A stretch of DNA of 64,000 nucleotides from contig NZ_JANQJQ010000011.1 of the NCBI RefSeq assembly GCF_028281565.1, positions 62,001 to 126,000 of the forward strand. The letters run 5' to 3'. The number at the start of each line of letters is the position of its first letter. The stretch's first letter is position 1. This DNA comes from Seonamhaeicola sp. (GTDB lineage: Bacteria > Bacteroidota > Bacteroidia > Flavobacteriales > Flavobacteriaceae). The translations under genes were made by a program, and so were the position numbers. Shown one piece after another: positions 1 through 64,000 of the stretch. The notes under the pieces were generated by a model. The model had not been told where the DNA came from. It did no database searches and saw only the letters and a list, made by a program, of their open reading frames with translations.

Positions 1-599
1 ACTAAAAACCCGCCAATGTTCGGATTATTCTTTAAAGCCGATTCCAATTGCTCCAAATTATCGTAGTCAATATTGATAAAACCATCGGAATACGGACCAA
101 AATTCTTATGAGACGTACTATCGCTGGAAAAGGACACTATAGTTGTAGTACGCCCATGAAAATTACTGTTACAAACTATAATTTTAGCTTTGTTTTCAGG
201 AACACCCTTTACCTCATAGGCCCATTTTCGGCACACCTTTATGGCCGCTTCAACGGCTTCCGCACCGGAATTCATGGGCAATAACTTATCAAACCCAAAA
301 TATTCACAGGTGTACTTCTCGTAAAGCCCTAATTTGTCATTAAAAAACGCCCTGGAAGTAAGCGTGATCCTTTGGGCCTGCTCCATCATGGCATTAATAA
401 TTTTGGGGTGGCAATGCCCCTGGTTTACTGCCGAATAGGCCGATAGAAAATCGTAATACCGTTTTCCATCAACATCCCAAACATACACGCCTTCTCCCCT
501 GCTTAATACCACAGGAAGTGGACGATATGTATTGGATCCGTACTTAGTTTCTAATTCAATTGCTTGCTGTGATGTTAATCGATCTTGTAAAACAGCCAT
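1..599 (-). CDS. rocD: Ornithine--oxo-acid aminotransferase, N-terminal part (cut by window edge)
   Basis: The frame is open from an ATG at 599 leftward to the edge, giving about 199 residues. It is a class-III PLP aminotransferase: the start region (TSQQAIELETKYG), the segment YDFLSAYSAVNQGHCHPKI and the PLP-phosphate region MNSGAEAVEAAIK are those of ornithine aminotransferase, which moves the delta-amino group of ornithine to 2-oxoglutarate in arginine/proline metabolism. The PLP lysine lies in the missing C-terminal half, so completeness cannot be judged. It stands alone on the minus strand, with about 150 bp to the next gene. Confidence 0.93.
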   Translation of the reverse strand, partial: MAVLQDRLTSQQAIELETKYGSNTYRPLPVVLSRGEGVYVWDVDGKRYYDFLSAYSAVNQGHCHPKIINAMMEQAQRITLTSRAFFNDKLGLYEKYTCEYFGFDKLLPMNSGAEAVEAAIKVCRKWAYEVKGVPENKAKIIVCNSNFHGRTTTIVSFSSDSTSHKNFGPYSDGFINIDYDNLEQLESALKNNPNIGGFL

Positions 600-745
600 T
601 TTAAAAAGTTTTAATTGTTAATAAAATAACCATTCCTGCTCTACCTTTATCCTTTCGGAAGGCTCCGAAAATTCAGCGTGGGAGAGAAATCATCCCTGGA
701 TAGGTGTGCAAGGTAACAAATATTAGGCTGTTTTGTAAAAAAAAC

Positions 746-1132
746 TTATTCAGACCTTCTGCCTGAAAGCGATGATATTTGTAATTCTAATCGCTTAATC
801 TCACGTATCAGTGCATTCTTGTCCATTTGCATCCAGGCAAAAATCTTTAACATGCTTACCCCAAAAAGAAACACCAATCCGCCTAATCCCCATTTAAGCA
901 TATCTTTAACTACCTCAGCATTAAAGAATTGCACAATACAATACAGAAACAGGCCAAAAAAGGCCAGGGTTACAAAATTTGCAAAAAACATAACCCATCT
1001 GTTTTTCCCCTTAAATAAGCCCAATAACATCTGAAAAATGTTTTGCTCTTCCAATTCATCATAGAATTTGGCTTCTTCCCGGGTTAAAGTTTCTTTGATC
1101 AGTTTATCAATGTCTTCCATATTAGTTTTCAT
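746..1132 (-). CDS. DUF6768-like small membrane protein, partner of the ECF sigma factor
   Basis: A 128-residue protein. Residues 1-45 are charged and helical (KETLTREEAKFYDEL), two hydrophobic membrane segments lie at about 46-68 and 78-98, and the C-terminal helix is charged (ALIREIKRLELQISSL). It resembles the family I know as DUF6768, common in Flavobacteriia next to an ECF sigma gene. It follows the sigma factor gene by about 70 bp on the same strand, so the two are probably co-transcribed. By position it could modulate the sigma factor, but it lacks the zinc-binding anti-sigma motif HxxxCxxC, so that role is inference only. Confidence 0.7.
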   Translation of the reverse strand: MKTNMEDIDKLIKETLTREEAKFYDELEEQNIFQMLLGLFKGKNRWVMFFANFVTLAFFGLFLYCIVQFFNAEVVKDMLKWGLGGLVFLFGVSMLKIFAWMQMDKNALIREIKRLELQISSLSGRRSE

Positions 1133-1202
1133 CTGTTTAAATTTTATGGTTCTACATAGGTCAGATGTAATTCGCCATTAAACATTTTAAAGGGTATTCC
1201 GT

Positions 1203-1772
1203 TTAGTTATGATGGCTCATTTCATAATTCCTATTTTTTAATATTAATTTCAATTTCTCTCTGGCATGATATAATCTTGACTTCGCAGTTCCTTCCGATA
1301 TATTCAAAGTCCTGCTTATGTCTTTTAACGAATACGATTCGGCATAAAACAACCTGATAACCATCTGTTGATGCGCCGGTAACTTATTTATAGCATCCAG
1401 TAATTTTTTTCGCAATAATTCCTTTTCATTTTCCTCATCCGAATCATCCGCTTCCGCTCCGTATTCATAGGTTTTTAATCGCTCTTTGATTCTGTTTTGC
1501 TTTTTAACCCAATCGAAAGATTTATTGCAAACAATACGCAACGACCAGCCGGGAAACATTTTTGGGTCTTTTAAATCCCCTATGTTTTTAATGATGGCAT
1601 TCCAGGTGTCCTGCGCTATATCTTTGGCTGCATCAGCATCTTTTACTATCCAATAGGCCTTGTTACAATAGATCTTGTGCCACCTTTTAACAAGTTGTGC
1701 CAGTGCTAAATTATTTCCGGATTGATAGTCTGAAACCAATTCAGCATCAATAATACGTTGCTCTTTATTCAT
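1203..1772 (-). CDS. ECF-type RNA polymerase sigma factor
   Basis: A 189-residue sigma-70 family protein. Region 2 lies at about residues 20-90 (AYWIVKDADAAKDIAQDTW and the following helix with WSLRIVCNKSFDWVKK). An acidic linker (EADDSDEENEKE) leads to region 4 at about 125-180 (LPAHQQMVIRLFYAESYSLKDI, then ISEGTAKSRLYHAREKL). It redirects RNA polymerase to a dedicated set of promoters. The usual FecR-type anti-sigma and TonB receptor are absent. Its neighbour is a two-TM DUF6768-like protein. The target regulon cannot be read from this window. Confidence 0.92.
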   Translation of the reverse strand: MNKEQRIIDAELVSDYQSGNNLALAQLVKRWHKIYCNKAYWIVKDADAAKDIAQDTWNAIIKNIGDLKDPKMFPGWSLRIVCNKSFDWVKKQNRIKERLKTYEYGAEADDSDEENEKELLRKKLLDAINKLPAHQQMVIRLFYAESYSLKDISRTLNISEGTAKSRLYHAREKLKLILKNRNYEMSHHN

Positions 1773-1904
1773 GTAACAGAATCCAGCTTATACAATACAG
1801 ACTTTAAAAACCAAAAAAGGTTCACTTTTTTCAAAAAATAAAATCCATTTAAAGTTAACAGAAATAAAATCGATTTTTTTTGCCGCTATTGTTATTTTTG
1901 TAGG

Positions 1905-3332
1905 ATGTCCAGAAGAAATAGAAAACAGGTATTTACCAACGTAGAAGTTATTGATGCCGGGGCGAAAGGAAAAACCATTGCCAAAGCACCGGATGGTAAA
2001 GTGATTTTTTTACCAAATGCCGTTCCGGGTGATGTGGTAGACGTACAGACCCTTAAAAAACGTAAAGCTTATTACGAAGGAAAAGCCACTGTTTTCCATA
2101 AACTTTCCGATAAAAGAACCGAACCGGTTTGCGAACATTTTGGAACCTGCGGTGGTTGTAAATGGCAACACATGCGCTATGAGCACCAATTGCATTACAA
2201 ACAAAATGAAGTATTAAATAACCTGACCAGAATCGGACATATAGAATTACCTCAGGTTACTCCTATTTTAGGTTCAGAAAAGCAATACTTCTACAGAAAT
2301 AAAATGGAATTCTCTTTTAGCGATAGCCGTTGGTTAACACTTGAAGAGATCCAAAGTGATGCCGACTTAGGTGATAAAAATGCCCTGGGATTCCATATAC
2401 CGGGTATGTGGGACAAAATTCTGGATGTCAAAAAATGTCATCTCCAGGAAGCTCCGTCAAATGCCATAAGAAACGCTGTTAAACAATTTGCCGTTGCTAA
2501 TGGTTTTGAGTTTTTCAACACCAGAAATCAAACCGGATTATTGCGTACCATGATGATCCGTACGGCAACTACCGGAGATATTATGGTATTGATCCAGTTT
2601 TTTAAAGACGATAAAGACAAACGGGAACTGTTGCTTGATTTTCTTGTTGAAACCTTTCCTGAGATAACCTCATTGTTGTACGTAATCAATCAAAAAGCTA
2701 ACGATACCATTTATGATCAGGACATTGTTTGCTACAAAGGAAACGACCATATTTTTGAAGCCATGGAAGGCTTACGCTTTAAAATAAATGCGAAATCCTT
2801 TTATCAAACCAATTCCGAACAAGCCTATGAGCTTTATAAAATAACCCGGGATTTTGCCGGTTTAACAGGTAATGAGCTGGTTTACGATCTATATACCGGA
2901 ACGGGGACCATTGCGCAATTTGTTTCAAAACAAGCGGCCAAAGTTATTGGAGTTGAGTCAGTTCCGGATGCTATTGCGGCCGCCAAAGAAAATGCACAAT
3001 TAAATAATATAAATAACGTTGAATTCTTTGTGGGTGATATGAAACAGGTATTCAATTCGGAATTTATTGAAACACACGGGCAACCGGATGTGATTATTAC
3101 CGATCCGCCGCGTGACGGTATGCATAAGGATGTGGTACAGCAAATATTAAATATTGCTCCGAAAAGAGTGGTTTATGTTAGTTGTAACAGTGCTACTCAA
3201 GCCAGGGATCTGGCATTAATGGATACCATTTATAAAGTAAAAAAAACACAAGCCGTAGATATGTTTCCACAAACACATCATGTGGAAAATGTCGTACTTT
3301 TGGAGAAGAGATCGGCCACCGATAGTAATTAA
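1905..3332 (+). CDS. rlmD: 23S rRNA (uracil-5-)-methyltransferase RlmD
   Basis: A 475-residue SAM-dependent RNA m5U methyltransferase. A TRAM RNA-binding domain covers residues 8-65. The four cysteines expected for the 4Fe-4S cluster are C76, C82, C85 (CEHFGTCGGC) and C178. The Rossmann SAM site is at about 330 (VYDLYTGTGTIAQF), the motif TDPPRDG follows, and the catalytic cysteine lies in YVSCNSATQARDL. It methylates U1939 of 23S rRNA in E. coli. In Bacteroidota this one enzyme may act at more than one uridine, so the exact target is inferred. A TATTTTTG -7-like element lies only 4 nt before the ATG. Two envelope-protein genes follow. Confidence 0.93.
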   Translation: MSRRNRKQVFTNVEVIDAGAKGKTIAKAPDGKVIFLPNAVPGDVVDVQTLKKRKAYYEGKATVFHKLSDKRTEPVCEHFGTCGGCKWQHMRYEHQLHYKQNEVLNNLTRIGHIELPQVTPILGSEKQYFYRNKMEFSFSDSRWLTLEEIQSDADLGDKNALGFHIPGMWDKILDVKKCHLQEAPSNAIRNAVKQFAVANGFEFFNTRNQTGLLRTMMIRTATTGDIMVLIQFFKDDKDKRELLLDFLVETFPEITSLLYVINQKANDTIYDQDIVCYKGNDHIFEAMEGLRFKINAKSFYQTNSEQAYELYKITRDFAGLTGNELVYDLYTGTGTIAQFVSKQAAKVIGVESVPDAIAAAKENAQLNNINNVEFFVGDMKQVFNSEFIETHGQPDVIITDPPRDGMHKDVVQQILNIAPKRVVYVSCNSATQARDLALMDTIYKVKKTQAVDMFPQTHHVENVVLLEKRSATDSN

Positions 3333-3404
3333 AAAGAGATTGTCATTCCGCACTCCTGTACCGAGCTAGTCAAAGTATGATGCGGAATCCATTTAAAATA
3401 GAGA

Positions 3405-3932
3405 ATGAAACACATTAAATTGATCATCATCCCGATTATGGCCCTGATAATTGGAATCACCATAAGTTGCGAACGTGATGATATTTGTCCCGAAAGCACC
3501 CCAACCACGCCTAGATTAATTGTTGATCTATACGACAAAGACGACCAGGAAAACCAGAAGAATGCCTTTGGCTTATTGGTGGTAGGTGTTGGCAATGAAC
3601 AAGTCCTGCCGGGATATGTAGTAGTCACTGCAGATGACCTTATACTTCCGCTTAAAACCGATGCAAGTCCGACCCAATACCGTCTTATACTCAATGCCGA
3701 ATTTGATAACGATGGCAATCTAACCGGCGGAAACGAAGATATTATCACTATAAATTATGTTCCCGAAGAGGTCTATGTCTCTCGCGCCTGTGGTTATAAA
3801 ACCATTTTTAAAAGTGTGGAGCTTATTGTGGAACCGGACAGTGATAATTGGTTAACCCTGACACCAACAAACCTGACTAATAACGAACCTGTAGAAAATG
3901 AAAACGAAACGCACTTTAACATATTTCATTAG
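3405..3932 (+). CDS. DUF6452 family lipoprotein
   Basis: A 175-residue protein with a lipoprotein signal (MKHIKLIIIPIMALIIGITISC), lipid-modified Cys near residue 22, then an acidic, Pro-rich mature start (ERDDICPESTPTTPRL). The rest is a beta-rich domain with YRLILNAEFDNDGN near the middle. It matches the Bacteroidota family DUF6452, which commonly follows rlmD. Its 3' end overlaps the DUF6048 gene by 35 bp in another frame, so translation of the two is probably coupled. Function unknown; likely periplasm-facing and lipid-anchored. Confidence 0.72.
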   Translation: MKHIKLIIIPIMALIIGITISCERDDICPESTPTTPRLIVDLYDKDDQENQKNAFGLLVVGVGNEQVLPGYVVVTADDLILPLKTDASPTQYRLILNAEFDNDGNLTGGNEDIITINYVPEEVYVSRACGYKTIFKSVELIVEPDSDNWLTLTPTNLTNNEPVENENETHFNIFH

Positions 3933-4626
3933 TATAGCGGTAATGATACTGTTTTGTGTGTCCGTAAATGCGCAGAATGACAGTATCCCGAATGCCGTTA
4001 ACGATTCTCTTAAAATAAAACATAAGTACGGGCTCAGGCTTGGAGGTGATATTGGCAAACTGGCACGCTCTTTTCTGGATGATGACTATAAAGGTTTTGA
4101 GGTTGCTGCTGATTTCAGAATTAAAAGAGACTTATATATTGCCGGCGAATTGGGTTTCGAAGAAAAAAATACCATAACCGACTATTTGGATGTAACCAGC
4201 TCAGGTTCCTATCTAAAAGCCGGTATTGATTATAATATGTATGACAACTGGCTGGATATGGACAACATGATCTTTGCCGGATTTAGAGTGGGTGCCAGTT
4301 CCTTTGGTCATGATCTAAACAGCTTTAGTATATACAGTACCGATCAATATTGGGCCCCTCAATTCACCTCAGATACGGTTCAGGAATTTAGTGGCCTGAC
4401 CGCTTTTTGGGCAGAACTTATTTTAGGAATGAAAGTAGAGTTGTTCAACAATCTGTTTATGGGGCTCAATGTACAGTTGAAAGTGTTAGCCAGTGAAACG
4501 GAACCTGATAATTTTGAAAATATCTACATTCCGGGGTTTGGAAAAACATATGACAGTAGTGGTTTGGGAACCAGTTATAGTTATACACTGTCCTACAGAA
4601 TTCCGCTTTATAAGAAAAATAAGTAA
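3898..4626 (+). CDS. DUF6048 family outer-membrane beta-barrel-like protein
   Basis: A 242-residue protein with a signal peptide (about residues 1-25, ending SVNAQ) and a mature part of alternating amphipathic strands (LYIAGELGFEEK, YLKAGIDYNMYDN, MIFAGFRVGASS, FMGLNVQLKVL) ending SYTLSYRIPLYKKNK. This is typical of a small outer-membrane barrel and of family DUF6048. It overlaps the preceding DUF6452 gene by 35 bp, so the two probably work together at the outer membrane. No substrate can be proposed. Confidence 0.72.
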   Translation: MKTKRTLTYFISIAVMILFCVSVNAQNDSIPNAVNDSLKIKHKYGLRLGGDIGKLARSFLDDDYKGFEVAADFRIKRDLYIAGELGFEEKNTITDYLDVTSSGSYLKAGIDYNMYDNWLDMDNMIFAGFRVGASSFGHDLNSFSIYSTDQYWAPQFTSDTVQEFSGLTAFWAELILGMKVELFNNLFMGLNVQLKVLASETEPDNFENIYIPGFGKTYDSSGLGTSYSYTLSYRIPLYKKNK

Positions 4627-4734
4627 CCTGGCGGTTCACGAAAACCAACAGAAACTATTAAAACTCAGGGTATTTTAGATAAATAACGTAACTTAGGGTA
4701 TTCATCAACCTGACCTACTTCTAAAATTAAGCTC

Positions 4735-5754
4735 ATGAAAAAACTAATACCCGTTATAGTTAGTGTATTTACAGTCTTTTTATTACTATCCTTTAGCTAC
4801 CACAAAAGCAAACACGTTATTAAGTTTTTAGATTGTTTAAATGCCGAGCAATTAGAAAAAGTGAGCCTGCCGTTTGATGATACTTCCAGAGTATCATGGC
4901 ATTTTTTACCAAGTACCATGTACCCCCGCGAAGGCATAACCTTTAAAGAGCTGAATGAAAAACAAGAAGCCGCTTTCTTTAAAATGCTAACCTATTTTTT
5001 AAGCGAATCCGGTTACAATAAAACTAAAAAGATCATCAATCTGGAAAATGTTTTGGTAGAATTGGGGGGTGATCCGGAATTCAGGGATGCCAAAGCTTAT
5101 TATATTGCTGTTTATGGGAATCCGAGAGAAGACAACCTATGGGCCTGGTCTTTTGAAGGACATCATATTTCATTGAATTTCACTGTAAAGGATCATACGA
5201 TCAGTGCGGCACCCCGATTTTTCGGAGCCAACCCGGCTATCATCAAAGAAGGCAGTAAAAAAGGACAGCGTACACTTCACAGAGAAGAAAAATTGGCCTA
5301 TATGTTGCTAAAATCTCTAACCGATGAACAAAAGAAAGTAGCTATTTTTAGTGATGTGGCTTTTAATGAAATTGTAACCTTCCACGATACTAAAGTATCC
5401 CCTTTAGCCCCCGCAGGAATTAAAGCCAATGACTTAAATGAAGAGCAAAAACAAAGATTAAAAGCGCTCATTTATGAGTATTTAAGCGCCTTGCCTGATG
5501 CACTGGCTCACGCCCGTGAAGATAAAATTCACAAAGAAGAATTTAATGATATTAGGTTTGGTTGGGCAGGAAGTACGGAAAAAGGGAAACCGCATTACTA
5601 CAGAATTCAGGGCAAAACCTTTTTAATTGAATTGGATAACACCCAAAACAATGCCAACCATATACATTGTGTCTGGCGCGATTTTGACGGTGATTTTGGC
5701 AGGGATATTATCAAAGAACATTACAAGAACTCACAACATCATAAACAAAACTAG
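4735..5754 (+). CDS. DUF3500 family secreted protein
   Basis: A 339-residue protein with a hydrophobic N-terminal signal (residues 1-22) and the DUF3500 fold. Landmarks are the Trp-rich core DNLWAWSFEGHHISLNFTV, FFGANPA, and a C-terminal RIQGKTFLIELDNTQ followed by NHIHCVWRDFDGDFG. Conserved His and Asp residues suggest a metal- or ligand-binding site, but the family has no established reaction that I can name. About 108 bp separate it from the preceding gene and 33 bp from the NUDIX gene downstream, so it may be co-transcribed with the latter. Confidence 0.78.
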   Translation: MKKLIPVIVSVFTVFLLLSFSYHKSKHVIKFLDCLNAEQLEKVSLPFDDTSRVSWHFLPSTMYPREGITFKELNEKQEAAFFKMLTYFLSESGYNKTKKIINLENVLVELGGDPEFRDAKAYYIAVYGNPREDNLWAWSFEGHHISLNFTVKDHTISAAPRFFGANPAIIKEGSKKGQRTLHREEKLAYMLLKSLTDEQKKVAIFSDVAFNEIVTFHDTKVSPLAPAGIKANDLNEEQKQRLKALIYEYLSALPDALAHAREDKIHKEEFNDIRFGWAGSTEKGKPHYYRIQGKTFLIELDNTQNNANHIHCVWRDFDGDFGRDIIKEHYKNSQHHKQN

Positions 5755-5787
5755 ACATTAACGCTGTATTGATTTTGTGGTAAGAAA

Positions 5788-6270
5788 ATGATTTTAAAGA
5801 ATAGCAAAGGCGACATTTTCCAGGATTTTATAGAGGTAGAGGAAACTGATGTTTCCAAATTCAGTCCACTCACCCATTCTCTGGCCGTTGCGGAACACAA
5901 GGGAAACTACCTGCTGGTTTTTAACAGGTTTAAAAAACATTGGGAACTCCCCGGAGGATTAATCGATAAGGGAGAAAGTCCTCGCCAATGTGCCATTCGG
6001 GAGACAAAAGAAGAATCAAATCAGGAACTTTCAGAAGTCAGGTTCCTGGGCATCATGACATTTGATTTTCAGCCTGATCACAGGGTAAAAGAAAGGCGGA
6101 TGGAATTCGGTACGTTGTACTTTGGCAACATTAAAAAGATACTCGATTTTGAGAAGAATAGCGAGACATCGAAACTATGTTTCTGGGATGGGAAAGCAGA
6201 CATTGGTACGATTGGGCCCTTCGATGCCAAGCTTATAGAATTGGTTAAGGAAAAGATAAACGCTCTTTAA
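5788..6270 (+). CDS. NUDIX hydrolase
   Basis: A 160-residue protein with a complete Nudix box at about residues 53-75: GGLIDKGESPRQCAIRETKE followed by ES. It binds Mg2+ and hydrolyses nucleoside-diphosphate-linked compounds. Residues 30-50 (HKGNYLLVFNRFKKHWELPGG) are those of the NTP-cleaning/ADP-ribose subgroup, but the substrate cannot be assigned. Start ATG at 5788, 33 bp after the DUF3500 gene. It is followed by a palindromic intergenic repeat. Confidence 0.85.
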   Translation: MILKNSKGDIFQDFIEVEETDVSKFSPLTHSLAVAEHKGNYLLVFNRFKKHWELPGGLIDKGESPRQCAIRETKEESNQELSEVRFLGIMTFDFQPDHRVKERRMEFGTLYFGNIKKILDFEKNSETSKLCFWDGKADIGTIGPFDAKLIELVKEKINAL

Positions 6271-6288
6271 AAACCCTACATATACTAC

Positions 6289-6373
6289 GTCATTGCGAAC
6301 GAAGAGAAGCAATCCCTTCCTGGTAAGAGCTAAAAAACCAACAGATTACTTCGTCGAAACTCCTCGTAATGAC
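6289..6373. repeat. Intergenic inverted repeat of the GTCATTGCGA type
   Basis: Arms GTCATTGCGA (6289-6298) and TCGTAATGAC (6364-6373) pair with one mismatch. Inner segments (GAAGCAATC and GATTACTTC) also pair imperfectly, making one long hairpin. It fills the space between two convergent genes and ends 2 bp before the stop codon at 6376. The same style of repeat is found at 31986-32066 and 54484-54613. Confidence 0.6.
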
Positions 6374-6375
6374 AA

Positions 6376-7533
6376 CTATTTCATATACTTCCCCTTTTTA
6401 CTACCTTCATACATAACATATTTCACCAAACGTGATTCCAGTTTTGCATTGTAAAGCTGTATTTTTCGTGAAGGACGTAACCCAACATGTTTTAACGCAT
6501 CCAGGTTAGAAGTAATAAACCAGGCATCTGTTCCCGGGTATCTTTGTTTAAGCGTATCCCCAATGTTTTTGTAAAACTGCTGCATATCAATATTTAAGCG
6601 CTCACCGTATGGCGGATTAAACACCATATGTAACTTACCGCCACCGCCTTTTTGGGTTTTAAAGAAATCTTCATGCTTTACGGTTATAAAATCCTCTAAC
6701 TGGGCATTTTTCACATTGTCTTTGGCCTTATATACCGCACTCGGTGCTTTATCGTACCCAATGATCCTATGATGAAAATCGCGTGTTTTTTTAAGAAGCG
6801 ATTCCTCTATTTTTTCAAACAGATCCACGTCCCAATCCTGCCAGCGTTCAAACGCAAACTCTTTACGCATCAGATTTGGCGGAATGTTACAGGCTATCAT
6901 AGCCGCTTCGATAAGCATGGTACCGGAACCACACATGGGATCCATAAAATCCGATTGGCCGTCCCAACCCGATAACATGATCATACCTGCTGCCAATACT
7001 TCGTTAATGGGTGCAATATTGGTAGCCGTTTTATAACCGCGTTTATGGAGCGAATCTCCCGAAGCATCCAAAGACACCGTGCACTGATTACGGTCAATAT
7101 GCACGTTGATCTTCAAATCGGGGAATTTTAGATCCACATTGGGCCGTTGCCCGGTATTATCTCTGAACCTGTCTACAATGGCATCTTTGGTTTTAAGCGC
7201 AATGAACAAGGAATGTTTAAACAAATGAGAATGGATAGTAGCATCAACCGCCAGGGAACCTGAGGATTTCAAGTAGTTTTCCCAGGGCATTTTGTATATG
7301 TTGTTATACAGGTCCTGTTCATTATGTACTCTAAACGTATGGATGGGTTTTAAAATTTTAATGGCCGTACGCAATCCTAAATTAGCCTTATACATAAAGC
7401 CTTTATCTCCTACAAAACTTACATTTCTCACGCCTTTTTTAACGTCTCTTGCTCCAAGTTGTATGAGTTCGTTTGCCAAAAGATCTTCAAAACCAAATAA
7501 AGTTTTGGCCACCATTTTGAAATTTTCGTCCAT
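6376..7533 (-). CDS. THUMP-domain class I SAM-dependent RNA methyltransferase (RlmL/YpsC-like)
   Basis: A 385-residue protein. The N-terminal THUMP/ferredoxin-like RNA-binding part covers about residues 1-155. It is followed by a Rossmann methyltransferase with the SAM motif MDPMCGSGTMLIEAAMIA, an acidic motif IGYDKAPSAVYKAKDN and the catalytic N6-type motif VFNPPYGERL. This matches the RlmL N-terminal-domain-like enzymes that make m2G in 23S rRNA, lacking the second methyltransferase domain of E. coli RlmKL. The ATG at 7533 begins MDENFKMVAKTLFG, a normal start for the family. The exact nucleotide target is inferred. Confidence 0.88.
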   Translation of the reverse strand: MDENFKMVAKTLFGFEDLLANELIQLGARDVKKGVRNVSFVGDKGFMYKANLGLRTAIKILKPIHTFRVHNEQDLYNNIYKMPWENYLKSSGSLAVDATIHSHLFKHSLFIALKTKDAIVDRFRDNTGQRPNVDLKFPDLKINVHIDRNQCTVSLDASGDSLHKRGYKTATNIAPINEVLAAGMIMLSGWDGQSDFMDPMCGSGTMLIEAAMIACNIPPNLMRKEFAFERWQDWDVDLFEKIEESLLKKTRDFHHRIIGYDKAPSAVYKAKDNVKNAQLEDFITVKHEDFFKTQKGGGGKLHMVFNPPYGERLNIDMQQFYKNIGDTLKQRYPGTDAWFITSNLDALKHVGLRPSRKIQLYNAKLESRLVKYVMYEGSKKGKYMK

Positions 7534-7684
7534 GTTTTACTACTACTTATTTGGTTAGCTCAACTATGTTGCAAAAATAGGGTAATTTTCTTCTGTATAG
7601 ATGAAATTCTTAAATGAAAAAAATCACGTACTTTTGTGTTAAAATTGTGTTAACAGAAATTGGGTAACGCCATAAAAACGATTA

Positions 7685-8416
7685 ATGATAGCAGATACAA
7701 CTACATGGTTTTCTTCCTGGTTTGATACACCATATTATCACATTTTATATAAAAACAGAGACGATACCGAGGCCCATGCCTTTATGGATACGCTTACTAA
7801 TTATTTGAATATTCCGGAGCACGGCACTATCCTGGATCTGGCTTGTGGTCGTGGACGGCATGCCCGCTATTTAAATAAAATAGGGTATGATGTTACGGGT
7901 GTTGACTTAAGTGAAAACAGTATTGCCTATGCCAAAAAGTTCGAAAATCACAGGCTGAAATTTGATGTGCACGATATGTGTAAGCCATACAACAAGCAAT
8001 TTGACGCTGTGTTTAACCTGTTTACCAGTTTTGGCTATTTTGATGATGATGCGGACAACCTGAACACCATTAAAGCCATAAAGGCTAATTTAAATGAGAC
8101 CGGTTTTGGGGTCATTGATTTTATGAATAGCGAGTTTGTTATTGATAACTTGGTGCCTGAAGAAATAAAAATTGTTGATGATATCACCTTTAACCTGAAA
8201 CGTTATGTTGAGGAAGGCCATATAATTAAAGACATCCGTTTTACCATTGACGGGCGTCTATACAATTATCAGGAACGGGTTAGAGCATTTACTTTAAACG
8301 ATTTTGAAGCATTATTTAAAAAAGCCGACGTACATTTGCTTGATGTTTTTGGAGATTATAAATTGCACAAGTTCAGTGCTAAAACGTCTGAACGCCTGGT
8401 AATGATCTTTAAATAG
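7685..8416 (+). CDS. Class I SAM-dependent methyltransferase
   Basis: A 243-residue stand-alone Rossmann methyltransferase. The SAM motif I is ILDLACGRGRHARYL, followed by the acidic motif VTGVDLSENSIAYAKK and FDAVFNLFTSFGYFDD. These place it in the UbiE/TylF-like small-molecule group, and no substrate can be named. A -7-like TACTTTTG lies at 7629-7636. The ZIP transporter gene begins 45 bp downstream on the same strand, so they may share a transcript. Confidence 0.85.
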   Translation: MIADTTTWFSSWFDTPYYHILYKNRDDTEAHAFMDTLTNYLNIPEHGTILDLACGRGRHARYLNKIGYDVTGVDLSENSIAYAKKFENHRLKFDVHDMCKPYNKQFDAVFNLFTSFGYFDDDADNLNTIKAIKANLNETGFGVIDFMNSEFVIDNLVPEEIKIVDDITFNLKRYVEEGHIIKDIRFTIDGRLYNYQERVRAFTLNDFEALFKKADVHLLDVFGDYKLHKFSAKTSERLVMIFK

Positions 8417-8461
8417 GTCCATAATCAACATTAATCCGTTTTATTTGGAGTATATTTTTAC

Positions 8462-9136
8462 ATGAGCGATTATCTTTTTCCCTTTTTAGCTGTAGTTCTT
8501 GGCGTTGTAATTGCAAGTTTTACAAAAAACAGTAAATCCTGGAACACCAAACTCCTGCTCTCATTTAGCGGAGCTTTCCTATTGGCCCTGACCCTGTTTG
8601 AGTTATTACCGGAGGTGTATCATCATTTAGATGCCAAACTTACCGGATTATGCATTATGTCCGGTATCATGCTACAAATCATATTGGAATTGTTTTCCAA
8701 AGGAGCGGAACACGGGCATGTACACATTCATAAAAACAACAATTCGTTTCCGTGGTTACTCTTTATAAGTCTGTGTATACACAGCTTTTTAGAAGGGTTT
8801 TCCATTCATGAACATAATGATATGGTATATGGTGTATTGGTGCATAAATTGCCTATTGCCATTATGATTAGTATGTTCCTGTTCATGTCTAAATATAACA
8901 AATTTCAGATTGCAAGCTTCTTAATTATTTTTGCCTGTATGACACCTTTAGGGACCTTGATTTCACAAACCTGGGAAGCCGTGGAAAGCACAGTACATCT
9001 TATTAATGCCATAGTTATTGGAATCTTTTTTCATATTTCTACTACCATACTATTTGAAAGTAGTGATGGACATAAATTCAATATGTCAAAATTTATAGCC
9101 ATTATTTTGGGGGTTGGGATTGCGTATTTAATTTAA
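8462..9136 (+). CDS. ZIP family metal transporter
   Basis: A 224-residue membrane protein with about eight hydrophobic segments. The ZIP metal-site motifs are present: SLCIHSFLEGFSIHEH (HSxxEG type) and VLVHKLPIAIMIS (HKxP type), plus a His-rich cytoplasmic loop EHGHVHIHKNN between segments 3 and 4. ZIP proteins move Zn2+ or related divalent ions into the cytoplasm. It is 1 kb from the zur-like gene, but no good Zur-type site lies directly before it; a degenerate one at 7561-7571 precedes the upstream methyltransferase gene. Confidence 0.88.
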   Translation: MSDYLFPFLAVVLGVVIASFTKNSKSWNTKLLLSFSGAFLLALTLFELLPEVYHHLDAKLTGLCIMSGIMLQIILELFSKGAEHGHVHIHKNNNSFPWLLFISLCIHSFLEGFSIHEHNDMVYGVLVHKLPIAIMISMFLFMSKYNKFQIASFLIIFACMTPLGTLISQTWEAVESTVHLINAIVIGIFFHISTTILFESSDGHKFNMSKFIAIILGVGIAYLI

Positions 9137-9212
9137 AGAAAACAGAGTAAAGAATAAAGACGCTTTTGTATTATTGTCTTTTTTCTATGCTCTTTTATCT
9201 ATTATCTATTTC

Positions 9213-9641
9213 ATGTTTAGCAAAGAAGAATCAAGACTATTACGACAAGAATTCTGGACCAGTTTTGGAAAATCCTTTCCCCGTAAATGGATTTTATATA
9301 ACACCAAACTGAAAGGCTTTAGTTTTAAATTTCATTTCGATACTAAAAAAGCCCTGGTGGCTCTGGACCTTGAAGACGATTTAGAACATCGTATAAAATA
9401 CTGGGAAAAACTTACAGCACTTAAATCCATTTTATTAAATGAATATTTACCGGAAGCCATTTTTGAAGAGGACTATATTCTGGAGAATTACAAAGAGGTT
9501 TCCAGAATTTATGTGCCTTTAGAGCAAAAAGTATCTATCCATAATAAAAATTCATGGCAAACTGTTATGGAATTTTTCAATGAAAAAATGAGTTTGTTTG
9601 AGGCTTTTTTTATAGAGTATAAAGAGGTAATTGAGTCTTAG
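9213..9641 (+). CDS. DUF4268 domain-containing protein
   Basis: A 142-residue soluble protein from the ATG at 9213 (MFSKEESRLLRQEFW). An upstream in-frame start at 9174 adds only a hydrophobic, unconserved-looking 13 residues, so the inner ATG is preferred. The sequence (RQEFWTSFGKSF, DLEHRIKYWEKL, WQTVMEFFNEKM) is that of DUF4268, a small alpha/beta domain of unknown role also found fused to restriction-like proteins. Here it is free-standing and follows the ZIP gene by 76 bp. Confidence 0.72.
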   Translation: MFSKEESRLLRQEFWTSFGKSFPRKWILYNTKLKGFSFKFHFDTKKALVALDLEDDLEHRIKYWEKLTALKSILLNEYLPEAIFEEDYILENYKEVSRIYVPLEQKVSIHNKNSWQTVMEFFNEKMSLFEAFFIEYKEVIES

Positions 9642-9901
9642 TCTTAAGCCACTAATTCACGAATAATACGGTATTATAACCCATAACCCCTGACCTCAAA
9701 TACGAAATATTTCAATCTTTCCATTCAACATGACATTCGAACATAATCACTTAAATATTTGTGCATTCGTGGCAAAAAAATGTTGAAAATTAAATTAACT
9801 ACTACTGACTTCACAGAATGTAACTTGTAGTTTCAATCTCTTTAACCTTTCAAAATCATCAACAATAAATCCGTTGCCTTATTCAACAATTTTGGCCGGT
9901 A
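9642..9901. other. Gene-free AT-rich spacer
   Basis: A 260-bp stretch between convergent genes. No convincing ORF, terminator with a T-tract, or repeat was seen. Confidence 0.5.
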
Positions 9902-10282
9902 TTAAGCACAACACGCTTCACATTTTCCCTGAATTAAAATTTGTGATGCCATTACTTTTCTGTTAGGTAATTTTGGAATCGTTACATTTATATCTAAACA
10001 ATCCACCTTACCACAATCCAAACATTGAAAATGAGGATGCACATCTATATGTCCTGATTTTGAGCAACCGCTGCATTTTGCATACCATTTAATGCCTTTT
10101 TTACCTAAAAACGAATGCAGCACGCCATCATCTTCAAGTTTATCCAAAACCCTATAAATAGTAGTCTTATTCATTTGAGAACTGAGACGCTTAACTAATT
10201 CTTTAGCAGAAATGGCACCAGAATCTTCTTGAAATTCGCCTAGCAAGAGTTCCAAAGATTGTGTTTTTCTAATAATTCCCAT
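9902..10282 (-). CDS. zur: Fur-family repressor, probably zinc-responsive (Zur)
   Basis: A 126-residue Fur-family regulator. A winged helix lies at about residues 20-75 (ISAKELVKRLSSQMNKTTIYRVLDKL), then the metal region with VHPHFQCLDCGKVDCLD (His-rich strand and CxxC) and a C-terminal CEACC, giving the two CxxC pairs that hold the structural zinc. It lacks the long C-terminal His tail of classical Fur. The assignment to Zur rests on its neighbours: operator-like palindromes beside it and before folE, COG0523, carbonic-anhydrase and metal-transport genes. A near-perfect operator (10292-10314) starts 9 bp before its ATG, so it is probably autorepressed. Fur or another family member remains possible. 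Confidence 0.82.
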   Translation of the reverse strand: MGIIRKTQSLELLLGEFQEDSGAISAKELVKRLSSQMNKTTIYRVLDKLEDDGVLHSFLGKKGIKWYAKCSGCSKSGHIDVHPHFQCLDCGKVDCLDINVTIPKLPNRKVMASQILIQGKCEACCA

Positions 10283-10286
10283 AAAG

Positions 10287-10318
10287 CAAATTTATTACAA
10301 CTATGTTGCAATAACAAA
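10287..10318 (-). promoter_or_regulatory. Putative zur promoter
   Basis: Read on the minus strand: TTTG (10318-10315), a 20-nt spacer, then TAAATTTG (10294-10287), close to the flavobacterial consensus TTG-N19-TAnnTTTG. The -7 box ends 4 nt before the zur ATG, so the message would have almost no leader. Box A fills the spacer. Confidence 0.55.
10292..10314. promoter_or_regulatory. Zur-type operator, box A
   Basis: A 23-bp inverted repeat: half sites TTATTACAAC and GTTGCAATAA around TAT, with one mismatched pair. It lies between the promoter elements of the zur gene and contains the -33 TTG of the divergent merC promoter. The core CAAC-N3-GTTG is shared with boxes B, C and D. Confidence 0.72.
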
Positions 10319-10335
10319 TCATATACTTATATTTG
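10306..10335 (+). promoter_or_regulatory. Putative promoter of the merC-folE-ABC-TonB operon
   Basis: TTG (10306-10308), exactly 19 nt, then TATATTTG (10328-10335), a full match to TTG-N19-TAnnTTTG. The -33 element lies in box A and the last bases of the -7 element lie in box B, so a bound repressor would cover both. Confidence 0.68.
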
Positions 10336-10348
10336 CAACTCAGTTGCA
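10334..10348. promoter_or_regulatory. Zur-type operator, box B
   Basis: A perfect 15-bp inverted repeat, TGCAACT and AGTTGCA around C. Its centre is 38 bp from that of box A. It covers the end of the merC promoter -7 element and the likely transcription start, 16 bp before the merC ATG. Confidence 0.74.
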
Positions 10349-10363
10349 TTAACAAACTCATCA

Positions 10364-10762
10364 ATGAAATTATTGTTGCAAAAATCAGATACTTTAGGAG
10401 CATTTTCAAGTGCATTATGCTTGGTACACTGTCTTGTTACTCCAATACTTTTTATTGCCCAGGCTTCATCAGTTTGCTGTAGTGCTTCTGTACCTACATG
10501 GTGGAAATCTATTGATTACCTGTTCTTGATTATTTCCTTTTTTGCGGTATATCGCTCCACACAGACCACATCGAAAGACTTTATGAAACCGGCTTTATGG
10601 ATTTGCTGGATAATCTTGTTTTTTGCCATAATAAATGAGCATTTACAAGTCATTCATTTACCTGAAATATTTACCTATGTCCCAGCTTTAGGCTTAGTTG
10701 CTCTTCACCTATACAATTTAAAGTATTGCCAATGTAATAAAGGGCCATGTTGTACCAATTAA
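10364..10762 (+). CDS. MerC-domain small membrane protein
   Basis: A 132-residue inner-membrane protein from the ATG at 10364. An upstream in-frame start at 10259 would run through the operators and is rejected. Four hydrophobic segments are visible. Segment 1 carries the MerC-like motif ALCLVHCLVTP, followed by a Cys pair (SVCCSA), and the tail has CQCNKGPCC. MerC proteins pass soft metals across membranes. In this Zur-flanked position a zinc-related role is more likely than mercury resistance, because no other mer gene is present. First gene of a seven-gene operon; folE starts 9 bp downstream. Confidence 0.78.
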   Translation: MKLLLQKSDTLGAFSSALCLVHCLVTPILFIAQASSVCCSASVPTWWKSIDYLFLIISFFAVYRSTQTTSKDFMKPALWICWIILFFAIINEHLQVIHLPEIFTYVPALGLVALHLYNLKYCQCNKGPCCTN

Positions 10763-10771
10763 TTAAAAAAA

Positions 10772-11425
10772 ATGGAAAAAGAAAAAATTGATTTTATAGG
10801 TGACAACCATATATCAACCAATATTGCCACCCCTTTACTGGAAAATGCCTTTGAAAAATCTGATGATGAAAAAATAGCTAACATTCAGCACTATTTTCAA
10901 AAGATCATGGAAGAATTGGGCTTAGATATTACTGATGATAGTTTATCAGGAACTCCGTACCGGGTAGCCAAAATGTATGTGAAAGAGCTTTTCTATGGAT
11001 TAAACCCAAAGAATAAACCCAGGCTTTCAACTTTTGATAACAAATATGGCTACAAGAAAATGTTGATAGAGCAAAATATAACCATAGACTCTGCTTGTGA
11101 GCATCATTTTTTACCAATAACGGGTTATGCTCATGTAGCTTATATCCCGGAACACAAAGTAGTTGGTCTTTCTAAAATAAATAGGTTGGTAGATTATTAT
11201 GCGCACCGCCCTCAAGTTCAGGAGAGGCTATGTATACAAATCCTGAATGATTTACAGGAAGCTTTAGAAACCGAAAGTGTCATTGTTATGATTACAGCCA
11301 AACACCTTTGTGTGTCTTCCAGAGGTATAAAAGATAAAAATAGTTTCACTACCACAATAGAATTTGGAGGTTGCTTTGAAAACAAAATATACCGAGATGA
11401 ATTTTTAAATGTAATTAATAAGTAA
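10772..11425 (+). CDS. folE: GTP cyclohydrolase I (type I, FolE)
   Basis: A 217-residue enzyme that converts GTP to 7,8-dihydroneopterin triphosphate, the first step of folate/pterin synthesis. Family landmarks are GTPYRVAKMY, IDSACEHHFLPITGYAHVAY, VVGLSKINRLVDYYAHRPQ and KHLCVSSRG. The three zinc ligands of the E. coli enzyme are kept (C and second H of CEHH, C of HLCV). So this is a zinc-type FolE and not the zinc-flexible FolE2 usually found in Zur regulons. Its place in a zinc-starvation operon suggests a backup copy, perhaps with different metal use. That is inference. Confidence 0.93.
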   Translation: MEKEKIDFIGDNHISTNIATPLLENAFEKSDDEKIANIQHYFQKIMEELGLDITDDSLSGTPYRVAKMYVKELFYGLNPKNKPRLSTFDNKYGYKKMLIEQNITIDSACEHHFLPITGYAHVAYIPEHKVVGLSKINRLVDYYAHRPQVQERLCIQILNDLQEALETESVIVMITAKHLCVSSRGIKDKNSFTTTIEFGGCFENKIYRDEFLNVINK

Positions 11426-11435
11426 AATAAACATT

Positions 11436-12125
11436 ATGCTAAAAGCTAATAAGCTAAGTATGCAATATGATGATACATTGGCACTTAAGGATTTAAGTTT
11501 CACAGTAGCACCTGGCGAAATTTTTTGTCTATTAGGACAAAACGGAGCAGGTAAAACTACTACTATTAATATTTTTTTGGGATTAATAGAACCCACCTCC
11601 GGAGAAGCTTTAATAGATGGTGTTATTGCTAAGAAAAAATCAGTAAGAAACACCTTAGCCTATATCCCTGAAGTTGTTCAGTTGTATGGTAATTTATCGG
11701 GCTTGGAAAACCTGGACTATTTTAGCCGATTGGCGGGTTTTATTTATACCAAAGAAGGACTTAAAAGCTTATTAAAAAAAGTCAACTTACAAGAGGAAGC
11801 TTTCAATAAAAGACTGGTTACTTATTCTAAAGGTATGCGCCAAAAAGTAGGTATAGCCATAGCCATAGCTAAAAAGGCGTCCTACATTTTAATGGATGAA
11901 CCAACCTCTGGTTTGGATCCTAAAGCATCCGTAGAATTCGCTGAAATATGTAAAGAATTATCAGCTAATGGCGTTGGTATTCTAATGACAACCCATGACA
12001 TTTTTAATGCTGTGAACATAGGATCTAAAATAGGAATCATGAAAGAAGGCTTCCTGGTCCATACTACTGATACTTCAAAAATATCTGCCGAAGAATTACA
12101 AGAATTATACATAAAAACTATTTAA
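11436..12125 (+). CDS. ABC transporter ATP-binding protein (ABC-2/NosF-like)
   Basis: A 229-residue single ATPase domain: Walker A GQNGAGKTTT at about 34-43, signature YSKGMRQKVG, Walker B SYILMDEPTSGLDP and a switch histidine in MTTHDIF. The sequence type matches ATPases paired with ABC-2 permeases such as NosF/CcmA-like exporters. Its permeases are most likely the two DUF3526-type proteins downstream, separated from it by the TonB receptor gene. Gaps of 10 bp before and 23 bp after indicate one transcript. Confidence 0.9.
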   Translation: MLKANKLSMQYDDTLALKDLSFTVAPGEIFCLLGQNGAGKTTTINIFLGLIEPTSGEALIDGVIAKKKSVRNTLAYIPEVVQLYGNLSGLENLDYFSRLAGFIYTKEGLKSLLKKVNLQEEAFNKRLVTYSKGMRQKVGIAIAIAKKASYILMDEPTSGLDPKASVEFAEICKELSANGVGILMTTHDIFNAVNIGSKIGIMKEGFLVHTTDTSKISAEELQELYIKTI

Positions 12126-12148
12126 TAAACACAAACAAATAATTAAAA

Positions 12149-14647
12149 ATGAACTTAAGAAATGTAGCGCTTGTTATTGCTTTCTTCGCAATACAATTAG
12201 GCTTTTCACAGTCTAAAGTATCCGGAAGAGTTTTAGGTGAAAACAGCACGCCGATACCTGGAGCAAATATCATCGTATCAGATAATGCGCAGACTAAAAA
12301 AGGAACAACTTCAGATTTTGATGGAAATTTTAGTATAGAAATAAAGGCTGGTGGCATTTATAATTTACGCATCACTTATATTGGTTATGAAACCTACGAA
12401 ACCTCTATTGAGCTATCTGAAAATCAAGACAAATCATTAGGAAATATTACTTTAAAAGCTTCTTTTGAATCCTTACAATCTGTAGAGATTGTTGGACGAA
12501 AAAGAAAAGATTACAACAGTGATTACTCGTTTTCAGCTACAAAAATAGCTATCAAAAATAAAGAGTTACCACAAGCAGTTGCAACAGTTACAAAGGAGCT
12601 TCTAGCTGATAGACAAGCGTTTCAACTCACAGATGCGGTTAAAACAGTAAGTAATGTAGCACCTACTGGTTTATATAACCACTATAATATTCGTGGTATC
12701 ACGCAAGCTGATGACGGGCAGGTTGTTAATGGCATGCGTACGCGTCAATACTATTTTCTACAACCAATTACGTCACACCTGGAGCGTGTAGAAGTAATTA
12801 AAGGGCCTTCTTCTGTAACTTTTTCTAGTGCAGACCCCGGTGGTACGGTAAACATAGTTACTAAAAAACCATTGACAGAAAAGCGCAGCGAAATTTCAAT
12901 AGCGTCTGGAAGCTTTGGTACGTTAAGAACTACAGCTGATTTTACTGGGCCTTTAAACGAATCCAAAACATTACTGTATCGTTTTAATGTCGCTTATCAA
13001 GATGCAGACTCATTTAGAGATGTTGTAAAAAATAATGCTATTTTATTTTCGCCATCTTTAAGTTATATCCCTAATAGTAGTACTTCGCTTAATGTAGAAA
13101 TGATTTATAACAATGCTGAAGGTAATTTAGATAGAGGTCAGCCTATTTTTGGTGCTATTAATGGTGCATATGACATCAATAGTACACCTATTACAATGAA
13201 TGTTGGCGCATCAAACGACCACTACAAAACTAAAGAGCTTATGTTTATGGCTAACTTTAATAAAAAGTTTGCAGAAAACTTTGGTTTTAATGCACAGTAC
13301 ATGAAACAAACTTGGGATGAAGATTTAGCTGAACATAGAGTTGATGGTACAGCGGTTGATATTGATGGAAATGTGATTCCTACCTTGGCGAGAATGAGAT
13401 ATGATAAAAGACAACAATTTTGGGAAACCGATAACTTTAGTACGTATTTTAATTACGATATCAAAAAAGATAACATTACCAATAAAATTTTGGTGGGTTA
13501 TGATGCTACGCGTTGGGAAAGAAAAATTGGAGCTGGATTCCTTCGTGCCAGACGATATTTAACAGTTAATGGAGGTCAGTCTAATTATGACTCATCTAAT
13601 CCGGGTAATTTTCAACAAATGGTTGTGGACGGTGTCACTATGCCTGTACCCGCTGTTCCTCATTTTAATTTAGAAAACCCTTTTAATGGCGCCAGAAATA
13701 CAAATGCTTATAACCTTGCTGAATTAACAATTCCAGCAAACTTAACAACCTCTAATGGTATCTATATTCAAAATCAATTTAAGATTGGTAAATTTTCAGC
13801 TCTAATAAACTTAAGGTATGAATGGTTTACAGACATTTTTGATTATGAAGGTGATGAACAAGAATTTAAAACCAATGCGCTTGTACCTAGATTTGGTTTG
13901 ACCTATGAAGTTACAGACAATATTAGTGCTTATGCCACCTATTTAGAAGGTTTTCAACCACATACCAATACGGTGTCACTATCTCCAACAGCTGAAGGCT
14001 TCTTTTGGGGTGCATCACCAGGAAGGTTCGATCCTTTAGAAAGTAGCTTGAAAGAGGTAGGTGCCAAAGGTGAGTTCCTAAATGGTAAAATATTTGCAAA
14101 CATTGCTTTTTTTGATATCATTCAAAAGAACATTTTACTGGGAGACACCTATGATTTAGATAACTTAACAACAAGAGGTGAGCAAAGAAGTAGAGGTTTT
14201 GAAATGGATATTTCTGGTTACGTAACACCAAATTTTCAACTTATAGCATCTTACGGTTTTACAGACGCTGAAATCGTAGAAGATGCCATAGAAGAATTTA
14301 TTGGAGAACGCATTGGAGGCGCTCCAAAACATAATGGAAACTTTTGGGGGCGTTATGATTTTATGAATAAAACCTTAAGAGGCATTGGAATTGGTTTCGG
14401 TGCTCAATATGTAGACGAAAGATATACTTGGTACAACCCTACTTACGCTAGTGATAGAGTACTTTTACCTGATTACACCATATTTGATGCTGCCATATAT
14501 TACAAGCCAAATAATACAGGTATCCAATTAACACTTAAAATAAACAACTTATTTGATGACACTTATTGGTTAGGTGGTCTTAACCCTTCCAGGTTAGGTC
14601 CAGGAGCACCAAGAAATATATTACTTAACGCTACTTATAAATTTTAG
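12149..14647 (+). CDS. TonB-dependent siderophore-type outer-membrane receptor
   Basis: An 832-residue receptor. Signal peptide about 1-20 (ending GFSQ), carboxypeptidase-like regulatory domain about 22-110 (VSGRVLGENSTPIPGANI), plug about 130-240 (RQAFQLTDAVKTVSNVAP, VEVIKGPSSVTFSSADPGG), then a 22-strand type barrel ending NATYKF. The barrel resembles FhuA/FecA-like ferric-siderophore receptors (KINNLFDDTYW near the end). Because the operon starts at Zur-type boxes, the cargo is more likely a zinc complex or a zincophore than iron. Whether substrate goes on through the linked ABC-2 transporter is unclear, since ABC-2 systems usually export. Confidence 0.9.
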   Translation: MNLRNVALVIAFFAIQLGFSQSKVSGRVLGENSTPIPGANIIVSDNAQTKKGTTSDFDGNFSIEIKAGGIYNLRITYIGYETYETSIELSENQDKSLGNITLKASFESLQSVEIVGRKRKDYNSDYSFSATKIAIKNKELPQAVATVTKELLADRQAFQLTDAVKTVSNVAPTGLYNHYNIRGITQADDGQVVNGMRTRQYYFLQPITSHLERVEVIKGPSSVTFSSADPGGTVNIVTKKPLTEKRSEISIASGSFGTLRTTADFTGPLNESKTLLYRFNVAYQDADSFRDVVKNNAILFSPSLSYIPNSSTSLNVEMIYNNAEGNLDRGQPIFGAINGAYDINSTPITMNVGASNDHYKTKELMFMANFNKKFAENFGFNAQYMKQTWDEDLAEHRVDGTAVDIDGNVIPTLARMRYDKRQQFWETDNFSTYFNYDIKKDNITNKILVGYDATRWERKIGAGFLRARRYLTVNGGQSNYDSSNPGNFQQMVVDGVTMPVPAVPHFNLENPFNGARNTNAYNLAELTIPANLTTSNGIYIQNQFKIGKFSALINLRYEWFTDIFDYEGDEQEFKTNALVPRFGLTYEVTDNISAYATYLEGFQPHTNTVSLSPTAEGFFWGASPGRFDPLESSLKEVGAKGEFLNGKIFANIAFFDIIQKNILLGDTYDLDNLTTRGEQRSRGFEMDISGYVTPNFQLIASYGFTDAEIVEDAIEEFIGERIGGAPKHNGNFWGRYDFMNKTLRGIGIGFGAQYVDERYTWYNPTYASDRVLLPDYTIFDAAIYYKPNNTGIQLTLKINNLFDDTYWLGGLNPSRLGPGAPRNILLNATYKF

Positions 14648-14652
14648 TATTC

Positions 14653-16098
14653 ATGCGAAACGATGTTGTCGTTTTAATAGGGAAGCAGTTTTTCAAAAAG
14701 ACCTTTTATACTAAAGGTCTTTTTGTGCTGTTAACGCTTTTTCTAATGGTTCTAAGCTATGTAACTATCAATGGCTGGAATGCTTACGAAAAACGCCATC
14801 ATATTGCTGAACACCACCAAAATCAATCTAGGGAAAGTTGGGAAAATAACCCCGATAAACATCCACACAGGATGGCCCACTTTGGCACATTTGCTTTCAG
14901 GGAGCAACATCCTTTGAGTATTTTTGACTCCGGAATTGAAACCTACATAGGGAATTCTATTTATTTAGAAGCCCATAAACAAAATACAGCAAACTTTTCA
15001 GAAGCTAGTTTATCAACGGGCTTAGTGCGTTTTGGTGATTTAAACATCGCCCTGTTATTGCAACTCATCCTGCCCTTAGTCATCTTTTTCATTGGCTATG
15101 CTTCCATAACTTCTGAAAAGGAACATGGCATCCTTAAAATAATCTACCTTCAAGGAGCATCGATGCAACAAATACTACTTGGTAAAGCTTTGGGGTTGTT
15201 TTTGGTTTCAACCTTGTTCTTTATTCCTGCCTTAATCGCGTTATGGAGTATTTCATTTATTGAAAGTCACACCTTGAATAGTGGAGTTGTCATGCGTTCC
15301 CTTTTAATAACCGCTAGTTATGTCCTCTTTTTTATAGTCTTATGTTTTGTAACGGTTATTGTTTCGGCTAGAAGCGTTAGTTCAAACAAAGCCTTATTAA
15401 GTCTATTAGGCGGTTGGTTATTATTTTTTATAATCATTCCAAAAACGGCCCAAGTTATTGGTAATTCCGTATACCCTAATTTATCCAAGATTGAATTCAA
15501 AGCAGCTATTGAAGCAGAAGTGGCTAAACAAGGCGATAGCCATGACCCCAACGACCCCCATTTTAACAAGTTACGAGACTCCGTTTTAAAAGCTAATAAT
15601 GTAACAGATGTTAAAGATTTACCCTTTAATTACAGCGGTTTTTTAATGAGTAAAGGCGAAGAACAAACAGCTATAATTTATGGTAATCAGCATAAAAAAT
15701 TAATCAACACCTACAAAAAGCAGAATAGCATTACCAATAGTTTGGTGGTACTGAACCCATATCTGGCTATTAAAAATATATCCATGGGGCTATCTGGAAC
15801 AGATTTTCATACCTACACTAATTTTTTATCACAAACCGAAACTTATAGATATGAGCAATCGCAGTACATGAACGACCTTCAAATGAAATTCATTAGTAAT
15901 AAAGCTAAAGGTAGTGAAGGAAAAATTCATGTTGTAGATAAATCCTATTGGAGATCGGCACCAAAATTCAGCTATGAGTACTTACCGATATCTAAAACCA
16001 TAAATCATCAAATAGTCGCCTTTTTTGCCCTTATCTTTTGGTTACTACTGGCTATAATAACCATGACCAAATTTTCTAATCGATTTAAATTTATTTAG
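14653..16098 (+). CDS. ABC-2 type permease, DUF3526 family (first)
   Basis: A 481-residue membrane protein. TM1 at about 20-40 is followed by a large periplasmic domain (about 45-135) with several His residues (EKRHHIAEHHQNQ, HPHRMAHFG). Five or so clustered C-terminal segments include the ABC-2 coupling segment ITSEKEHGILKIIYLQGAS. It begins 5 bp after the receptor gene and pairs with the next gene as the two halves of an ABC-2 transporter driven by the ATPase at 11436. The His-rich external domain would suit metal sensing or handling; that is inference. Confidence 0.85.
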   Translation: MRNDVVVLIGKQFFKKTFYTKGLFVLLTLFLMVLSYVTINGWNAYEKRHHIAEHHQNQSRESWENNPDKHPHRMAHFGTFAFREQHPLSIFDSGIETYIGNSIYLEAHKQNTANFSEASLSTGLVRFGDLNIALLLQLILPLVIFFIGYASITSEKEHGILKIIYLQGASMQQILLGKALGLFLVSTLFFIPALIALWSISFIESHTLNSGVVMRSLLITASYVLFFIVLCFVTVIVSARSVSSNKALLSLLGGWLLFFIIIPKTAQVIGNSVYPNLSKIEFKAAIEAEVAKQGDSHDPNDPHFNKLRDSVLKANNVTDVKDLPFNYSGFLMSKGEEQTAIIYGNQHKKLINTYKKQNSITNSLVVLNPYLAIKNISMGLSGTDFHTYTNFLSQTETYRYEQSQYMNDLQMKFISNKAKGSEGKIHVVDKSYWRSAPKFSYEYLPISKTINHQIVAFFALIFWLLLAIITMTKFSNRFKFI

Positions 16099-16100
16099 TT

Positions 16101-17447
16101 GTGTATACCTTATTAATCAAGCATTTTTTTAGGTCTAAAACAGTATGGTTAGCATTTGGAATACTCATGGTGTTAGGTATGTTGAGTATTAGCACCGGGA
16201 AACAGTTTCTGTCACAACAACAAACATCCATTAACAAGACCATTGAGCAGCAACAAAAACATTTAGAAAGACAACGTAGTTTTCATAAAGAAGATATTGG
16301 TTTATTATCCTACTATCTAAAATTTTCATTTTTGAATCCCGTACAACCCTTAGCAGGTATTTCTATTGGGCAAAGCGATTTAAACTCCCATATACAAAAT
16401 GTAAGTATTGTGGCTCTGGAAGGTCAAAAGCACAATACAGATTTGGTCAACCCCATGCGACTGCAGGTTGGGAATTTAGATGTTAGTTTTCTCATTATTT
16501 TTCTATTTCCATTAGTGATTATTGCCCTAAACTTTAACCTACTATCCGAAGAAAAAGAAAAAGGCACCTGGAAAATGATAACCATTCAAGCAAAATCATC
16601 TTTTAGTTATTTATTGGCCAAACTATCCGTTCGATTCGTTTTTGTTTGTCTTGTTTTAGGCTTACTATTACTAGTGGCTAAAGTGGTTTTAGGCATTCCG
16701 TTTACAAGTGATTTTTCGGCAATTATAATTATGAGTTACCTCTATACACTATTTTGGTTTGCGCTCTGTTTTTTCGTGATACTTTTACGAAAATCCTCAA
16801 ATACCAATGCCATAGTATTATTAGCTAGTTGGTTATTATTAGTTGTTTTTCTTCCGGTACTCGTAAGTAATTATATTACAAACAAATACCCTATTGATGA
16901 AGCATTTACTATGGTCATCAAACAAAGAGACGCCTACCATCAAAAGTGGGATACTGACAAAAAAGAAACTATGGAAAGGTTTTATGAACACTATCCACAT
17001 TTACGCAAATATGGGTTTAAAACCGAAGGATTTTCATGGTTATGGTATTTTGCCATGCAACAATTAGGTGATGACGACTCAAAAGAAGAACGAGCAGCTA
17101 TGTACAACAAGGTAAAACAAAGAGAGGAACTGAGCAGAAAAATAGCGCAATTCTTTCCGCCTTTACAATTGCAATTATCCATGAATGATATAGCCAAGAC
17201 AAGCTTAACCAATCACATAGATTTTTTACATGCTACCAATACATTTCATGAAAAAATACGTTTGGATTTATATCCCAAAATTTTTGAAGAGCATCATCCA
17301 GATACAGTAAATTTTGAAAAGCATAAGCCAGAGTTCTTTAAACCTGAAAGTAATTTTAGTTTGTTCAAAAACATGCTTTCAATACTTATCATTAGTTTTA
17401 TTCTAATAGGCTTTGGAATTTTCAGAAACTTGAAATATTTTAGTTGA
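16101..17447 (+). CDS. ABC-2 type permease, DUF3526 family (second, GTG start)
   Basis: A 448-residue permease starting at a GTG 2 bp after the previous stop. It has the same architecture as its neighbour: TM1 (VWLAFGILMVLGML), an external domain, the coupling segment LSEEKEKGTWKMITIQAKSS, and clustered TMs with a final one near 425-445. Sequence similarity to the upstream gene is low but the layout is identical, so the two probably form a heterodimer. The next gene starts 1 bp after its stop. Confidence 0.84.
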   Translation: MYTLLIKHFFRSKTVWLAFGILMVLGMLSISTGKQFLSQQQTSINKTIEQQQKHLERQRSFHKEDIGLLSYYLKFSFLNPVQPLAGISIGQSDLNSHIQNVSIVALEGQKHNTDLVNPMRLQVGNLDVSFLIIFLFPLVIIALNFNLLSEEKEKGTWKMITIQAKSSFSYLLAKLSVRFVFVCLVLGLLLLVAKVVLGIPFTSDFSAIIIMSYLYTLFWFALCFFVILLRKSSNTNAIVLLASWLLLVVFLPVLVSNYITNKYPIDEAFTMVIKQRDAYHQKWDTDKKETMERFYEHYPHLRKYGFKTEGFSWLWYFAMQQLGDDDSKEERAAMYNKVKQREELSRKIAQFFPPLQLQLSMNDIAKTSLTNHIDFLHATNTFHEKIRLDLYPKIFEEHHPDTVNFEKHKPEFFKPESNFSLFKNMLSILIISFILIGFGIFRNLKYFS

Positions 17448-17448
17448 T

Positions 17449-18513
17449 ATGAAACTAAAATCTGTTGTTTTACTATTTTTTTTCGCCACAATTAAACTGG
17501 CATATGCTCAGTCGGCTTTCACGTTTTTTGGCACGGATATAAAACCAGGAACCAAACATCACTTTAAAATCCCTATATCAGATGACAAAGATTCTACCTT
17601 TATCCCCATCACCGTATTTCGTGGTGAAGAAGAAGGCCCTGTTTTAGGTATAACCGCAGGCGTTCATGGTTATGAATACCCTCCTATTCTTGCGGGGCAA
17701 CGATTAATTAAAAGCATTGACCCGAAGACTTTAAAAGGTACGGTCATTTTGGTTCAAATAGCTAATGTAGCTAGCTTTTCTGGTAGGTCACCATTTATAA
17801 ATCCATTAGACGATAAAAATTTAAATAGAACATTCCCGGGAAATAGCGAAGGCACCGTAACCGAAAAAATTGCAAACTTTATTAGCGAGAATGTTATCTC
17901 TAAATCAGACTACTTTTTAGATATGCATGCTGGTGATGCTTCCGAAGATTTAACATCGTATTCTGCCTTTTATAAGAATTCTACTATGCCCGAAGCTTCC
18001 CAAAAAGCAAAGGAAATGGCAGAAGCCTTGCTTTTTGACTATATCATTGTTTTCAAAACAGATGGAAAGGATTACGTAAAAAAAGATAAACCTAGTTTAT
18101 ACTGTTCTGCCGAAGCGTTCAAAAGAGGTATCCCTGCGGTAGATATTGAATGTGGTGGACTGGGTAAATCTGAAAAAGAAAAAGTTCTACAAGTTGAAAA
18201 TGGCGTTCTTAACATGATGAATAAACTCGATATGACAGTAACAAATTCTGAAGTTATTAAGAAAAGTACCTATCAGTTTGTCAGTAACAGAGTATCTCAA
18301 GAAAGTAATCATGATGGTATTTTTTACGCTTCAAAACAATCAGGTGATTACGTTAAACAAGGTATGACATTAGGAGTAATCACAGACTATTTTGGAAATA
18401 CCCTGGAAACTTTGTATGCCAAAGCTAACGGGGTTGTTTTATATATTGTTGGCACTCCACCTATAAATACCGGTGAAACTCTTGTTACCATTGGTGATAT
18501 TGCAGAAAAGTGA
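17449..18513 (+). CDS. Periplasmic M14-like succinylglutamate desuccinylase/aspartoacylase family protein
   Basis: A 354-residue protein with a signal peptide (1-20, ending AYAQS). The zinc carboxypeptidase-type site is complete: H73 and E76 in GVHGYEYP, H160 in LDMHAGD, catalytic E234 in VDIECGG, plus the substrate motif NRTFPG. A C-terminal beta-barrel-like region (about 265-350) contains SGDYVKQGMTLGVIT. Such enzymes cut N-acyl amino acids or C-terminal amide bonds. As the last gene of an operon with an outer-membrane receptor, it could free metal by cutting an imported amino-acid-based ligand. This is inference. Confidence 0.83.
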   Translation: MKLKSVVLLFFFATIKLAYAQSAFTFFGTDIKPGTKHHFKIPISDDKDSTFIPITVFRGEEEGPVLGITAGVHGYEYPPILAGQRLIKSIDPKTLKGTVILVQIANVASFSGRSPFINPLDDKNLNRTFPGNSEGTVTEKIANFISENVISKSDYFLDMHAGDASEDLTSYSAFYKNSTMPEASQKAKEMAEALLFDYIIVFKTDGKDYVKKDKPSLYCSAEAFKRGIPAVDIECGGLGKSEKEKVLQVENGVLNMMNKLDMTVTNSEVIKKSTYQFVSNRVSQESNHDGIFYASKQSGDYVKQGMTLGVITDYFGNTLETLYAKANGVVLYIVGTPPINTGETLVTIGDIAEK

Positions 18514-18647
18514 TGGTCTTAAGTACATTTTATTCCACGCTCATCGCAAATAAAATCTTCCAAAGCATAAATCGTATTTTTTTTTGGTTGAAATCATTGC
18601 TCTCCATTTCAATGATTCCAGACTCGTGATTCTGTAAATCGAAAAAA

Positions 18648-18670
18648 TAAACGCAACTTGGTTGCGTTTA
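18648..18670. promoter_or_regulatory. Zur-type operator, box C
   Basis: A perfect 23-bp inverted repeat: TAAACGCAAC and GTTGCGTTTA around TTG. It is the best of the four sites and lies 70 bp before the carbonic-anhydrase ATG. The right half contains the -33 TTG of that promoter. The rest of the 227-bp spacer holds only a weak hairpin (AATCATTG 18592-18599 with CAATGATT 18610-18617). Confidence 0.78.
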
Positions 18671-18691
18671 GAAAACAATATCTTATATTTA
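18662..18691 (+). promoter_or_regulatory. Putative promoter of the LCIB-type carbonic anhydrase gene
   Basis: TTG (18662-18664), exactly 19 nt, then TATATTTA (18684-18691), one base off TAnnTTTG. The -33 element is inside box C. The spacing is the same as in the merC promoter. Confidence 0.62.
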
Positions 18692-18740
18692 TACAGGACA
18701 TAATTGAATCTAATAATACATTAATCAAAAAATTTATATT

Positions 18741-19460
18741 ATGCTACAAAGAAAATTTGACGAGATTGTTAAAAAAGAATACCCAAATGCCAAGGATGCT
18801 AAGGATACATCCATTCACTATTTAGGAAAAATGCAGTCAGAGCACAACATCGATATTTCTAAAGTGCTTATGGCCACATCCTTATGCTCTGATGATATCA
18901 ACATACCATCTACAACATTCTTCAATGTATTATTTGGCCCATTCATTATGGGAGGACTTGGAGGTATTCCTTTTGTTGGGCAAACTGGTATGACAGCATT
19001 TGCACACCATATTCCAGATGAAGGAAGTGCTTTTATATTCTACGGACCTCATATAGGAATTACTTTAGAAGGGGAACTTGGTAAGATGTACCGACCAAGA
19101 ATGGAAGAAAAAGGAAATTCTTGCGGCGCATTAATGTTGGCATTAAGCCGATTAGGAAATGATAGTTACTCACCTGTCTTGAATGATGACGATTATCAAC
19201 AAATGAAATTAGAGGAAAGCTTACTACCTTATAGAGAAGACATTTTGAATAGCGATAATCCTCAAAAAGCCATTACTGATGCGACCTATAAAATTATCGA
19301 CAAGAAAATTCATGAACACATTAAAACCTGTAAAGACGAATTTCCTGTGGACACTGTAACACTCTTAGGAGGGGTAATTATAAATACAGGCCACGGCATA
19401 GATGATTACTTTGATGCCAGAAACTTTGAAGTCATTGACCTAAAAGCTTATGAAAATTAG
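18741..19460 (+). CDS. LCIB_C_CA-type (beta/theta-like) carbonic anhydrase
   Basis: A 239-residue cytoplasmic protein (no signal peptide) of the family named after the algal limiting-CO2-inducible protein LCIB, whose members are zinc carbonic anhydrases. The signature is intact: TSLCSDDIN (C49, D51), GPFIMGGLGGIPFVGQTG, FAHHIPDEG (H89 or H90), YGPHIGI and NSCGALM (C128), giving the Cys-His-Cys metal set. It would interconvert CO2 and bicarbonate. It sits alone behind box C with a downstream gene 57 bp away. It may be the carbonic anhydrase used when zinc is short, perhaps with another metal. Metal choice cannot be read from sequence. Confidence 0.83.
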   Translation: MLQRKFDEIVKKEYPNAKDAKDTSIHYLGKMQSEHNIDISKVLMATSLCSDDINIPSTTFFNVLFGPFIMGGLGGIPFVGQTGMTAFAHHIPDEGSAFIFYGPHIGITLEGELGKMYRPRMEEKGNSCGALMLALSRLGNDSYSPVLNDDDYQQMKLEESLLPYREDILNSDNPQKAITDATYKIIDKKIHEHIKTCKDEFPVDTVTLLGGVIINTGHGIDDYFDARNFEVIDLKAYEN

Positions 19461-19473
19461 CATTTCCAATAAG

Positions 19474-19501
19474 GATGGTGTGGGTTCATTTCCGCACCAT
19501 C
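19474..19501 (+). other. Intercistronic hairpin
   Basis: Arms GATGGTGTGG (19474-19483) and CCGCACCATC (19492-19501), with one wobble/mismatch and an 8-nt loop, lie between the carbonic anhydrase stop and the next ATG at 19518. There is no T-tract, so RNA stabilising or attenuation is more likely than termination. Confidence 0.45.
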
Positions 19502-19517
19502 TCAATACTATTACATA

Positions 19518-20015
19518 ATGCGAAAATGCCTTTTCCTTTTATGTCCTACCGATTGCTTGGAATCTGTTATTAACAATAGGTTTAAGTACGAGAATTATTT
19601 TTACACATCACTGGGCAATTCTTTTATCTATGATGATGTAACAATAGAATATATAAAGCGAATGGTTAAAACTCATAATATCAGAGACATCTATTTTGTT
19701 CTTTCTACTGATAATCAAATTATTGTGGATGCCTTAGGAAATCAGGATTTTTCCGGTATTGGGAAGCTAAATTATTTTTATAACAACATTACAAAGCACA
19801 AGAAACAGTCTGAAATATTATCGCATAAAGGTAACCCCAAATTTTCGGTACTTTCTCATTATTTGAATATCAAGATAAAAGAATTACAACTGGAACTAAA
19901 CAATTTACTAGAGCATCCCGTTAAAATACAAGGTAAAATTTATGACAGACAAAACGATCTATTTAGAGCTATCTATTCCAATTTAATTTGCTTGGAAAAG
20001 TATCATTTAAATTAA
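19518..20015 (+). CDS. Unrecognised protein resembling a beta-carbonic anhydrase without zinc ligands
   Basis: A 165-residue cytoplasmic protein, 57 bp after the LCIB-type gene. The N-terminal half follows the order of beta-carbonic anhydrase elements: a strand ending CPTDCLE where CxDSR is expected, FYTSLGNS where the RNAGN turn is expected, a TIEYIKRMVKTHNIRDIYFVL helix-strand like the one before the zinc histidine, then STDNQIIVDAL where HxxCGxxxAL should be. The His and second Cys are absent. I do not know this family by name. A regulatory subunit or diverged paralogue of a carbonic anhydrase is possible. Fold assignment is inference from pattern only. Confidence 0.6.
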   Translation: MRKCLFLLCPTDCLESVINNRFKYENYFYTSLGNSFIYDDVTIEYIKRMVKTHNIRDIYFVLSTDNQIIVDALGNQDFSGIGKLNYFYNNITKHKKQSEILSHKGNPKFSVLSHYLNIKIKELQLELNNLLEHPVKIQGKIYDRQNDLFRAIYSNLICLEKYHLN

Positions 20016-20052
20016 TTGTATAAGTAATAGTTTATAATTCACTAATTATTGG

Positions 20053-20100
20053 AACACCTTCAATTAATTTATGGTTGTTGGTTATTGTATTGGAGGTGTT
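20053..20100. terminator. Possible bidirectional terminator
   Basis: AACACCT (20053-20059) pairs with AGGTGTT (20094-20100), and the adjoining CAAT/ATTG also pair, between two convergent genes. A T-run follows about 15 nt later on the plus strand. Weak loop; moderate to low support. Confidence 0.35.
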
Positions 20101-20136
20101 TCTAAATAGATCGTTTTTTCCAAATAAACACTATTA

Positions 20137-22344
20137 CTAGAACTGTTTCACCAATGAAATCTTCGAAATAAACTGTTGCTCCTGAACAGGAGAAAATGCA
20201 TCATTTAAATTAGAGTCATTAAATACCAGGTAAATAAAGGAAAGTGGCATGAACTCCCAGCTTGTCCGTACATTCCACCGCCCTTGCTTATCAAAACTGT
20301 TATACTGATAAAACGTTGACAATTGAACCCTTGGATTCAGAGCAAACCTCGACCCAACTGAAAAGAGGTTTGTAGACAAATTTTGTTGTGCCTGCCCTAT
20401 ATTTTTTAAATCATTATGTTCATAATCAAAGGTCAGAGCAATATGAGGAATCGGCGCTAACCTTCCCGAAGCTTTATAAGTTTGTCTTGTACCATCATAA
20501 AAATCACCAAAGTTATAGCTTCCGCTAACGGACCACTTTTTAGATCTATCGGTATAGTATCTTAATGTAAAACGTGTATAATAGTACTCATCTTGCTCAA
20601 TTTGCAACCCTAAAGGCGCAAAATTAAAATTAATATTTTGCCATGTTGGGGTCAAAGAACATTCAAAGAAACTATTATCCTTAAACCACACGTAAACGGG
20701 AAAAATGTAGAGATTGGCTTGTTGAAACCTTCCGGGGTTTGTTGCATCGTGATTGTAACTGGCAAATACTCCCGGATCCCAACGCCTTATCCAATTTATT
20801 TTCCTGGGCCTCCATATATAATATCCTCCGGGATTATGACTAATTACGTTAGACTGTCTCACAAAGCCCATGGCGGGATTATATTTGGCATCCGTATAAT
20901 CGGTTGACCAAGCGTAATAAAACTTATTACTTCTTCTACCTACAGAAACTCTTCCTGCGAAACCTGTCTCTCTTGTCCCTTCGTCAATTGACGATGTAAA
21001 GAGGTACTTAATATCCCATTGGCTGGTTGGTCTTATTTGTCCATCTACAGTAAGGGTTGTATTATTATTAGATTCCAAACCTAAGTCCTCAGAAGTATTA
21101 TCCAAACGGTGGGTAACCATAAGTCCTATATTGTTTTCTTTACCATAATTTCGCAGATATCTGGCTACTCCAAAATTTGAAGCAGGGGAATTATCCGTCG
21201 CTCCTTGCCTCACCAAAAGGCCGGCAATTGCTTGTTTTTCTGTACGTTGCGTATATCTGGCCCCTACTTCTATTGGAGCCGTCTCGGCATTAAAGCTACC
21301 TTGTAAACCGATACGCCTACTAAAAAAAGGACGAATTGCTGTTTGGCTTCCTCCCGCCCAAATCCCTGAATTCTCGAGAAAAAACTGGCGTTGTTCAGGG
21401 AAAAAGATGTTAAATCGTTCCAGGTTATTTACAGCACGGTCCACATCAGCTTGAGCAAAATCAGTATTAATTGTTAAATCCAGTACGGAGTTTGGGTTTA
21501 CGGCCCATTTTACATCGCCTCCCACTTTAAATTGATCCATGGAACTACTGGTATCATTATCAATATTATCATACTGATACAATGTATAAGGTTCTATACG
21601 AATGTTGGTTGAAGGTGGTGGCAATTCTATGCCGGTAAGTTTAGCCGCATAGGTCATCCTGTATGGTGTAAATGATTGTGGTATGGCCGGAAAAGTAGAT
21701 ACTTCCACGTCACGTCTGGCATACCTTACCATGGTTATTCCCCATGCTACAGGTTCATCAATTTTAGATTTGTTATATCGTAACGTTTTAAAAGGAATTG
21801 CAAATTCTGCCGTATAACCATCTTTTGTTCTGTGTGTACGGACTTTCCAAAGCGTGTTCCATCCCGTATCAAAACTATTGCCATTAAAATTCTGAAAATC
21901 GCGTTGATTTCCATAGGGTGTTGTTTGAAATGCCTGGGCATACTGTTTTAAGTTTTGCGGGTCTAATGCAACACCAAAAAGGTCATTTTCACCCCAGCTA
22001 AAATCTCTTCTGAGATCCTGAACCCTAATACCTTTTATACCCGCAGAATCTCTACAAAATGCTGCGATATATAGGTTTTTTTCATCAAATAAAAACTTAA
22101 CTTCCGTTTGATGTTTAATGGTTCCGCCCTGACGTGGCTCTACCCGAAAAAAATCTGTAACAACTTCAGCTTTGTTCCAATCTTTTTCATCAATCCTGCC
22201 ATCTACTACAATTTTACCATTAGCTTTGTTGACATGTATTACCGGAGGGGTTTCCGGTGGTGGGAAATTAGAATCGGAATTTTGAGCATGGCCAAATCCG
22301 ATAATTAACAATAAAATAATTAAGGTTTTTGGGATGCCATTCAT
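20137..22344 (-). CDS. DUF5916 outer-membrane protein with CBM9-like domain
   Basis: A 735-residue protein: signal peptide 1-20 (GFGHAQ), CBM9-like/DOMON-type beta-sandwich about 37-240 (IVVDGRIDEKDW, EVKFLFDEKNLYIAAF, YTAEFAIPFKTLRY), then a DUF5916 beta-barrel with many amphipathic strands ending ISLVKQF. The barrel includes NPNSVLDLTINTDFAQADVD and FFPEQRQFFLENS, hallmarks of the family. The substrate is unknown. Its promoter overlaps box D, so it may be controlled with the zinc genes and serve as an outer-membrane port or envelope factor in zinc shortage. Confidence 0.85.
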   Translation of the reverse strand: MNGIPKTLIILLLIIGFGHAQNSDSNFPPPETPPVIHVNKANGKIVVDGRIDEKDWNKAEVVTDFFRVEPRQGGTIKHQTEVKFLFDEKNLYIAAFCRDSAGIKGIRVQDLRRDFSWGENDLFGVALDPQNLKQYAQAFQTTPYGNQRDFQNFNGNSFDTGWNTLWKVRTHRTKDGYTAEFAIPFKTLRYNKSKIDEPVAWGITMVRYARRDVEVSTFPAIPQSFTPYRMTYAAKLTGIELPPPSTNIRIEPYTLYQYDNIDNDTSSSMDQFKVGGDVKWAVNPNSVLDLTINTDFAQADVDRAVNNLERFNIFFPEQRQFFLENSGIWAGGSQTAIRPFFSRRIGLQGSFNAETAPIEVGARYTQRTEKQAIAGLLVRQGATDNSPASNFGVARYLRNYGKENNIGLMVTHRLDNTSEDLGLESNNNTTLTVDGQIRPTSQWDIKYLFTSSIDEGTRETGFAGRVSVGRRSNKFYYAWSTDYTDAKYNPAMGFVRQSNVISHNPGGYYIWRPRKINWIRRWDPGVFASYNHDATNPGRFQQANLYIFPVYVWFKDNSFFECSLTPTWQNINFNFAPLGLQIEQDEYYYTRFTLRYYTDRSKKWSVSGSYNFGDFYDGTRQTYKASGRLAPIPHIALTFDYEHNDLKNIGQAQQNLSTNLFSVGSRFALNPRVQLSTFYQYNSFDKQGRWNVRTSWEFMPLSFIYLVFNDSNLNDAFSPVQEQQFISKISLVKQF

Positions 22345-22367
22345 AAAAAACAGACCTTTAATTCATA

Positions 22368-22397
22368 CAAAAATAATGATTTTGCTTACTAATGCAA
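22368..22397 (-). promoter_or_regulatory. Putative promoter of the DUF5916 gene
   Basis: On the minus strand: TTG (22397-22395), exactly 19 nt, then TATTTTTG (22375-22368), a full consensus match. The -33 element is inside box D. Confidence 0.66.
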
Positions 22398-22410
22398 CTA
22401 AGTTGCGTTA
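22390..22410. promoter_or_regulatory. Zur-type operator, box D
   Basis: A 21-bp inverted repeat: TAATGCAAC and GTTGCGTTA around TAA, one mismatch. It sits in the divergent spacer between the DUF5916 and PhoX genes, 40 bp from the PhoX ATG. It overlaps the DUF5916 promoter. Rightward, TATATTTG at 22409-22416 may be the -7 element for PhoX, but no TTG lies at the right distance. Confidence 0.72.
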
Positions 22411-22450
22411 TATTTGCAAGGTATTACATAACAAATTATCCTTTTAGATT

Positions 22451-24121
22451 ATGCCATACAATAGAAGAGAATTTATCTCCTTTTTAGGGAAAGCCGGTTT
22501 AGGAGCATTGACTATACCTCCTTTCCTTATAAGTTGTGGTAACACGGCCACGCCTACTTCAGACAAAAAACTTTCAGATGAACAGTTAAAAAAATTAAAA
22601 GACCTTGTTTTTGAGGGGTTATCGCCTTCAAACCAGGACGATCTGTTACTGGCCAAAGGGCTGGATTACCAAATGGTGATAAAATGGGGCGATAAAATTA
22701 GTGACAAAGACACCTTTGGATTTAACCCCGATTTCACTTGTTTTATTCCTTTAGATGAACGTAACCCTAAAGATGGCTTGTTATGGGTAAACCATGAATA
22801 TGCCAATCCGTTTTTTGTTGCCGATTTTAATAATCATGCTAATCCACCGGAAAAAAGAACCAAAGAACAAGTGGATAAAGAAATATACAACGTTGGTGGA
22901 AGCATTGTAAGAATTAAAGAAGAGCACGGTGTTTGGAAAGTGGTAAATAACGATCCTCATAATCGTCGCATCACAGGACATACTCCCATTCCGTTAAACT
23001 GGGATGCTCCAATTGAAGGGAAAAGTGAAATCATTGGAACAAATAGTAATTGTTCCGGTGGCATTACCCCATGGAATACATTTTTAACCTGCGAGGAAAA
23101 CTATCAGGATGTTTTTGGTGACACTTTGTATGATGAAAATAATGCTGCAACCAGAACACCAAGTATTTGGGGTTGGGAACAATTTTATGATTACCCTCCG
23201 GAACATTATGGCTGGGTTGTAGAAGTGAACCCTAAAGATGGAAAAGCTCAAAAACACATTGCCTTAGGACGTTTTGCCCATGAATGCTGTACCTTATATG
23301 AATTGGAAGACAAACGTGTTGTTGCCTATTCAGGAGACGATAAAAAAGATGAACATCTGTATAAGTTTATTTCCTCTAAACCGGGCTCTTTAAAGGAAGG
23401 GACCCTTTATGTTGCCGATACCATTAATGGGAAATGGCTTGCCTTAGATTGGGAAAATGAGCCTGTTCTCAAAAACAAATTCAAAGATCAAACCGAAGTT
23501 TTGGTAAGAGCTAGAGAAGCCGCAAAACTTTTGGGAGCAACCCCTTTGAATCGACCAGAAGATATTGAAATAGATCCCATTACCGGGAACATTTTTGTGA
23601 CCCTGACCAACAATAAGCCTAAAGGGGACTATCATGGTTCTATTTTAAAAGTAGAGGAAACCGAGGGCAAATTTGACGCCCTAACTTTTAAAGCTTCTAC
23701 TTATTTGGCTGGCGGGAAAAAAAACGGATTCTCCTGTCCCGATAATTTAGCTTTTGATCTATCAGGTAATCTCTGGATGACTTCAGATATGTCCGGCGAT
23801 GCCATGAACAGAAAAGGCAAACCATACATGCCTTTCAAAAATAACAGTTTGTTCGTTATTCCCAGATATGGAAAAGATGCCGGGAAAGTAATTCGGATGG
23901 CTTCAGCACCTCGAGATGCTGAGCTTACAGGCCCCTGGTTTTCACCTGATGGAAAAACCCTGTTTTTAAGTGTACAACATCCAGGGGAACAAACAACTGA
24001 TAAAAATAACCCAACAAGTAAGTGGCCATTTGACAAGGATGGAATTCCAAAACCTGCCGTGGTTGCCATTACCGGTGACTTGATAGAGAAATTGAATAAC
24101 CTGAATCAGATTGAAGTCTAA
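22451..24121 (+). CDS. PhoX-family (DUF839) exported phosphatase
   Basis: A 556-residue protein with a Tat-type signal (RREF at 5-8) ending in a lipobox Cys at 29 (LISC). PhoX features are in order: NCSGGITPWNTFLTCEEN with C201 and the acidic cluster, RFAHECC, YSGDDKKDEHLYKF, RPEDIEIDPITGNIFV, FSCPDNLAFD and TGPWFSPDGKTLFLSVQHP. PhoX enzymes are phosphomonoesterases that use iron and calcium and do not need zinc, unlike PhoA. It heads a unit of zinc genes and has box D upstream, which suggests a zinc-sparing phosphatase. The phosphatase activity is inferred from family; some DUF839 proteins have other roles. Confidence 0.83.
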   Translation: MPYNRREFISFLGKAGLGALTIPPFLISCGNTATPTSDKKLSDEQLKKLKDLVFEGLSPSNQDDLLLAKGLDYQMVIKWGDKISDKDTFGFNPDFTCFIPLDERNPKDGLLWVNHEYANPFFVADFNNHANPPEKRTKEQVDKEIYNVGGSIVRIKEEHGVWKVVNNDPHNRRITGHTPIPLNWDAPIEGKSEIIGTNSNCSGGITPWNTFLTCEENYQDVFGDTLYDENNAATRTPSIWGWEQFYDYPPEHYGWVVEVNPKDGKAQKHIALGRFAHECCTLYELEDKRVVAYSGDDKKDEHLYKFISSKPGSLKEGTLYVADTINGKWLALDWENEPVLKNKFKDQTEVLVRAREAAKLLGATPLNRPEDIEIDPITGNIFVTLTNNKPKGDYHGSILKVEETEGKFDALTFKASTYLAGGKKNGFSCPDNLAFDLSGNLWMTSDMSGDAMNRKGKPYMPFKNNSLFVIPRYGKDAGKVIRMASAPRDAELTGPWFSPDGKTLFLSVQHPGEQTTDKNNPTSKWPFDKDGIPKPAVVAITGDLIEKLNNLNQIEV

Positions 24122-24157
24122 CTTAAATTATAAAACCTTCTTAGAGATTATTTTAAA

Positions 24158-25363
24158 ATGAAAAAACTACCAGTTACTGTATTAAGTGGTTTTCTTGGCG
24201 CAGGAAAAACTACATTGCTTAATCACATATTACACAATAAAGAAGGCTTAAAAGTGGCGGTTATTGTTAATGATATGAGCGAAGTTAATATTGATGCGCA
24301 ATTTATTGAAAATGAAAACACACTTTCCAGAACCGAAGAGAAATTGGTTGAAATGAGTAACGGCTGTATCTGTTGCACCTTACGTGAAGACCTTATGGTA
24401 GAAGTAGAAAAATTAGCGGCCCAAAATAAGTTTGATTATTTGTTAATTGAAAGTACCGGAATAAGTGAACCCATTCCTGTGGCTCAAACCTTTAGTTTTG
24501 AAAGTGAAGATGGCACCATTGATTTAAGTCGTTTTAGTTATGTGGATACCATGGTAACAGTGGTAGATGCCTTCAATTTTTTAAAGGATTTCTCTAGTCC
24601 GGATTATCTGGCAACAAGAGCACTTACCGATATTGAAGGCGATGATAGAACTATTGTTAATTTACTTACGGACCAGATTGAATTTGCCAATGTCATTATT
24701 ATTAATAAAGTTGACCTTGTTTCACAGGATGATTTAGAAGAACTTAAGGCCATCATAAAATCGCTGAATCCTGAAGCTCAAATGATAACCACCTCACAAT
24801 CTGAAGTGGCATTACAAGATGTTATCAACACGGGGTTATTCGACTATGCGAAAGCAGAAGCCTCCGCAGGATGGATAAAAGAGTTGGAAAATGAACATGT
24901 TCCTGAAACGGAAGAATATGGTATTGGGTCCTTTGTTTTTAGAAGTAAAAGGCCGTTTCATCCGGAGCGTTTTCTAAACTATCTCAATCAGGAGTTTCCT
25001 CAAAATATCATTAGAAGTAAAGGACTGTTTTGGTTAGCATCACGGTCAAAACAAGCCCTCATTTGGAGTTCAGCGGGAGGGTCTTGTAAAGCAGACAATG
25101 CCGGAGTTTGGTGGGCGTCCATGCCTTTTTCAGAACGAATTAATTATGCTGCTTTTCTGGACAATCAAAAGCAAATAGAGTCTGGTTGGGATGCTACGTT
25201 CGGAGACAGAAAAATAGAGCTGGTTTTTATTGGTCAGTACATTCAAAAAGAAAAAATGATTGCCCGATTAAACGATTGTTTGCTCACAGATTTAGAGGTA
25301 AGGCTTTGGGAAAAAAACGAATTTTATCAAGAGGACAAATGGCCGATACCGATTTATAGTTAA
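24158..25363 (+). CDS. COG0523 (CobW/ZigA-type) metallochaperone GTPase
   Basis: A 401-residue G3E GTPase: Walker A GFLGAGKT at 11-18, metal motif CICC at 70-73, ESTGISEP (switch/Walker B), guanine motif IINKVDL, and a C-terminal CobW_C domain (about 265-395) with [19 protein letters not shown]0523 proteins under Zur control deliver zinc to client enzymes during shortage; others handle cobalt or nickel. The company of a Zur-type box, FolE and carbonic anhydrase favours zinc. It lies 36 bp after PhoX. The C-terminal His-rich stretch of some relatives is absent. Confidence 0.9.
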
Positions 25364-25429
25364 TGGTGATGTTGGTATCCTATGATAGAAACAAAAAAAG
25401 TAATGAAGTAATGAATTAATAATTAAAAA

Positions 25430-25738
25430 ATGAAAAAAATAATTTTAATAGTATTGGTTTCATTATCAGTGGTATCGTGTAATCGAATAAAACCAGAAGA
25501 AAGAGTATTGTTAAAAGGGGAAGATGATGCTGTATTGGTTATAAATACGCCTAAAGCCAGGTGTCATAAATGTCAAAAAATAATAGAAGAAGGTCTGCAA
25601 GATATAAATGGAGTAAGCCAATCTATTTTAGATTTAAATACCAAAAAAGTTTCTATTGTTTACGCTCCGGAAAATACAACACCTGAAATACTTAGTTCAA
25701 CTGTTGAAAAGTTAACAGAACAGATACCTTGTAAGTAG
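25430..25738 (+). CDS. HMA-domain lipoprotein (periplasmic metal-binding)
   Basis: A 102-residue protein: lipoprotein signal with Cys17 (VVSC), then a heavy-metal-associated ferredoxin-like domain, residues 33-100, with the metal pair C45/C48 (ARCHKCQK) and the strand-helix order expected (NGVSQSILDLNTKKVSIVY). A single C-terminal Cys is present at residue 101. It would hold a soft or borderline metal on the periplasmic side. Placed 67 bp before an ABC ATPase gene, it may act as the external binding component of that transporter, taking the place of a conventional binding protein. That role is inference. Confidence 0.8.
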   Translation: MKKIILIVLVSLSVVSCNRIKPEERVLLKGEDDAVLVINTPKARCHKCQKIIEEGLQDINGVSQSILDLNTKKVSIVYAPENTTPEILSSTVEKLTEQIPCK

Positions 25739-25805
25739 CCCAAATTAGAAGAAATATAAAACTTCTATTTACCAATGTAATTTATAGATTGATATAAGCT
25801 CTAAA

Positions 25806-26435
25806 ATGATTCAAATAGAAAATCTTACATTTCATTATAGAGAAAGGGAACACACTTTTTCATTTCCCAACATCACTTTAGGAACGCAAGAAGATTTACT
25901 CATTTTAGGAAAGTCCGGTGTTGGGAAAACAACCTTTTTACATCTTTTAGCCGGTTTGTTAACTCCCGCGAGCGGAAAAGTTTTGATTGATGGTATTGAT
26001 ATAAACTCATTATCCATTAGTAAGTTGGATGCCTTTAGAGGCAAACATATTGGATTGGTATTTCAAAAAAAGCATGCCATACAATCCTTAAGCGTTTTGG
26101 AAAATTTAAAAGCCCGTCTTTTTTTCAGTAAAAAAAATATCGTGAATTCCAAAATTGAAGGGCTATTAAATGAATTAGACCTGGGTTCATATAAAAACAG
26201 TAAGTTGAATGAACTTAGTGAGGGGCAGTTACAACGTCTTAATATTGCTATGTCTGTAGTACATCAGCCAAAAGTTATTTTAGCTGATGAACCCACTTCA
26301 AGTTTAGATGATCAAAATTGCAACATTGTAATCAACCTCCTTCAAAAACAAGCAGAACAAACCAATGCCAATTTAGTGGTGATTACCCACGATTCCAGAA
26401 TTAAAGAATACTTCCAAAATACAATAGAATTATGA
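25806..26435 (+). CDS. ABC transporter ATP-binding protein (LolD/MacB-like)
   Basis: A 209-residue ATPase: Walker A GKSGVGKTTFL at about 36-46, signature LSEGQLQRLN, Walker B VILADEPTSSLDD and switch histidine in VITHDSR. It is of the LolD/MacB class that works with FtsX-type permeases. Its stop overlaps the ATG of the permease gene (ATGA), so the two subunits are translated together. Confidence 0.9.
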   Translation: MIQIENLTFHYREREHTFSFPNITLGTQEDLLILGKSGVGKTTFLHLLAGLLTPASGKVLIDGIDINSLSISKLDAFRGKHIGLVFQKKHAIQSLSVLENLKARLFFSKKNIVNSKIEGLLNELDLGSYKNSKLNELSEGQLQRLNIAMSVVHQPKVILADEPTSSLDDQNCNIVINLLQKQAEQTNANLVVITHDSRIKEYFQNTIEL

Positions 26436-27682
26436 GTATCTGGAAGATCAGTTTACAAAACCTAAAATCTAAGCCTTTATACACTTTTTTGAGTGTTTTT
26501 ACACTCTCATTAAGTATCATGTTGCTCCTTGGGGTTCAGCAAATAAAAACATCTTTTGAGTATCAGATGGAAAACAATTTAGGAGGCATAGATTTGGTAA
26601 TAGGTGCCAAAGGAAGCCCATTACAATTGGTATTGGCTTCAGTGTTGCACCTTGATAATCCAACGGGTAATATTCCATATAATGAGGCGAAAAAAATAGG
26701 CAAAAACCCTCTGATTAAAATCGCAGTGCCAATCTCTTATGGTGATAATTATAAAGGGTATAGAATTGTTGGAACCACTAATGATTTTAGGCATCTTTAC
26801 AATACTGAGTTGGAAAATGGACGTGATATTGAGAAAACCATGGAAGTTGTTATTGGGCATACTGTGGCTCAAGTATCAGAACTTTCCATTGGAGATACCT
26901 TTTTGAGTTCTCACGGATTGGTGGAGACTGATATAGAAACGCATGACGAAAAATTTACGGTAGTAGGCATTTTAAAGCCTACCCAAAAAGTTATAGACCG
27001 TTTAATTATAAGTAATTTGGAAAGTATATGGGATGTTCATGAGCATGAAGAAGAAACTGACGGAGAGGAAAATCATGATGATCATAACGATGAACACGAT
27101 CATGAACACCAGAGAGCACATCAAAACGAAGAGGAAAAGAAAATAACTTCGCTATTGGTTTCCTTTAGAAATCCTACAGGTTTTTTAACCTTGCCAAGAA
27201 CTATTAATGAACGTACCAATATGCAAGCCGCTTTACCAAAATACGAGCTGGATAAATTGTATGATTTCATGGGTGTCGGCCTTAAAGCCATTAATTGGAT
27301 TGCCTATTTGATTCTGGTAATATCCGGGCTAACCATATTTATCAGTCTTTATAAAATGGTTAAAGAGCGTGCTTTTGATCTGGCACTTTTACGAACCTAT
27401 GGAGCTACCTATTTTCAGGTGATGCGAATGGTGGCTTATGAAGGATTTATCATCGTTCTTATGGCCTTTTTTATTAGTATAGTACTGGTAAAAATAGCTT
27501 TACCAATGCTACTTGAAACTATTGAAGTGGGTTTTAAGGACAATTTACTTCAACGGTTACCATTTCAGGAGATATTTCAAATTGGAATGGTCGTTTTTAT
27601 GGCTACATTTTTATCTATTGTAATAGCCGTGTATCCTATCATGAAGATGAAAGTTTCAGAAATTTTAAGAGATGAAAAATAA
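26432..27682 (+). CDS. FtsX-type ABC permease with His-rich loop, probable zinc transporter subunit
   Basis: A 416-residue permease: TM1 about 18-36, a large extracytoplasmic domain about 40-285, then three TMs (about 288-310, 340-365, 385-405), the MacB/FtsX topology. The external domain includes an acidic, His-rich loop at 203-230 with eight histidines (203, 205, 215, 218, 222, 224, 226, 230), a likely zinc-binding segment. The layout of ATPase, FtsX permease and a small secreted protein recalls the Vibrio Zrg zinc system as I remember it, but no DUF2796 protein is present. It overlaps the next gene by 11 bp. Confidence 0.85.
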   Translation: MSIWKISLQNLKSKPLYTFLSVFTLSLSIMLLLGVQQIKTSFEYQMENNLGGIDLVIGAKGSPLQLVLASVLHLDNPTGNIPYNEAKKIGKNPLIKIAVPISYGDNYKGYRIVGTTNDFRHLYNTELENGRDIEKTMEVVIGHTVAQVSELSIGDTFLSSHGLVETDIETHDEKFTVVGILKPTQKVIDRLIISNLESIWDVHEHEEETDGEENHDDHNDEHDHEHQRAHQNEEEKKITSLLVSFRNPTGFLTLPRTINERTNMQAALPKYELDKLYDFMGVGLKAINWIAYLILVISGLTIFISLYKMVKERAFDLALLRTYGATYFQVMRMVAYEGFIIVLMAFFISIVLVKIALPMLLETIEVGFKDNLLQRLPFQEIFQIGMVVFMATFLSIVIAVYPIMKMKVSEILRDEK

Positions 27683-28109
27683 AACAATAGTAATTTTTAT
27701 ATTCTTTTCCGGCTTCATGTGTTTTTCTCAAAAAGAAATTTCGTGGAAAGACTTATCAAAAGTCACATTCAAAGAACATTATTTTCCAGCTTATGACAGA
27801 GCCTTTTTGAAACCTGAATTTTCAGAATCTGTTAAGGCCTTAGAAGGGAAACTAGTATCCATAACAGGCTATTTTTTAGACATAGACCCTGAAGGTCGAT
27901 TGTTTATCCTATCAAAAGGCCCCATGTCATCCTGTTTTTTTTGTGGCGTTGGAGGTCCTGAAACGGCTATAGAGCTACAGTTTACCTCTAGGCCATCATT
28001 TAAAACCGATGACATTCTAAAAATTACCGGGAAGTTAAAACTTAATGCTGAAGATGTAGATCATTTTAATTACATATTAGTTGGATGCAAAGGACAACTG
28101 ATTAATTAA
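27672..28109 (+). CDS. Small secreted DUF3299-like protein
   Basis: A 145-residue protein with a signal peptide (1-19, CFSQ) and a single beta-rich domain of OB-fold appearance (VKALEGKLVSITGYFLDID, DDILKITGKLKLN, YILVGCKGQL). A Cys pair lies in MSSCFFCGVGGPE. It resembles DUF3299 proteins that accompany zinc-regulated ABC transporters. It overlaps the permease gene by 11 bp and ends the unit begun at PhoX. It may pass metal to or from the transporter; no reaction is proposed. Confidence 0.7.
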   Translation: MKNKTIVIFIFFSGFMCFSQKEISWKDLSKVTFKEHYFPAYDRAFLKPEFSESVKALEGKLVSITGYFLDIDPEGRLFILSKGPMSSCFFCGVGGPETAIELQFTSRPSFKTDDILKITGKLKLNAEDVDHFNYILVGCKGQLIN

Positions 28110-28246
28110 AAAAACATTTATAGTATTGGTCAATTATATCGAGAAAAGTGTTAGTTAAATATACAGTAATGTTAATGAATGGACTATATTCGCCATAAGC
28201 AAGAAACAATTACAAGCAACTTAAATAGAAGTAGAGACTCAAAATT

Positions 28247-28780
28247 ATGTCAACAATCAAAATAGGGATCATTACTGTAAGTGACAGGGCAAGTGCCGGA
28301 GTTTATGAAGACATTAGCGGAAAAGCAATCATAGATACCCTGAACGATTATTTGATTTCAGAATGGAAAGATGTTTACAAAATAGTACCTGACGAACAAG
28401 ACATCATTGAAAAAACGATTATCGATATGGTCGATAATGAAACATGCTGTTTGGTGGTTACCACAGGAGGTACCGGTCCTGCCAAAAGGGATGTTACACC
28501 TGAAGCCACTGAAGCAGTATGTGACAGGATGATGCCAGGTTTTGGAGAGCTCATGAGAACGGAATCATTAAAATATGTACCTACGGCCATTCTTTCAAGA
28601 CAGACTGCTGGCCTTAGGGGCAGTAGTTTGATTATTAATTTACCGGGAAAGCCAAAATCTATTAGGGAATGCCTGGATGCCGTTTTTCCTGCTGTGCCCT
28701 ATTGTATAGATCTAATGGAAGGGCCTTACTTAGAATGTAATGAAGAAGTAATTAAGCCGTTCAGGCCTAAGAAAAAATAA
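28247..28780 (+). CDS. mog: Molybdenum cofactor biosynthesis protein MogA/MoaB family
   Basis: A 177-residue MPT adenylyltransferase-type protein. GIITVSDRASAGVYEDISG, TTGGTGPAKRDVTPEAT and IINLPGKPKSIRECL are the family signatures. MogA activates molybdopterin by adenylation before molybdate insertion. Its length fits MogA better than MoaB. No other moa/moe gene is in the window. Separated by 137 bp from the zinc unit and not linked to it by an operator. Confidence 0.9.
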   Translation: MSTIKIGIITVSDRASAGVYEDISGKAIIDTLNDYLISEWKDVYKIVPDEQDIIEKTIIDMVDNETCCLVVTTGGTGPAKRDVTPEATEAVCDRMMPGFGELMRTESLKYVPTAILSRQTAGLRGSSLIINLPGKPKSIRECLDAVFPAVPYCIDLMEGPYLECNEEVIKPFRPKKK

Positions 28781-28935
28781 CAGGAAGTCAACCTTCTATA
28801 CTCAAAAAGTTCCATCAGAAAAAGTTTGTATACAGCAAACATAGCTTAATTAAATTTTCTTAACCACCTTACAAAGGCCCAAAGTAATTGAAGTAAAAAC
28901 TCTAACTAACAATTTCGTACTTCCAACTTCCCGCT

Positions 28936-29427
28936 TCAAACTTCTTTTATCATCTCATAGTCATCCATAACAAATCCGTTACCAATATCAGCCACAACGG
29001 GGCCAACATTTTTAAAACCTAGTTTTTCATAGGCTTTTATAGAGTTAACATTGTTTATGTTTACGGTAAGTCTGATCTTATCCAACTTATAAGTTTCTGC
29101 TTTTTCCTCAACAAAAACCATGGCTGCTTTACCAATCTTTCTGCCTCTGTACTCCCCTACCACATATATCTTGCTTAAAAACAAGGCTTCATTTTCTTTT
29201 TTTATTGAAAGGTAACCTGCCGGTACATCATTAAAAAAAAGTAAATAATATTCAAAACCTTTTTCTACTTGCTCCTTTATGGCTTTTGCAGATTGGAATT
29301 TTTTCAGCATATAGTTAACCTGAGGGAGGCCAATAATAGGTATATAGTGCTCCCGCCAAATAATATCGGCTAAGGTCTCTATGATTTTGAAATGTTCGGA
29401 AGTATTTGCAACTACAATATTTGTCAT
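28936..29427 (-). CDS. GNAT family N-acetyltransferase
   Basis: A 163-residue acetyltransferase: the acetyl-CoA motif VGEYRGRKIGKAAMVFVEE, the strand LFLSKIYVV before it, and the C-terminal NVNNVNSIKAYEKLGFKNVG. Substrate unknown. It is 4 bp from the TrhA gene upstream on the same strand, so the two are likely co-transcribed with the DUF4294 gene. Confidence 0.87.
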   Translation of the reverse strand: MTNIVVANTSEHFKIIETLADIIWREHYIPIIGLPQVNYMLKKFQSAKAIKEQVEKGFEYYLLFFNDVPAGYLSIKKENEALFLSKIYVVGEYRGRKIGKAAMVFVEEKAETYKLDKIRLTVNINNVNSIKAYEKLGFKNVGPVVADIGNGFVMDDYEMIKEV

Positions 29428-29431
29428 GGCT

Positions 29432-30058
29432 CTAAATTATATAAAAGAATATCATAAAAAAATGACATAGGGCGCCTACCAGAACAAACAAATGCCAAAT
29501 GACATGATTAAACGGAATCTTTTCAATAATATAAAAAATAATGCCTCCGGTATAAGCTAATCCGCCGGCAAATAATAGTAAAACAGCATCGCTGGGAACC
29601 CATTCGGAAAAGTTGGCAAAATCAAACACAATGAGCCACCCCATAACCAAATATAATAAAGTTGAAAATATTTCAAACCGTCCGGTAAAAAACAATTTTA
29701 AAACAATACCGAAGGCAGCTATGCCCCAGATAATCCAAAACAATGGCCATCCCAGGCTTTCGCTAAGTGTGATCAATAAAACCGGTGTGTAGGTCCCCGC
29801 AATTAACAGATAAATACTTATATGATCTACAATCCTGAAATAGTGCTTTCGTTTTTCCTGTTTTATGGCATGATATAAGGTAGATGCGGTAAATAAAACA
29901 ATAATAGAGATGCCGTAAACTATAACACTGAATAAACTCCAATTTGTCTTCTGTGTATCGAAAAGAATAAGTAAAACCAGGGCCGCAATTCCAAATAAGG
30001 CACCAATGGCATGGGTAGTAGCATTTAAGGTCTCTTCAAAAGCCGTTTGCTTCCGCAT
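29432..30058 (-). CDS. trhA: Hemolysin III family (PAQR/TrhA) membrane protein
   Basis: A 208-residue protein with seven predicted membrane segments. PAQR residues are in place: EETLNATTHAIGA at the start, STLYHAIKQ (metal His), HISIYLLIAGTYTPV, and a C-terminal HVIWHLFVLVGALCHF with two His of the metal site. Related proteins tune membrane fluidity in E. coli; haemolysis is a historical label. Second of three closely spaced minus-strand genes. Confidence 0.88.
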   Translation of the reverse strand: MRKQTAFEETLNATTHAIGALFGIAALVLLILFDTQKTNWSLFSVIVYGISIIVLFTASTLYHAIKQEKRKHYFRIVDHISIYLLIAGTYTPVLLITLSESLGWPLFWIIWGIAAFGIVLKLFFTGRFEIFSTLLYLVMGWLIVFDFANFSEWVPSDAVLLLFAGGLAYTGGIIFYIIEKIPFNHVIWHLFVLVGALCHFFMIFFYII

Positions 30059-30059
30059 G

Positions 30060-30743
30060 CTATTCTTCTTTAGAATCGGCGTTCAACCACTTATCCGTTA
30101 AATCATAAAAGTCAAATTCCAGGGCCGACTCCTGAGGTTCCAATCGTCCGCTTTGAAAGTTACGTTGCAAAATATCTTCAATTAAATAATCTTCTTTTAC
30201 ATGCTCGGGATCAAATTCTCGTTTCAAGGAAATATCAAACATACTGGCTGTAGTATTGTACCAAAAGGCACGCCAACCGCTACGTAATTCTTTTACTAAA
30301 TCAAACGCCGTAATACCGGTTTGCCTGTGAATTAACTTCACCAGGATCTGGCCTTCAGTTCGGGTCATCTTCTTTAATTCTTCGGAAAACTCGCCCTCAA
30401 TATATTTTTGAACCCTTTTGGTATAACGTTTTCTATCACGCTTTCGTTTTAAACCGGCCAAACGTTTGTTCATAGAATCCAATCGAACGGCAGCCAGTTT
30501 CGCATATGGATACACCTTAACGGTTTTCCGTCGTAAAATTAAATAGCGAATACGGTCTTCCCTACTATCAAACTTAAGCCTGTGTAAAAGTTTGACTTCC
30601 TCTAAACCAATACTGGTTCGAGGAACAGAATCTCCTTCAATAATTAAATACTCCACTGTAGATATGGAATCGTTCACAACCTCATTAACCTGGGCTAATA
30701 ATAATGTCGGGAATAAAAAGAGTATGTATTTAAAAAAGTTCAT
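30060..30743 (-). CDS. DUF4294 secreted protein
   Basis: A 227-residue protein with a signal peptide (1-17, LLLAQ). The DUF4294 core runs about 30-190: EYLIIEGDSVPRTSIGLEEV, RIRYLILRRKTVKVYPYAKLA and LVKLIHRQTGITAFDLVKELR. A Bacteroidota envelope family with unknown function. It heads a three-gene minus-strand group with TrhA (1 bp gap) and GNAT. Confidence 0.8.
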   Translation of the reverse strand: MNFFKYILFLFPTLLLAQVNEVVNDSISTVEYLIIEGDSVPRTSIGLEEVKLLHRLKFDSREDRIRYLILRRKTVKVYPYAKLAAVRLDSMNKRLAGLKRKRDRKRYTKRVQKYIEGEFSEELKKMTRTEGQILVKLIHRQTGITAFDLVKELRSGWRAFWYNTTASMFDISLKREFDPEHVKEDYLIEDILQRNFQSGRLEPQESALEFDFYDLTDKWLNADSKEE

Positions 30744-30883
30744 TAATATGTATTCTGAGGCTTTTGCCTGCCAAAATTACTAATTTACTCTTTGTAAAAC
30801 GTTTTTTTTCCTCGGTTATTTTTTATGTAATTAAGCTGTAGGCTTTCTATTTATATTGTTATTTTAGTGCAAAACTTTTACAA

Positions 30884-31972
30884 ATGGCAAAAAAGCGTAT
30901 TCTCAATAAAAAATCAATTGACTTTCTGGAAAAATATCTAAATAATGCATCGCCAACCGGCTATGAATGGGACGGGCAAAAACTGTGGATGGATTATTTA
31001 AAACCTTATGTGGACGAATTCATTACAGACACATACGGCACTGCGGTTGGAGTTATAAATCCCGAAGCAAAATACAAAGTTGTTATTGAAGGGCATGCCG
31101 ATGAAATTTCCTGGTATGTGAATTACATAAGTGATAACGGATTAATTTACGTGATAAGAAATGGTGGTAGCGACCATCAAATTGCTCCGAGTAAAGTGGT
31201 GAACATTCATACCAAAAAGGGTATTGTAAAAGGCGTGTTCGGATGGCCGGCCATCCATACCAGAAGCCGAGTTAAGGAAGAACCGCCAAAACCTGATAAT
31301 ATTTTTATTGACTGTGGATGTAAAAATAAAGAAGAAGTAGAAAAATTAGGAGTTCACGTAGGTTGTGTGATTACCTATCCTGACGAATTCCACATTTTAA
31401 ATAAAGATAAGTTTGTGTGTAGAGCCATTGATAACCGTATGGGAGGTTTTATGATTGCTGAAGTAGCACGTTTACTTAAAGAAAATAATAAGGAATTGCC
31501 CTTTGGATTATACATTACCAATGCCGTACAGGAAGAAATAGGGTTACGCGGCGCCGAAATGATCACGCAAACCATTAAGCCTAATGTGGCCATAGTGACT
31601 GATGTGACACATGACACCACTACGCCTATGATAGAGAAGAAAAAGGAAGGGCACTTGGAAATTGGCAAAGGCCCTGTGGTAGCGTATGCGCCCGCAGTCC
31701 AACAAAAATTACGCGATTTAATTATTGATACTGCTGAGGCTAAGAAGATTCCTTTCCAACGTTCTGCATTGTCAAGAGCAACGGGAACCGATACGGATGC
31801 CTTTGCGTACAGTAATGGCGGTGTAGCTTCGGCATTGATCTCGCTACCGCTTCGTTATATGCACACAACCGTGGAAATGGTTCATAAAGAGGATGTTGAA
31901 AATGTGATTAGACTCATTTATGAAACCCTTCTTAATATAAAAGATGGCGATACCTTTAGTTATTTCGATTAA
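30884..31972 (+). CDS. M42 family metallopeptidase (glutamyl aminopeptidase/endoglucanase M type)
   Basis: A 362-residue aminopeptidase. Dinuclear metal-site motifs are in order: EGHADEISW (metal His and Asp), RAIDNRMGG, NAVQEEIGLRGAEM (catalytic and metal Glu), VTDVTHD and a final HTTVEMVHKED. M42 enzymes form large tetrahedral aminopeptidase complexes in the cytoplasm and use Zn or Co. No signal peptide. It stands alone and is followed by a palindromic repeat. Confidence 0.92.
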   Translation: MAKKRILNKKSIDFLEKYLNNASPTGYEWDGQKLWMDYLKPYVDEFITDTYGTAVGVINPEAKYKVVIEGHADEISWYVNYISDNGLIYVIRNGGSDHQIAPSKVVNIHTKKGIVKGVFGWPAIHTRSRVKEEPPKPDNIFIDCGCKNKEEVEKLGVHVGCVITYPDEFHILNKDKFVCRAIDNRMGGFMIAEVARLLKENNKELPFGLYITNAVQEEIGLRGAEMITQTIKPNVAIVTDVTHDTTTPMIEKKKEGHLEIGKGPVVAYAPAVQQKLRDLIIDTAEAKKIPFQRSALSRATGTDTDAFAYSNGGVASALISLPLRYMHTTVEMVHKEDVENVIRLIYETLLNIKDGDTFSYFD

Positions 31973-31985
31973 ATAAAAATAGAGT

Positions 31986-32066
31986 TGTCATTCTGAATGA
32001 AGTGACACGAAATGAAGAATCTTATTAACCCTGACTAAAAGATTCTTCGCTTTGCTCAGAATGACA
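31986..32066. repeat. Intergenic inverted repeat of the TGTCATTCTGA type
   Basis: Perfect outer arms TGTCATTCTGA (31986-31996) and TCAGAATGACA (32056-32066), and perfect inner arms GAAGAATCTT (32014-32023) and AAGATTCTTC (32039-32048). It fills the spacer between two same-strand genes and would form a strong RNA or DNA hairpin. It is of the same general style as the repeats at 6289-6373 and 54484-54613. Confidence 0.75.
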
Positions 32067-32089
32067 GTTCGACTTTTTCTACTCATTTT

Positions 32090-32647
32090 ATGGATGAACT
32101 CATAGATATTGTTGATGCTCAGGGGAACCCTACCGGACGATCGGAACTAAAATCCGTAATCCACCAAAAAGGGTATTACCATAATACGGCACATATTTGG
32201 TTATATACTAAAGCGGGTGAAATTTTGCTGTCACAGCGTTCGTCTAAAAAAATCATTTGCCCGCTGATGTGGGATGTTTCCGTGGCGGGCCATATTGACT
32301 CAGGAGAAACACCGGAACAAGGGGCTGTTAGAGAAACTAAAGAGGAAATAAGTTTAACTATTTCTGAAGCCGATTTAAATAAAATAGGGGTTTTTGAATG
32401 CTTTCAAAGCTATGACAATGCTATTCAGGATAATGAGTTTCATAATACGTTCATAGCTGAATTAAATGCGCCATTATCAAAATTAATTCCCCAGGAAGGT
32501 GAAGTTGAAGCTTTAAAACTGGTGTCGTTTCAAGAATTTAAACACTTAATCGATACCATCGGGAACAATGGTAATCACTTTGTGCCATCAAACAAAAGTT
32601 ACTATGAATTAGTGCTTCAAAAAATTATTGAAACTGTAAATCCATGA
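32090..32647 (+). CDS. NUDIX hydrolase, Idi/YfcD-like
   Basis: A 185-residue protein of the isopentenyl-diphosphate-isomerase-like NUDIX group. N-terminal DELIDIVDAQGNPTGRSELK, then HIWLYTKAGEILLSQRS and a full Nudix box at about 67-89 (GHIDSGETPEQGAVRETKEE then IS). The usual Cys and Glu of true IPP isomerases are not evident, so a nucleotide or sugar-nucleotide substrate is more likely. Its stop overlaps the ATG of the PrsW gene (ATGA). Confidence 0.87.
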   Translation: MDELIDIVDAQGNPTGRSELKSVIHQKGYYHNTAHIWLYTKAGEILLSQRSSKKIICPLMWDVSVAGHIDSGETPEQGAVRETKEEISLTISEADLNKIGVFECFQSYDNAIQDNEFHNTFIAELNAPLSKLIPQEGEVEALKLVSFQEFKHLIDTIGNNGNHFVPSNKSYYELVLQKIIETVNP

Positions 32648-33318
32648 ATTTATTGTTATTTGCTGTTGCACCCGTTTTTATAATAATCCTCTATATTTAT
32701 TATAAAGACAAATACGAAAAGGAGCCTAAACGACTGTTATTTTTTAACTTTCTGCTCGGGGCCGTTGTCAGCATTATAATTACTACTATACTTTATTATA
32801 TTTTTGATATAGTCTTACCACTTCCTGACCGGACCAGTGTTTTTCAACAATTCATTAAAGCGTTTTTCGTAGTTGGTTTAACCGAAGAATTTAGTAAATA
32901 CATCATTGTTAGGTATTATGCACAGCGCCATACGGAGTTTAATGAACCTTTTGACGGCATTGTATACGCTGTTATGGTCTCCATGGGTTTTGCAGCTACC
33001 GAAAACATCTTCTATGTTTTAGAAGGCGGGTATCAAACCGCTATATTAAGGGCTTTTACCGCCGTTCCGGCCCATGCTACCTTTGGTATTTTAATGGGGT
33101 ATTATATGGGAAAAGCGAAGTTTTCCAAAAATAAAGTGTTATTGAATTTAACCGGATTGCTACTGGCTATTACTTTTCACGGCGCCTATGATTTCTTTCT
33201 TTTTATCGACTTTATCCCGGGAATATGGCTCGGTGCGTTTGTTTCTTTAATTGTTGGTATTGTGCTTTCGCAAAAGGCCATAAAGCGACATCAGGAAAGG
33301 TCAAATTTTAAGGTTTAA
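32644..33318 (+). CDS. PrsW family intramembrane metalloprotease
   Basis: A 224-residue membrane protein with about seven hydrophobic segments. PrsW/CAAX-type motifs are present: FFVVGLTEEFSKYIIV (EExxK), FAATENIFYVL, PAHATFGILMGYYMG and TFHGAYDFFLF, supplying the Glu and His residues of the membrane metal site. PrsW in Bacillus cleaves an anti-sigma factor; the target here is unknown. Translationally coupled to the NUDIX gene by a 4-bp overlap. Confidence 0.85.
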   Translation: MNLLLFAVAPVFIIILYIYYKDKYEKEPKRLLFFNFLLGAVVSIIITTILYYIFDIVLPLPDRTSVFQQFIKAFFVVGLTEEFSKYIIVRYYAQRHTEFNEPFDGIVYAVMVSMGFAATENIFYVLEGGYQTAILRAFTAVPAHATFGILMGYYMGKAKFSKNKVLLNLTGLLLAITFHGAYDFFLFIDFIPGIWLGAFVSLIVGIVLSQKAIKRHQERSNFKV

Positions 33319-33341
33319 ATTTTGAAATTAAATTACGGATT

Positions 33342-34472
33342 TTAGTATCCTCTTGCCAAATCAACCATATTCAGCAATTTTTCTCCCCGGATGTAACGCC
33401 TCAGATTCTCTCTTATAATCATAAGTGCATTCCTTCTGGTCAGATCAGACCTCCCGGCTGTGTGCTGAGTGATAATTACATTTGGCATCGACCAAAGTTC
33501 ATGACCTTCGGGCAAAGGTTCCGGATCCGTAACATCGAGGCCGGCACCACTCAACTTACCACTTTTAAGTGCTGCTATTAAGGCATCGGTATCCGTAGTT
33601 TTCCCGCGCCCCACTGAAATATAATAACTTCCTTCATTTAAATTATTAAAGAATGCTTCCCCAACAATACCTTTTGTTTTATCAGTAAGCGGTAGCGCAT
33701 TCACAACAACATCGGCTCGTTTTGCTAAAGCTACAGTTTCATCACTTAACCCTACATAGTCCACATAATCCGGTCCGGTCCTTCTTGAGTTTCTTGTACC
33801 AATAACGTGCATTCCTAACTTATTTCCTCTGCTGGCAACCTGCGACCCTATACCTCCAAGTCCAAGCACCAACATGGTTTTTCCTTTTACAGCAATTGCT
33901 TTGGGGGCATCCGGAGTATTATTACCACGGCTCCAGTCAGATTTTGTCTTTAGATCTTGAAACATAGGTAACCTGCGCGTCAGAGCCATCATCATTGCTA
34001 TGCTATGTTCTGCAATAGTTTCACTATGTACTTTGGCGTTATTGGTCGCAATTAATTTCGAAGTTTTGATCCCGGGAATCGATCCGCATCTATCTATCCC
34101 CGCAGAAGTGATATGAATGTAATCCAGAGCTTTCCCCTTTGCAATTAAATTGGTACATCCCCCTATATACACATCACTGTCCAGGATACTCGCTTCAATT
34201 TCGGAAGCACTACTTACAAATTCAACCGCCACGCCGTCAGCTACCTCCAGTAACCATGCCTTAGATCCAAATCCACTTTCGGTCTCGGAATAAAACCGCA
34301 TGGTTATTTTTTCAGGGCGTGACCACCCGGGCATATCCCTGCTCGCCTCTTTTGATTCTCTAATTCCTAATTCCTTAATTAAGGTGTCAATAGGTATTTC
34401 ATCAACTTGTCCTGTTAACGGAGCACAAGCAAAAACAAACAAAACCGGGATAATAAGATGTAAGGTTTTCAT
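33342..34472 (-). CDS. Exported D-2-hydroxyacid dehydrogenase family protein
   Basis: A 376-residue protein combining a lipoprotein-like signal (MKTLHLIIPVLFVFAC, Cys16) with a complete D-2-hydroxyacid dehydrogenase: NAD site VLGLGGIGSQVA at about 205, SVGRGKTTDTD (catalytic Arg), DVTDPEPLP (Glu) and ITQHTAGR (catalytic His). Such enzymes normally reduce 2-oxo acids with cytoplasmic NADH, so an exported form is odd, because free NADH is not expected in the periplasm. The N-terminal 90 residues after the signal are diverged. A lipid-anchored enzyme with bound cofactor is one explanation. Confidence 0.85.
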   Translation of the reverse strand: MKTLHLIIPVLFVFACAPLTGQVDEIPIDTLIKELGIRESKEASRDMPGWSRPEKITMRFYSETESGFGSKAWLLEVADGVAVEFVSSASEIEASILDSDVYIGGCTNLIAKGKALDYIHITSAGIDRCGSIPGIKTSKLIATNNAKVHSETIAEHSIAMMMALTRRLPMFQDLKTKSDWSRGNNTPDAPKAIAVKGKTMLVLGLGGIGSQVASRGNKLGMHVIGTRNSRRTGPDYVDYVGLSDETVALAKRADVVVNALPLTDKTKGIVGEAFFNNLNEGSYYISVGRGKTTDTDALIAALKSGKLSGAGLDVTDPEPLPEGHELWSMPNVIITQHTAGRSDLTRRNALMIIRENLRRYIRGEKLLNMVDLARGY

Positions 34473-34576
34473 AATAAGCTAAATAGGTAATGAATTTACT
34501 ATTTTCAATTTCAAATAACAAATATAATTTTGGCCGATCAAAGCAATTATCTGTTTATAATAGAAGCCATAAAAAA

Positions 34577-34622
34577 AGCCTCTTCACCTTAGGATATCTT
34601 TCAAATCCCATGGCAAGAGGCT
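34577..34622 (-). terminator. Rho-independent terminator after the YceI gene
   Basis: On the minus strand AGCCTCTTGCC pairs with GGTGAAGAGGCT across a 20-odd nt loop, followed by a run of seven T. It lies 20 bp after the stop at 34643. Confidence 0.75.
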
Positions 34623-34642
34623 CTGACTATAAACTGTAAAAA

Positions 34643-35242
34643 TTATAACAGTGTAGACCCAGCAAATCTGGCATCAAATCTTAACATGACATCGTCTTTA
34701 GCCTTAACTGTTCCACTCAAAGCTTCAGGGGGTGTTAAATTAAAATCGGTCATTTTTAATATGGTTCTACCTTCAAGCTTTACCTTATTATCATCAATAG
34801 TGACCTCAAAACGTATAGGCACCGATCTTTTTGTACCGGCAATAGTTAAATCTCCCAATGCCTGCAATTCAAAAACGCTGTTGTCTTTCTTCGTTACATT
34901 TTCAACTTTAGTAAGTACAAATAAAACGTACTTATATTCATCCGATTTCAAGGTTTCTGAAACTGTTTCTGCCATACCAGGCATTACACCTTTTAAACTT
35001 TTGGTAAGCACAGTAAGTGACAAATTACTAATATCACAAGATTCCAGGTTATTAAAACTTATGGCGCCTTGTTGTGTTTCTGCATCTACTTTCCAACCAT
35101 GCAAATTAGAAGCCCCAAAAACGGTCAAGGAAGATTCACTATTCTGAAGCCGTAACATTTGGCCCTGAGTATAGTTCACTGAAAAACCTATTGCAACTAT
35201 GCAAATAATTAGTCTTTTAAAAAAATTTCTATTAGTATTCAT
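34643..35242 (-). CDS. YceI family secreted protein (first)
   Basis: A 199-residue protein with a signal peptide (1-27, YTQGQ) and a lipocalin-like YceI domain: SSLTVFGASNLHGWKVDA, LKSDEYKYVLFVLTKV, ALGDLTIAGTKRSVPIRF and a closing DVMLRFDARF. YceI domains bind isoprenoid-like lipids in a beta-barrel in the periplasm. The residue pattern is more diverged than in the second YceI protein at 42349. It has its own terminator and faces the carboxylase operon divergently. Confidence 0.83.
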   Translation of the reverse strand: MNTNRNFFKRLIICIVAIGFSVNYTQGQMLRLQNSESSLTVFGASNLHGWKVDAETQQGAISFNNLESCDISNLSLTVLTKSLKGVMPGMAETVSETLKSDEYKYVLFVLTKVENVTKKDNSVFELQALGDLTIAGTKRSVPIRFEVTIDDNKVKLEGRTILKMTDFNLTPPEALSGTVKAKDDVMLRFDARFAGSTLL

Positions 35243-35592
35243 GAGATTAATATTATATGATTAAAAATTATGCTGCAAATATTATTTTTTAGATATTATT
35301 AAAAAATGATTAAAATCATGTTTATATTAAAAATATGATAATTTTAACACTTAAAAACAATACAAAATTATCATATCATCAGAATAACAAAAAAAACAGC
35401 TCTAATAAGAAATGTTGTTTCAGAATAGTTTAAAAGAAAATCTAAAGTTGGGAAAGTTCCCAGGAATATGATGAAACTCATATTTTTAGGAGCTTAGTTT
35501 AAATATATTTATTCCGCTTTTCCGTATTCTTCATTTTTAAAAAAAGTTATGATACATTATAACTATATTTACCTAAACCAATTATTCTAACT
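35243..35592. promoter_or_regulatory. Divergent AT-rich control region of the carboxylase operon
   Basis: A 350-bp gene-free spacer between divergent genes. It holds a perfect 14-bp palindrome at 35449-35462 (TGGGAA, AG, TTCCCA) and directly after it a hairpin AATATGA (35465-35471) with TCATATT (35478-35484) followed by TTT. The pair lies about 110-145 bp before the first carboxylase ATG and could be a regulator site or attenuator. No known riboswitch was recognised. Confidence 0.45.
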
Positions 35593-36081
35593 ATGGATAA
35601 GATCTTCAAAACTAAGGTTAATGATACTTTTGATTTTGAAATAAGTTCCGAAGACGTGTCAAAGCTTGATGCGTTGGAGGTTTCAGAATCTCAATTTCAC
35701 GTTCTCCACAACAACATATCTTATAGGGCGTCTATTGTTGATAGCAATTTCAACAATAAAACCTATCAGGTTAAAGTAAACAATAACATTTACAAGATTA
35801 ACATCTACAACAATCTGGATCTTCTTATAAAAGAAATGGGATTTGCCACTGGGGCTTCCAAACACGTTAATTCTATTAAAGCACCTATGCCTGGTCTTAT
35901 TTTGGAAATTAGCGTTAAAGCAGGTCAGGAAGTTAAAGAAGATGAGCCCTTGTTAATTCTGGAAGCCATGAAAATGGAAAACGTCATTACATCTCCGAGG
36001 GATGGTGTTATAAAAACTATAAATGTCGAAAAAGGGGATGCTGTGGAAAAAAATCATTTGTTAATTGAATTTAGCGCATAA
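35593..36081 (+). CDS. Biotin/lipoyl carrier protein of acyl-CoA carboxylase
   Basis: A 162-residue biotin carboxyl carrier protein. The C-terminal 75 residues form the biotinyl domain with the biotinylation motif EAMKMENVI and the hairpins APMPGLILEISVKAGQEV and VEKGDAVEKN. The N-terminal half is a beta-rich domain typical of the stand-alone carriers of propionyl/methylmalonyl-type carboxylases. First gene of a three-gene operon, 32 bp before accC. Confidence 0.9.
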   Translation: MDKIFKTKVNDTFDFEISSEDVSKLDALEVSESQFHVLHNNISYRASIVDSNFNNKTYQVKVNNNIYKINIYNNLDLLIKEMGFATGASKHVNSIKAPMPGLILEISVKAGQEVKEDEPLLILEAMKMENVITSPRDGVIKTINVEKGDAVEKNHLLIEFSA

Positions 36082-36113
36082 TGCGTTTTTATCTCAACTT
36101 TAAGTCGTAGAAA

Positions 36114-37553
36114 ATGAAAAAAATATTAGTAGCAAATAGAGGCGAAATAGCCATTCGTGTGCTGAAGACGGCCAAACAAATGGGTATAAAAACCGTAGCT
36201 GTTTATTCTGAAATAGACAGACGTTCGCCGCATGTAAAATATGCCGGGGAAGCCGTATGCATTGGCCCTGCTCCATCAAGTGAATCATATTTACGTGGTG
36301 ATAAAATAATTGAAGTGGCAAAAGCCCTTAATGTGGATGCTATACATCCCGGATATGGGTTTTTAAGTGAAAATGCAGAGTTTGCAGAATTATGTGAAGC
36401 CAACGGCATTATTTTTATCGGACCACGATCAAAAGCTATAAAAATGATGGGAGATAAATTAGCTGCTAAAGAAGCAGTTAAGGATTATAACATTCCCATG
36501 GTTCCAGGGGTTGACCACGCTATTACGGACCCCAAAGAAGCCGTTGAGATTGCTAAAAAGATTGGGTTTCCTATTCTTATTAAAGCTGCTGCCGGAGGAG
36601 GTGGAAAAGGGATGCGCATCGTAGAAAAAGAAAAAGATGTTGAGAGTCAAATGAAACGAGCCATCAGCGAAGCTACATCAGCATTTGGCGATGGTTCAGT
36701 TTTTGTTGAAAAGTACGTCACCTCACCAAGGCACATCGAAATTCAAATTATGGCTGATATGCATGGTAATTACCTTCATTTCTTTGAACGCGAATGCTCT
36801 ATCCAGCGACGTCATCAAAAAGTAGTTGAAGAAGCGCCTTCAGCGATTCTAACACCACAACTAAGAGATAAGATGGGACAAGCAGCAATTAATGTGGCTA
36901 GGTCCTGCAATTATATTGGAGCAGGTACCGTGGAGTTCCTGTTAGATGCCGACCATAACTTCTATTTTCTGGAAATGAATACGCGTCTGCAGGTAGAACA
37001 TCCTGTAACAGAGTGGATCTCAGGTGTAGATTTGGTAGAGTTGCAAATAAAGGTTGCTCGTGGCGAAGAATTAACTATTAAACAAAAAGACCTTAGAATT
37101 AATGGACATGCAGTTGAACTTCGTGTTTATGCCGAAGATCCGATGAATGATTTTCTACCTAGTGTAGGAACTTTAGAAGAATATATATTGCCTAAAGGCG
37201 AACATGTCCGTGTTGATAATGGTTTTGAAGAAGGGATGGATATACCTATTTACTACGACCCTATGTTGTCTAAACTTATAACCTATGGTAAAACCAGAAG
37301 TGAAGCTATTGAATGGATGATTTACGCCATTGATACATACAAAATAAAAGGAGTACGAACTACCTTGCCATTTGGAAGGTTTGTTTGTAAACATGAAGCC
37401 TTTAGAAGTGGTAATTTCGATACACATTTTGTAAAGAATTATTTTTCTCCCAGCATTGTGGAGGAAGCGAGCGAAGTTGAAGCTGAATTAGCTGCAAAAC
37501 TGGCACTTAAGCAATATTTGAAAGATCAAAAACTATTAAGACTACCAAATTAG
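36114..37553 (+). CDS. accC: Acyl-CoA carboxylase biotin carboxylase subunit
   Basis: A 479-residue ATP-grasp enzyme that carboxylates biotin using ATP and bicarbonate. Landmarks: [50 protein letters not shown] (ATP loop), [35 protein letters not shown] and a C-terminal domain ending near [13 protein letters not shown]. It is the middle gene, 8 bp before the carboxyltransferase gene. No biotinyl domain is fused, since the carrier is encoded upstream. Confidence 0.94.
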
Positions 37554-37561
37554 AAATACCT

Positions 37562-39103
37562 ATGGATTCCAAAATAAATAAACTGAACGAACGTATACAA
37601 CAAGCTCATTTAGGCGGCGGGCAAAAACGTATTGACAAACAACACGCAAAGAAAAAACTAACGGCCAGGGAGCGTATTGATTATTTAATGGATGAGGGAT
37701 CTTTTGAAGAAATTGGCATTCTGGTAACGCACAGGACAACCGATTTTGGAATGGACAAAGAAATTTATTTTGGTGACGGTGTGGTTACGGGTTACGGAAC
37801 TGTTAATGGTAGATTGGTGTATGTTTACGCCCAGGATTTCACAGTATTTGGAGGTGCTTTATCAGAGACACATGCTGAAAAGATCTGTAAGATCATGGAT
37901 ATGGCGGTGAAAGTTGGAGCCCCTGTAATTGGGCTAAATGATTCCGGTGGTGCCAGAATTCAGGAAGGTGTAAAATCACTTGGTGGTTATGCCGATATTT
38001 TTTACAGAAACGTACAGGCTTCCGGTGTCATTCCTCAAATTTCAGCCATCATGGGACCTTGTGCCGGCGGTGCCGTATATTCGCCTGCTATGACCGATTT
38101 CACGATCATGGTGGAAAATACCAGTTATATGTTCGTAACCGGTCCTAATGTTGTCAAAACAGTTACCAACGAAGAAGTCAGCAGTGAGGAATTAGGTGGT
38201 GCCTATACCCACGCATCAAAATCCGGGGTAGCACATAAAACTTCGGCTAACGATATTGAATGCCTCGAAGACGTCAAAAAGCTGTTGAGTTATATACCAC
38301 AAAACAACACAGAAACAACAGAAAAACTGGAATTTAATCCGGGCGATGAAGTAAGAGACGTTTTATCTAATATCGTACCTGACAATCCAAACAAACCGTA
38401 TGACATGCATGAGGTTATATCCGGTATTATTGATGAAGACTCTTTTTATGAAATTCATAAAGAGTATGCTGAAAATATTATTGTAGGTTTTGCGCGTTTA
38501 GGAGGGCGAAGTATTGGTATAATTGCCAACCAGCCCATGTTCCTGGCAGGTGTTCTGGGGGTTAAAAGTTCCACAAAAGCGGCCAGGTTTACACGGTTCT
38601 GTGATTGTTTTAATATTCCTTTACTGGTCCTGGTTGATGTTCCCGGTTTTCTTCCCGGTACTGACCAGGAATGGAACGGTATTATAGTTCATGGTGCTAA
38701 ATTATTATACGCCCTAAGTGAAGCTACTGTACCAAGAGTTACCGTTATTACCAGAAAAGCCTATGGAGGCGCCTATGATGTAATGAATTCCAAACATATT
38801 GGTGCCGACTTTAACTACGCCTGGCCGGGGGCCGAAATTGCCGTAATGGGGGCTAAAGGTGCCAGTGAAATTATTTTCAGACGTGAAATAGCTGCTGCCG
38901 ATGATCCTGCAGAAAAACTTGCTGAAAAGGAAGCAGAATACGCTGAAAAATTTGCGAACCCGTATCGAGCTGCCAGACGTGGATTCATTGATGAAGTTAT
39001 ACTACCGAAACATACCAGAAGAAAATTGATCAAAGCCTTTTCAATGCTTGAAAATAAAGAGGTGAACAGGCCAAAACGAAAGCATGGTAATATTCCGCTA
39101 TAA
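37562..39103 (+). CDS. pccB: Acyl-CoA (propionyl-CoA type) carboxylase beta subunit
   Basis: A 513-residue carboxyltransferase with both crotonase-like halves. The N-half has [19 protein letters not shown] and [12 protein letters not shown]; the C-half has [35 protein letters not shown] and [16 protein letters not shown]. It matches propionyl-CoA/methylmalonyl-CoA-type carboxylase beta chains more than AccD of fatty-acid synthesis. An Asp in the region that sets acyl-chain choice (GAYDVM) agrees with short-chain acyl-CoA, but propionyl-CoA specificity is inferred. A clear terminator follows. Confidence 0.92.
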
Positions 39104-39412
39104 ATTAAAAAAGGAGGCTCCCTAACCTGCCTCCTTTTAATTAACCTGTAATCGATAAACTATATTATTATAGTATAATACAATTAATTATACCTACTAA
39201 ATTTTTGTTTTTAACTAAAAAATTAGCCCAACCAAAGCAAAACAAAACGCAGGCTCTCAAGAGAGAATTAATTGCCGATTAATAGCTGTCACAAATATCA
39301 TAAACTCCGGTAAAAATTAACTAAAAATTACTACGCACTTAATACGCACATTAGAAATTTATACCTTTTTTGTGGTGTTTTCCTGCTTCTAAAAAATATT
39401 CTATTCTTCTCC
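39104..39412. other. Gene-free spacer after the carboxylase operon
   Basis: About 310 bp between convergent genes. Besides the terminator at 39109-39138 it contains only AT-rich sequence with short AT palindromes. No ORF or recognised RNA was seen. Confidence 0.5.
39109..39138 (+). terminator. Rho-independent terminator of the carboxylase operon
   Basis: A perfect 10-bp stem AAAAGGAGGC (39109-39118) with GCCTCCTTTT (39129-39138), 10-nt loop, 5 bp after the pccB stop. The arms also supply an A-run and a T-run, so it could serve both strands. Confidence 0.85.
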
Positions 39413-41005
39413 TTATTCTAAATAAGATTGTTCAAAAGTATTTCTTAAAAACTCCAGTAAGGTGGTATCCTGCCCGTCCAGATGTATCTTCTTGGTTATT
39501 CTGTAACGTTTACTTTCAATGGCCCTAACCGATGTATTAAGGAATACCGCAATCTCTTTATTCTTAAAGCCAATAAAAATATAATAACAAATAATGATAT
39601 CGGAGTCATTTAACTTAGGATACAATTCGTTCATCCGTTTGAAGAAATCGATGTTAAAATCGTTAACCAGCTCTAAGTGATTTTTACCCTCATCTAAAAT
39701 AGTTGATGAATTTAAATGTAGTGCTGTATAAAACTCTTTTATTTTCTCTCTTTGAACAACCACATCATCAATGGAAGCAATAATTTTTACCTCGTTTTTC
39801 AGGCAGCTAATATAATCTTCCAGACTATGAACCTTTACGGTAAGCTTTTCGTTGTTAGATTTTAAATAGGGGATGTTCTTGGTTTGGGCATCCAAATCAT
39901 TCAATTTTAATTTTTGCTTCCTGTAATAAATAAAATATAACAAACTAACAGTTGCAAAAACACAAAACAAAATGACACCGAAAAGTCCAAGGAAAAATTT
40001 ACCCTTACTTTCCTTTTTTAGTTCAATTTCTGTTTTTAAAAGAGCATTATTAATTTGAAAGCTGGCATCAATCATATTCCTGAACATCTTTTCTTCAAAT
40101 ACTTTTAAAGAATCCAGATACTTCTTTGATGCTTCCAATTCCCCTGAGTTCTTATAAAAATCTGAATATAAAGTAAAATAGGATTTAACAGTATCATCTC
40201 CCATGAACCTCCTGTTTTCAGTGGCATGGGATAAATAATATAACGTTGAATCTATTTGCTTGTTCCGGAAAAACACTTCAGCAAAAACCACATCAATTGA
40301 AGCCTTAAAAGAGTTATGATTAAATAAGACAACCATTTGTTTATCCTTTAAAACTTTAAATTTTTTATAATATGTATGGGCTTTTTCAAAGTCGCCCAAA
40401 TGAACATAACTTGAAGTGATCATATAAAGGGCGAACATGTAATGATAGGCATCGTCTTTTACATTCCTATACGCCTCAAGATGCTCTAAAAGTAGTTTGT
40501 TACACAACGCATAGTCACCATCTAAAAATTTTGCATAGGCCTTCATCTGTTCTACCTCCAAAAGCCCGTTTTTATACTCACTCAATTCATAGTATGCTTC
40601 AGCCTTATTCAAGTATGCATAAGCAGTTGAATCCTGATTAACAAAATATAAAGTTGAAAAAAGGTCCAAACACATATGTCCGGCCGTTTTATAATTCTTT
40701 TCTATTTCAGCATATTTAAGTGCTAAAATGCTACTGTGATAAACATCCGGTGTTTCATTATTATCATCATGAATTAGAGCTTTTAGCGCATAATAATCTG
40801 ACAACCTTCCCTCAATATATTTTTCTACAGGTTGTGGAATGGAATCTAAAAACTGTGAAGCTTTGATGGAGTTTTTATCAATGTGATTATACGCAGAATC
40901 AACCAATCGTGTATAACTGTCCTGACTATAAAGCGCACAACATACCAGGAGGCATATTAGAAGTAGCCCTTTTGTTTTACTAATGCTATTGGGAGAACTA
41001 AACAA
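39413..41005 (-). CDS. Membrane-bound TPR/LuxR-type transcriptional regulator
   Basis: A 530-residue protein, a common flavobacterial one-component type: signal or first TM about 12-28, TPR-like helices about 90-310 in the periplasm, TM 337-361, a coiled coil about 365-410, and a C-terminal LuxR-type HTH about 465-525 (NDSDIIICYYIFIGFKNKEI, VRAIESKRYRITKKI). The only plausible start is a TTG at 41005, since an upstream stop closes the frame and no ATG precedes the signal sequence. It may sense an envelope signal and control the amidohydrolase gene about 100 bp upstream, but no site is seen. Confidence 0.85.
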   Translation of the reverse strand: MFSSPNSISKTKGLLLICLLVCCALYSQDSYTRLVDSAYNHIDKNSIKASQFLDSIPQPVEKYIEGRLSDYYALKALIHDDNNETPDVYHSSILALKYAEIEKNYKTAGHMCLDLFSTLYFVNQDSTAYAYLNKAEAYYELSEYKNGLLEVEQMKAYAKFLDGDYALCNKLLLEHLEAYRNVKDDAYHYMFALYMITSSYVHLGDFEKAHTYYKKFKVLKDKQMVVLFNHNSFKASIDVVFAEVFFRNKQIDSTLYYLSHATENRRFMGDDTVKSYFTLYSDFYKNSGELEASKKYLDSLKVFEEKMFRNMIDASFQINNALLKTEIELKKESKGKFFLGLFGVILFCVFATVSLLYFIYYRKQKLKLNDLDAQTKNIPYLKSNNEKLTVKVHSLEDYISCLKNEVKIIASIDDVVVQREKIKEFYTALHLNSSTILDEGKNHLELVNDFNIDFFKRMNELYPKLNDSDIIICYYIFIGFKNKEIAVFLNTSVRAIESKRYRITKKIHLDGQDTTLLEFLRNTFEQSYLE

Positions 41006-41109
41006 AAGAATTTGATATTAATTGAAAACACAGTCCAAACGTAGGTTAAAATCTACAAAAAAATCATTAAATGCAAAAGAAAAAACACTAAATAATAAAT
41101 TTTAAGACA

Positions 41110-42201
41110 TTAATCGGCAAACATACGTTTATCTAATCCGGGAACTATATGAAGCGCATTCTTATAATACACTTTTTTAAGAACGTCATCCGGTAAATCC
41201 ATGCCATACATGGGCCAGAAAGCATGGTACTTTTTATGGTAAGGAAAATATTCATCATCACTTTCCAAAACCCTGAAATAAGTTGGAAACTCTTCAGGCT
41301 TCCAGCTGTCTTTTCCAAATAATATCCTATCCTGGTACTTTATAAAGAACGTTTTTGCAAACCTTGGCTGCCTGCCTAATTCTGCTATAACCGCCGCAAT
41401 ACCGACATACATATTGGGTATGGCATCCATTAATTCCCCCAATTTACCCAAATCGTTAGCATACCAGCCCATATGGGCATTTATAAACGTGGTGTTAGGG
41501 TGCCTCTTAAACATATTGTGCTGTTCATTAATAATTTGCTCCCATGGTGCCGGATTATTATCACCCCGTTTGCGCCTGGGGTGGGTTTTTAACTCCAACC
41601 AACGCTCATTGTCGGCATCAAATGCATCCCAAAATGGTTTGGGGTCCGCGGCATGAATTAAAACCGGAATACCTAAAGTGCCACAAGTGCTCCAAATGGG
41701 GTCCAAGCGTGGATCATCAATAGCCAGCCTGTTACCGTCACTATCTTTATTGTACATCCCTAAACTCTTATAAACCTTTAATCCCCGGGCACCGTTTTTT
41801 ACGTCCTCCTTTAATTGACTGACCGTTTTTTCTATCCAGCCCTCTGCTCCTGCTCCATTAAAATCAATATTTGCAAATACCACAAACCTATTTGGGTAAT
41901 GGTCTTTGATATTCCGAACGGCCTTTTTCAGATTATCCCCGGAGCGTCCGCTTAAATTTACCATAATACCCATGTTAAGGGTATCCATAGCTGCTATTAC
42001 CGGCGATAGATCCTGAGTTGCCATTCTATATTGATGGCCATGTACATCAATAAATTTAAACTTAGCCCGTTTTATAATTTTTCCCGGAACCACCAGTGTA
42101 GAAGTAGGGTTATAATCTTCAAAAGACATATCCTGAGCTAAACCCATGAATACACTAAGAAAGGCCGTGATAATTGAAAATAGTTTTTTGGAATGTATCA
42201 T
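41110..42201 (-). CDS. Secreted amidohydrolase (amidohydrolase_2 family)
   Basis: A 363-residue protein with a signal peptide (1-22, MGLAQ) and a metal-dependent TIM-barrel hydrolase domain. Metal ligands: FIDVHGHQ (HxH), VLIHAADPKPFWD, TFINAHMGWY and the late Asp in ILFGKDSW. The amidohydrolase_2 group includes decarboxylases and lactonases; the substrate cannot be named. The gene stands alone between the regulator and a terminator. Confidence 0.86.
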   Translation of the reverse strand: MIHSKKLFSIITAFLSVFMGLAQDMSFEDYNPTSTLVVPGKIIKRAKFKFIDVHGHQYRMATQDLSPVIAAMDTLNMGIMVNLSGRSGDNLKKAVRNIKDHYPNRFVVFANIDFNGAGAEGWIEKTVSQLKEDVKNGARGLKVYKSLGMYNKDSDGNRLAIDDPRLDPIWSTCGTLGIPVLIHAADPKPFWDAFDADNERWLELKTHPRRKRGDNNPAPWEQIINEQHNMFKRHPNTTFINAHMGWYANDLGKLGELMDAIPNMYVGIAAVIAELGRQPRFAKTFFIKYQDRILFGKDSWKPEEFPTYFRVLESDDEYFPYHKKYHAFWPMYGMDLPDDVLKKVYYKNALHIVPGLDKRMFAD

Positions 42202-42297
42202 TTTAAAACGGTTTTAGTGAATGCTAAAAATAATCATCTGAAAAATAAATCAATAGTATTTTAAGAGGGCTTTAACATCAAAACATTATATAAAAAA

Positions 42298-42323
42298 GAA
42301 AGCGCCCATGTCCGGGCGCTTTC
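42298..42323 (-). terminator. Rho-independent terminator after the second YceI gene
   Basis: A perfect 10-bp GC-rich stem GAAAGCGCCC (42298-42307) with GGGCGCTTTC (42314-42323) and a 6-nt loop. On the minus strand it runs into TTTTTT. It lies 26 bp after the stop at 42349. Confidence 0.9.
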
Positions 42324-42348
42324 TACTATTAATCAATTTATGTGATGT

Positions 42349-42927
42349 TTAAAACTCAATATCTGTTACTAAATCGAATTCATCATAAATAGCTTTGTCT
42401 TGCAAATTATCGAAAAAGCTGGTAGAACCATATCTTACATCATACTTACTTCTGTCTATTTTTAAATTGGCTGTGGCCTTACTGCCATAAACAGAAATAG
42501 TAAACGAAATAGGATTGGTCTTTCCCTTTATGGTCAGATCTCCCGTAACACTATAAGCATTCTTTCCTGAAGCTTCAACTTTAGTGAAGACTAAAGTCGC
42601 CGTTGGATAAGTGGCTACACCAAAGAAATCATCTGATTTTAAGTGCCCGTCTAATTTGGCTTTCCAGTTCCCTTCCAAATCAGTTGCATTAATAGTGGCC
42701 ATATCTATAACAAACTCACCCCCTACTAATTTATCGGCTTCAAAATTTAAAAACCCGGATTTAATATTAATAGTACCTTCATGAGAGCCGGTGACTTTGT
42801 AGCCTTTCCAAACTACTTTACTCTTATCGGTTTTAATTTCTTTTTTATCTCCATCAATTGTTGTAAAAGATAAGGTAAAGAAGGCAACCACTGTTGACAA
42901 TGCTAGTGTTTTAATTATGTTTTTCAT
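42349..42927 (-). CDS. YceI family secreted protein (second)
   Basis: A 192-residue protein from the ATG at 42927, which starts a normal signal peptide (MKNIIKTLALSTVVAFFTL); the start at 42960 only adds a charged stretch. The YceI lipocalin-like domain is well kept: SKVVWKGYKVTGSHEGTINI, VIDMATINATDLEG, GHLKSDDFFGVATYPTATL and VTGDLTIKGKTNPISF. Such proteins bind polyprenoid lipids. It has its own strong terminator, and the Crp-like regulator gene lies about 100 bp upstream on the same strand. Confidence 0.92.
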   Translation of the reverse strand: MKNIIKTLALSTVVAFFTLSFTTIDGDKKEIKTDKSKVVWKGYKVTGSHEGTINIKSGFLNFEADKLVGGEFVIDMATINATDLEGNWKAKLDGHLKSDDFFGVATYPTATLVFTKVEASGKNAYSVTGDLTIKGKTNPISFTISVYGSKATANLKIDRSKYDVRYGSTSFFDNLQDKAIYDEFDLVTDIEF

Positions 42928-43028
42928 GTGTTTAAATTTTTTTAATAATTGATGAAGCAAATATCTGAAACTAATACCTAGAAGAAAATAAGATAGTTTA
43001 TAAAATAATGTTAAACTAGTTTAACATT

Positions 43029-43619
43029 TCATTCTACTGCCAATTGACTTTTTATTTTACTTAAAAACTCTTTGGTAATGCCAAGATACGAAGCTACCAT
43101 ATACTGTGGTATACGCTGCTCTATTTTAGGATACTGCTGTTTAAAATGTAAGTACTGCGCTTTAGCTGTTAAAGTGAAGTTTCTAACAATACGTTTATGG
43201 GATGCCACCAATGCTTTTTCTACAATAAGCCTGAAAAACCGTTCCAGTTTTGGAATGGCTTCAAATAATGCATCGCGTTCATCATAAGAGAAAAGAATCA
43301 TTTCAGTGGGTTCCAAACACTGTACATGATAGTCGGAGGGTGTTTGGGTAATAAAACTTCCGATATCCGATGCCCACCAGTCTTCAATTGAAAACATAAC
43401 GATGTGCTCTTGTCCGTCATCATCCATATAAAACATTTTGGCGCAGCCTGATAACACAAAACCACTGTATTTACAAACATCGCCCTGTTGTACCATATAT
43501 TGGCCTTTCAAATATTTTCTAAAGGAAATAAAAGACAGCAGAGTCTCCACTTCAGCTTCAGTTAAATGCACATAGTTTGCAATATAATCCAGTAAAGGTT
43601 GTGCTTGGTCTTTAGTCAT
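43029..43619 (-). CDS. Crp/Fnr family transcriptional regulator
   Basis: A 196-residue protein: cyclic-nucleotide-binding beta-roll about 20-125 (YLKGQYMVQQGDVCKYSGFVLSG is the first hairpin region) and a C-terminal HTH with VASYLGITKEFLSKIKSQL. The roll lacks the Arg/Ser of cAMP-binding Crp, typical of the many Bacteroidota members whose ligand is unknown. Its ATG overlaps the stop of the DinB-like gene (ATGA), so the three genes to 44486 form one unit. Confidence 0.87.
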   Translation of the reverse strand: MTKDQAQPLLDYIANYVHLTEAEVETLLSFISFRKYLKGQYMVQQGDVCKYSGFVLSGCAKMFYMDDDGQEHIVMFSIEDWWASDIGSFITQTPSDYHVQCLEPTEMILFSYDERDALFEAIPKLERFFRLIVEKALVASHKRIVRNFTLTAKAQYLHFKQQYPKIEQRIPQYMVASYLGITKEFLSKIKSQLAVE

Positions 43620-44065
43620 CAGGCATCTAGTAAACGTCGGTGATAATTAATTTGCCCTAAATGATATGCCAAATGGGTTGCCAGGTGTACCAAGAAATAT
43701 TCCGTAGTCATTGGTTCTTTAAAAACTACAATCGGGTATTCTTTTTCCAAAGCTCCAACAGGTAGATCTTTAAGTGTGTTTTCAACTACCGTTATAGTAG
43801 CATCAATTTGTTTAAGCATGTCACTTTTGGGAACATCTTTTAAAGAGAACTCCAAACCTCTTTGTCTTATATAACCTGTATCGCCCAGGATAGCGCCTAT
43901 AAAGTGATTCAGGTTACCAATTAAATGTAAGCATAAATTACCGGCCGTATTATTGATATCCTTATCTAAAATCCAAAGATGGCTTTCGGTTTTATAAGAA
44001 TCGATTTCAAGTTTTAATTTATTCAGGTCTCTTTTAAATAGTTTTATTAAAGTGTCTGTCAGCAT
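43619..44065 (-). CDS. DinB-like (DUF1572-type) protein
   Basis: A 148-residue four-helix protein from the ATG at 44065 (MLTDTLIKLF); an in-frame TTG at 44080 is less likely. Metal-site histidines sit in LCLHLIGNLNHFIGAIL and in the C-terminal ATHLAYHLGQINYHRRLL, as in DinB/DUF1572 proteins, which resemble bacillithiol- or mycothiol-linked transferases. Function not established. Lies between the hypothetical gene upstream and the Crp-like gene, coupled to the latter. Confidence 0.82.
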   Translation of the reverse strand: MLTDTLIKLFKRDLNKLKLEIDSYKTESHLWILDKDINNTAGNLCLHLIGNLNHFIGAILGDTGYIRQRGLEFSLKDVPKSDMLKQIDATITVVENTLKDLPVGALEKEYPIVVFKEPMTTEYFLVHLATHLAYHLGQINYHRRLLDA

Positions 44066-44072
44066 AACATTA

Positions 44073-44486
44073 TTAATCAAATGGTAATAAATCGGGTTCT
44101 AAAAAAGCGGATCTTGCTGCTTCCAAATTGAAAATATCTACATGATAATGCGAGAACAACAAGTCTTTGAAATTAGTTTTCAACCTGGGAAATTCATTAA
44201 TAAAACCTTCAAAAGTCTGAGACTCCGATCTTAAATAAAAATGATACACAGCTTTCACAGCCGCCACCGTCACCGTCTCATTATACTTATCTGTGACCCC
44301 TAAAACTGTGACATAATTGATTAATTGGGTTTTTACCAGTTCAATAGCTTTATCCACACCGTAAGCATCAATATACAACCAGGCCAACCTTAAATGAGCT
44401 TCGTGGGTAAACAGTTTGGGGTCTAATGTAGCGGCTTGAAACTGCTCTAAAAATTGTGAATTCTTTAACGCATAATGACTTTCCAT
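44073..44486 (-). CDS. Hypothetical protein
   Basis: A 137-residue soluble, mostly helical protein from the ATG at 44486; an in-frame GTG two codons earlier is less likely. I do not recognise the family by number. FTHEAHLRLAWLYIDAYG with two His and the later FSHYHVDIFN could make a metal site, and VTVAAVKAVYHFYLR is a helical core. It heads a three-gene unit with the DinB-like and Crp-like genes (7 bp gap, then ATGA overlap). Confidence 0.75.
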   Translation of the reverse strand: MESHYALKNSQFLEQFQAATLDPKLFTHEAHLRLAWLYIDAYGVDKAIELVKTQLINYVTVLGVTDKYNETVTVAAVKAVYHFYLRSESQTFEGFINEFPRLKTNFKDLLFSHYHVDIFNLEAARSAFLEPDLLPFD

Positions 44487-44524
44487 AAACACAAAAATAA
44501 ATAATATTAGGTTACTTTTGCCTC

Positions 44525-45739
44525 ATGCAAAACGGAAACACTTTTAAAATGGAATTTGTGGCGCTAATGGCGTCATTAATGTCTATAGTCGCACTTTCCA
44601 TAGATGCATTATTACCGGGTTTGCCCGCCATTGGAAATGATTTAGGTGTTACCAGTACAAATGATAACCAATGGCTTATAACCATGATCTTTTTGGGGTT
44701 GGGGTTCGGTCAGTTAATATTTGGGCCTTTATCAGACAGCTTTGGCAGAAAACCCATAGTATATATTGGTTTTGGTGTGTTTATCATTGCCAGCATTATT
44801 TGCCTTACTGCCAAAAATTTTGAAATGATGATCATTGGCAGAGTATTACAAGGTGTTGGTTTATCGTCTCCGCGAACCTTAAGTATTGCTATTATCCGAG
44901 ATTCCTATAGTGGAAATTATATGGCAAAGATCATGTCCATAGTAGTCATGGTCTTTATTTTAGTTCCGGTGATAGCCCCCGCTATGGGACAGTTTATACT
45001 AAATTTTCGCAGTTGGCATTCTATTTTCTATGTGAACCTTATTTACGGTTTACTGGTGATGCTTTGGTTTTGGAAACGACAGGACGAAACCTTAGTTAAA
45101 GAAAACCGTATCAAATTCACTTCGCATTTATTTATTGACGGCGCCAGGGAATTTATTAAGTATAGGGACGCTGTTGCATTTACCCTGGTGTCAGGATTCA
45201 TCACCGGGTCCTTTATGGTGTACTTAAGTACTTCGCAACAAATATTTGAACAACAGTATAATTTAGCTGATCTCTTCCCTTATATTTTTGCAAGTTTAGC
45301 CATATCTGTAGGGTTAGCTACTTATTTAAACAGTGTATTTGTTGTTAAATACGGTATGTGGAAGATTGCTTATATAGCCACAGCAGCTTATGCATTTATA
45401 TCCCTCGCATACGTGGCTGTTTTCTGGTCCGGCATTAACCCAAGCATTCAGGTTTTATTGGGGTTTTTCGCCATACAGTTTTTTGCCGTTGGTTTCCTGT
45501 TTGGGAATTTAAGGGCGCTTGCCATGCAACCTTTAGGGCATATAGCCGGCATTGGCGCCGCCATAAACGGTTTTGTATCTACCGTTATGGCTGTACCTAT
45601 AGCCAACTACATCGGTAGTTTTGTAACAGATTCCGTTCTTCCTCTTTTTATTGGGTTTTCTTCTTTTGGAATCTTGTCTTTACTGACGTTTATTATTTTA
45701 AAAAAACCTTCAGACGCTGTTACAGATAACGTTCATTAA
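44525..45739 (+). CDS. MFS drug efflux transporter, Bcr/CflA type
   Basis: A 404-residue transporter with 12 hydrophobic segments. The DHA1 signatures of Bcr/CflA pumps are present: ALSIDALLPGLPAIGNDLGV, GQLIFGPLSDSFGRKPIVY (motif A) and GRVLQGVGLSSPRTLSIAIIRD (motif B/C region). It would export a small molecule by proton antiport; the substrate is unknown. A -7-like TACTTTTG at 44513-44520 lies 4 nt before the ATG, suggesting a near-leaderless message. Its 3' end overlaps the convergent DinB gene by 20 bp. Confidence 0.9.
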   Translation: MQNGNTFKMEFVALMASLMSIVALSIDALLPGLPAIGNDLGVTSTNDNQWLITMIFLGLGFGQLIFGPLSDSFGRKPIVYIGFGVFIIASIICLTAKNFEMMIIGRVLQGVGLSSPRTLSIAIIRDSYSGNYMAKIMSIVVMVFILVPVIAPAMGQFILNFRSWHSIFYVNLIYGLLVMLWFWKRQDETLVKENRIKFTSHLFIDGAREFIKYRDAVAFTLVSGFITGSFMVYLSTSQQIFEQQYNLADLFPYIFASLAISVGLATYLNSVFVVKYGMWKIAYIATAAYAFISLAYVAVFWSGINPSIQVLLGFFAIQFFAVGFLFGNLRALAMQPLGHIAGIGAAINGFVSTVMAVPIANYIGSFVTDSVLPLFIGFSSFGILSLLTFIILKKPSDAVTDNVH

Positions 45740-46238
45740 TAATGTTTATGTGATGACGGGAATGCCCTAAAATGATGTAGGCTGCTGCCCTGGCCGACAT
45801 ATCCGAACCATTTGCGTTGCCAACTTGCAACAAATCTTCCGACGATAGACTTTTTAGCAACACAATAAAACTCTTTCTAACGGCTGTAAATTCTTCAATA
45901 AGGTCCTCAATACTTTTATTAGTGGCATTTGAAGGCGCTATATAATCATTTTGCTCAAACCCGGGAACAGGTGTTTTATCTTGTCTCGCTATATGAAAAC
46001 ACCGGAACTGAAATACACGCTCGGTATCTATTACATGTTGGAATACTTCTTTTATACTCCATTTACCTTCGGCATACTTGTAATCTAATTTATCTTCGGG
46101 AATGGATGAAAAGAACTCTAAAACCATATTTGCATCGGCTTCATAACCACTAATGAGTTCTACATCATCTGAAACCAGACTTAAATATCCGCTGTAAAAC
46201 GAATTGTATTCTGATGTTTTTAATTCTTGTCTTATCAT
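45720..46238 (-). CDS. DinB family protein
   Basis: A 172-residue four-helix protein with three spaced histidines for a metal site: IKEVFQHVIDTERVFQFR, CFHIARQD and the C-terminal AAYIILGHSRHHINIINERYL. This is the DinB/YfiT-like fold, often with thiol-dependent transferase or hydrolase activity. It converges on and overlaps the MFS gene by 20 bp. Confidence 0.87.
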   Translation of the reverse strand: MIRQELKTSEYNSFYSGYLSLVSDDVELISGYEADANMVLEFFSSIPEDKLDYKYAEGKWSIKEVFQHVIDTERVFQFRCFHIARQDKTPVPGFEQNDYIAPSNATNKSIEDLIEEFTAVRKSFIVLLKSLSSEDLLQVGNANGSDMSARAAAYIILGHSRHHINIINERYL

Positions 46239-46269
46239 AATCAGTTTTTAAAACAAACTCAATATTAAC

Positions 46270-48171
46270 TTATTTCGAAAAAAAGTTGGCTATTTTAACT
46301 TTATATTTTTTTACAATTTGCTTTCTAACCATTCTATCATACCTATTCCATAGTTTTTGTATTGGAATAAGAACAATAATCCCTAAACAAAAGCCAATAA
46401 CTGAAAGTTTAGAATCACCTGGTTCTCTGAGTTGTTCAATTACGTAGTAACCTAAATAGTATAAAAATAAAACTACCGCTATTGATAATATCGTTAAAAG
46501 AACTTTTACTGCTTTAAAAAAAAGTTTGAGCTTTTTAATTTTTTTTGTTCTTGACGCCATATCTCTTCGCTTCAATTCTTTCTTTGCCGCTTCACCTTCT
46601 AAAACCTTTAGATTCAATAATTCTTTGGCTTTAATATGATCTTCTAAGGAAAAGTCATTGATAAATGTTATGCTATCATCTACATTGTTCTCCTCAATTT
46701 CTTCAGGTTTAAGAGTACTTTCCCTTAAATCATAAGTCAAAGAAATCACTTCTTCCTTGGTTATTTTTCCCTCTTGATACTTCTCATTTAATGCTGTATA
46801 TTTTTCATGAACAGTATTATTCATTTGTGATGCAAGAACTATTTGCGCCTTAGTTATTATATCAAATGATTTTGGTACATCTTCACTGCTTCCAAACCCT
46901 TTTTTTAATTTAAACCAAAATTTATCTGTTATATAATCTAAGTCTGTTGCAAAAGGAATATCTTTTTCATTTACCTTAATTTGTGAATTATGAGCTAAAT
47001 AATGAATATAACCACTTCCTGTAAGTAAAATATATTTACAATTTTCAAAACCTTGATTACTCACACCTTTCCTGAGAACATTTATTTTCGTAAATAACTT
47101 CAAACTATTTTTACAAGACTCCTCATCAAAATTTCTTCTTTTTTCTCTTGATATTTTAGAGAGTTCCTCTATAACATCTAAACCCTCAATATTAAATTCT
47201 GAATTTTCATAATAGTCTTTGTTTTCCTCTAATTGGATTCCCGATGTCTTTAAATCAATAAAGAATTTGTTCCTTTTAACAATCACATCGCTCTTTGATT
47301 TACAATCATTAATAATTTCTTTCATCGCCGTTTTAGTAGGATCTAATCTCATCTTTCCTTCTATAATTAAGCTTGCTACATGAAAGAACTTTATTATTTC
47401 ATTTTTTGTTTCTTCAAAATATTTTAATTGAACTATCCTTTTTCCATTATTCTGATTAATCTCTCTAACAAGTTTAATAAAATCCATAAAAATTTCTTTA
47501 TAGACCTTTCCATTATAACCCAAGTAATTAAAAATAATATCTGTGTCCAAAAAAATCACTAAGGGTTTTTTCCATTTACCAAGCTCATTTAAATCTGCCG
47601 TGTATCTTACTCCAGCATATAAAACAACCCCTTCTTTCACTACATTCAATCTCTCTGCAAATTCTCTATCATTTTTTTTCTTTATAATAAATGCACTAAT
47701 CTCTTGATTATAAGGTTCGTTAATTCCATTACCAAGCAAATAATGATTTATATTACTACGAATTTTTAATATTTCAACTTCAGACAAATCTTTTCCTTTA
47801 CTATTTTTTATATAAGCAATAAATTCATCTTCTGTTTTCTTATATAGTTTCCTTTTGTCTTCAAAGCTACTTTCAAACAAAGGATTTATTTTAGTTTCAA
47901 TATCTACAACACTGTAAATACCTTTCTTCAAGGTCAAAAAACCTTCTCTAATTAATCGGTTTTTAAGTGTAGTTCTGATTACAGCTTCTGGCATTTTGAA
48001 ATCAAAAACTTCTTCTAACAAAAACCTAAGTTCTGTTGAATTAAAACTCCATTTTTTCTTGTCTATAACTGCTGCTTTGATAAACTCTGATATAATATCA
48101 TATATATCCTTATTACTATCTAGTAATTCTTTAAATACGACTACGGATGCTATTAACTTATTTTCTTTCAT
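46270..48171 (-). CDS. Unrecognised 633-residue protein: winged-helix-like N-terminus, PIN-like core, C-terminal membrane anchor
   Basis: I do not recognise a named family. Residues 45-90 look like a winged helix (ELRFLLEEVF, VIRTTLKNRLIREGFLTLKKG). At 204-217, LVIFLDTDIIFNYL is very like the first acidic strand of PIN-domain RNases. An EETKNEIIKFF helix near 258 and the later YILLTGSGYIHYLA then ATDLDYITDKFWF supply further acids in the PIN order, with a long helical insert between. Two membrane segments lie at 558-578 and 589-608. Codon use is more AT-rich than its neighbours. A -7-like TACTTTTG lies upstream on the minus strand (48209-48202). A membrane-anchored nuclease is possible but unproven. 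Confidence 0.7.
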   Translation of the reverse strand: MKENKLIASVVVFKELLDSNKDIYDIISEFIKAAVIDKKKWSFNSTELRFLLEEVFDFKMPEAVIRTTLKNRLIREGFLTLKKGIYSVVDIETKINPLFESSFEDKRKLYKKTEDEFIAYIKNSKGKDLSEVEILKIRSNINHYLLGNGINEPYNQEISAFIIKKKNDREFAERLNVVKEGVVLYAGVRYTADLNELGKWKKPLVIFLDTDIIFNYLGYNGKVYKEIFMDFIKLVREINQNNGKRIVQLKYFEETKNEIIKFFHVASLIIEGKMRLDPTKTAMKEIINDCKSKSDVIVKRNKFFIDLKTSGIQLEENKDYYENSEFNIEGLDVIEELSKISREKRRNFDEESCKNSLKLFTKINVLRKGVSNQGFENCKYILLTGSGYIHYLAHNSQIKVNEKDIPFATDLDYITDKFWFKLKKGFGSSEDVPKSFDIITKAQIVLASQMNNTVHEKYTALNEKYQEGKITKEEVISLTYDLRESTLKPEEIEENNVDDSITFINDFSLEDHIKAKELLNLKVLEGEAAKKELKRRDMASRTKKIKKLKLFFKAVKVLLTILSIAVVLFLYYLGYYVIEQLREPGDSKLSVIGFCLGIIVLIPIQKLWNRYDRMVRKQIVKKYKVKIANFFSK

Positions 48172-48315
48172 TTCTAAACATTATTTCCTTTCTTATAAAT
48201 ACAAAAGTATTTCAAAGAGAGAAGAAGGCTTTTAAAAATTCGGCAATATTGTAAACAAGTTTTTAACAAAAAAATGATACTTTTCGCTCAATAATTTAGA
48301 ATTAATGAATGAGTA

Positions 48316-48420
48316 CATGTTGAAGCTCTTTCTTGAGATACTGAAACAAGGCTTCAACATGCTCAGTGTTACCCGCAGGAATAACAGTTTCATAGGAAAC
48401 CTCAATGTTAAACATTGAGG
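48316..48420. repeat. Pair of intergenic inverted repeats
   Basis: First: CATGTTGAAGC (48316-48326) and GCTTCAACATG (48351-48361), perfect 11-bp arms. Second: CCTCAATG (48400-48407) and CATTGAGG (48413-48420), 13 bp after the dctM stop, which may act as a weak terminator on the minus strand. The sequence style resembles the other palindromic spacers in the window. Confidence 0.55.
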
Positions 48421-48433
48421 AGCTACTTTTCAA

Positions 48434-49708
48434 TTAATCCATAAATAACTTTGGAAGGTACAGAGATATCTCCGGAACTAATGTCACCACGGTAAGTACC
48501 AAAAGGCTGGTGATCAAAAACGGTAAACCGGCCTTACTTACCTTTCCGATGGACACTTTGCCAATGCTTGAAGACACAAAAAGACATACGCCTAAAGGTG
48601 GTGTGGTCAAACCGATCATTAAGTTTAACAGGGCAATAACCGCAAAATGAATAGGGTCTACATCAACAGCCATGGCTACTTTTAATAGTATCGGGAACAG
48701 GATCAAGAGCGCCGCTATGGTCTCCATAAAGGTCCCGACAAATATGAGCAAAATGTTAATCAGGAGTAAAACCACATATTTGTTATTTGAGAAATCCAGG
48801 ATTTCCGCGGATACTAATTGAGGCAATTGTTCTGTAATTAAAATCCACCCGAAAAGATTGGCAAATCCAATAAGGACCATTAATGACGCCGAGGTTTTCA
48901 TGGAATCCAATACGATCACCTGAATGTTCTTAAAATTGAGTTTTTTATAAATAAAGGTACCAATAATCAAGGCATAAACCACCGCAATTATGGATGCCTC
49001 TGTGGGTGTGAAGACACCACCGATAATTCCAAACAGGATAATAAAAGTCATTAAAAGCGACCAAAAGGTGTCTTTAAATGCGAAGAGTATTTTTCTGAGG
49101 GTGCTTTTAGGGTGCTTCGGATATTTCTTTTTCTTAGCAATAAAATAGGTCACCCCCATAAGTCCGAAGCCTAATAAAAATCCGGGAATAGCACCGGCCA
49201 GGAATAACCGCCCAACCGATAAACCACTTAAGGTAGCAGCAATAATCATAGGCACACTTGGCGGAATGATAGGGCCAACTGTTGATGAGGATGCCGTTAT
49301 CGCACATGAAAAATCAGCATCATAGCCTTCTTTTTTCATAGCTGGTATCATAACTGACCCAATACTGGCAGTATCGGATATAGCTGTACCGGAAATACCG
49401 GCAAACAACATGGAAGCTCCAATGTTTGCTAAGGCTAATCCTCCGCGAATATGGCCAGTTAAATGGTTACAGAAAGCTATAATCTTAGCTGTTAAACCAC
49501 CTTGATTCATAAGGTTTCCAGCTAATATAAATCCGGGAACACTTAAAAGGACAAATACATCAATACCCGAATACATTTTCATTGGCACTACAATTAAAGG
49601 AATGCCGGCAAAAACCAAATACATCAAACAGGATAAGCCCAAAGAAAATGCAATGGGAAATCTAAATATTAAACATACAATAAATACAAGTATTAATATC
49701 CAAATCAT
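48434..49708 (-). CDS. dctM: TRAP transporter large permease (DctM)
   Basis: A 424-residue membrane protein with about 12 hydrophobic segments. Family features: GIDVFVLLSVPGFILAGNLMNQGG, ASMLFAGISGTAISDTASIG and STVGPIIPPSVPMIIAA. DctM carries the substrate, usually a carboxylate or sugar acid, with sodium. It lies 2 bp after dctQ, and with dctQ and two dctP genes forms one complete system. Confidence 0.93.
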   Translation of the reverse strand: MIWILILVFIVCLIFRFPIAFSLGLSCLMYLVFAGIPLIVVPMKMYSGIDVFVLLSVPGFILAGNLMNQGGLTAKIIAFCNHLTGHIRGGLALANIGASMLFAGISGTAISDTASIGSVMIPAMKKEGYDADFSCAITASSSTVGPIIPPSVPMIIAATLSGLSVGRLFLAGAIPGFLLGFGLMGVTYFIAKKKKYPKHPKSTLRKILFAFKDTFWSLLMTFIILFGIIGGVFTPTEASIIAVVYALIIGTFIYKKLNFKNIQVIVLDSMKTSASLMVLIGFANLFGWILITEQLPQLVSAEILDFSNNKYVVLLLINILLIFVGTFMETIAALLILFPILLKVAMAVDVDPIHFAVIALLNLMIGLTTPPLGVCLFVSSSIGKVSIGKVSKAGLPFLITSLLVLTVVTLVPEISLYLPKLFMD

Positions 49709-49710
49709 GA

Positions 49711-50178
49711 TTAATGCTTTAATTTTTTAATGACCTTTTGTAAGTCCCAAATGGCATAAATAGTTATAAAAACGCCCATCACTACAATAGAACCAAACGC
49801 AATAGCCATTGAGAATCCAACACTTGGTGAACGTTCCATAATACCGACCTTTACAAACTGAATGGCATAAATGGTAAGCGCAATAAACAATAGCATAGTT
49901 AGTATGGAAACAATGAACTCTAAAATGTATTTTTGTTTAGTATTCATTTTGTTATACAGCACATCAAACTTCACATAATAATTACCTTTCATAGCCAGTC
50001 CAGCCGCAAAACTCATGGCATAAATAAAAAAGAAACGTGCGGCTTCTTCGGTCCAGGACGGCGCACTTTCCAAAAAGAACCTGGCATAAATCTGAATGAT
50101 CGTAACCCCGATAAAACAAAAGCTACTCACTAAGGTGCCGTACTTTAAAAACTTCCCGACGCGCTTCTTAAAATCCAT
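49711..50178 (-). CDS. dctQ: TRAP transporter small permease (DctQ)
   Basis: A 155-residue protein with four membrane segments and the DctQ motif APSWTEEAARFFFIYA. It forms the membrane complex with DctM. Its ATG overlaps the stop of the first dctP by 1 bp. A copy of its first codons remains between the two dctP genes at 51436-51476. Confidence 0.92.
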   Translation of the reverse strand: MDFKKRVGKFLKYGTLVSSFCFIGVTIIQIYARFFLESAPSWTEEAARFFFIYAMSFAAGLAMKGNYYVKFDVLYNKMNTKQKYILEFIVSILTMLLFIALTIYAIQFVKVGIMERSPSVGFSMAIAFGSIVVMGVFITIYAIWDLQKVIKKLKH

Positions 50179-51300
50179 TACTCTCTTAATTTTAAAATAG
50201 TATTATAAACTTCTTGCATTTCAGCAGACAGACTATTATAAATTGCTTCTCTGGCCACTGCTCCAAAAGCATCTTTATCAACCTCTACGAATGTCATTCC
50301 TGCAGCTTCTAATTTACTTATAATTTTTTGCTGGCTTTGTAAAAACAGTTTGTGCTCATATTCAACCATATCTTCAACTGCTTTAAGAAAAATGGCCTTT
50401 AAATCATCCGGGAAAGACTGAAATTGCTTTTCCCCAATAACAGGATAGGACCAACTTACCACATGAGCTGTTTGATTTATGTACTTCTGAACCTCATAAA
50501 AACCACCGGCCCATATCATAGGATATGGATTTTCCTGAGCCTCTACAGTTCCTTGTTGTAATGATGTAAACACTTCTGAAAATGCCATAGGCGTTGGTTT
50601 AGCTCCTAAAGCTTCCCAGGCCGTTACAAATGATGGCACATTGGGCACCCTTACTATGAGTCCGTTTAAATCATCAGGATGCTTTATAGGCCTGTTAGAA
50701 GTTAAATGCCTTGGGCTTCTTGGAAAAACACCTAGAGGTCTCAACCCTACTTTATCTATCATTTCCTGTTCCATGCGCTTGCCAATATCACTATCAATTA
50801 ACTTACGCATATCCGTTGAGTTCCTTAAAAGAAACGGTAATTCGCAAAACGTTAATACTTCAACCCAATTACTTAAAGGTGAGCCGGTATTTGTCATGTC
50901 AATAACACCTGCTCTAATCAATCTGATAGCTTCAAGTTCTTTGGCTAATTGCTCAGAATGATAGTTTTCAAGTACCATCCGACCATTAGTCCGTTCTTCC
51001 AAAATTTCAGAAAAATATTCAAACGCCTGGAACCAGGTATGCCTTTCACTTACTATAAGACTCGCTCTTAAACGAAATTCAGGAGCTTCTTTCTTATCAC
51101 ATTGAATGAATAAAACTCCAAACAAAACTATAACAGAAAACCTTTTCATCCTTGTAAAATAAAGTAGAAGAACCGGTAAATACGTTGAAAAAACTCTCAA
51201 TGTTTATCTTTTGAAGTCTAGTTTCGAATATAAAAAAAAATGTTGAATGAATTCCATATGGAAAATGATTAGTTGTTACCATAATTGAATTAAAAACATA
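50138..51300. repeat. Tandem duplication, unit 1 (dctP plus flanks)
   Basis: Start of dctQ, the whole of dctP copy 1 and about 100 bp of upstream sequence. It lines up with unit 2 at a constant offset of 1298 bp. The shared upstream part holds the palindrome TTCCATATGGAA at 51252-51263. Confidence 0.85.
50178..51149 (-). CDS. dctP: TRAP transporter solute-binding lipoprotein (DctP), copy 1
   Basis: A 323-residue binding protein from the ATG at 51149, which gives a compact lipoprotein signal (MKRFSVIVLFGVLFIQC). A longer TTG start at 51200 is conserved in the second copy and cannot be excluded. DctP features: WFQAFEYFSEILEERTNGR, EAIRLIRAGVIDMT, RHLTSNRPIKHPDDLNGLIV and the substrate arginine with GTVEAQENPYPMIWA. 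It is very similar to copy 2, except at residues near the ligand pocket and C-terminal helices. Coupled to dctQ. Confidence 0.9.
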   Translation of the reverse strand: MKRFSVIVLFGVLFIQCDKKEAPEFRLRASLIVSERHTWFQAFEYFSEILEERTNGRMVLENYHSEQLAKELEAIRLIRAGVIDMTNTGSPLSNWVEVLTFCELPFLLRNSTDMRKLIDSDIGKRMEQEMIDKVGLRPLGVFPRSPRHLTSNRPIKHPDDLNGLIVRVPNVPSFVTAWEALGAKPTPMAFSEVFTSLQQGTVEAQENPYPMIWAGGFYEVQKYINQTAHVVSWSYPVIGEKQFQSFPDDLKAIFLKAVEDMVEYEHKLFLQSQQKIISKLEAAGMTFVEVDKDAFGAVAREAIYNSLSAEMQEVYNTILKLRE

Positions 51301-51435
51301 ATCCTATGGCAACCTCATAGTATAAATAAAGAGGGACACGTAGCTTCCTTATAACCAGAAAGTGCTCTATTCATAAAGTATCAGGCATAAATATGTATAA
51401 CATCTCACTATAAAACCAACATATTCCCTTTAATG

Positions 51436-51476
51436 CCACATTTTAAAAACTTCCCGACGCGCTTCTTAAAATCCAT
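51436..51476 (-). pseudogene. dctQ 5' remnant from tandem duplication
   Basis: Reading left from the ATG at 51476 gives MDFKKRVGKFLK, identical to the first 12 residues of intact dctQ, then sequence unlike DctQ and a stop after about 22 codons. It marks the end of the duplicated unit and overlaps the stop of dctP copy 2 exactly as in the intact operon. Confidence 0.85.
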
Positions 51477-52498
51477 TACTCTCTTAACTTTAAAATATCG
51501 TTATACACCACTTGCATTTCCGGTGACAGGCTATTATAAATGGCTTCTCTGGCTGCTTCCCCAAAAGCATCTTTATCAACTTCCACCAGGGTCATTCCCG
51601 CAGCTTTAAGATCATCTTTAATCTTTCTTTCACTTGCTAAGAAGAGCTTATGCTCATGCTTTACCATGTCTTTAACAGCTTCTAAAAAGATCTTTCTGAG
51701 GTCTTCAGGGAACGACTGAAATTTTTCCTCACCGATAACAGGATAGGTCCAGCTTACTACATGGGCCGTCTGGTTAACGTATTTCTGAACTTCATAGAAT
51801 CCAGCCGCCTTTATAATGGCAAAACCATTTTCCTGGGCTTCCACAGTACCTTGCTGCAGCGAGGTAAATACTTCTGAAAATGCCATAGGCGTTGGCTTGG
51901 CACCCAAAGCCTCCCAGGCTGTAACAAACGATGGTACGTTTGGTACTCTTACTATGAGCCCTTTTAAGTCATCCGGATGTTTTATAGGGCGATTAGATGT
52001 TAGATGCCTTGGCCCGCCGGGAAATTGTCCTAAAGGACGAAGTCCTATTTTATCAATCATCTCCTGCTCCATACGTTTACCAATGTCGCTATTTATTAAA
52101 ACCCGCATATCGGTAGAATCCCTTAAGAGAAATGGCAATTCACAAAAGGTCAATATCTCCACCCAATTACTCAATGGTGACCCGGTAGTGGTCATATCGA
52201 TGACACCGGCACGAATCAACCGGATAGCTTCACTTTCTTTTGCCAGTTGTTCGGAATGATAATTATCTAATACAATTCTACCGTCGGTTCGTGCTTCTAA
52301 AATCTCAGAAAAATATTCAAAGGCCTGGAACCAGGTATGACTCTCATTCACCAAAAGACTCGCCCGTAAATGAAATTCCGGCTCATTTTTATGGCCACAC
52401 TGCACGAATAAAAGTGCCAATACAAGCAACAGTAAAACCCTTTTTAACCTTAACAGGTAAGGTCTAAAATGATGTGAAAGCTTTGAAAAAAATCTCAA
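51476..52498 (-). CDS. dctP: TRAP transporter solute-binding lipoprotein (DctP), copy 2
   Basis: A 340-residue paralogue of the gene at 50178. The first usable start is TTG at 52498, because the position of the copy-1 ATG is a Leu codon here and a stop lies just upstream. The lipobox is LALLFVQC. Domain features are the same as copy 1; differences cluster at ENGFAIIKAAGFYEV (ENPYPMIWAGGFYEV in copy 1) and QFPGGPRHLTS (VFPRSPRHLTS), both near the ligand cleft of DctP proteins, so the two may bind different ligands. Confidence 0.88.
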   Translation of the reverse strand: MRFFSKLSHHFRPYLLRLKRVLLLLVLALLFVQCGHKNEPEFHLRASLLVNESHTWFQAFEYFSEILEARTDGRIVLDNYHSEQLAKESEAIRLIRAGVIDMTTTGSPLSNWVEILTFCELPFLLRDSTDMRVLINSDIGKRMEQEMIDKIGLRPLGQFPGGPRHLTSNRPIKHPDDLKGLIVRVPNVPSFVTAWEALGAKPTPMAFSEVFTSLQQGTVEAQENGFAIIKAAGFYEVQKYVNQTAHVVSWTYPVIGEEKFQSFPEDLRKIFLEAVKDMVKHEHKLFLASERKIKDDLKAAGMTLVEVDKDAFGEAAREAIYNSLSPEMQVVYNDILKLRE

Positions 52499-52667
52499 TG
52501 GTTATTTTTTGTAGTCTCGTTTCGAATATATAAAAAAATGTTGAATGAACTCCATACGGAAAATGATTAGTTTCTACCATAATTTAAACTAAAAACCATG
52601 ACTTACTCACCTGCATTTCATTATTTTTATCGCTTCAAATTAATCGCCATTATTAAAAAGAAACACC

Positions 52668-53285
52668 ATGAAAATTATAGGTATTGGAAAGAATTATGTA
52701 ACCGATAAAAGTGAAATTGCCGGTATTAAAGACGGACATCAACTTATTTTTCTTAAAGCTGATAGTACGTTGATTACGGGAAATAAAGATGTGGTCTTCC
52801 CCACTGAAATTACCAACGAAATAGTATATGAAGTTGAGCTGGTTGCCAAAATTGGGAAAGTGGGTAAAAACATTTCCGAAGCCGATGCGCCCTCGTACAT
52901 CAGTGACATTGCCGTTGGTATTGATTACACGGCTAAGGATATTTTAACGGCCAACAGAGAGAAAAAATGGCCCTGGGCCTTAGGTAAAGGTTTTGACGGC
53001 GCTTCACCGGTTTCTGAGTTTAAACCTGTTTCTGACTTTCCGGATCTAAATAACATCAACTTCGACCTTAAAATAAACGGTGCGCAAATCCAGGTTGGCA
53101 ATACGGACTTTATGATCTATAATTTTAGTGAAATTATTGCCTATGTCTCTAAATTTATGACCTTAAATCCCGGTGACCTTATCTTTACAGGCACACCTGC
53201 TGATGGGATCGGATTAATTCATAAAGGCGATCACTTGCAGGCCTCTATTGAAGGCGAGTTACTTTTAGATTTTAAGATGATTTAA
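52668..53285 (+). CDS. Fumarylacetoacetate hydrolase (FAH) family protein
   Basis: A 205-residue FAHD1/YcgM-type protein: MKIIGIGKNYVTDK start, metal-site Glu residues in EVELVAKIGKVGKN, VGIDYTAKDI, WALGKGFDGASPVS, and IFTGTPADGIG at the C-terminus. The family includes oxaloacetate decarboxylases, acylpyruvases and sugar-acid pathway hydrolases. It is divergent from the TRAP operon, and a shared role in sugar-acid or oxo-acid catabolism is plausible but not shown. Confidence 0.9.
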   Translation: MKIIGIGKNYVTDKSEIAGIKDGHQLIFLKADSTLITGNKDVVFPTEITNEIVYEVELVAKIGKVGKNISEADAPSYISDIAVGIDYTAKDILTANREKKWPWALGKGFDGASPVSEFKPVSDFPDLNNINFDLKINGAQIQVGNTDFMIYNFSEIIAYVSKFMTLNPGDLIFTGTPADGIGLIHKGDHLQASIEGELLLDFKMI

Positions 53286-53342
53286 GCATTTCGACTGCGC
53301 TCAATGTGACATAAAGATTACTTTTTAGACAGCTTGTGTTAA

Positions 53343-54467
53343 TTAATTCCACCACGCATTTACGGGATACTTTTCATTAACTATAATGGCCTCACCGATT
53401 ATTGGTGTTGTCATTTTTACATTTAGCTCTTTAGCTTTAGCACTTGCCCTTACCACCGGGTCGGTCCATTCGTGCAATGCCAGTTTGAAAGCGCCCCAGT
53501 GAATTGGCATCATAACTTTTGCCTGTACATCAACCGTGGCCTGAATAGTTTCTTCGGGCATCATATGTATGTGAGCCCATTGTTCGTTATATTGTCCGCA
53601 TTCCATCATGGCAAAATCAAACGGGCCGTATGTTTCACCAATTTCTTTAAAATGCTTTCCATAACCACTATCGCCGCTAAAGTAAATTGAATTGTTTTCA
53701 GATTTAATTACCCAGGAACACCACAACGTATTATTTCTTGTAAAACCCCGTCCGGAAAAATGGCGCGCAGGTGTTGATACAAACTTAATACCATTTAGGG
53801 TTGAACTTTCCCACCAATCGAATTCTTTGATTTTTTCTTCGGCAACACCCCATTCTGTTAAATGGGCTTTAATTCCTAATGGTACGTAAAACTGTTTTAC
53901 TTTCTTTTTTATCTTTTGGATCGAACCATAATCTAAATGGTCATAATGGTCATGAGAGATCAATACCAAATCTATTTCAGGCAGATTTTCAATAGAAACA
54001 GGTAATTCTTTATTAAACCTTGAGCCTCCTAACAAAGGATGAGGAGCCGGCACTTCTCCCAACATAGGGTCTATAAAAATAGTCGTTCCCTCCATTTCAA
54101 CAAATAAAGCAGAATGCCCAAACCATGTAATTCTGGGTTGCTCTGGTTCATTTTCAAAGTAGTCTTTAGATAGGTGATTTTGCGGTAATGCGCTCTCAGG
54201 AACTTTATTTCCTCCCGTAGTAAAAAACTTGGGGATGGTACTCCATTTAAACCCGGTACTTGCCAGGGTTATTTCCTGATTTTTAAATACCCCTTCACCA
54301 TTATAATTGGGTGAATTTTGAAGGCGTTCCAAATCTTCTCCCGTTGGTTTTCCTCCAAATTGCGGACTCACATTTACAAAAACGGCTCCTGTAATCACTA
54401 CTATAAGGATGATTCCTAAAATTCCTAATATCATGTTCTTTATAAACTTTAAAAGTGTTTTAATCAT
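53343..54467 (-). CDS. Membrane-anchored MBL-fold metallohydrolase (UlaG/NAPE-PLD-like)
   Basis: A 374-residue protein: N-terminal TM about 10-30, then a metallo-beta-lactamase domain with LISHDHYDHLDYGSI (HxHxDH), PARHFSGRGF, YFSGDSGYG and MPIHWGAFKLA. It is like the NAPE-PLD/RomA group, which hydrolyses phospholipid-like phosphodiesters, with TWFGHSALFVEMEG at the domain start. The active site would face the periplasm. No operon partner; a palindromic repeat lies upstream. Confidence 0.87.
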   Translation of the reverse strand: MIKTLLKFIKNMILGILGIILIVVITGAVFVNVSPQFGGKPTGEDLERLQNSPNYNGEGVFKNQEITLASTGFKWSTIPKFFTTGGNKVPESALPQNHLSKDYFENEPEQPRITWFGHSALFVEMEGTTIFIDPMLGEVPAPHPLLGGSRFNKELPVSIENLPEIDLVLISHDHYDHLDYGSIQKIKKKVKQFYVPLGIKAHLTEWGVAEEKIKEFDWWESSTLNGIKFVSTPARHFSGRGFTRNNTLWCSWVIKSENNSIYFSGDSGYGKHFKEIGETYGPFDFAMMECGQYNEQWAHIHMMPEETIQATVDVQAKVMMPIHWGAFKLALHEWTDPVVRASAKAKELNVKMTTPIIGEAIIVNEKYPVNAWWN

Positions 54468-54483
54468 TTTTACTTTATTATAT

Positions 54484-54613
54484 GTCTCACTTCGAGTGCT
54501 TCGACGTTAGGAGAAGTGCCCGCCTGCAATTTCGGGCAGGTATCGAGAAGTCAATTAAGTTCTCGATACAATTTTTCTTCATTTATATTTCGAAAAATCA
54601 CTCGAACTGACAC
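54484..54613. repeat. Intergenic palindromic repeat cluster
   Basis: Outer arms TTCGAGTG (54491-54498) and CACTCGAA (54599-54606). Inside is a perfect 9-bp stem TATCGAGAA (54541-54549) with TTCTCGATA (54560-54568), and a CCTGC/GCAGG stem before it. This makes a branched hairpin filling nearly the whole 176-bp spacer. Confidence 0.65.
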
Positions 54614-54643
54614 GGTGATTATTTAATGAGTAAGCACATCTCG

Positions 54644-55297
54644 CTAACTACTTTTTATTATATCCATGTTCTCGAAAATCACTTGTTCATTTTCACTTAA
54701 ACTTACAGCAATCATTTTAGAGGCCAGTTGCACCGAAGTAACCGAACTACTCTTCATAATACCTTTTAAAGGCTTATAGAGTATTCTGAATAATCGATAC
54801 CAAATATTAGGTTCTTTTCTGGGTGTTACCGGATATATGTACCCGGGACGGAAAATATAAAGTCGGTTAAACCCAAGACCAATCAATCTGTTTTCGGCAA
54901 TGCCCTTTGCTTTCGCAAATAGCACCCTACTTTGTTCTGTAGAATCTGCTCCTGCCCCACTTAACAGACAGAACGTGATATTAGGGTTTTGCTTGTTTAA
55001 AACTTTCGCTAATTCAAAAGGCATATCAATGGTAATTTTATTGAACTCCTCCTTCGGAACAGCGCCAGTATAAACCCCAATACAGAAATAACAAACATCT
55101 ACATCTTTTAGCCGATCTGCTATTGTTGAATAATTATAATAATCAGAGTGAATAATCTCCTCAAGTTTATCATTTATAATTCCCAGTGGTCTCCTAACAA
55201 TAATCTTTACCTTACCAACCTGATGATTTTGGAGGCAAAGTGATAACACTTCACCTCCCACCATACCACTGGCACCAAGAATTAAAACCGTTTTCAT
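54644..55297 (-). CDS. NAD(P)-binding Rossmann-fold protein (HTATIP2/YbjT-like)
   Basis: A 217-residue short-chain-type protein: nucleotide motif LILGASGMVGGEVL at the N-terminus, VDVCYFCIGVYTG, CLLSGAGADST and IFRPGYIYPV. It resembles atypical SDRs such as HTATIP2-like oxidoreductases, without the Tyr-Lys pair. The reaction is unknown. It lies 22 bp after the SDR gene on the same strand, so co-transcribed. Confidence 0.82.
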   Translation of the reverse strand: MKTVLILGASGMVGGEVLSLCLQNHQVGKVKIIVRRPLGIINDKLEEIIHSDYYNYSTIADRLKDVDVCYFCIGVYTGAVPKEEFNKITIDMPFELAKVLNKQNPNITFCLLSGAGADSTEQSRVLFAKAKGIAENRLIGLGFNRLYIFRPGYIYPVTPRKEPNIWYRLFRILYKPLKGIMKSSSVTSVQLASKMIAVSLSENEQVIFENMDIIKSS

Positions 55298-55319
55298 CTT
55301 AAATAGTATTTGTATTAAG

Positions 55320-56099
55320 TCAATTAACTTCCTGCATTTGTCTTACCTGCTTTAACAACATTTTCTTTGGCATAAACGGAATAGCAGCCATCATGACCTT
55401 TTGAGAGCCTGTTAAACCGGAAACCACATCCAATTTACCTTTTAACATACCGTTATACCCGTCTAAAGCAACTGAATAAGCACTTGCGGTTTTATCAAAC
55501 AACCCGGTTTTATCCATCCCGGAGGTTTTGGCAAACTCACTTTCTGTAGCCCCGGGCATTAAATTAGTGACCGTAACATTGGTATCGTACAATTCTTCCG
55601 CAATGGCATTGCTGAAGAAGGTCACATAAGATTTTGAGGCATAATACACCGCCTGTAAGGGCCCCGGCATAAAACTGGCTGTTGACGACGTATTCAAAAT
55701 CCTGCCGCTGTTACGCTTTACAAAGTCCGGTAAGAACAAACGTGTAAGGGCCGTTAAGGCTACCACGTTAAGATTTATCATAGCTAAATCCTGTTCCCAG
55801 GCACGCTCATGAAATTTACCTCGTCCACCAAAACCCGCATTGTTAATTAAATACTCTATTTGAATGTTCTTTTGAAGGATCTCATCATAAATTTCTTTAG
55901 GCGCTAAAGGTTTTGTCAAATCTTTAACAATGACCTCAACGGTAACGCCATATTGTTGTTCAAGTGCTTGTTTTAATTGATTTAGCTGATCTGCTCTACG
56001 GGCTACCAAAACTAAATCGCCTCCTCTTTCGGCGTGAATTTTTGCTAATTCTTTTCCTATACCACTTGAAGCGCCTGTTATTAATGCTGTATGTTTCAT
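55320..56099 (-). CDS. SDR family oxidoreductase
   Basis: A 259-residue classical short-chain dehydrogenase: TGASSGIGKELAK (cofactor), LINNAGFGGRG, LNTSSTASF (Ser) and YYASKSYVTFF (YxxxK). Resembles the DltE/YdfG-like group that acts on small alcohols or aldehydes; substrate unknown. It is 91 bp downstream of the AraC regulator gene on the same strand, which may control it. Confidence 0.9.
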   Translation of the reverse strand: MKHTALITGASSGIGKELAKIHAERGGDLVLVARRADQLNQLKQALEQQYGVTVEVIVKDLTKPLAPKEIYDEILQKNIQIEYLINNAGFGGRGKFHERAWEQDLAMINLNVVALTALTRLFLPDFVKRNSGRILNTSSTASFMPGPLQAVYYASKSYVTFFSNAIAEELYDTNVTVTNLMPGATESEFAKTSGMDKTGLFDKTASAYSVALDGYNGMLKGKLDVVSGLTGSQKVMMAAIPFMPKKMLLKQVRQMQEVN

Positions 56100-56190
56100 A
56101 ATGTACGTGTTTAAATTTTACATTACAAAGGTAAAGCGTCTTTACAGCTTTAAGTTGTCTAAAACTTTCAAGGTTACTTGTCTAAAAATG

Positions 56191-57024
56191 TCAGGCTAAA
56201 GATTGATAGAATTGGGATGGTGTTATCTTAAAAAACCCCTTAAACGATTTACTGAAATGCGCCAGATCTTCGAAACCAGCTTCCAGATACACTTCCGATG
56301 GTTTCATATTTTTGGTAATCATCATGTTCCTGGCAAATTGCAAACGTTTTTGTTTGATCCACTTATGAGGCGTCTCTTTAAAGAGCGCTCTAAATTCCCG
56401 GTTGAAAGTGGATAAACTTCTTCCGGATTGAACAGCCAGATCCTGAAGCGGAATATTATACAAATAATTGTGATTCATCAATTTTTCCAGATCCGCCCGT
56501 TCTGAAATAGCAAACTCCTTAAATACCCCCAAGAGATCTTTATTAGCAGCCACCAAAGCATGTAAGGCTTCCAAAGTCTTTAATTCCATAATATTAGGGT
56601 CTAAATCAACACCCTCTTCAACATACGCCGAAATAGAATGTATTAGTCCTTTTAACAAGGGCGTTGACGGAATATCAAAAAACCTATCCGATATAGCGGC
56701 AGTTTCCCTGGAGATATCAAAATGATGGATCACGCGTTTAATAAACTTATTGGTGAGTGCAAACATATACACTTTGGCCTCCCCTTCTTCCGGGGTCCAG
56801 GTTTTAAACATACTACACTCCGTATATTTTCTAAGGAGCCCAAATCGTCCTCGTTCAACCGAAATCAATTCCTGATTAAGGTTGATATTCAATTGTCCTT
56901 TGGCAATATAAAACAGGACGGTTGACGGTAAATATACCTCAGTAAGTTCATTGCTTCGTGTTTCACAAGAAGCGGCCACCTGTAAATCCTCTGAATTTAT
57001 AAAACGGATACTATGTTCTTCCAT
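56191..57024 (-). CDS. AraC family transcriptional regulator
   Basis: A 277-residue regulator: cupin-like N-terminal sensor domain about 20-110 (PSTVLFYIAKGQLNINL), linker, and a C-terminal double HTH with IPLQDLAVQSGRSLSTFNREFR, TPHKWIKQKRLQFARN and EAGFEDLAHFSKSFKGFF. It heads a minus-strand group with the SDR and NAD(P)-binding genes and probably controls them; its effector is unknown. Confidence 0.9.
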   Translation of the reverse strand: MEEHSIRFINSEDLQVAASCETRSNELTEVYLPSTVLFYIAKGQLNINLNQELISVERGRFGLLRKYTECSMFKTWTPEEGEAKVYMFALTNKFIKRVIHHFDISRETAAISDRFFDIPSTPLLKGLIHSISAYVEEGVDLDPNIMELKTLEALHALVAANKDLLGVFKEFAISERADLEKLMNHNYLYNIPLQDLAVQSGRSLSTFNREFRALFKETPHKWIKQKRLQFARNMMITKNMKPSEVYLEAGFEDLAHFSKSFKGFFKITPSQFYQSLA

Positions 57025-57595
57025 AGTACAAAAATAGGCATTTCAATTCAGATGCATTTGTCTAAAAATGTCAAATGAAAAGAGGTTGCCAAAAAAATAA
57101 AATTCTATTTCACTTAGCTTGCCTGCAGGAGCTTAGTCGAAGTATCGAAATGTTCCAGGTCATTGATAATTAATCATAGAGCTCGGCTTTCCTCTTAAAT
57201 TTAAGAGGAGCATGAATTTCGGTTTCCAAATGAAACCGGAAGAAAGAGGAGTTTAAAACCCTCCGGATCCCGATTATCATTGGAATCCACCTTCCTTTAA
57301 AAAAGGGAGGAGCCAATAAAAAAGATTTTAAAACAAGTAATATTATTAACTTTTCTACCAAATAACCTTTATTAAAAAAGCGCAGTACACCATTACATTT
57401 TGACTAACGCTAATTCAATTGATGCAAAAAACGGCATGGTGTAATATCTTGATTTATCCATATCTTTTTAAAGAAGGGCTACATTTATCTTAAAAAAACA
57501 ACTCATGAAACATTAAGACATTATTATCATGCAGCCCTTTTCAAAACTAAAACAACTATTATTTTTATTCTTTAAAGATTTCTAAAATTGGATTT
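57025..57595. repeat. Gene-free region with palindromic repeats
   Basis: About 570 bp without a credible gene. It holds a perfect 18-bp palindrome at 57191-57208 (CCTCTTAAA, TTTAAGAGG), a near-perfect one at 57218-57241 (TTTCGGTTTC, GAAACCGGAA) and a CTTCCTTTA/AAAAGGGAGG segment near 57290-57312. Reading it on the minus strand gives a 63-codon frame with low-complexity look; I take it as chance. Confidence 0.5.
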
Positions 57596-57718
57596 TTATC
57601 GCTTGCATTTGGCATTGGAATATTTAACAACCAATGTTGGTTTATTACTTTGCTGACCAGGTACCGGCTGTGTAAGCAGTATTGAAAGAACAATAATTTC
57701 AAAAACGCTTACTTTCAT
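57596..57718 (-). pseudogene. Short ORF encoding a signal peptide, probably a truncated gene
   Basis: An ATG at 57718, 6 bp after the stop of the MBL-fold gene, opens 40 codons: a good signal peptide (residues 1-22, ending VPGQQ), then a few polar residues ending NAKCKR. One base out of frame the reading continues with about 11 more residues (ASDKNPILEIF then KE). This looks like the start of a secreted protein gene that is truncated or frameshifted. A real 40-residue protein is the alternative. Confidence 0.4.
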
Positions 57719-57724
57719 ATAAAA

Positions 57725-58981
57725 TTACTTTGACCTATAAGTGCCAAATTTTTGCTTGATTGTTAAATTCATATCTCCATCATTCAACACCATAACTTCA
57801 AATTCATTCCCGCCCGGATAAACTCTTACTACAACATGCCCATGCATGCTTTTGTAATTTTTTAAAAACCAGGGGCCATAGGTTACTTTTGTTTCCTCAA
57901 GTATATCCGTAGCAAAAATGTCTCGCTTCGGAGCATCCTTATGTCTATAAATTAATCTTTGATAGACTTCTTGCCCGGGGTGGTCGGAGCACCAGGATTG
58001 CTGGATAACCACTTTTGGGTCTAAGGTTTGAATAAAGAATTCGTTGGTCGCATCCCTGTTTCCATGATGATTTAAAGTGGTTACCTCAACCTTTCCAACC
58101 GCTTTTGCAATAGGTGTTTCTACATCAAACCAACCTGGTAACCCATAACCTTGTAAACCGGTGTTGTCTCCCCCAGTAAAATAATCAAAGGAACCATACG
58201 ACACTTTTAAGGCCAAACTAAGTGGGTTTTCATTGTATTTACCCTTATAAAAATTCGTCATTTCTTCAGCCTTGAAATATTCAAAAGTTTTTTCTTCTTC
58301 TCCAGTCCAAATTGTTCCATTTGATTTGATATTGCGAATGCTAAAGTCTTGATACTTATTGGGAGCATGGTTTAAATTTATTTGAGAATTACTACCAACT
58401 ATCAAAGCTTCGACCTGAACCTTTGAGCTATCAATAAAAGCCAGATAATTTTGAAATGTTTCATCCTCAGACAAATACTTCTTAAGGTCTAATGGAAAAT
58501 CATAACCTGGAAAATTCCGATCAATTAACTTATTAATTTTAATGCCTTTGCCCAATGAAACTAAACTCTTATAGTGGTCGCCATGAAAATGAGATACCAC
58601 AGCATAGTCAATAACGGGTTGTTTACTTTTTGGCATTACCTTTTTTACATATCGTGAGATACATTGGGCTGCCGTAAAAGTAGTATCTGGTTTAGGGTTG
58701 GAAGCTTTTAATGGAGCTACTTGAGCTTCAAACGCCTGTTTATCTAAATCTCCAGCATCAAAAAGCATGGTTGTGCCATCAGGAAATACAAAAAAACTTG
58801 CGTCTCCTCTACCAGTACTTATATGATGTAAATCAAAATAGCCTTCCTGCCATGGTTCTAAAGTGTTTTCAACGCTTTCCTCGGAATCATTAATATCAAT
58901 TTTTTTTGGGTCCTCATGGCAACCGGATAAAACTAAACCGAGTAGAAGCCAAAGCCAGTATAAATTATTCCTTTTTTTCAT
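57725..58981 (-). CDS. MBL-fold lipoprotein (ComEC/Rec2-type hydrolase domain)
   Basis: A 418-residue lipoprotein (lipobox LVLSGC, Cys21). The metallo-beta-lactamase domain has FFVFPDGTTMLFDAGD, AVVSHFHGDHYKSL (HxHxDH), YFTGGDNTGL and TLNHHGNRDATN. This is the ComEC/Rec2 C-terminal type, whose members hydrolyse phosphodiesters or nucleotides. As part of a locus with a glycerophosphodiesterase it may cleave a phosphodiester in the periplasm; that is inference. Its ATG overlaps the stop of the HAD gene by 4 bp. Confidence 0.83.
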   Translation of the reverse strand: MKKRNNLYWLWLLLGLVLSGCHEDPKKIDINDSEESVENTLEPWQEGYFDLHHISTGRGDASFFVFPDGTTMLFDAGDLDKQAFEAQVAPLKASNPKPDTTFTAAQCISRYVKKVMPKSKQPVIDYAVVSHFHGDHYKSLVSLGKGIKINKLIDRNFPGYDFPLDLKKYLSEDETFQNYLAFIDSSKVQVEALIVGSNSQINLNHAPNKYQDFSIRNIKSNGTIWTGEEEKTFEYFKAEEMTNFYKGKYNENPLSLALKVSYGSFDYFTGGDNTGLQGYGLPGWFDVETPIAKAVGKVEVTTLNHHGNRDATNEFFIQTLDPKVVIQQSWCSDHPGQEVYQRLIYRHKDAPKRDIFATDILEETKVTYGPWFLKNYKSMHGHVVVRVYPGGNEFEVMVLNDGDMNLTIKQKFGTYRSK

Positions 58982-59601
58982 TTTATAATGTTATCTGTTA
59001 CATGCTTTTCAAGACTTCCGCCTTTAAAGAGGCTTCCCTTTATTCCAACTGCTTCTGCAGATCTAATATTATCAATGGAATCATCAATAAATAAAGTTTC
59101 ATTAGCCTTTAAATTGTTTTCCCGCAATAAAAAACAAAACGCTTCATTGCCCGGTTTTCTCAGACCAATCTCATGTGAATAATATGCCTTTACAAATAAG
59201 TTATTAAAGGACATGTTGTTTGTTCTGTTCACCTCATCAATGAACTTTTCCTGATGAATACTATTTGTATTACTTAAAAGGAAAATATTATAGTCTCTTT
59301 TCAGTTCCTTGAGAAACCGTATTTTTTCTTTAGGCATATCCAATATCATAGCATTCCAGGCTTCCTTTATATCATGAGATGAAGGAGTTAGGGCAGACAG
59401 ACTCTTTAGTTTTTCGATAAACTCAATAGGAGATACTTTGCCTATTTCGAAATCATAAAAGATTGGGTCGGTATAATGATGACCGGTATCATTAACTATA
59501 TCTACAATTCCAAGTCGTTTAAATTCCTTAATGGTTTCGGGTACATTTAGATTCATTATTACACCTCCCAAATCAAAAATGATATTTTTAATTCTGCTCA
59601 T
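58978..59601 (-). CDS. HAD family hydrolase (subfamily IA)
   Basis: A 207-residue cytoplasmic phosphatase-like protein. The expected catalytic Asp motif appears as IIFDLGGVIM (DxGGV, as in YihX/epoxide-hydrolase-N-like HADs), motif II is FLLSNTN, the Lys is in GLRKPGNEAF and motif III is FIDDSIDN. The second Asp of DxD is replaced by Gly, usual for this GGV subgroup. It probably dephosphorylates a small sugar- or polyol-phosphate. 4-bp overlap with the MBL gene and 12 bp from the transporter gene. Confidence 0.88.
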   Translation of the reverse strand: MSRIKNIIFDLGGVIMNLNVPETIKEFKRLGIVDIVNDTGHHYTDPIFYDFEIGKVSPIEFIEKLKSLSALTPSSHDIKEAWNAMILDMPKEKIRFLKELKRDYNIFLLSNTNSIHQEKFIDEVNRTNNMSFNNLFVKAYYSHEIGLRKPGNEAFCFLLRENNLKANETLFIDDSIDNIRSAEAVGIKGSLFKGGSLEKHVTDNIIK

Positions 59602-59613
59602 TCTTATATATTA

Positions 59614-60921
59614 TTATGTTTTTTTCCAGGTTAACAAGGCCAATAATGTTGATGCTATGGCAGCTCCTATCCAGAATACGCTTATACTATCAAAGTCATA
59701 AAGGGTTTCACCATTAATAAGGGTCTTGTTATTCTCTATTAAATAGCCACTGGCTATATCCTGTACGCCTGCTGCCAGGTAACTCATCACTCCCACTACT
59801 CCTAATGCAGCTCCCGAGGCTTTTTTCGAAGCTATATCTACCGCCATCAAGCCGCCCAAATAACATATCAAAGCCCCAATAGCTAAGCCAAACAACACCA
59901 TACTCAATACATCCAACCACCACATATTCTTTGGCCCTAAAAGAAAAATTGACAGGGATGTTACGTTCATTAGTCCAAAAATTAATGCCGGCGCATTTCT
60001 TCTACCCTTAAAAAACTTATCGGATACAAAACCTGAACTTGCTGTACCTATTATGCCACACACGGCACTTATGGCTACCAGTGTATTGGCCTGGGTGAGC
60101 GTATAATCCTTGGCGGCTTCAAAATAATATGGCCCCCAACTGTTTACTGCATATCTTGATATATACATAAAGGCACTGGACAGAGCCAACAACCATACAT
60201 ATGGATTCCTTAGTACCCCTTTCTGTTCCGTCCAGGTAGTGGTACCCTTCGCTTTTTTAAAATCTTTATTCACCGGGGGCAAGCCTTTGCTCTCCGGCGT
60301 ATCATGAAAGTAGATAGAGATAATCAACGCCCCTAGCATCCCTACTATAGCGGCAGCTCTAAAACCCCATTGCCAACCGGCATACGATACAACCACTGCA
60401 GTTAAAATATAGGTCAGGGCTTCACCTATATTATGGCTGGTGCTCCAAAACCCATAAAAGCTTCCTCGTTCTTTATCTTTGTACCATCTCGACAGGGATA
60501 CGACGCTTGAAGGTGCTCCCATGGATTGTACCCAACCATTAATGCCCCAACATATGGCAAAAAACACAAAGGTCCCGGTAAAACCCATTATCATATTTGC
60601 CAGCGCTGATATTAATAAGCCTATACTCATAAATCGCCTTATGTTGCTATGGTCTGCCAAAAAACCATTGGTCAATTTTCCTATGGCATAGGTGAAAAAT
60701 AAGGCGGAACCGACTAAACCCAGTTCAGTCTCTGTTAAAATACCGGCATCTACTATAGGCTTTTTTACGACGTTTAAACTTAGTCTGCAGACGTAGTATA
60801 AGCCGTAACCCAAAGTAGCCGAGATAAATACCTGCCATTTTAATTTTTTATATAAACGTTTCTGGTCTTTTTCTTCAATGGTTATTGAATGGGGCAGTGA
60901 CTTTTGAAAATATTTTAGCAT
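59614..60921 (-). CDS. MFS organophosphate transporter (GlpT/UhpC-like)
   Basis: A 435-residue transporter with 12 membrane segments. It belongs to the OPA group by YYVCRLSLNVVKKPI near TM1 (conserved Arg), GLVGSALFFTYAIGKLTNGFLAD, CWGINGWVQSMGAPSSVVSL and WYKDKERGSFYGFWSTSHNIG. OPA proteins exchange phosphate for glycerol-3-phosphate or hexose-phosphates. Beside a glycerophosphodiesterase the likely substrate is glycerol-3-phosphate or the intact diester. Followed by HAD 12 bp downstream. Confidence 0.9.
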   Translation of the reverse strand: MLKYFQKSLPHSITIEEKDQKRLYKKLKWQVFISATLGYGLYYVCRLSLNVVKKPIVDAGILTETELGLVGSALFFTYAIGKLTNGFLADHSNIRRFMSIGLLISALANMIMGFTGTFVFFAICWGINGWVQSMGAPSSVVSLSRWYKDKERGSFYGFWSTSHNIGEALTYILTAVVVSYAGWQWGFRAAAIVGMLGALIISIYFHDTPESKGLPPVNKDFKKAKGTTTWTEQKGVLRNPYVWLLALSSAFMYISRYAVNSWGPYYFEAAKDYTLTQANTLVAISAVCGIIGTASSGFVSDKFFKGRRNAPALIFGLMNVTSLSIFLLGPKNMWWLDVLSMVLFGLAIGALICYLGGLMAVDIASKKASGAALGVVGVMSYLAAGVQDIASGYLIENNKTLINGETLYDFDSISVFWIGAAIASTLLALLTWKKT

Positions 60922-61009
60922 GGTATACTTCTATTTAATTTGGTTAAAGGCACCACTTAAACGTAATGCCTTCTTCTAAACTCAAACAGCATATGAAAAA
61001 CGCGCCCCA

Positions 61010-61942
61010 TTAATCATGTAGTCCTTTTGAGCGTAAATATGTTAATAACAACTGTGGTCTGTCAGTTTGGATTATATCTATATGATTATCTATATACCAC
61101 TGATAAACATTAATATCTTCGACAGCCTCTTCATCATCATGGCCTCCATTGTGCTGCGGCCAAAGGGAATTTACCCAAACACTGGTGCCTTTAGCTCTTA
61201 GCTCGCTAAACCTATTAATTCCCTGCAGGGTGTCATATTTAGCCGTAAACTCAATAGCTATCGGGGGGTTCTGTTCCATATATTCATCGATCACCTCCAT
61301 GGCTTCAGCTTCATGAAGCCTGACAATAGGCATAAAAATCACCTTGTCTAAATAATGCCCGAACTCCTTCTCAACTTCCGCCTTCCTTTTAGCACCCTTA
61401 ACCAATACCTGATCCTGAGTACCGGTTTCCATAATAACTTCAAAACATTCATCAAAAATGTCATAGCTTTTATCCAGATTAACAAGTATTTTGTCTTTTG
61501 TTAATTCCAAAGCTTCTTTCAAAGTTGGGATTTTATGGTCCGTAGGAACCCCCAGACCGTCCTTTAATTGCAATGCTTTTAAAGAATCTAATGTCCAGTT
61601 TTTAACCAAACCTTTTCCGGTAGTTGTTCTATCTATTGTTCTGTCGTGCATAATCACCAGCTGGCTATCCCTGGTCTTTCTGACATCTATTTCTACCATA
61701 TCCACCCCCATGTCTATACAATTTTGGATAGCCTGTAAAGAGTTCTCCGGTGCATGGCGCCAATCGGCCCGATGTGCAACAACTATTATGTCTTTATTTT
61801 TTGAATCTTTTAGATTATCTATCTTTTTTTGAATTGAAGTTGTTTTGAATAGCTCTTGATTTTTTTCTCTTTTTTTCGATGCATTTTTATTGCAGGCTAT
61901 TACTACTAAAAAGAGCATTATAATTGAAAGTTTTGTTTTCAT
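61010..61942 (-). CDS. Glycerophosphodiester phosphodiesterase lipoprotein (GlpQ/UgpQ-like)
   Basis: A 310-residue lipoprotein (VVIAC, Cys17) with a GDPD TIM barrel: VVAHRADWRHAPENSLQAI (catalytic HR and Glu), MVEIDVRKTRDSQLVIMHD (Glu, Asp and second catalytic His), RTTTGKG and a late ending DIIQTDRPQLLL. It would release glycerol-3-phosphate or a related phosphate plus an alcohol in the periplasm. It lies between SusD and the OPA transporter, which fits import of the product. Confidence 0.92.
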   Translation of the reverse strand: MKTKLSIIMLFLVVIACNKNASKKREKNQELFKTTSIQKKIDNLKDSKNKDIIVVAHRADWRHAPENSLQAIQNCIDMGVDMVEIDVRKTRDSQLVIMHDRTIDRTTTGKGLVKNWTLDSLKALQLKDGLGVPTDHKIPTLKEALELTKDKILVNLDKSYDIFDECFEVIMETGTQDQVLVKGAKRKAEVEKEFGHYLDKVIFMPIVRLHEAEAMEVIDEYMEQNPPIAIEFTAKYDTLQGINRFSELRAKGTSVWVNSLWPQHNGGHDDEEAVEDINVYQWYIDNHIDIIQTDRPQLLLTYLRSKGLHD

Positions 61943-62035
61943 TTTTGGTTAAAGTTTAATTGCTTTTCCTTGGTTGAATTGACAAGACAGCCATTGAATT
62001 AATTCAAATAATTGAGACTAGTTGGCATGACTAAT

Positions 62036-62061
62036 GAATAGGGAGAAAATCCTCCCTATTC
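62036..62061 (-). other. Hairpin between susD and the GDPD gene
   Basis: A perfect 10-bp stem GAATAGGGAG (62036-62045) with CTCCCTATTC (62052-62061), 6-nt loop, about 40 bp after the susD stop. No T-tract follows on the minus strand, so it may protect the upstream susCD message or partly stop transcription, as often seen after susCD pairs. Confidence 0.6.
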
Positions 62062-62100
62062 ATTTCAAACTAAACTCAAAAAAATAAACTACTTTTTTAA

Positions 62101-63507
62101 TTAATACCCTGCATTTTGAGTAATTGCAGGATCTGTATCAAGCTGACTTTGAGGAACAGGTAAAATAAGGTTATCGGCATCAATGGTCACATTAATATTA
62201 TTAGCTGCAAACCATGCGTTCATTGTTTGTATGGCTTTTCCTGTTCTTTTCAAATCAAACCAGCGATGGCCTTCTCCAATAAATTCAAACCTTCTTTCCA
62301 TTTCTATGGCATCTCTCAGGTCACTTTGTGTAGTGGCTGTAGTATTGGCAAGCCCTGCTCTATTTCTAACCATATTAAGATATTGAGCAGGATTGGCTTC
62401 TCCTGTTTCATTTAATGCCTCGGCATATTTTAACAATACATCCGCATACCTGATAACAATATGGTCATTACCACCATCATCGGGGCCTGTACCGGACACC
62501 TCATATTTTAATGAAAAATAAAAGGGATTGGCCGCGGCATCTATACCCACATAATCATCTTTTCGGGTGTCACCGGATTCAAAAAGTGCAACAAATTCTG
62601 CAGACGGTAAATTATGCCCCTTTGCATTTGCCGTAGTTCCGGATGGCCTAAATTGTGATGCTGCGGGTTCCCCTTCATTATTGCCATCAACCCCACTAGC
62701 AAATTGCACTTCAAATAATATTTCTGAATTTCCTTCATTAGCAATACCAAAAATATCTGACGTTGTTGGCATTAAACTATACGCTCCGGAATTAACAACG
62801 GCAGCAAGATTAGTTACAGCATCACTATATTTACCCTGGTTCATTTGTACATCGGCCAGTAAAGCCTGTGCCGCTCCTTTAGCCGGTCTTCCTGCAGATT
62901 TACCGGTTGGCAAGTTTTGTACAGCATCGCTTAAATCTGATTCAATTTGAGAATATACAGTCGCTGCCGGAGTCCGTCCTTGACCAAAATAGTCCGAAGG
63001 ATTGGTCGTCTCTTCAAGCGTTAATGGAACATCTCCATACAATCTTACAAGATTGAAGTACAATAAGCCCCTTAAAAATTGCATCTCACCAATTCTATTG
63101 GTCTTAACAGCACTATTGTCGTATTCTATATCGTTAATTCTATTAAGAACAATATTAATTCTTTGGATGCCTTCATAGGATTCCCTCCAAATATCACCTA
63201 CTAAATCATTTATAGGGTTAGTTGAAAAGTCATCCAGCTGACCAAAACGCCCCCCATCATTGGCTGCAATTTCTTCAAAAGTATCTTCTCCCGGTATTTC
63301 CCCTACTCCAATTAAATCAAGACCGTAAAGCCCCCCATTCTGAAGTTGGGCATAAGCTCCGGTTATAGCACTTTCAATTTCTTGCTCCGTGGAATAAAAA
63401 TTACTAGCTGACTTTTGGGTTATTGGATCTATGTCTAATTTATGCGAGCAAGCGGTTAAAACCAGCAATATTATGGTTATATATATAATATTTTGTTTGA
63501 TATTCAT
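62101..63507 (-). CDS. susD: RagB/SusD family outer-membrane lipoprotein
   Basis: A 468-residue SusD-like lipoprotein (LTACSHK, Cys20). TPR-like helical scaffold with YSTEQEIESAITGAYAQLQN, EMQFLRGLLYFNLVRLYGDVPL, AAQALLADVQMNQGKYSDAV and the C-terminal AIEMERRFEFIGEGHRWFDLKR. It binds the substrate at the cell surface over the SusC channel. Glycan is the usual ligand, but the neighbours suggest a phosphodiester-bearing compound. 21 bp after susC. Confidence 0.94.
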   Translation of the reverse strand: MNIKQNIIYITIILLVLTACSHKLDIDPITQKSASNFYSTEQEIESAITGAYAQLQNGGLYGLDLIGVGEIPGEDTFEEIAANDGGRFGQLDDFSTNPINDLVGDIWRESYEGIQRINIVLNRINDIEYDNSAVKTNRIGEMQFLRGLLYFNLVRLYGDVPLTLEETTNPSDYFGQGRTPAATVYSQIESDLSDAVQNLPTGKSAGRPAKGAAQALLADVQMNQGKYSDAVTNLAAVVNSGAYSLMPTTSDIFGIANEGNSEILFEVQFASGVDGNNEGEPAASQFRPSGTTANAKGHNLPSAEFVALFESGDTRKDDYVGIDAAANPFYFSLKYEVSGTGPDDGGNDHIVIRYADVLLKYAEALNETGEANPAQYLNMVRNRAGLANTTATTQSDLRDAIEMERRFEFIGEGHRWFDLKRTGKAIQTMNAWFAANNINVTIDADNLILPVPQSQLDTDPAITQNAGY

Positions 63508-63528
63508 TTTAGTATTTTTTTTAATTAA

Positions 63529-64000
63529 TTAAAATTTAATATCTATTCCTACGGCCATAAACCGAGTCAATGGACTTGCAGAATGGACATAACCACGACC
63601 TAACGTTTGTCTTTCATTTGATCTTGTATCTACACCATCAGCATTATAGCCTCTGTACTTAGTGATATTAAACAGGTTGTTTCCTGTAAAATACAATCTC
63701 AAATTATCAATACTCAACCTATCTGTTATGTTTTTAGGCAATGTATACCCAAGCTGCAGGCTTCTCAATCTAAAGTAGTCTCCATCTAATACGGAAAGGC
63801 TCGACTTTCTGGTAATTCTTCCGGCAGATGAGAAACTGGAAAAATCCGGCCTCCTAAAGAACCCATCCGGATTTCTGTCATTGTAATAATTATCAAAGTA
63901 ATATTGAGAGGGCACGAAGAAACCTTCACCGCTTTCTGTACGACTGATCAAATGATCGGAAACTTTTCTACCTTCAACTCCAGTGAACTGAACAGATAGA
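63529..64000 (-). CDS. susC: SusC/RagA TonB-linked outer-membrane protein, C-terminal end (cut by window edge)
   Basis: The frame is open from the right edge to the stop at 63529, about 157 residues. It holds the last strands of a SusC barrel: YYNDRNPDGFFRRPDF, YFRLRSLQLGYTLPK, NLRLYFTGNNLFNITKYRGY and the terminal FMAVGIDIKF. The YxGYNADG-type loop and final Phe are typical of SusC proteins. The plug and most of the barrel lie outside the window. It heads the minus-strand locus, 21 bp before susD. Confidence 0.93.
   Translation of the reverse strand, partial: LSVQFTGVEGRKVSDHLISRTESGEGFFVPSQYYFDNYYNDRNPDGFFRRPDFSSFSSAGRITRKSSLSVLDGDYFRLRSLQLGYTLPKNITDRLSIDNLRLYFTGNNLFNITKYRGYNADGVDTRSNERQTLGRGYVHSASPLTRFMAVGIDIKF

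Follow-up and report, generated by a model that had tools for sequence, protein, structure and literature searches.

The locus comprises a minus-strand gene for a Zur-type Fur-family repressor, an operon running from a MerC-like gene to an AstE/AspA-like gene, an LCIB/C-type carbonic anhydrase gene and an operon that opens with phoX, together with four 23-bp palindromic boxes (Table 1). The window, meaning the whole 64-kb stretch of DNA analysed, was scanned with a 23-bp matrix built from sites that had been chosen, in 21 relatives, by similarity to the window's core. The original prediction of four matching operator-like palindromes is borne out: all are read directly, CAAC-N3-GTTG is common to each, and the matrix ranks them first to fourth, with the next site at 13.6 bits. 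The span then given for box 2, 10334-10348, is real, but it is only the perfect 7-1-7 core of a longer site. The one perfect 23-mer palindrome that had been reported is box 3 (10-3-10), which despite its symmetry scores lowest of the four.

Table 1. Boxes, promoter elements and genes of the locus, with matrix scores of the boxes in bits
Feature	Position	Strand	Sequence	Remarks
Box 1	10292-10314	.	TTATTACAACTATGTTGCAATAA	Predicted operator in zur promoter spacer; 27.3 bits; own-genome profile E 0.003
Box 2	10330-10352	.	TATTTGCAACTCAGTTGCATTAA	Predicted operator covering merC-operon -7 element and predicted start; 30.2 bits
Box 3	18648-18670	.	TAAACGCAACTTGGTTGCGTTTA	Perfect 10-3-10; probable operator; 22.5 bits
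Box 4	22389-22411	.	CTAATGCAACTAAGTTGCGTTAT	Predicted operator; 27.6 bits; own-genome profile E 0.0025
zur -7 element	10287-10294	-	TAAATTTG	20-bp spacer to TTTG 10315-10318; read from sequence
merC-operon -7 element	10328-10335	+	TATATTTG	TTG 10306-10308, 19 bp upstream
Box-3 promoter	18684-18691		TATATTTA	TTG 18662-18664; 19-bp spacer
Box-4 -7 element	22409-22416		TATATTTG	Abuts box 4
Fur-family repressor, Zur-type	9902-10282	-		126 aa; Pfam FUR 32 bits
Box-2 operon	10364-18513	+		Gaps 1-23 bp; Pfam/NCBIfam
MerC-like	10364-10762	+
FolE	10772-11425	+
ABC ATPase (box-2 operon)	11436-12125	+
TonB receptor	12149-14647	+
DUF3526 permease	14653-16098	+
DUF3526 permease	16101-17447	+
AstE/AspA-like	17449-18513	+
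LCIB/C-type carbonic anhydrase	18741-19460	+		PF18599 E 1e-50
165-aa gene	19518-20015	+		No assigned family
Box-4 operon	22451-28109	+		Pfam
PhoX	22451-24121	+		PF05787 1e-102
ZigA-type COG0523	24158-25363	+		NCBIfam ZigA 565.5 bits
HMA protein	25430-25738	+
ABC ATPase (box-4 operon)	25806-26435	+
FtsX permease	26432-27682	+
145-aa protein	27672-28109	+		No assigned family
MogA-like	28247-28780			May continue box-4 operon

Boxes had also been placed before carbonic anhydrase, folE and COG0523 genes. Box 3 does precede the LCIB gene, where TTG-N19-TATATTTA can be read, whereas folE and COG0523 belong to the box-2 and box-4 operons but stand second in each, behind the MerC-like gene and phoX; neither of these last two genes had been named in an earlier reading of the window, to which the TonB/ABC-2 members and the promoter geometry are added here as well. 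Members of both operons are found at boxes in relatives too. The COG0523 protein is called ZigA-type only, because its score against the NCBIfam ZigA equivalog (E 5e-170) falls close under the cut-off of 600 bits. PhoX aligns with 4amf/3zwu at E 2e-54 and keeps the NC..G.TPW, HE, GDD and RPE stretches, which we take to hold the metal-binding residues. FolE was considered as a zinc-free substitute and rejected, because the usual Zn ligands, at what we presume to be their positions, are retained in all four FolE paralogues, a point that speaks against the zinc reading.

Boxes and promoter elements

Neighbouring boxes are mostly 38 bp apart, and TTG-N17-21-TAnnTTT[GC] can be read, as a raw count, in 61 of the 68 pairs. 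Of the two boxes in a 38-bp pair, one bears the TTG at -33 and the second overlaps TAnnTTTG, the -7 element. At the divergent promoters of the window, with elements assigned by consensus alone, box 1 sits within the spacer of the zur promoter and its right half bears the -33 TTG of the merC promoter. The zur -7 element ends 4 nt before the ATG, and a leaderless zur mRNA is therefore predicted; PMC6847099, in the part available, describes the -7 consensus as phylum-wide and gives 4-5 nt as its distance to the start. No good -33 element lies 19 bp from the -7 element at box 4, where a TTTG is found 24 bp upstream. As judged by sequence, palindromic operators would thus lie over promoter elements of the putative targets and of the repressor gene itself, as in the Zur class.

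Box 3 is a probable operator, held with less confidence than the others. There is an appreciable, though minor, chance that it is instead a terminator-like hairpin and that the regulon consists of boxes 1, 2 and 4: on the minus strand a 10-bp stem runs into a T6 tail, and the core GCAACTTGGTTGC is present also in a hairpin at another locus of the genome (C45). The two CAAC-N3-GTTG hairpins at C45, however, score 6.4 and -4.2 bits, where box 3 has 22.5, and were rejected as operators for these low values. Moreover, box 3 has no T run on the plus strand, which is the strand of the genes at either side, and the promoter consensus fits. The pair of LCIB and 165-aa genes recurs at a 38-bp box pair in L102 (where the boxes may serve a divergent 435-aa gene rather than these two), and LCIB genes elsewhere are near strong boxes: in L094 the LCIB gene is the third one after a box, and L169 and L183 have theirs in operons that a box leads.

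The adjacent repressor and its metal

Membership of the repressor in the Fur superfamily is clear from PF01475, for which the cut-off is 23.1 bits. Its structure model has a pLDDT of 83, and all 50 Foldseek matches listed are Fur-family proteins, with Zur at ranks 1-4 (7ne9, SynZur, being the best) and Fur at rank 5. A profile of 24 homologues likewise has ScoZur 3mwm (1.4e-10), 7vo0 and FurB 2o03 ahead of the Fur of B. cereus (2.4e-9); by sequence profile the protein is closest to Zur, with Fur near behind. With the NCBIfam Zur equivalog PRK11639, whose cut-off is 167, the protein reaches 19.5 bits, and so it does not belong to that subfamily. The CxxC pairs C87/C90 and C121/C124, corresponding to the structural zinc site of Zur, are invariant in 24/24 homologues. 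Such a CxxC...CxxC site is also common to other Fur-family proteins. Candidate sensor ligands are H56, C70, C73, H78, H82 and H84. In profile alignments C70 takes the place of the sensor cysteine of Zur (ScoZur C79, EcZur C88) and invariant H56 aligns with EcZur H77; C70 is kept in 22 of 24 homologues, being missing in L039 and L043. According to the sections of PMC6103462 available, function is lost or almost lost in ScoZur C79S and EcZur C88S, and His77 belongs to the sensor ligands.

We consider the four palindromes to be operators of this adjacent Zur-type repressor, forming a zinc regulon, with a probability of about 0.87. From the observed sites, their statistics and conservation, their position on promoter-like elements and the gene content, we infer that the repressor binds the boxes, that zinc is its co-repressor and that control is by repression. 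The Zur-type regulon originally proposed is supported to that extent: conservation and density, described below, agree with it, while binding and the role of zinc keep their presumptive status.

It is improbable that repressor and boxes are real and the metal is iron, manganese, cobalt or nickel, as in a Fur-, Mur- or Nur-type regulon. The best NCBIfam and single-sequence PDB matches of the repressor are Fur, the TonB receptor is similar to siderophore receptors, which counts against Zur, and PhoX uses iron and calcium, as stated in the portion of PMC5454538 seen. Zur nevertheless comes first in profile and fold searches, though Fur is close, and C70 and H56 stand where Zur has sensor ligands. 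The targets include ZigA-type COG0523, FolE and carbonic anhydrase; a ZrgA-like gene of G086, scoring below cut-off, lies under a box and is followed by a CysRS gene. In addition, the genome has one other, separate Fur-like gene, which carries no CxxC pairs in the stretch read.

Background frequency and conservation

The window has five copies of CAAC-N3-GTTG where 0.86 would be expected, and none of 100 shuffles reached five. A looser 15-mer search allowing three mismatches gave seven matches against 3.26 expected; since six of 100 shuffles reached seven, this is not significant alone. The fifth core copy (7561-7571) was rejected as an operator: it scores 13.6 bits, and the corresponding region of G059, the one relative inspected, is without the left half. 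It is treated as a chance overlap with a TATTTTTG element.

In the 5.27-Mb genome of the organism itself, GCAACTNNGTTG is found in six places and its reversed control in none. Three places are boxes 2, 3 and 4, two are within reading frames (L001, L007) and one is a hairpin followed by T7 (L008), read by eye as a terminator. Up to two mismatches yield 13 places against four for the reversed control; the ten other than boxes 1, 2 and 4 all fall within mechanically called reading frames and were discarded. In a scan of this genome with a profile of the relatives' sites, boxes 2, 4 and 1 come first (box 2 at E 5e-4); box 3 is absent from that list, which covers the 150 candidates scored out of 2904 from a first look.

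The exact 15-mer core is present in 15 of 149 family genomes, the organism's own included: 13 of the 22 with an orthologue of at least 46% identity and two of the 127 others (Fisher p ~3e-11, genomes treated as independent). Across the 80 nearest named loci (1.43 Mb), seven of them records that also contributed matrix sites, the matrix detects 168 sites where permuted matrices average 0.45, well above background, and a box stands at the repressor gene in 72 loci. Away from the repressor promoter, 28 of 29 sites fall outside reading frames longer than 100 aa. With at most one mismatch, 21 relatives hold 52 places against five for the reversed control, and 19 of them have a match; in the profile scan of 22 genomes, 21 supplied profile sites and so match by construction. 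The phylum scan found the exact core in 11 of 395 genomes, at 13 places against four for the reversed control. Six of these adjoin a Fur-family gene (the organism's own among them, and one pair in G165 counting as two), two precede COG0523, three adjoin genes without an assigned identity and two score below 16 bits. Of the eight loci of more distant Fur homologues (L044-L051, 28-37% identity), five have a site at up to three mismatches; L046, L050 and L051 have none at that threshold.

The check proposed at the outset, recurrence of the motif before the same kinds of gene, also comes out in favour: MerC-like, folE, COG0523, LCIB, HMA, TonB/ABC-2, ABC/FtsX and phoX genes are found under boxes elsewhere, and regulon members change position between relatives yet remain near boxes. 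By gene content, zinc uptake is joined with COG0523 and zinc-enzyme paralogues, as in the Zur class. Some boxes precede genes without an obvious zinc link, namely an IPP transferase or 405-aa familyless gene (L129), oxidoreductases (L101, L162), M1 peptidase/DUF6702 (L180) and TauE (L186).

Another regulator encoded elsewhere is very unlikely to be what binds the boxes. It would account for G030 and G096, which carry the core without a close orthologue; the G030 site, however, scores below 16 bits, and G096 has a 34%-identical Fur homologue, with one box before COG0523 (and a MogA-like gene further down) and the other before a 263-aa gene without a Pfam family. The presence of a box at the repressor gene in 72 of the 80 loci argues against it as well. 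Least probable of all is that no dedicated repressor exists and the palindromes are simply conserved elements of the promoter (TTG / TAnnTTTG), since, although TTTGCAAC overlaps a -7 element whose consensus is phylum-wide (PMC6847099, in part), the far half-site GTTGCA lies outside that consensus and the core tracks the orthologue.

Predicted zinc regulon and known Zur systems

In the proposed zinc regulon, a zinc-loaded repressor dimer would occupy 23-bp sites resembling TTWWTGCAACTNAGTTGCAWWAA, placed over -33 and/or -7 promoter elements, and would silence, besides the repressor gene itself, three transcription units: merC-folE-TonB/ABC-2, the LCIB carbonic anhydrase, and phoX-zigA-HMA-ABC. 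These units would take up and allocate zinc and supply backup enzymes, and low zinc would release the repressor. Beyond this, we see an even chance that flavobacteria possess a separate branch of Zur, whose operator, so far undescribed, is fused to the unusual promoter of the phylum, 38-bp pairs sitting on -33 and -7, and that a lack of zinc directly switches on the iron-calcium phosphatase PhoX along with a zinc chaperone and an additional carbonic anhydrase. This would tie zinc to phosphorus and carbon use in marine flavobacteria. If so, the motif could be used to scan flavobacterial genomes; about a dozen gene families, including MerC-like proteins, the 145- and 165-aa proteins and DUF3526 permeases, would be zinc-starvation genes; and it could be tested whether marine flavobacteria raise iron PhoX under low zinc. 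A metal link is discussed for ocean phosphorus acquisition in the part of PMC5454538 available.

Among the literature matches listed, there was no paper on a Zur operator or regulon of Bacteroidota. Elsewhere, Caulobacter crescentus Zur represses the TonB receptor ZnuK and the ABC-2 system ZnuGHI (PMC4176598, in excerpt). The gene arrangement is alike, a TonB receptor by an ABC-2 ATPase and two permeases, as is the operator position over -10 or between -10 and -35; the operator (GTTAT..ATAAC) and the promoter type differ, and the excerpt does not mention MerC-like, PhoX, LCIB or folE genes. DUF3526 was matched in one of 14 control genomes, that of Caulobacter, and is not equated with ZnuH/I. 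The two-box Zur promoters of Bacillus subtilis and Streptomyces, as far as covered in the available text of PMC6103462, also place the first of their boxes over -35 and the other over -10 and are repressed by zinc-loaded Zur, as is presumed here; their box sequences, by description only, are different, and the flavobacterial pairs have a 38-bp step fitting TTG-N19-TAnnTTTG. COG0523 GTPase, carbonic anhydrase and CysRS paralogues are likewise under predicted Zur sites in the accessible part of PMC2770081, there in Bacilli, alpha-, beta- and gamma-proteobacteria and cyanobacteria and with a gamma-class carbonic anhydrase; 'Bacteroid' and 'Flavobact' occur 0 times in that main text as available. 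SynZur of marine Synechococcus, the best Foldseek match, also comes from a marine bacterium and has one operator serving divergent genes, but its targets are znu genes and bmtA (PMC9337993, in part).

The link between boxes and PhoX varies among relatives. It is not the case that every PhoX copy lies under a box, as those of G090 and G057 are without one in their 1.5-kb flanks, nor that PhoX replaces PhoA everywhere, as a PhoA-family gene sits behind the ABC/FtsX set in L139. At E 1e-30, PhoX is found in four of 22 genomes searched, the window included, and the G019 copy is in a box-led operon.

Conservation of the palindromes with the repressor gene

All four palindromes described in the original prediction were found in the window sequence (see table), and they are predicted to be the operators of the adjacent Zur-type zinc repressor (probability about 0.87). 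Their core, CAAC-N3-GTTG, occurs five times in the 64 kb compared with 0.86 expected, and none of 100 shuffles reached five. A looser 15-mer search of the window with three mismatches gave seven matches; as 6 of 100 shuffles did as well, this lacks significance. Across the 5.27 Mb genome, GCAACTNNGTTG is present at six places (reversed control, none): three are boxes 2-4, two lie inside reading frames, and one is a hairpin with a T run.

Exact TGCAACTNAGTTGCA was detected in 15 of 149 family genomes including this one (reversed control, none), and a repressor orthologue of at least 46% identity in 22 of the same 149. Of the 22 orthologue genomes, 13 carry the exact sequence; of the remaining 127, 2 do (Fisher p ~3e-11, treating each genome as independent). 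With one mismatch, 19 of the 21 relatives searched were matched, at 52 places versus 5 for the control; only G010 and G119 had no match.

A symmetric 23-bp matrix was built on 34 sites adjoining the repressor gene in 21 relatives (one or two each, own genome excluded) and scanned over the window. As these sites were preselected by at most three mismatches to TGCAACTNAGTTGCA, a core taken from the window, the matrix owes nothing to the window's letters but does depend on its motif. The next-best places after the four boxes scored 13.6 and 8.2 bits. When the 34 sites were turned into a sequence-only profile and run on the whole genome, boxes 2, 4 and 1 were recovered at E 5e-4 to 3e-3; among the 150 of 2904 first-look candidates scored, nothing else fell below E 2 and box 3 was absent. 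At such sensitivity, the regulon is therefore one cluster.

A homologue-alignment scan confirmed 469 stretches, the best 80 of which (1.43 Mb) were retained; 73 are fresh in the sense that only L125, L130, L136, L162, L170, L174 and L179 apparently overlap records supplying matrix sites. The motif had been expected to exceed random density and to be conserved near the same kinds of genes in relatives, and both expectations held. The 80 loci contain 168 sites of at least 16 bits, versus a mean of 0.45 and a maximum of 3 with 20 permuted matrices. In 72 loci, a site falls in the interval from 220 bp upstream of the called repressor start to 10 bp into the frame, with two sites in 58, and others precede MerC-FolE, COG0523 and ABC/FtsX genes. 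Among the eight failing loci, four (L132, L142, L148, L155) have sites missing this rule by 20 to ~300 bp, L171 has no called repressor frame and a site pair preceding MerC, L182 is cut off by the end of its contig, and the nearest sites in L186 and L194 are ~4 kb from the repressor gene.

Overlap with predicted promoter elements

Neighbouring sites less than 200 bp apart (n = 72) are spaced by exactly 38 bp in 58 cases. In 61 of the 68 pairs at 36-41 bp, TTG falls in the right half of the first site and the second overlaps TAnnTTT[GC], 19 bp apart in 53 pairs and 20 in 6; these are raw, uncontrolled counts from loci many of which are closely related. Judged by sequence, this geometry would fit the phylum's -33/-7 promoter, TTTG/TANNTTTG, whose -33 element is weak in F. 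johnsoniae (PMC6847099). Other Zur systems are described with two-box promoters, one box per element (PMC6103462). The zur -7 element stops 4 nt ahead of the ATG and is similarly close to the start in several relatives, which suggests that the repressor mRNA is probably leaderless.

Box 3 has the lowest matrix score of the four and a terminator-like minus strand. It outscores the CAAC-N3-GTTG hairpins at the C45 locus by at least 16 bits and matches the promoter step, and LCIB genes elsewhere lie near strong boxes. We consider it likely to be an operator.

Features of the window and related loci (window positions unless a genome is named)
Feature	Position	Score (bits)	Promoter context	Predicted targets or remarks
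Repressor gene (zur)	9902..10282 (-)		TTTG, N20, TAAATTTG; -7 element 10287-10294	126 aa
merC promoter	10306-10308; 10328-10335		TTG, N19, TATATTTG	
Box 1	10292-10314	27.3	In zur spacer; on first merC element	
Box 2	10330-10352	30.2	On second merC element	MerC-like, FolE, ABC ATPase, TonB receptor, two DUF3526 permeases, AstE/AspA-like
Box 3	18648-18670	22.5	TTG, N19, TATATTTA	LCIB carbonic anhydrase, 165-aa protein
Box 4	22389-22411	27.6	Abuts TATATTTG	PhoX, ZigA-type COG0523, HMA, ABC/FtsX, 145-aa protein
ZIP-family gene	8462-9136			
FolE of box 2	10772-11425			
Small protein	19518-20015			12/79 divergent operons
Small protein	27672-28109			15/79 divergent operons
MogA-like gene	28247-28780			5/79 divergent operons
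PhoX-like stretch	L076 (G090) 14661-14771			37 aa
Second DUF3526 pair	Own genome (G000) C11:122091-123975			

Identity of the regulator

A profile of 24 homologues matched ScoZur best (1.4e-10), followed by FurB (1.8e-9), B. cereus Fur (2.4e-9) and EcZur (6.4e-9); the single repressor sequence matched Fur best. Foldseek with the repressor model (pLDDT 83) ranked SynZur, ScoZur and FurB at the top, with Fur close after. Since Fur stands so near Zur in both searches, our confidence goes no higher, and there is a slim chance that the boxes and repressor are real but serve a metal other than zinc. In the profile alignments, C70 (present in 22 of 24 homologues) occupies the position of ScoZur C79 and EcZur C88, and H56, which is invariant, that of EcZur H77; according to PMC6103462, sensing is crippled by the C79S and C88S changes, and His77 serves as a sensor ligand. 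The genome's one other Fur-family gene lacks CxxC pairs in the stretch read. As the repressor falls outside the NCBIfam Zur equivalog, it is termed Zur-type on functional grounds rather than as a member of that subfamily.

Among the papers listed in the literature searched, none was found to describe a Zur operator from Bacteroidota, flavobacteria and Bacteroides included; Zur comes up just in general terms in the available parts of PMC11960050 (on Riemerella ZntR) and PMC9976891 (on F. johnsoniae ribosomes).

Predicted target genes

Divergent operons were counted by a simple gap rule in 79 loci (L171 excluded), 12 of which yielded none. MerC is present in 60 of 79 (first gene in 57), FolE in 44 and COG0523-like genes in 23; some of the last, a second type, share just 22-35% identity. 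Less frequent are the ABC/FtsX set (15-16 loci), the 165-aa gene (12), PhoX (8) and LCIB (2). Among the matches listed, no paper tied MerC to Zur by title or word counts (one plant paper contains both words), and none placed PhoX under Zur control by title.

Away from the repressor promoter, 28 of 29 sites lie outside frames longer than 100 aa, the remaining one in an overlong start call. They precede MerC-FolE (L121, L178), MerC-FolE-PhoX (L174, from family genome G019), COG0523 (L124, L130), the ABC/FtsX set (L140, L141), and a second repressor copy and MerC (L185); some precede genes without a clear zinc link. Sites in further genomes lie ahead of COG0523 with LCIB as third gene (L094), an HMA gene (L098), and a ZrgA-like gene (23.1 bits, below the cut-off of 27.4) followed by dCTP deaminase-like and CysRS genes (L093). 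In L102, a 38-bp pair is flanked by LCIB and the 165-aa gene on one side and a divergent 435-aa gene on the other.

The genome encodes four FolE paralogues (the others on contigs C17, C42 and C24); the box-2 copy retains the usual zinc ligands. The ZIP-family gene, for a zinc transporter, has its end ~0.8 kb away from that of the repressor and no good box of its own. The second DUF3526 permease pair, encoded elsewhere in the genome, has no box in the own-genome scan lists. The MogA-like gene, for a molybdopterin adenylyltransferase, recurs with 84-96% identity from one locus to another. Near the repressor of family genome G090, the PhoX-like stretch adjoins the 165-aa gene and is perhaps a remnant; the full PhoX gene lies elsewhere in that genome, without a box. 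The two small proteins, which belong to no Pfam or NCBIfam family, are candidates for new zinc-starvation proteins.
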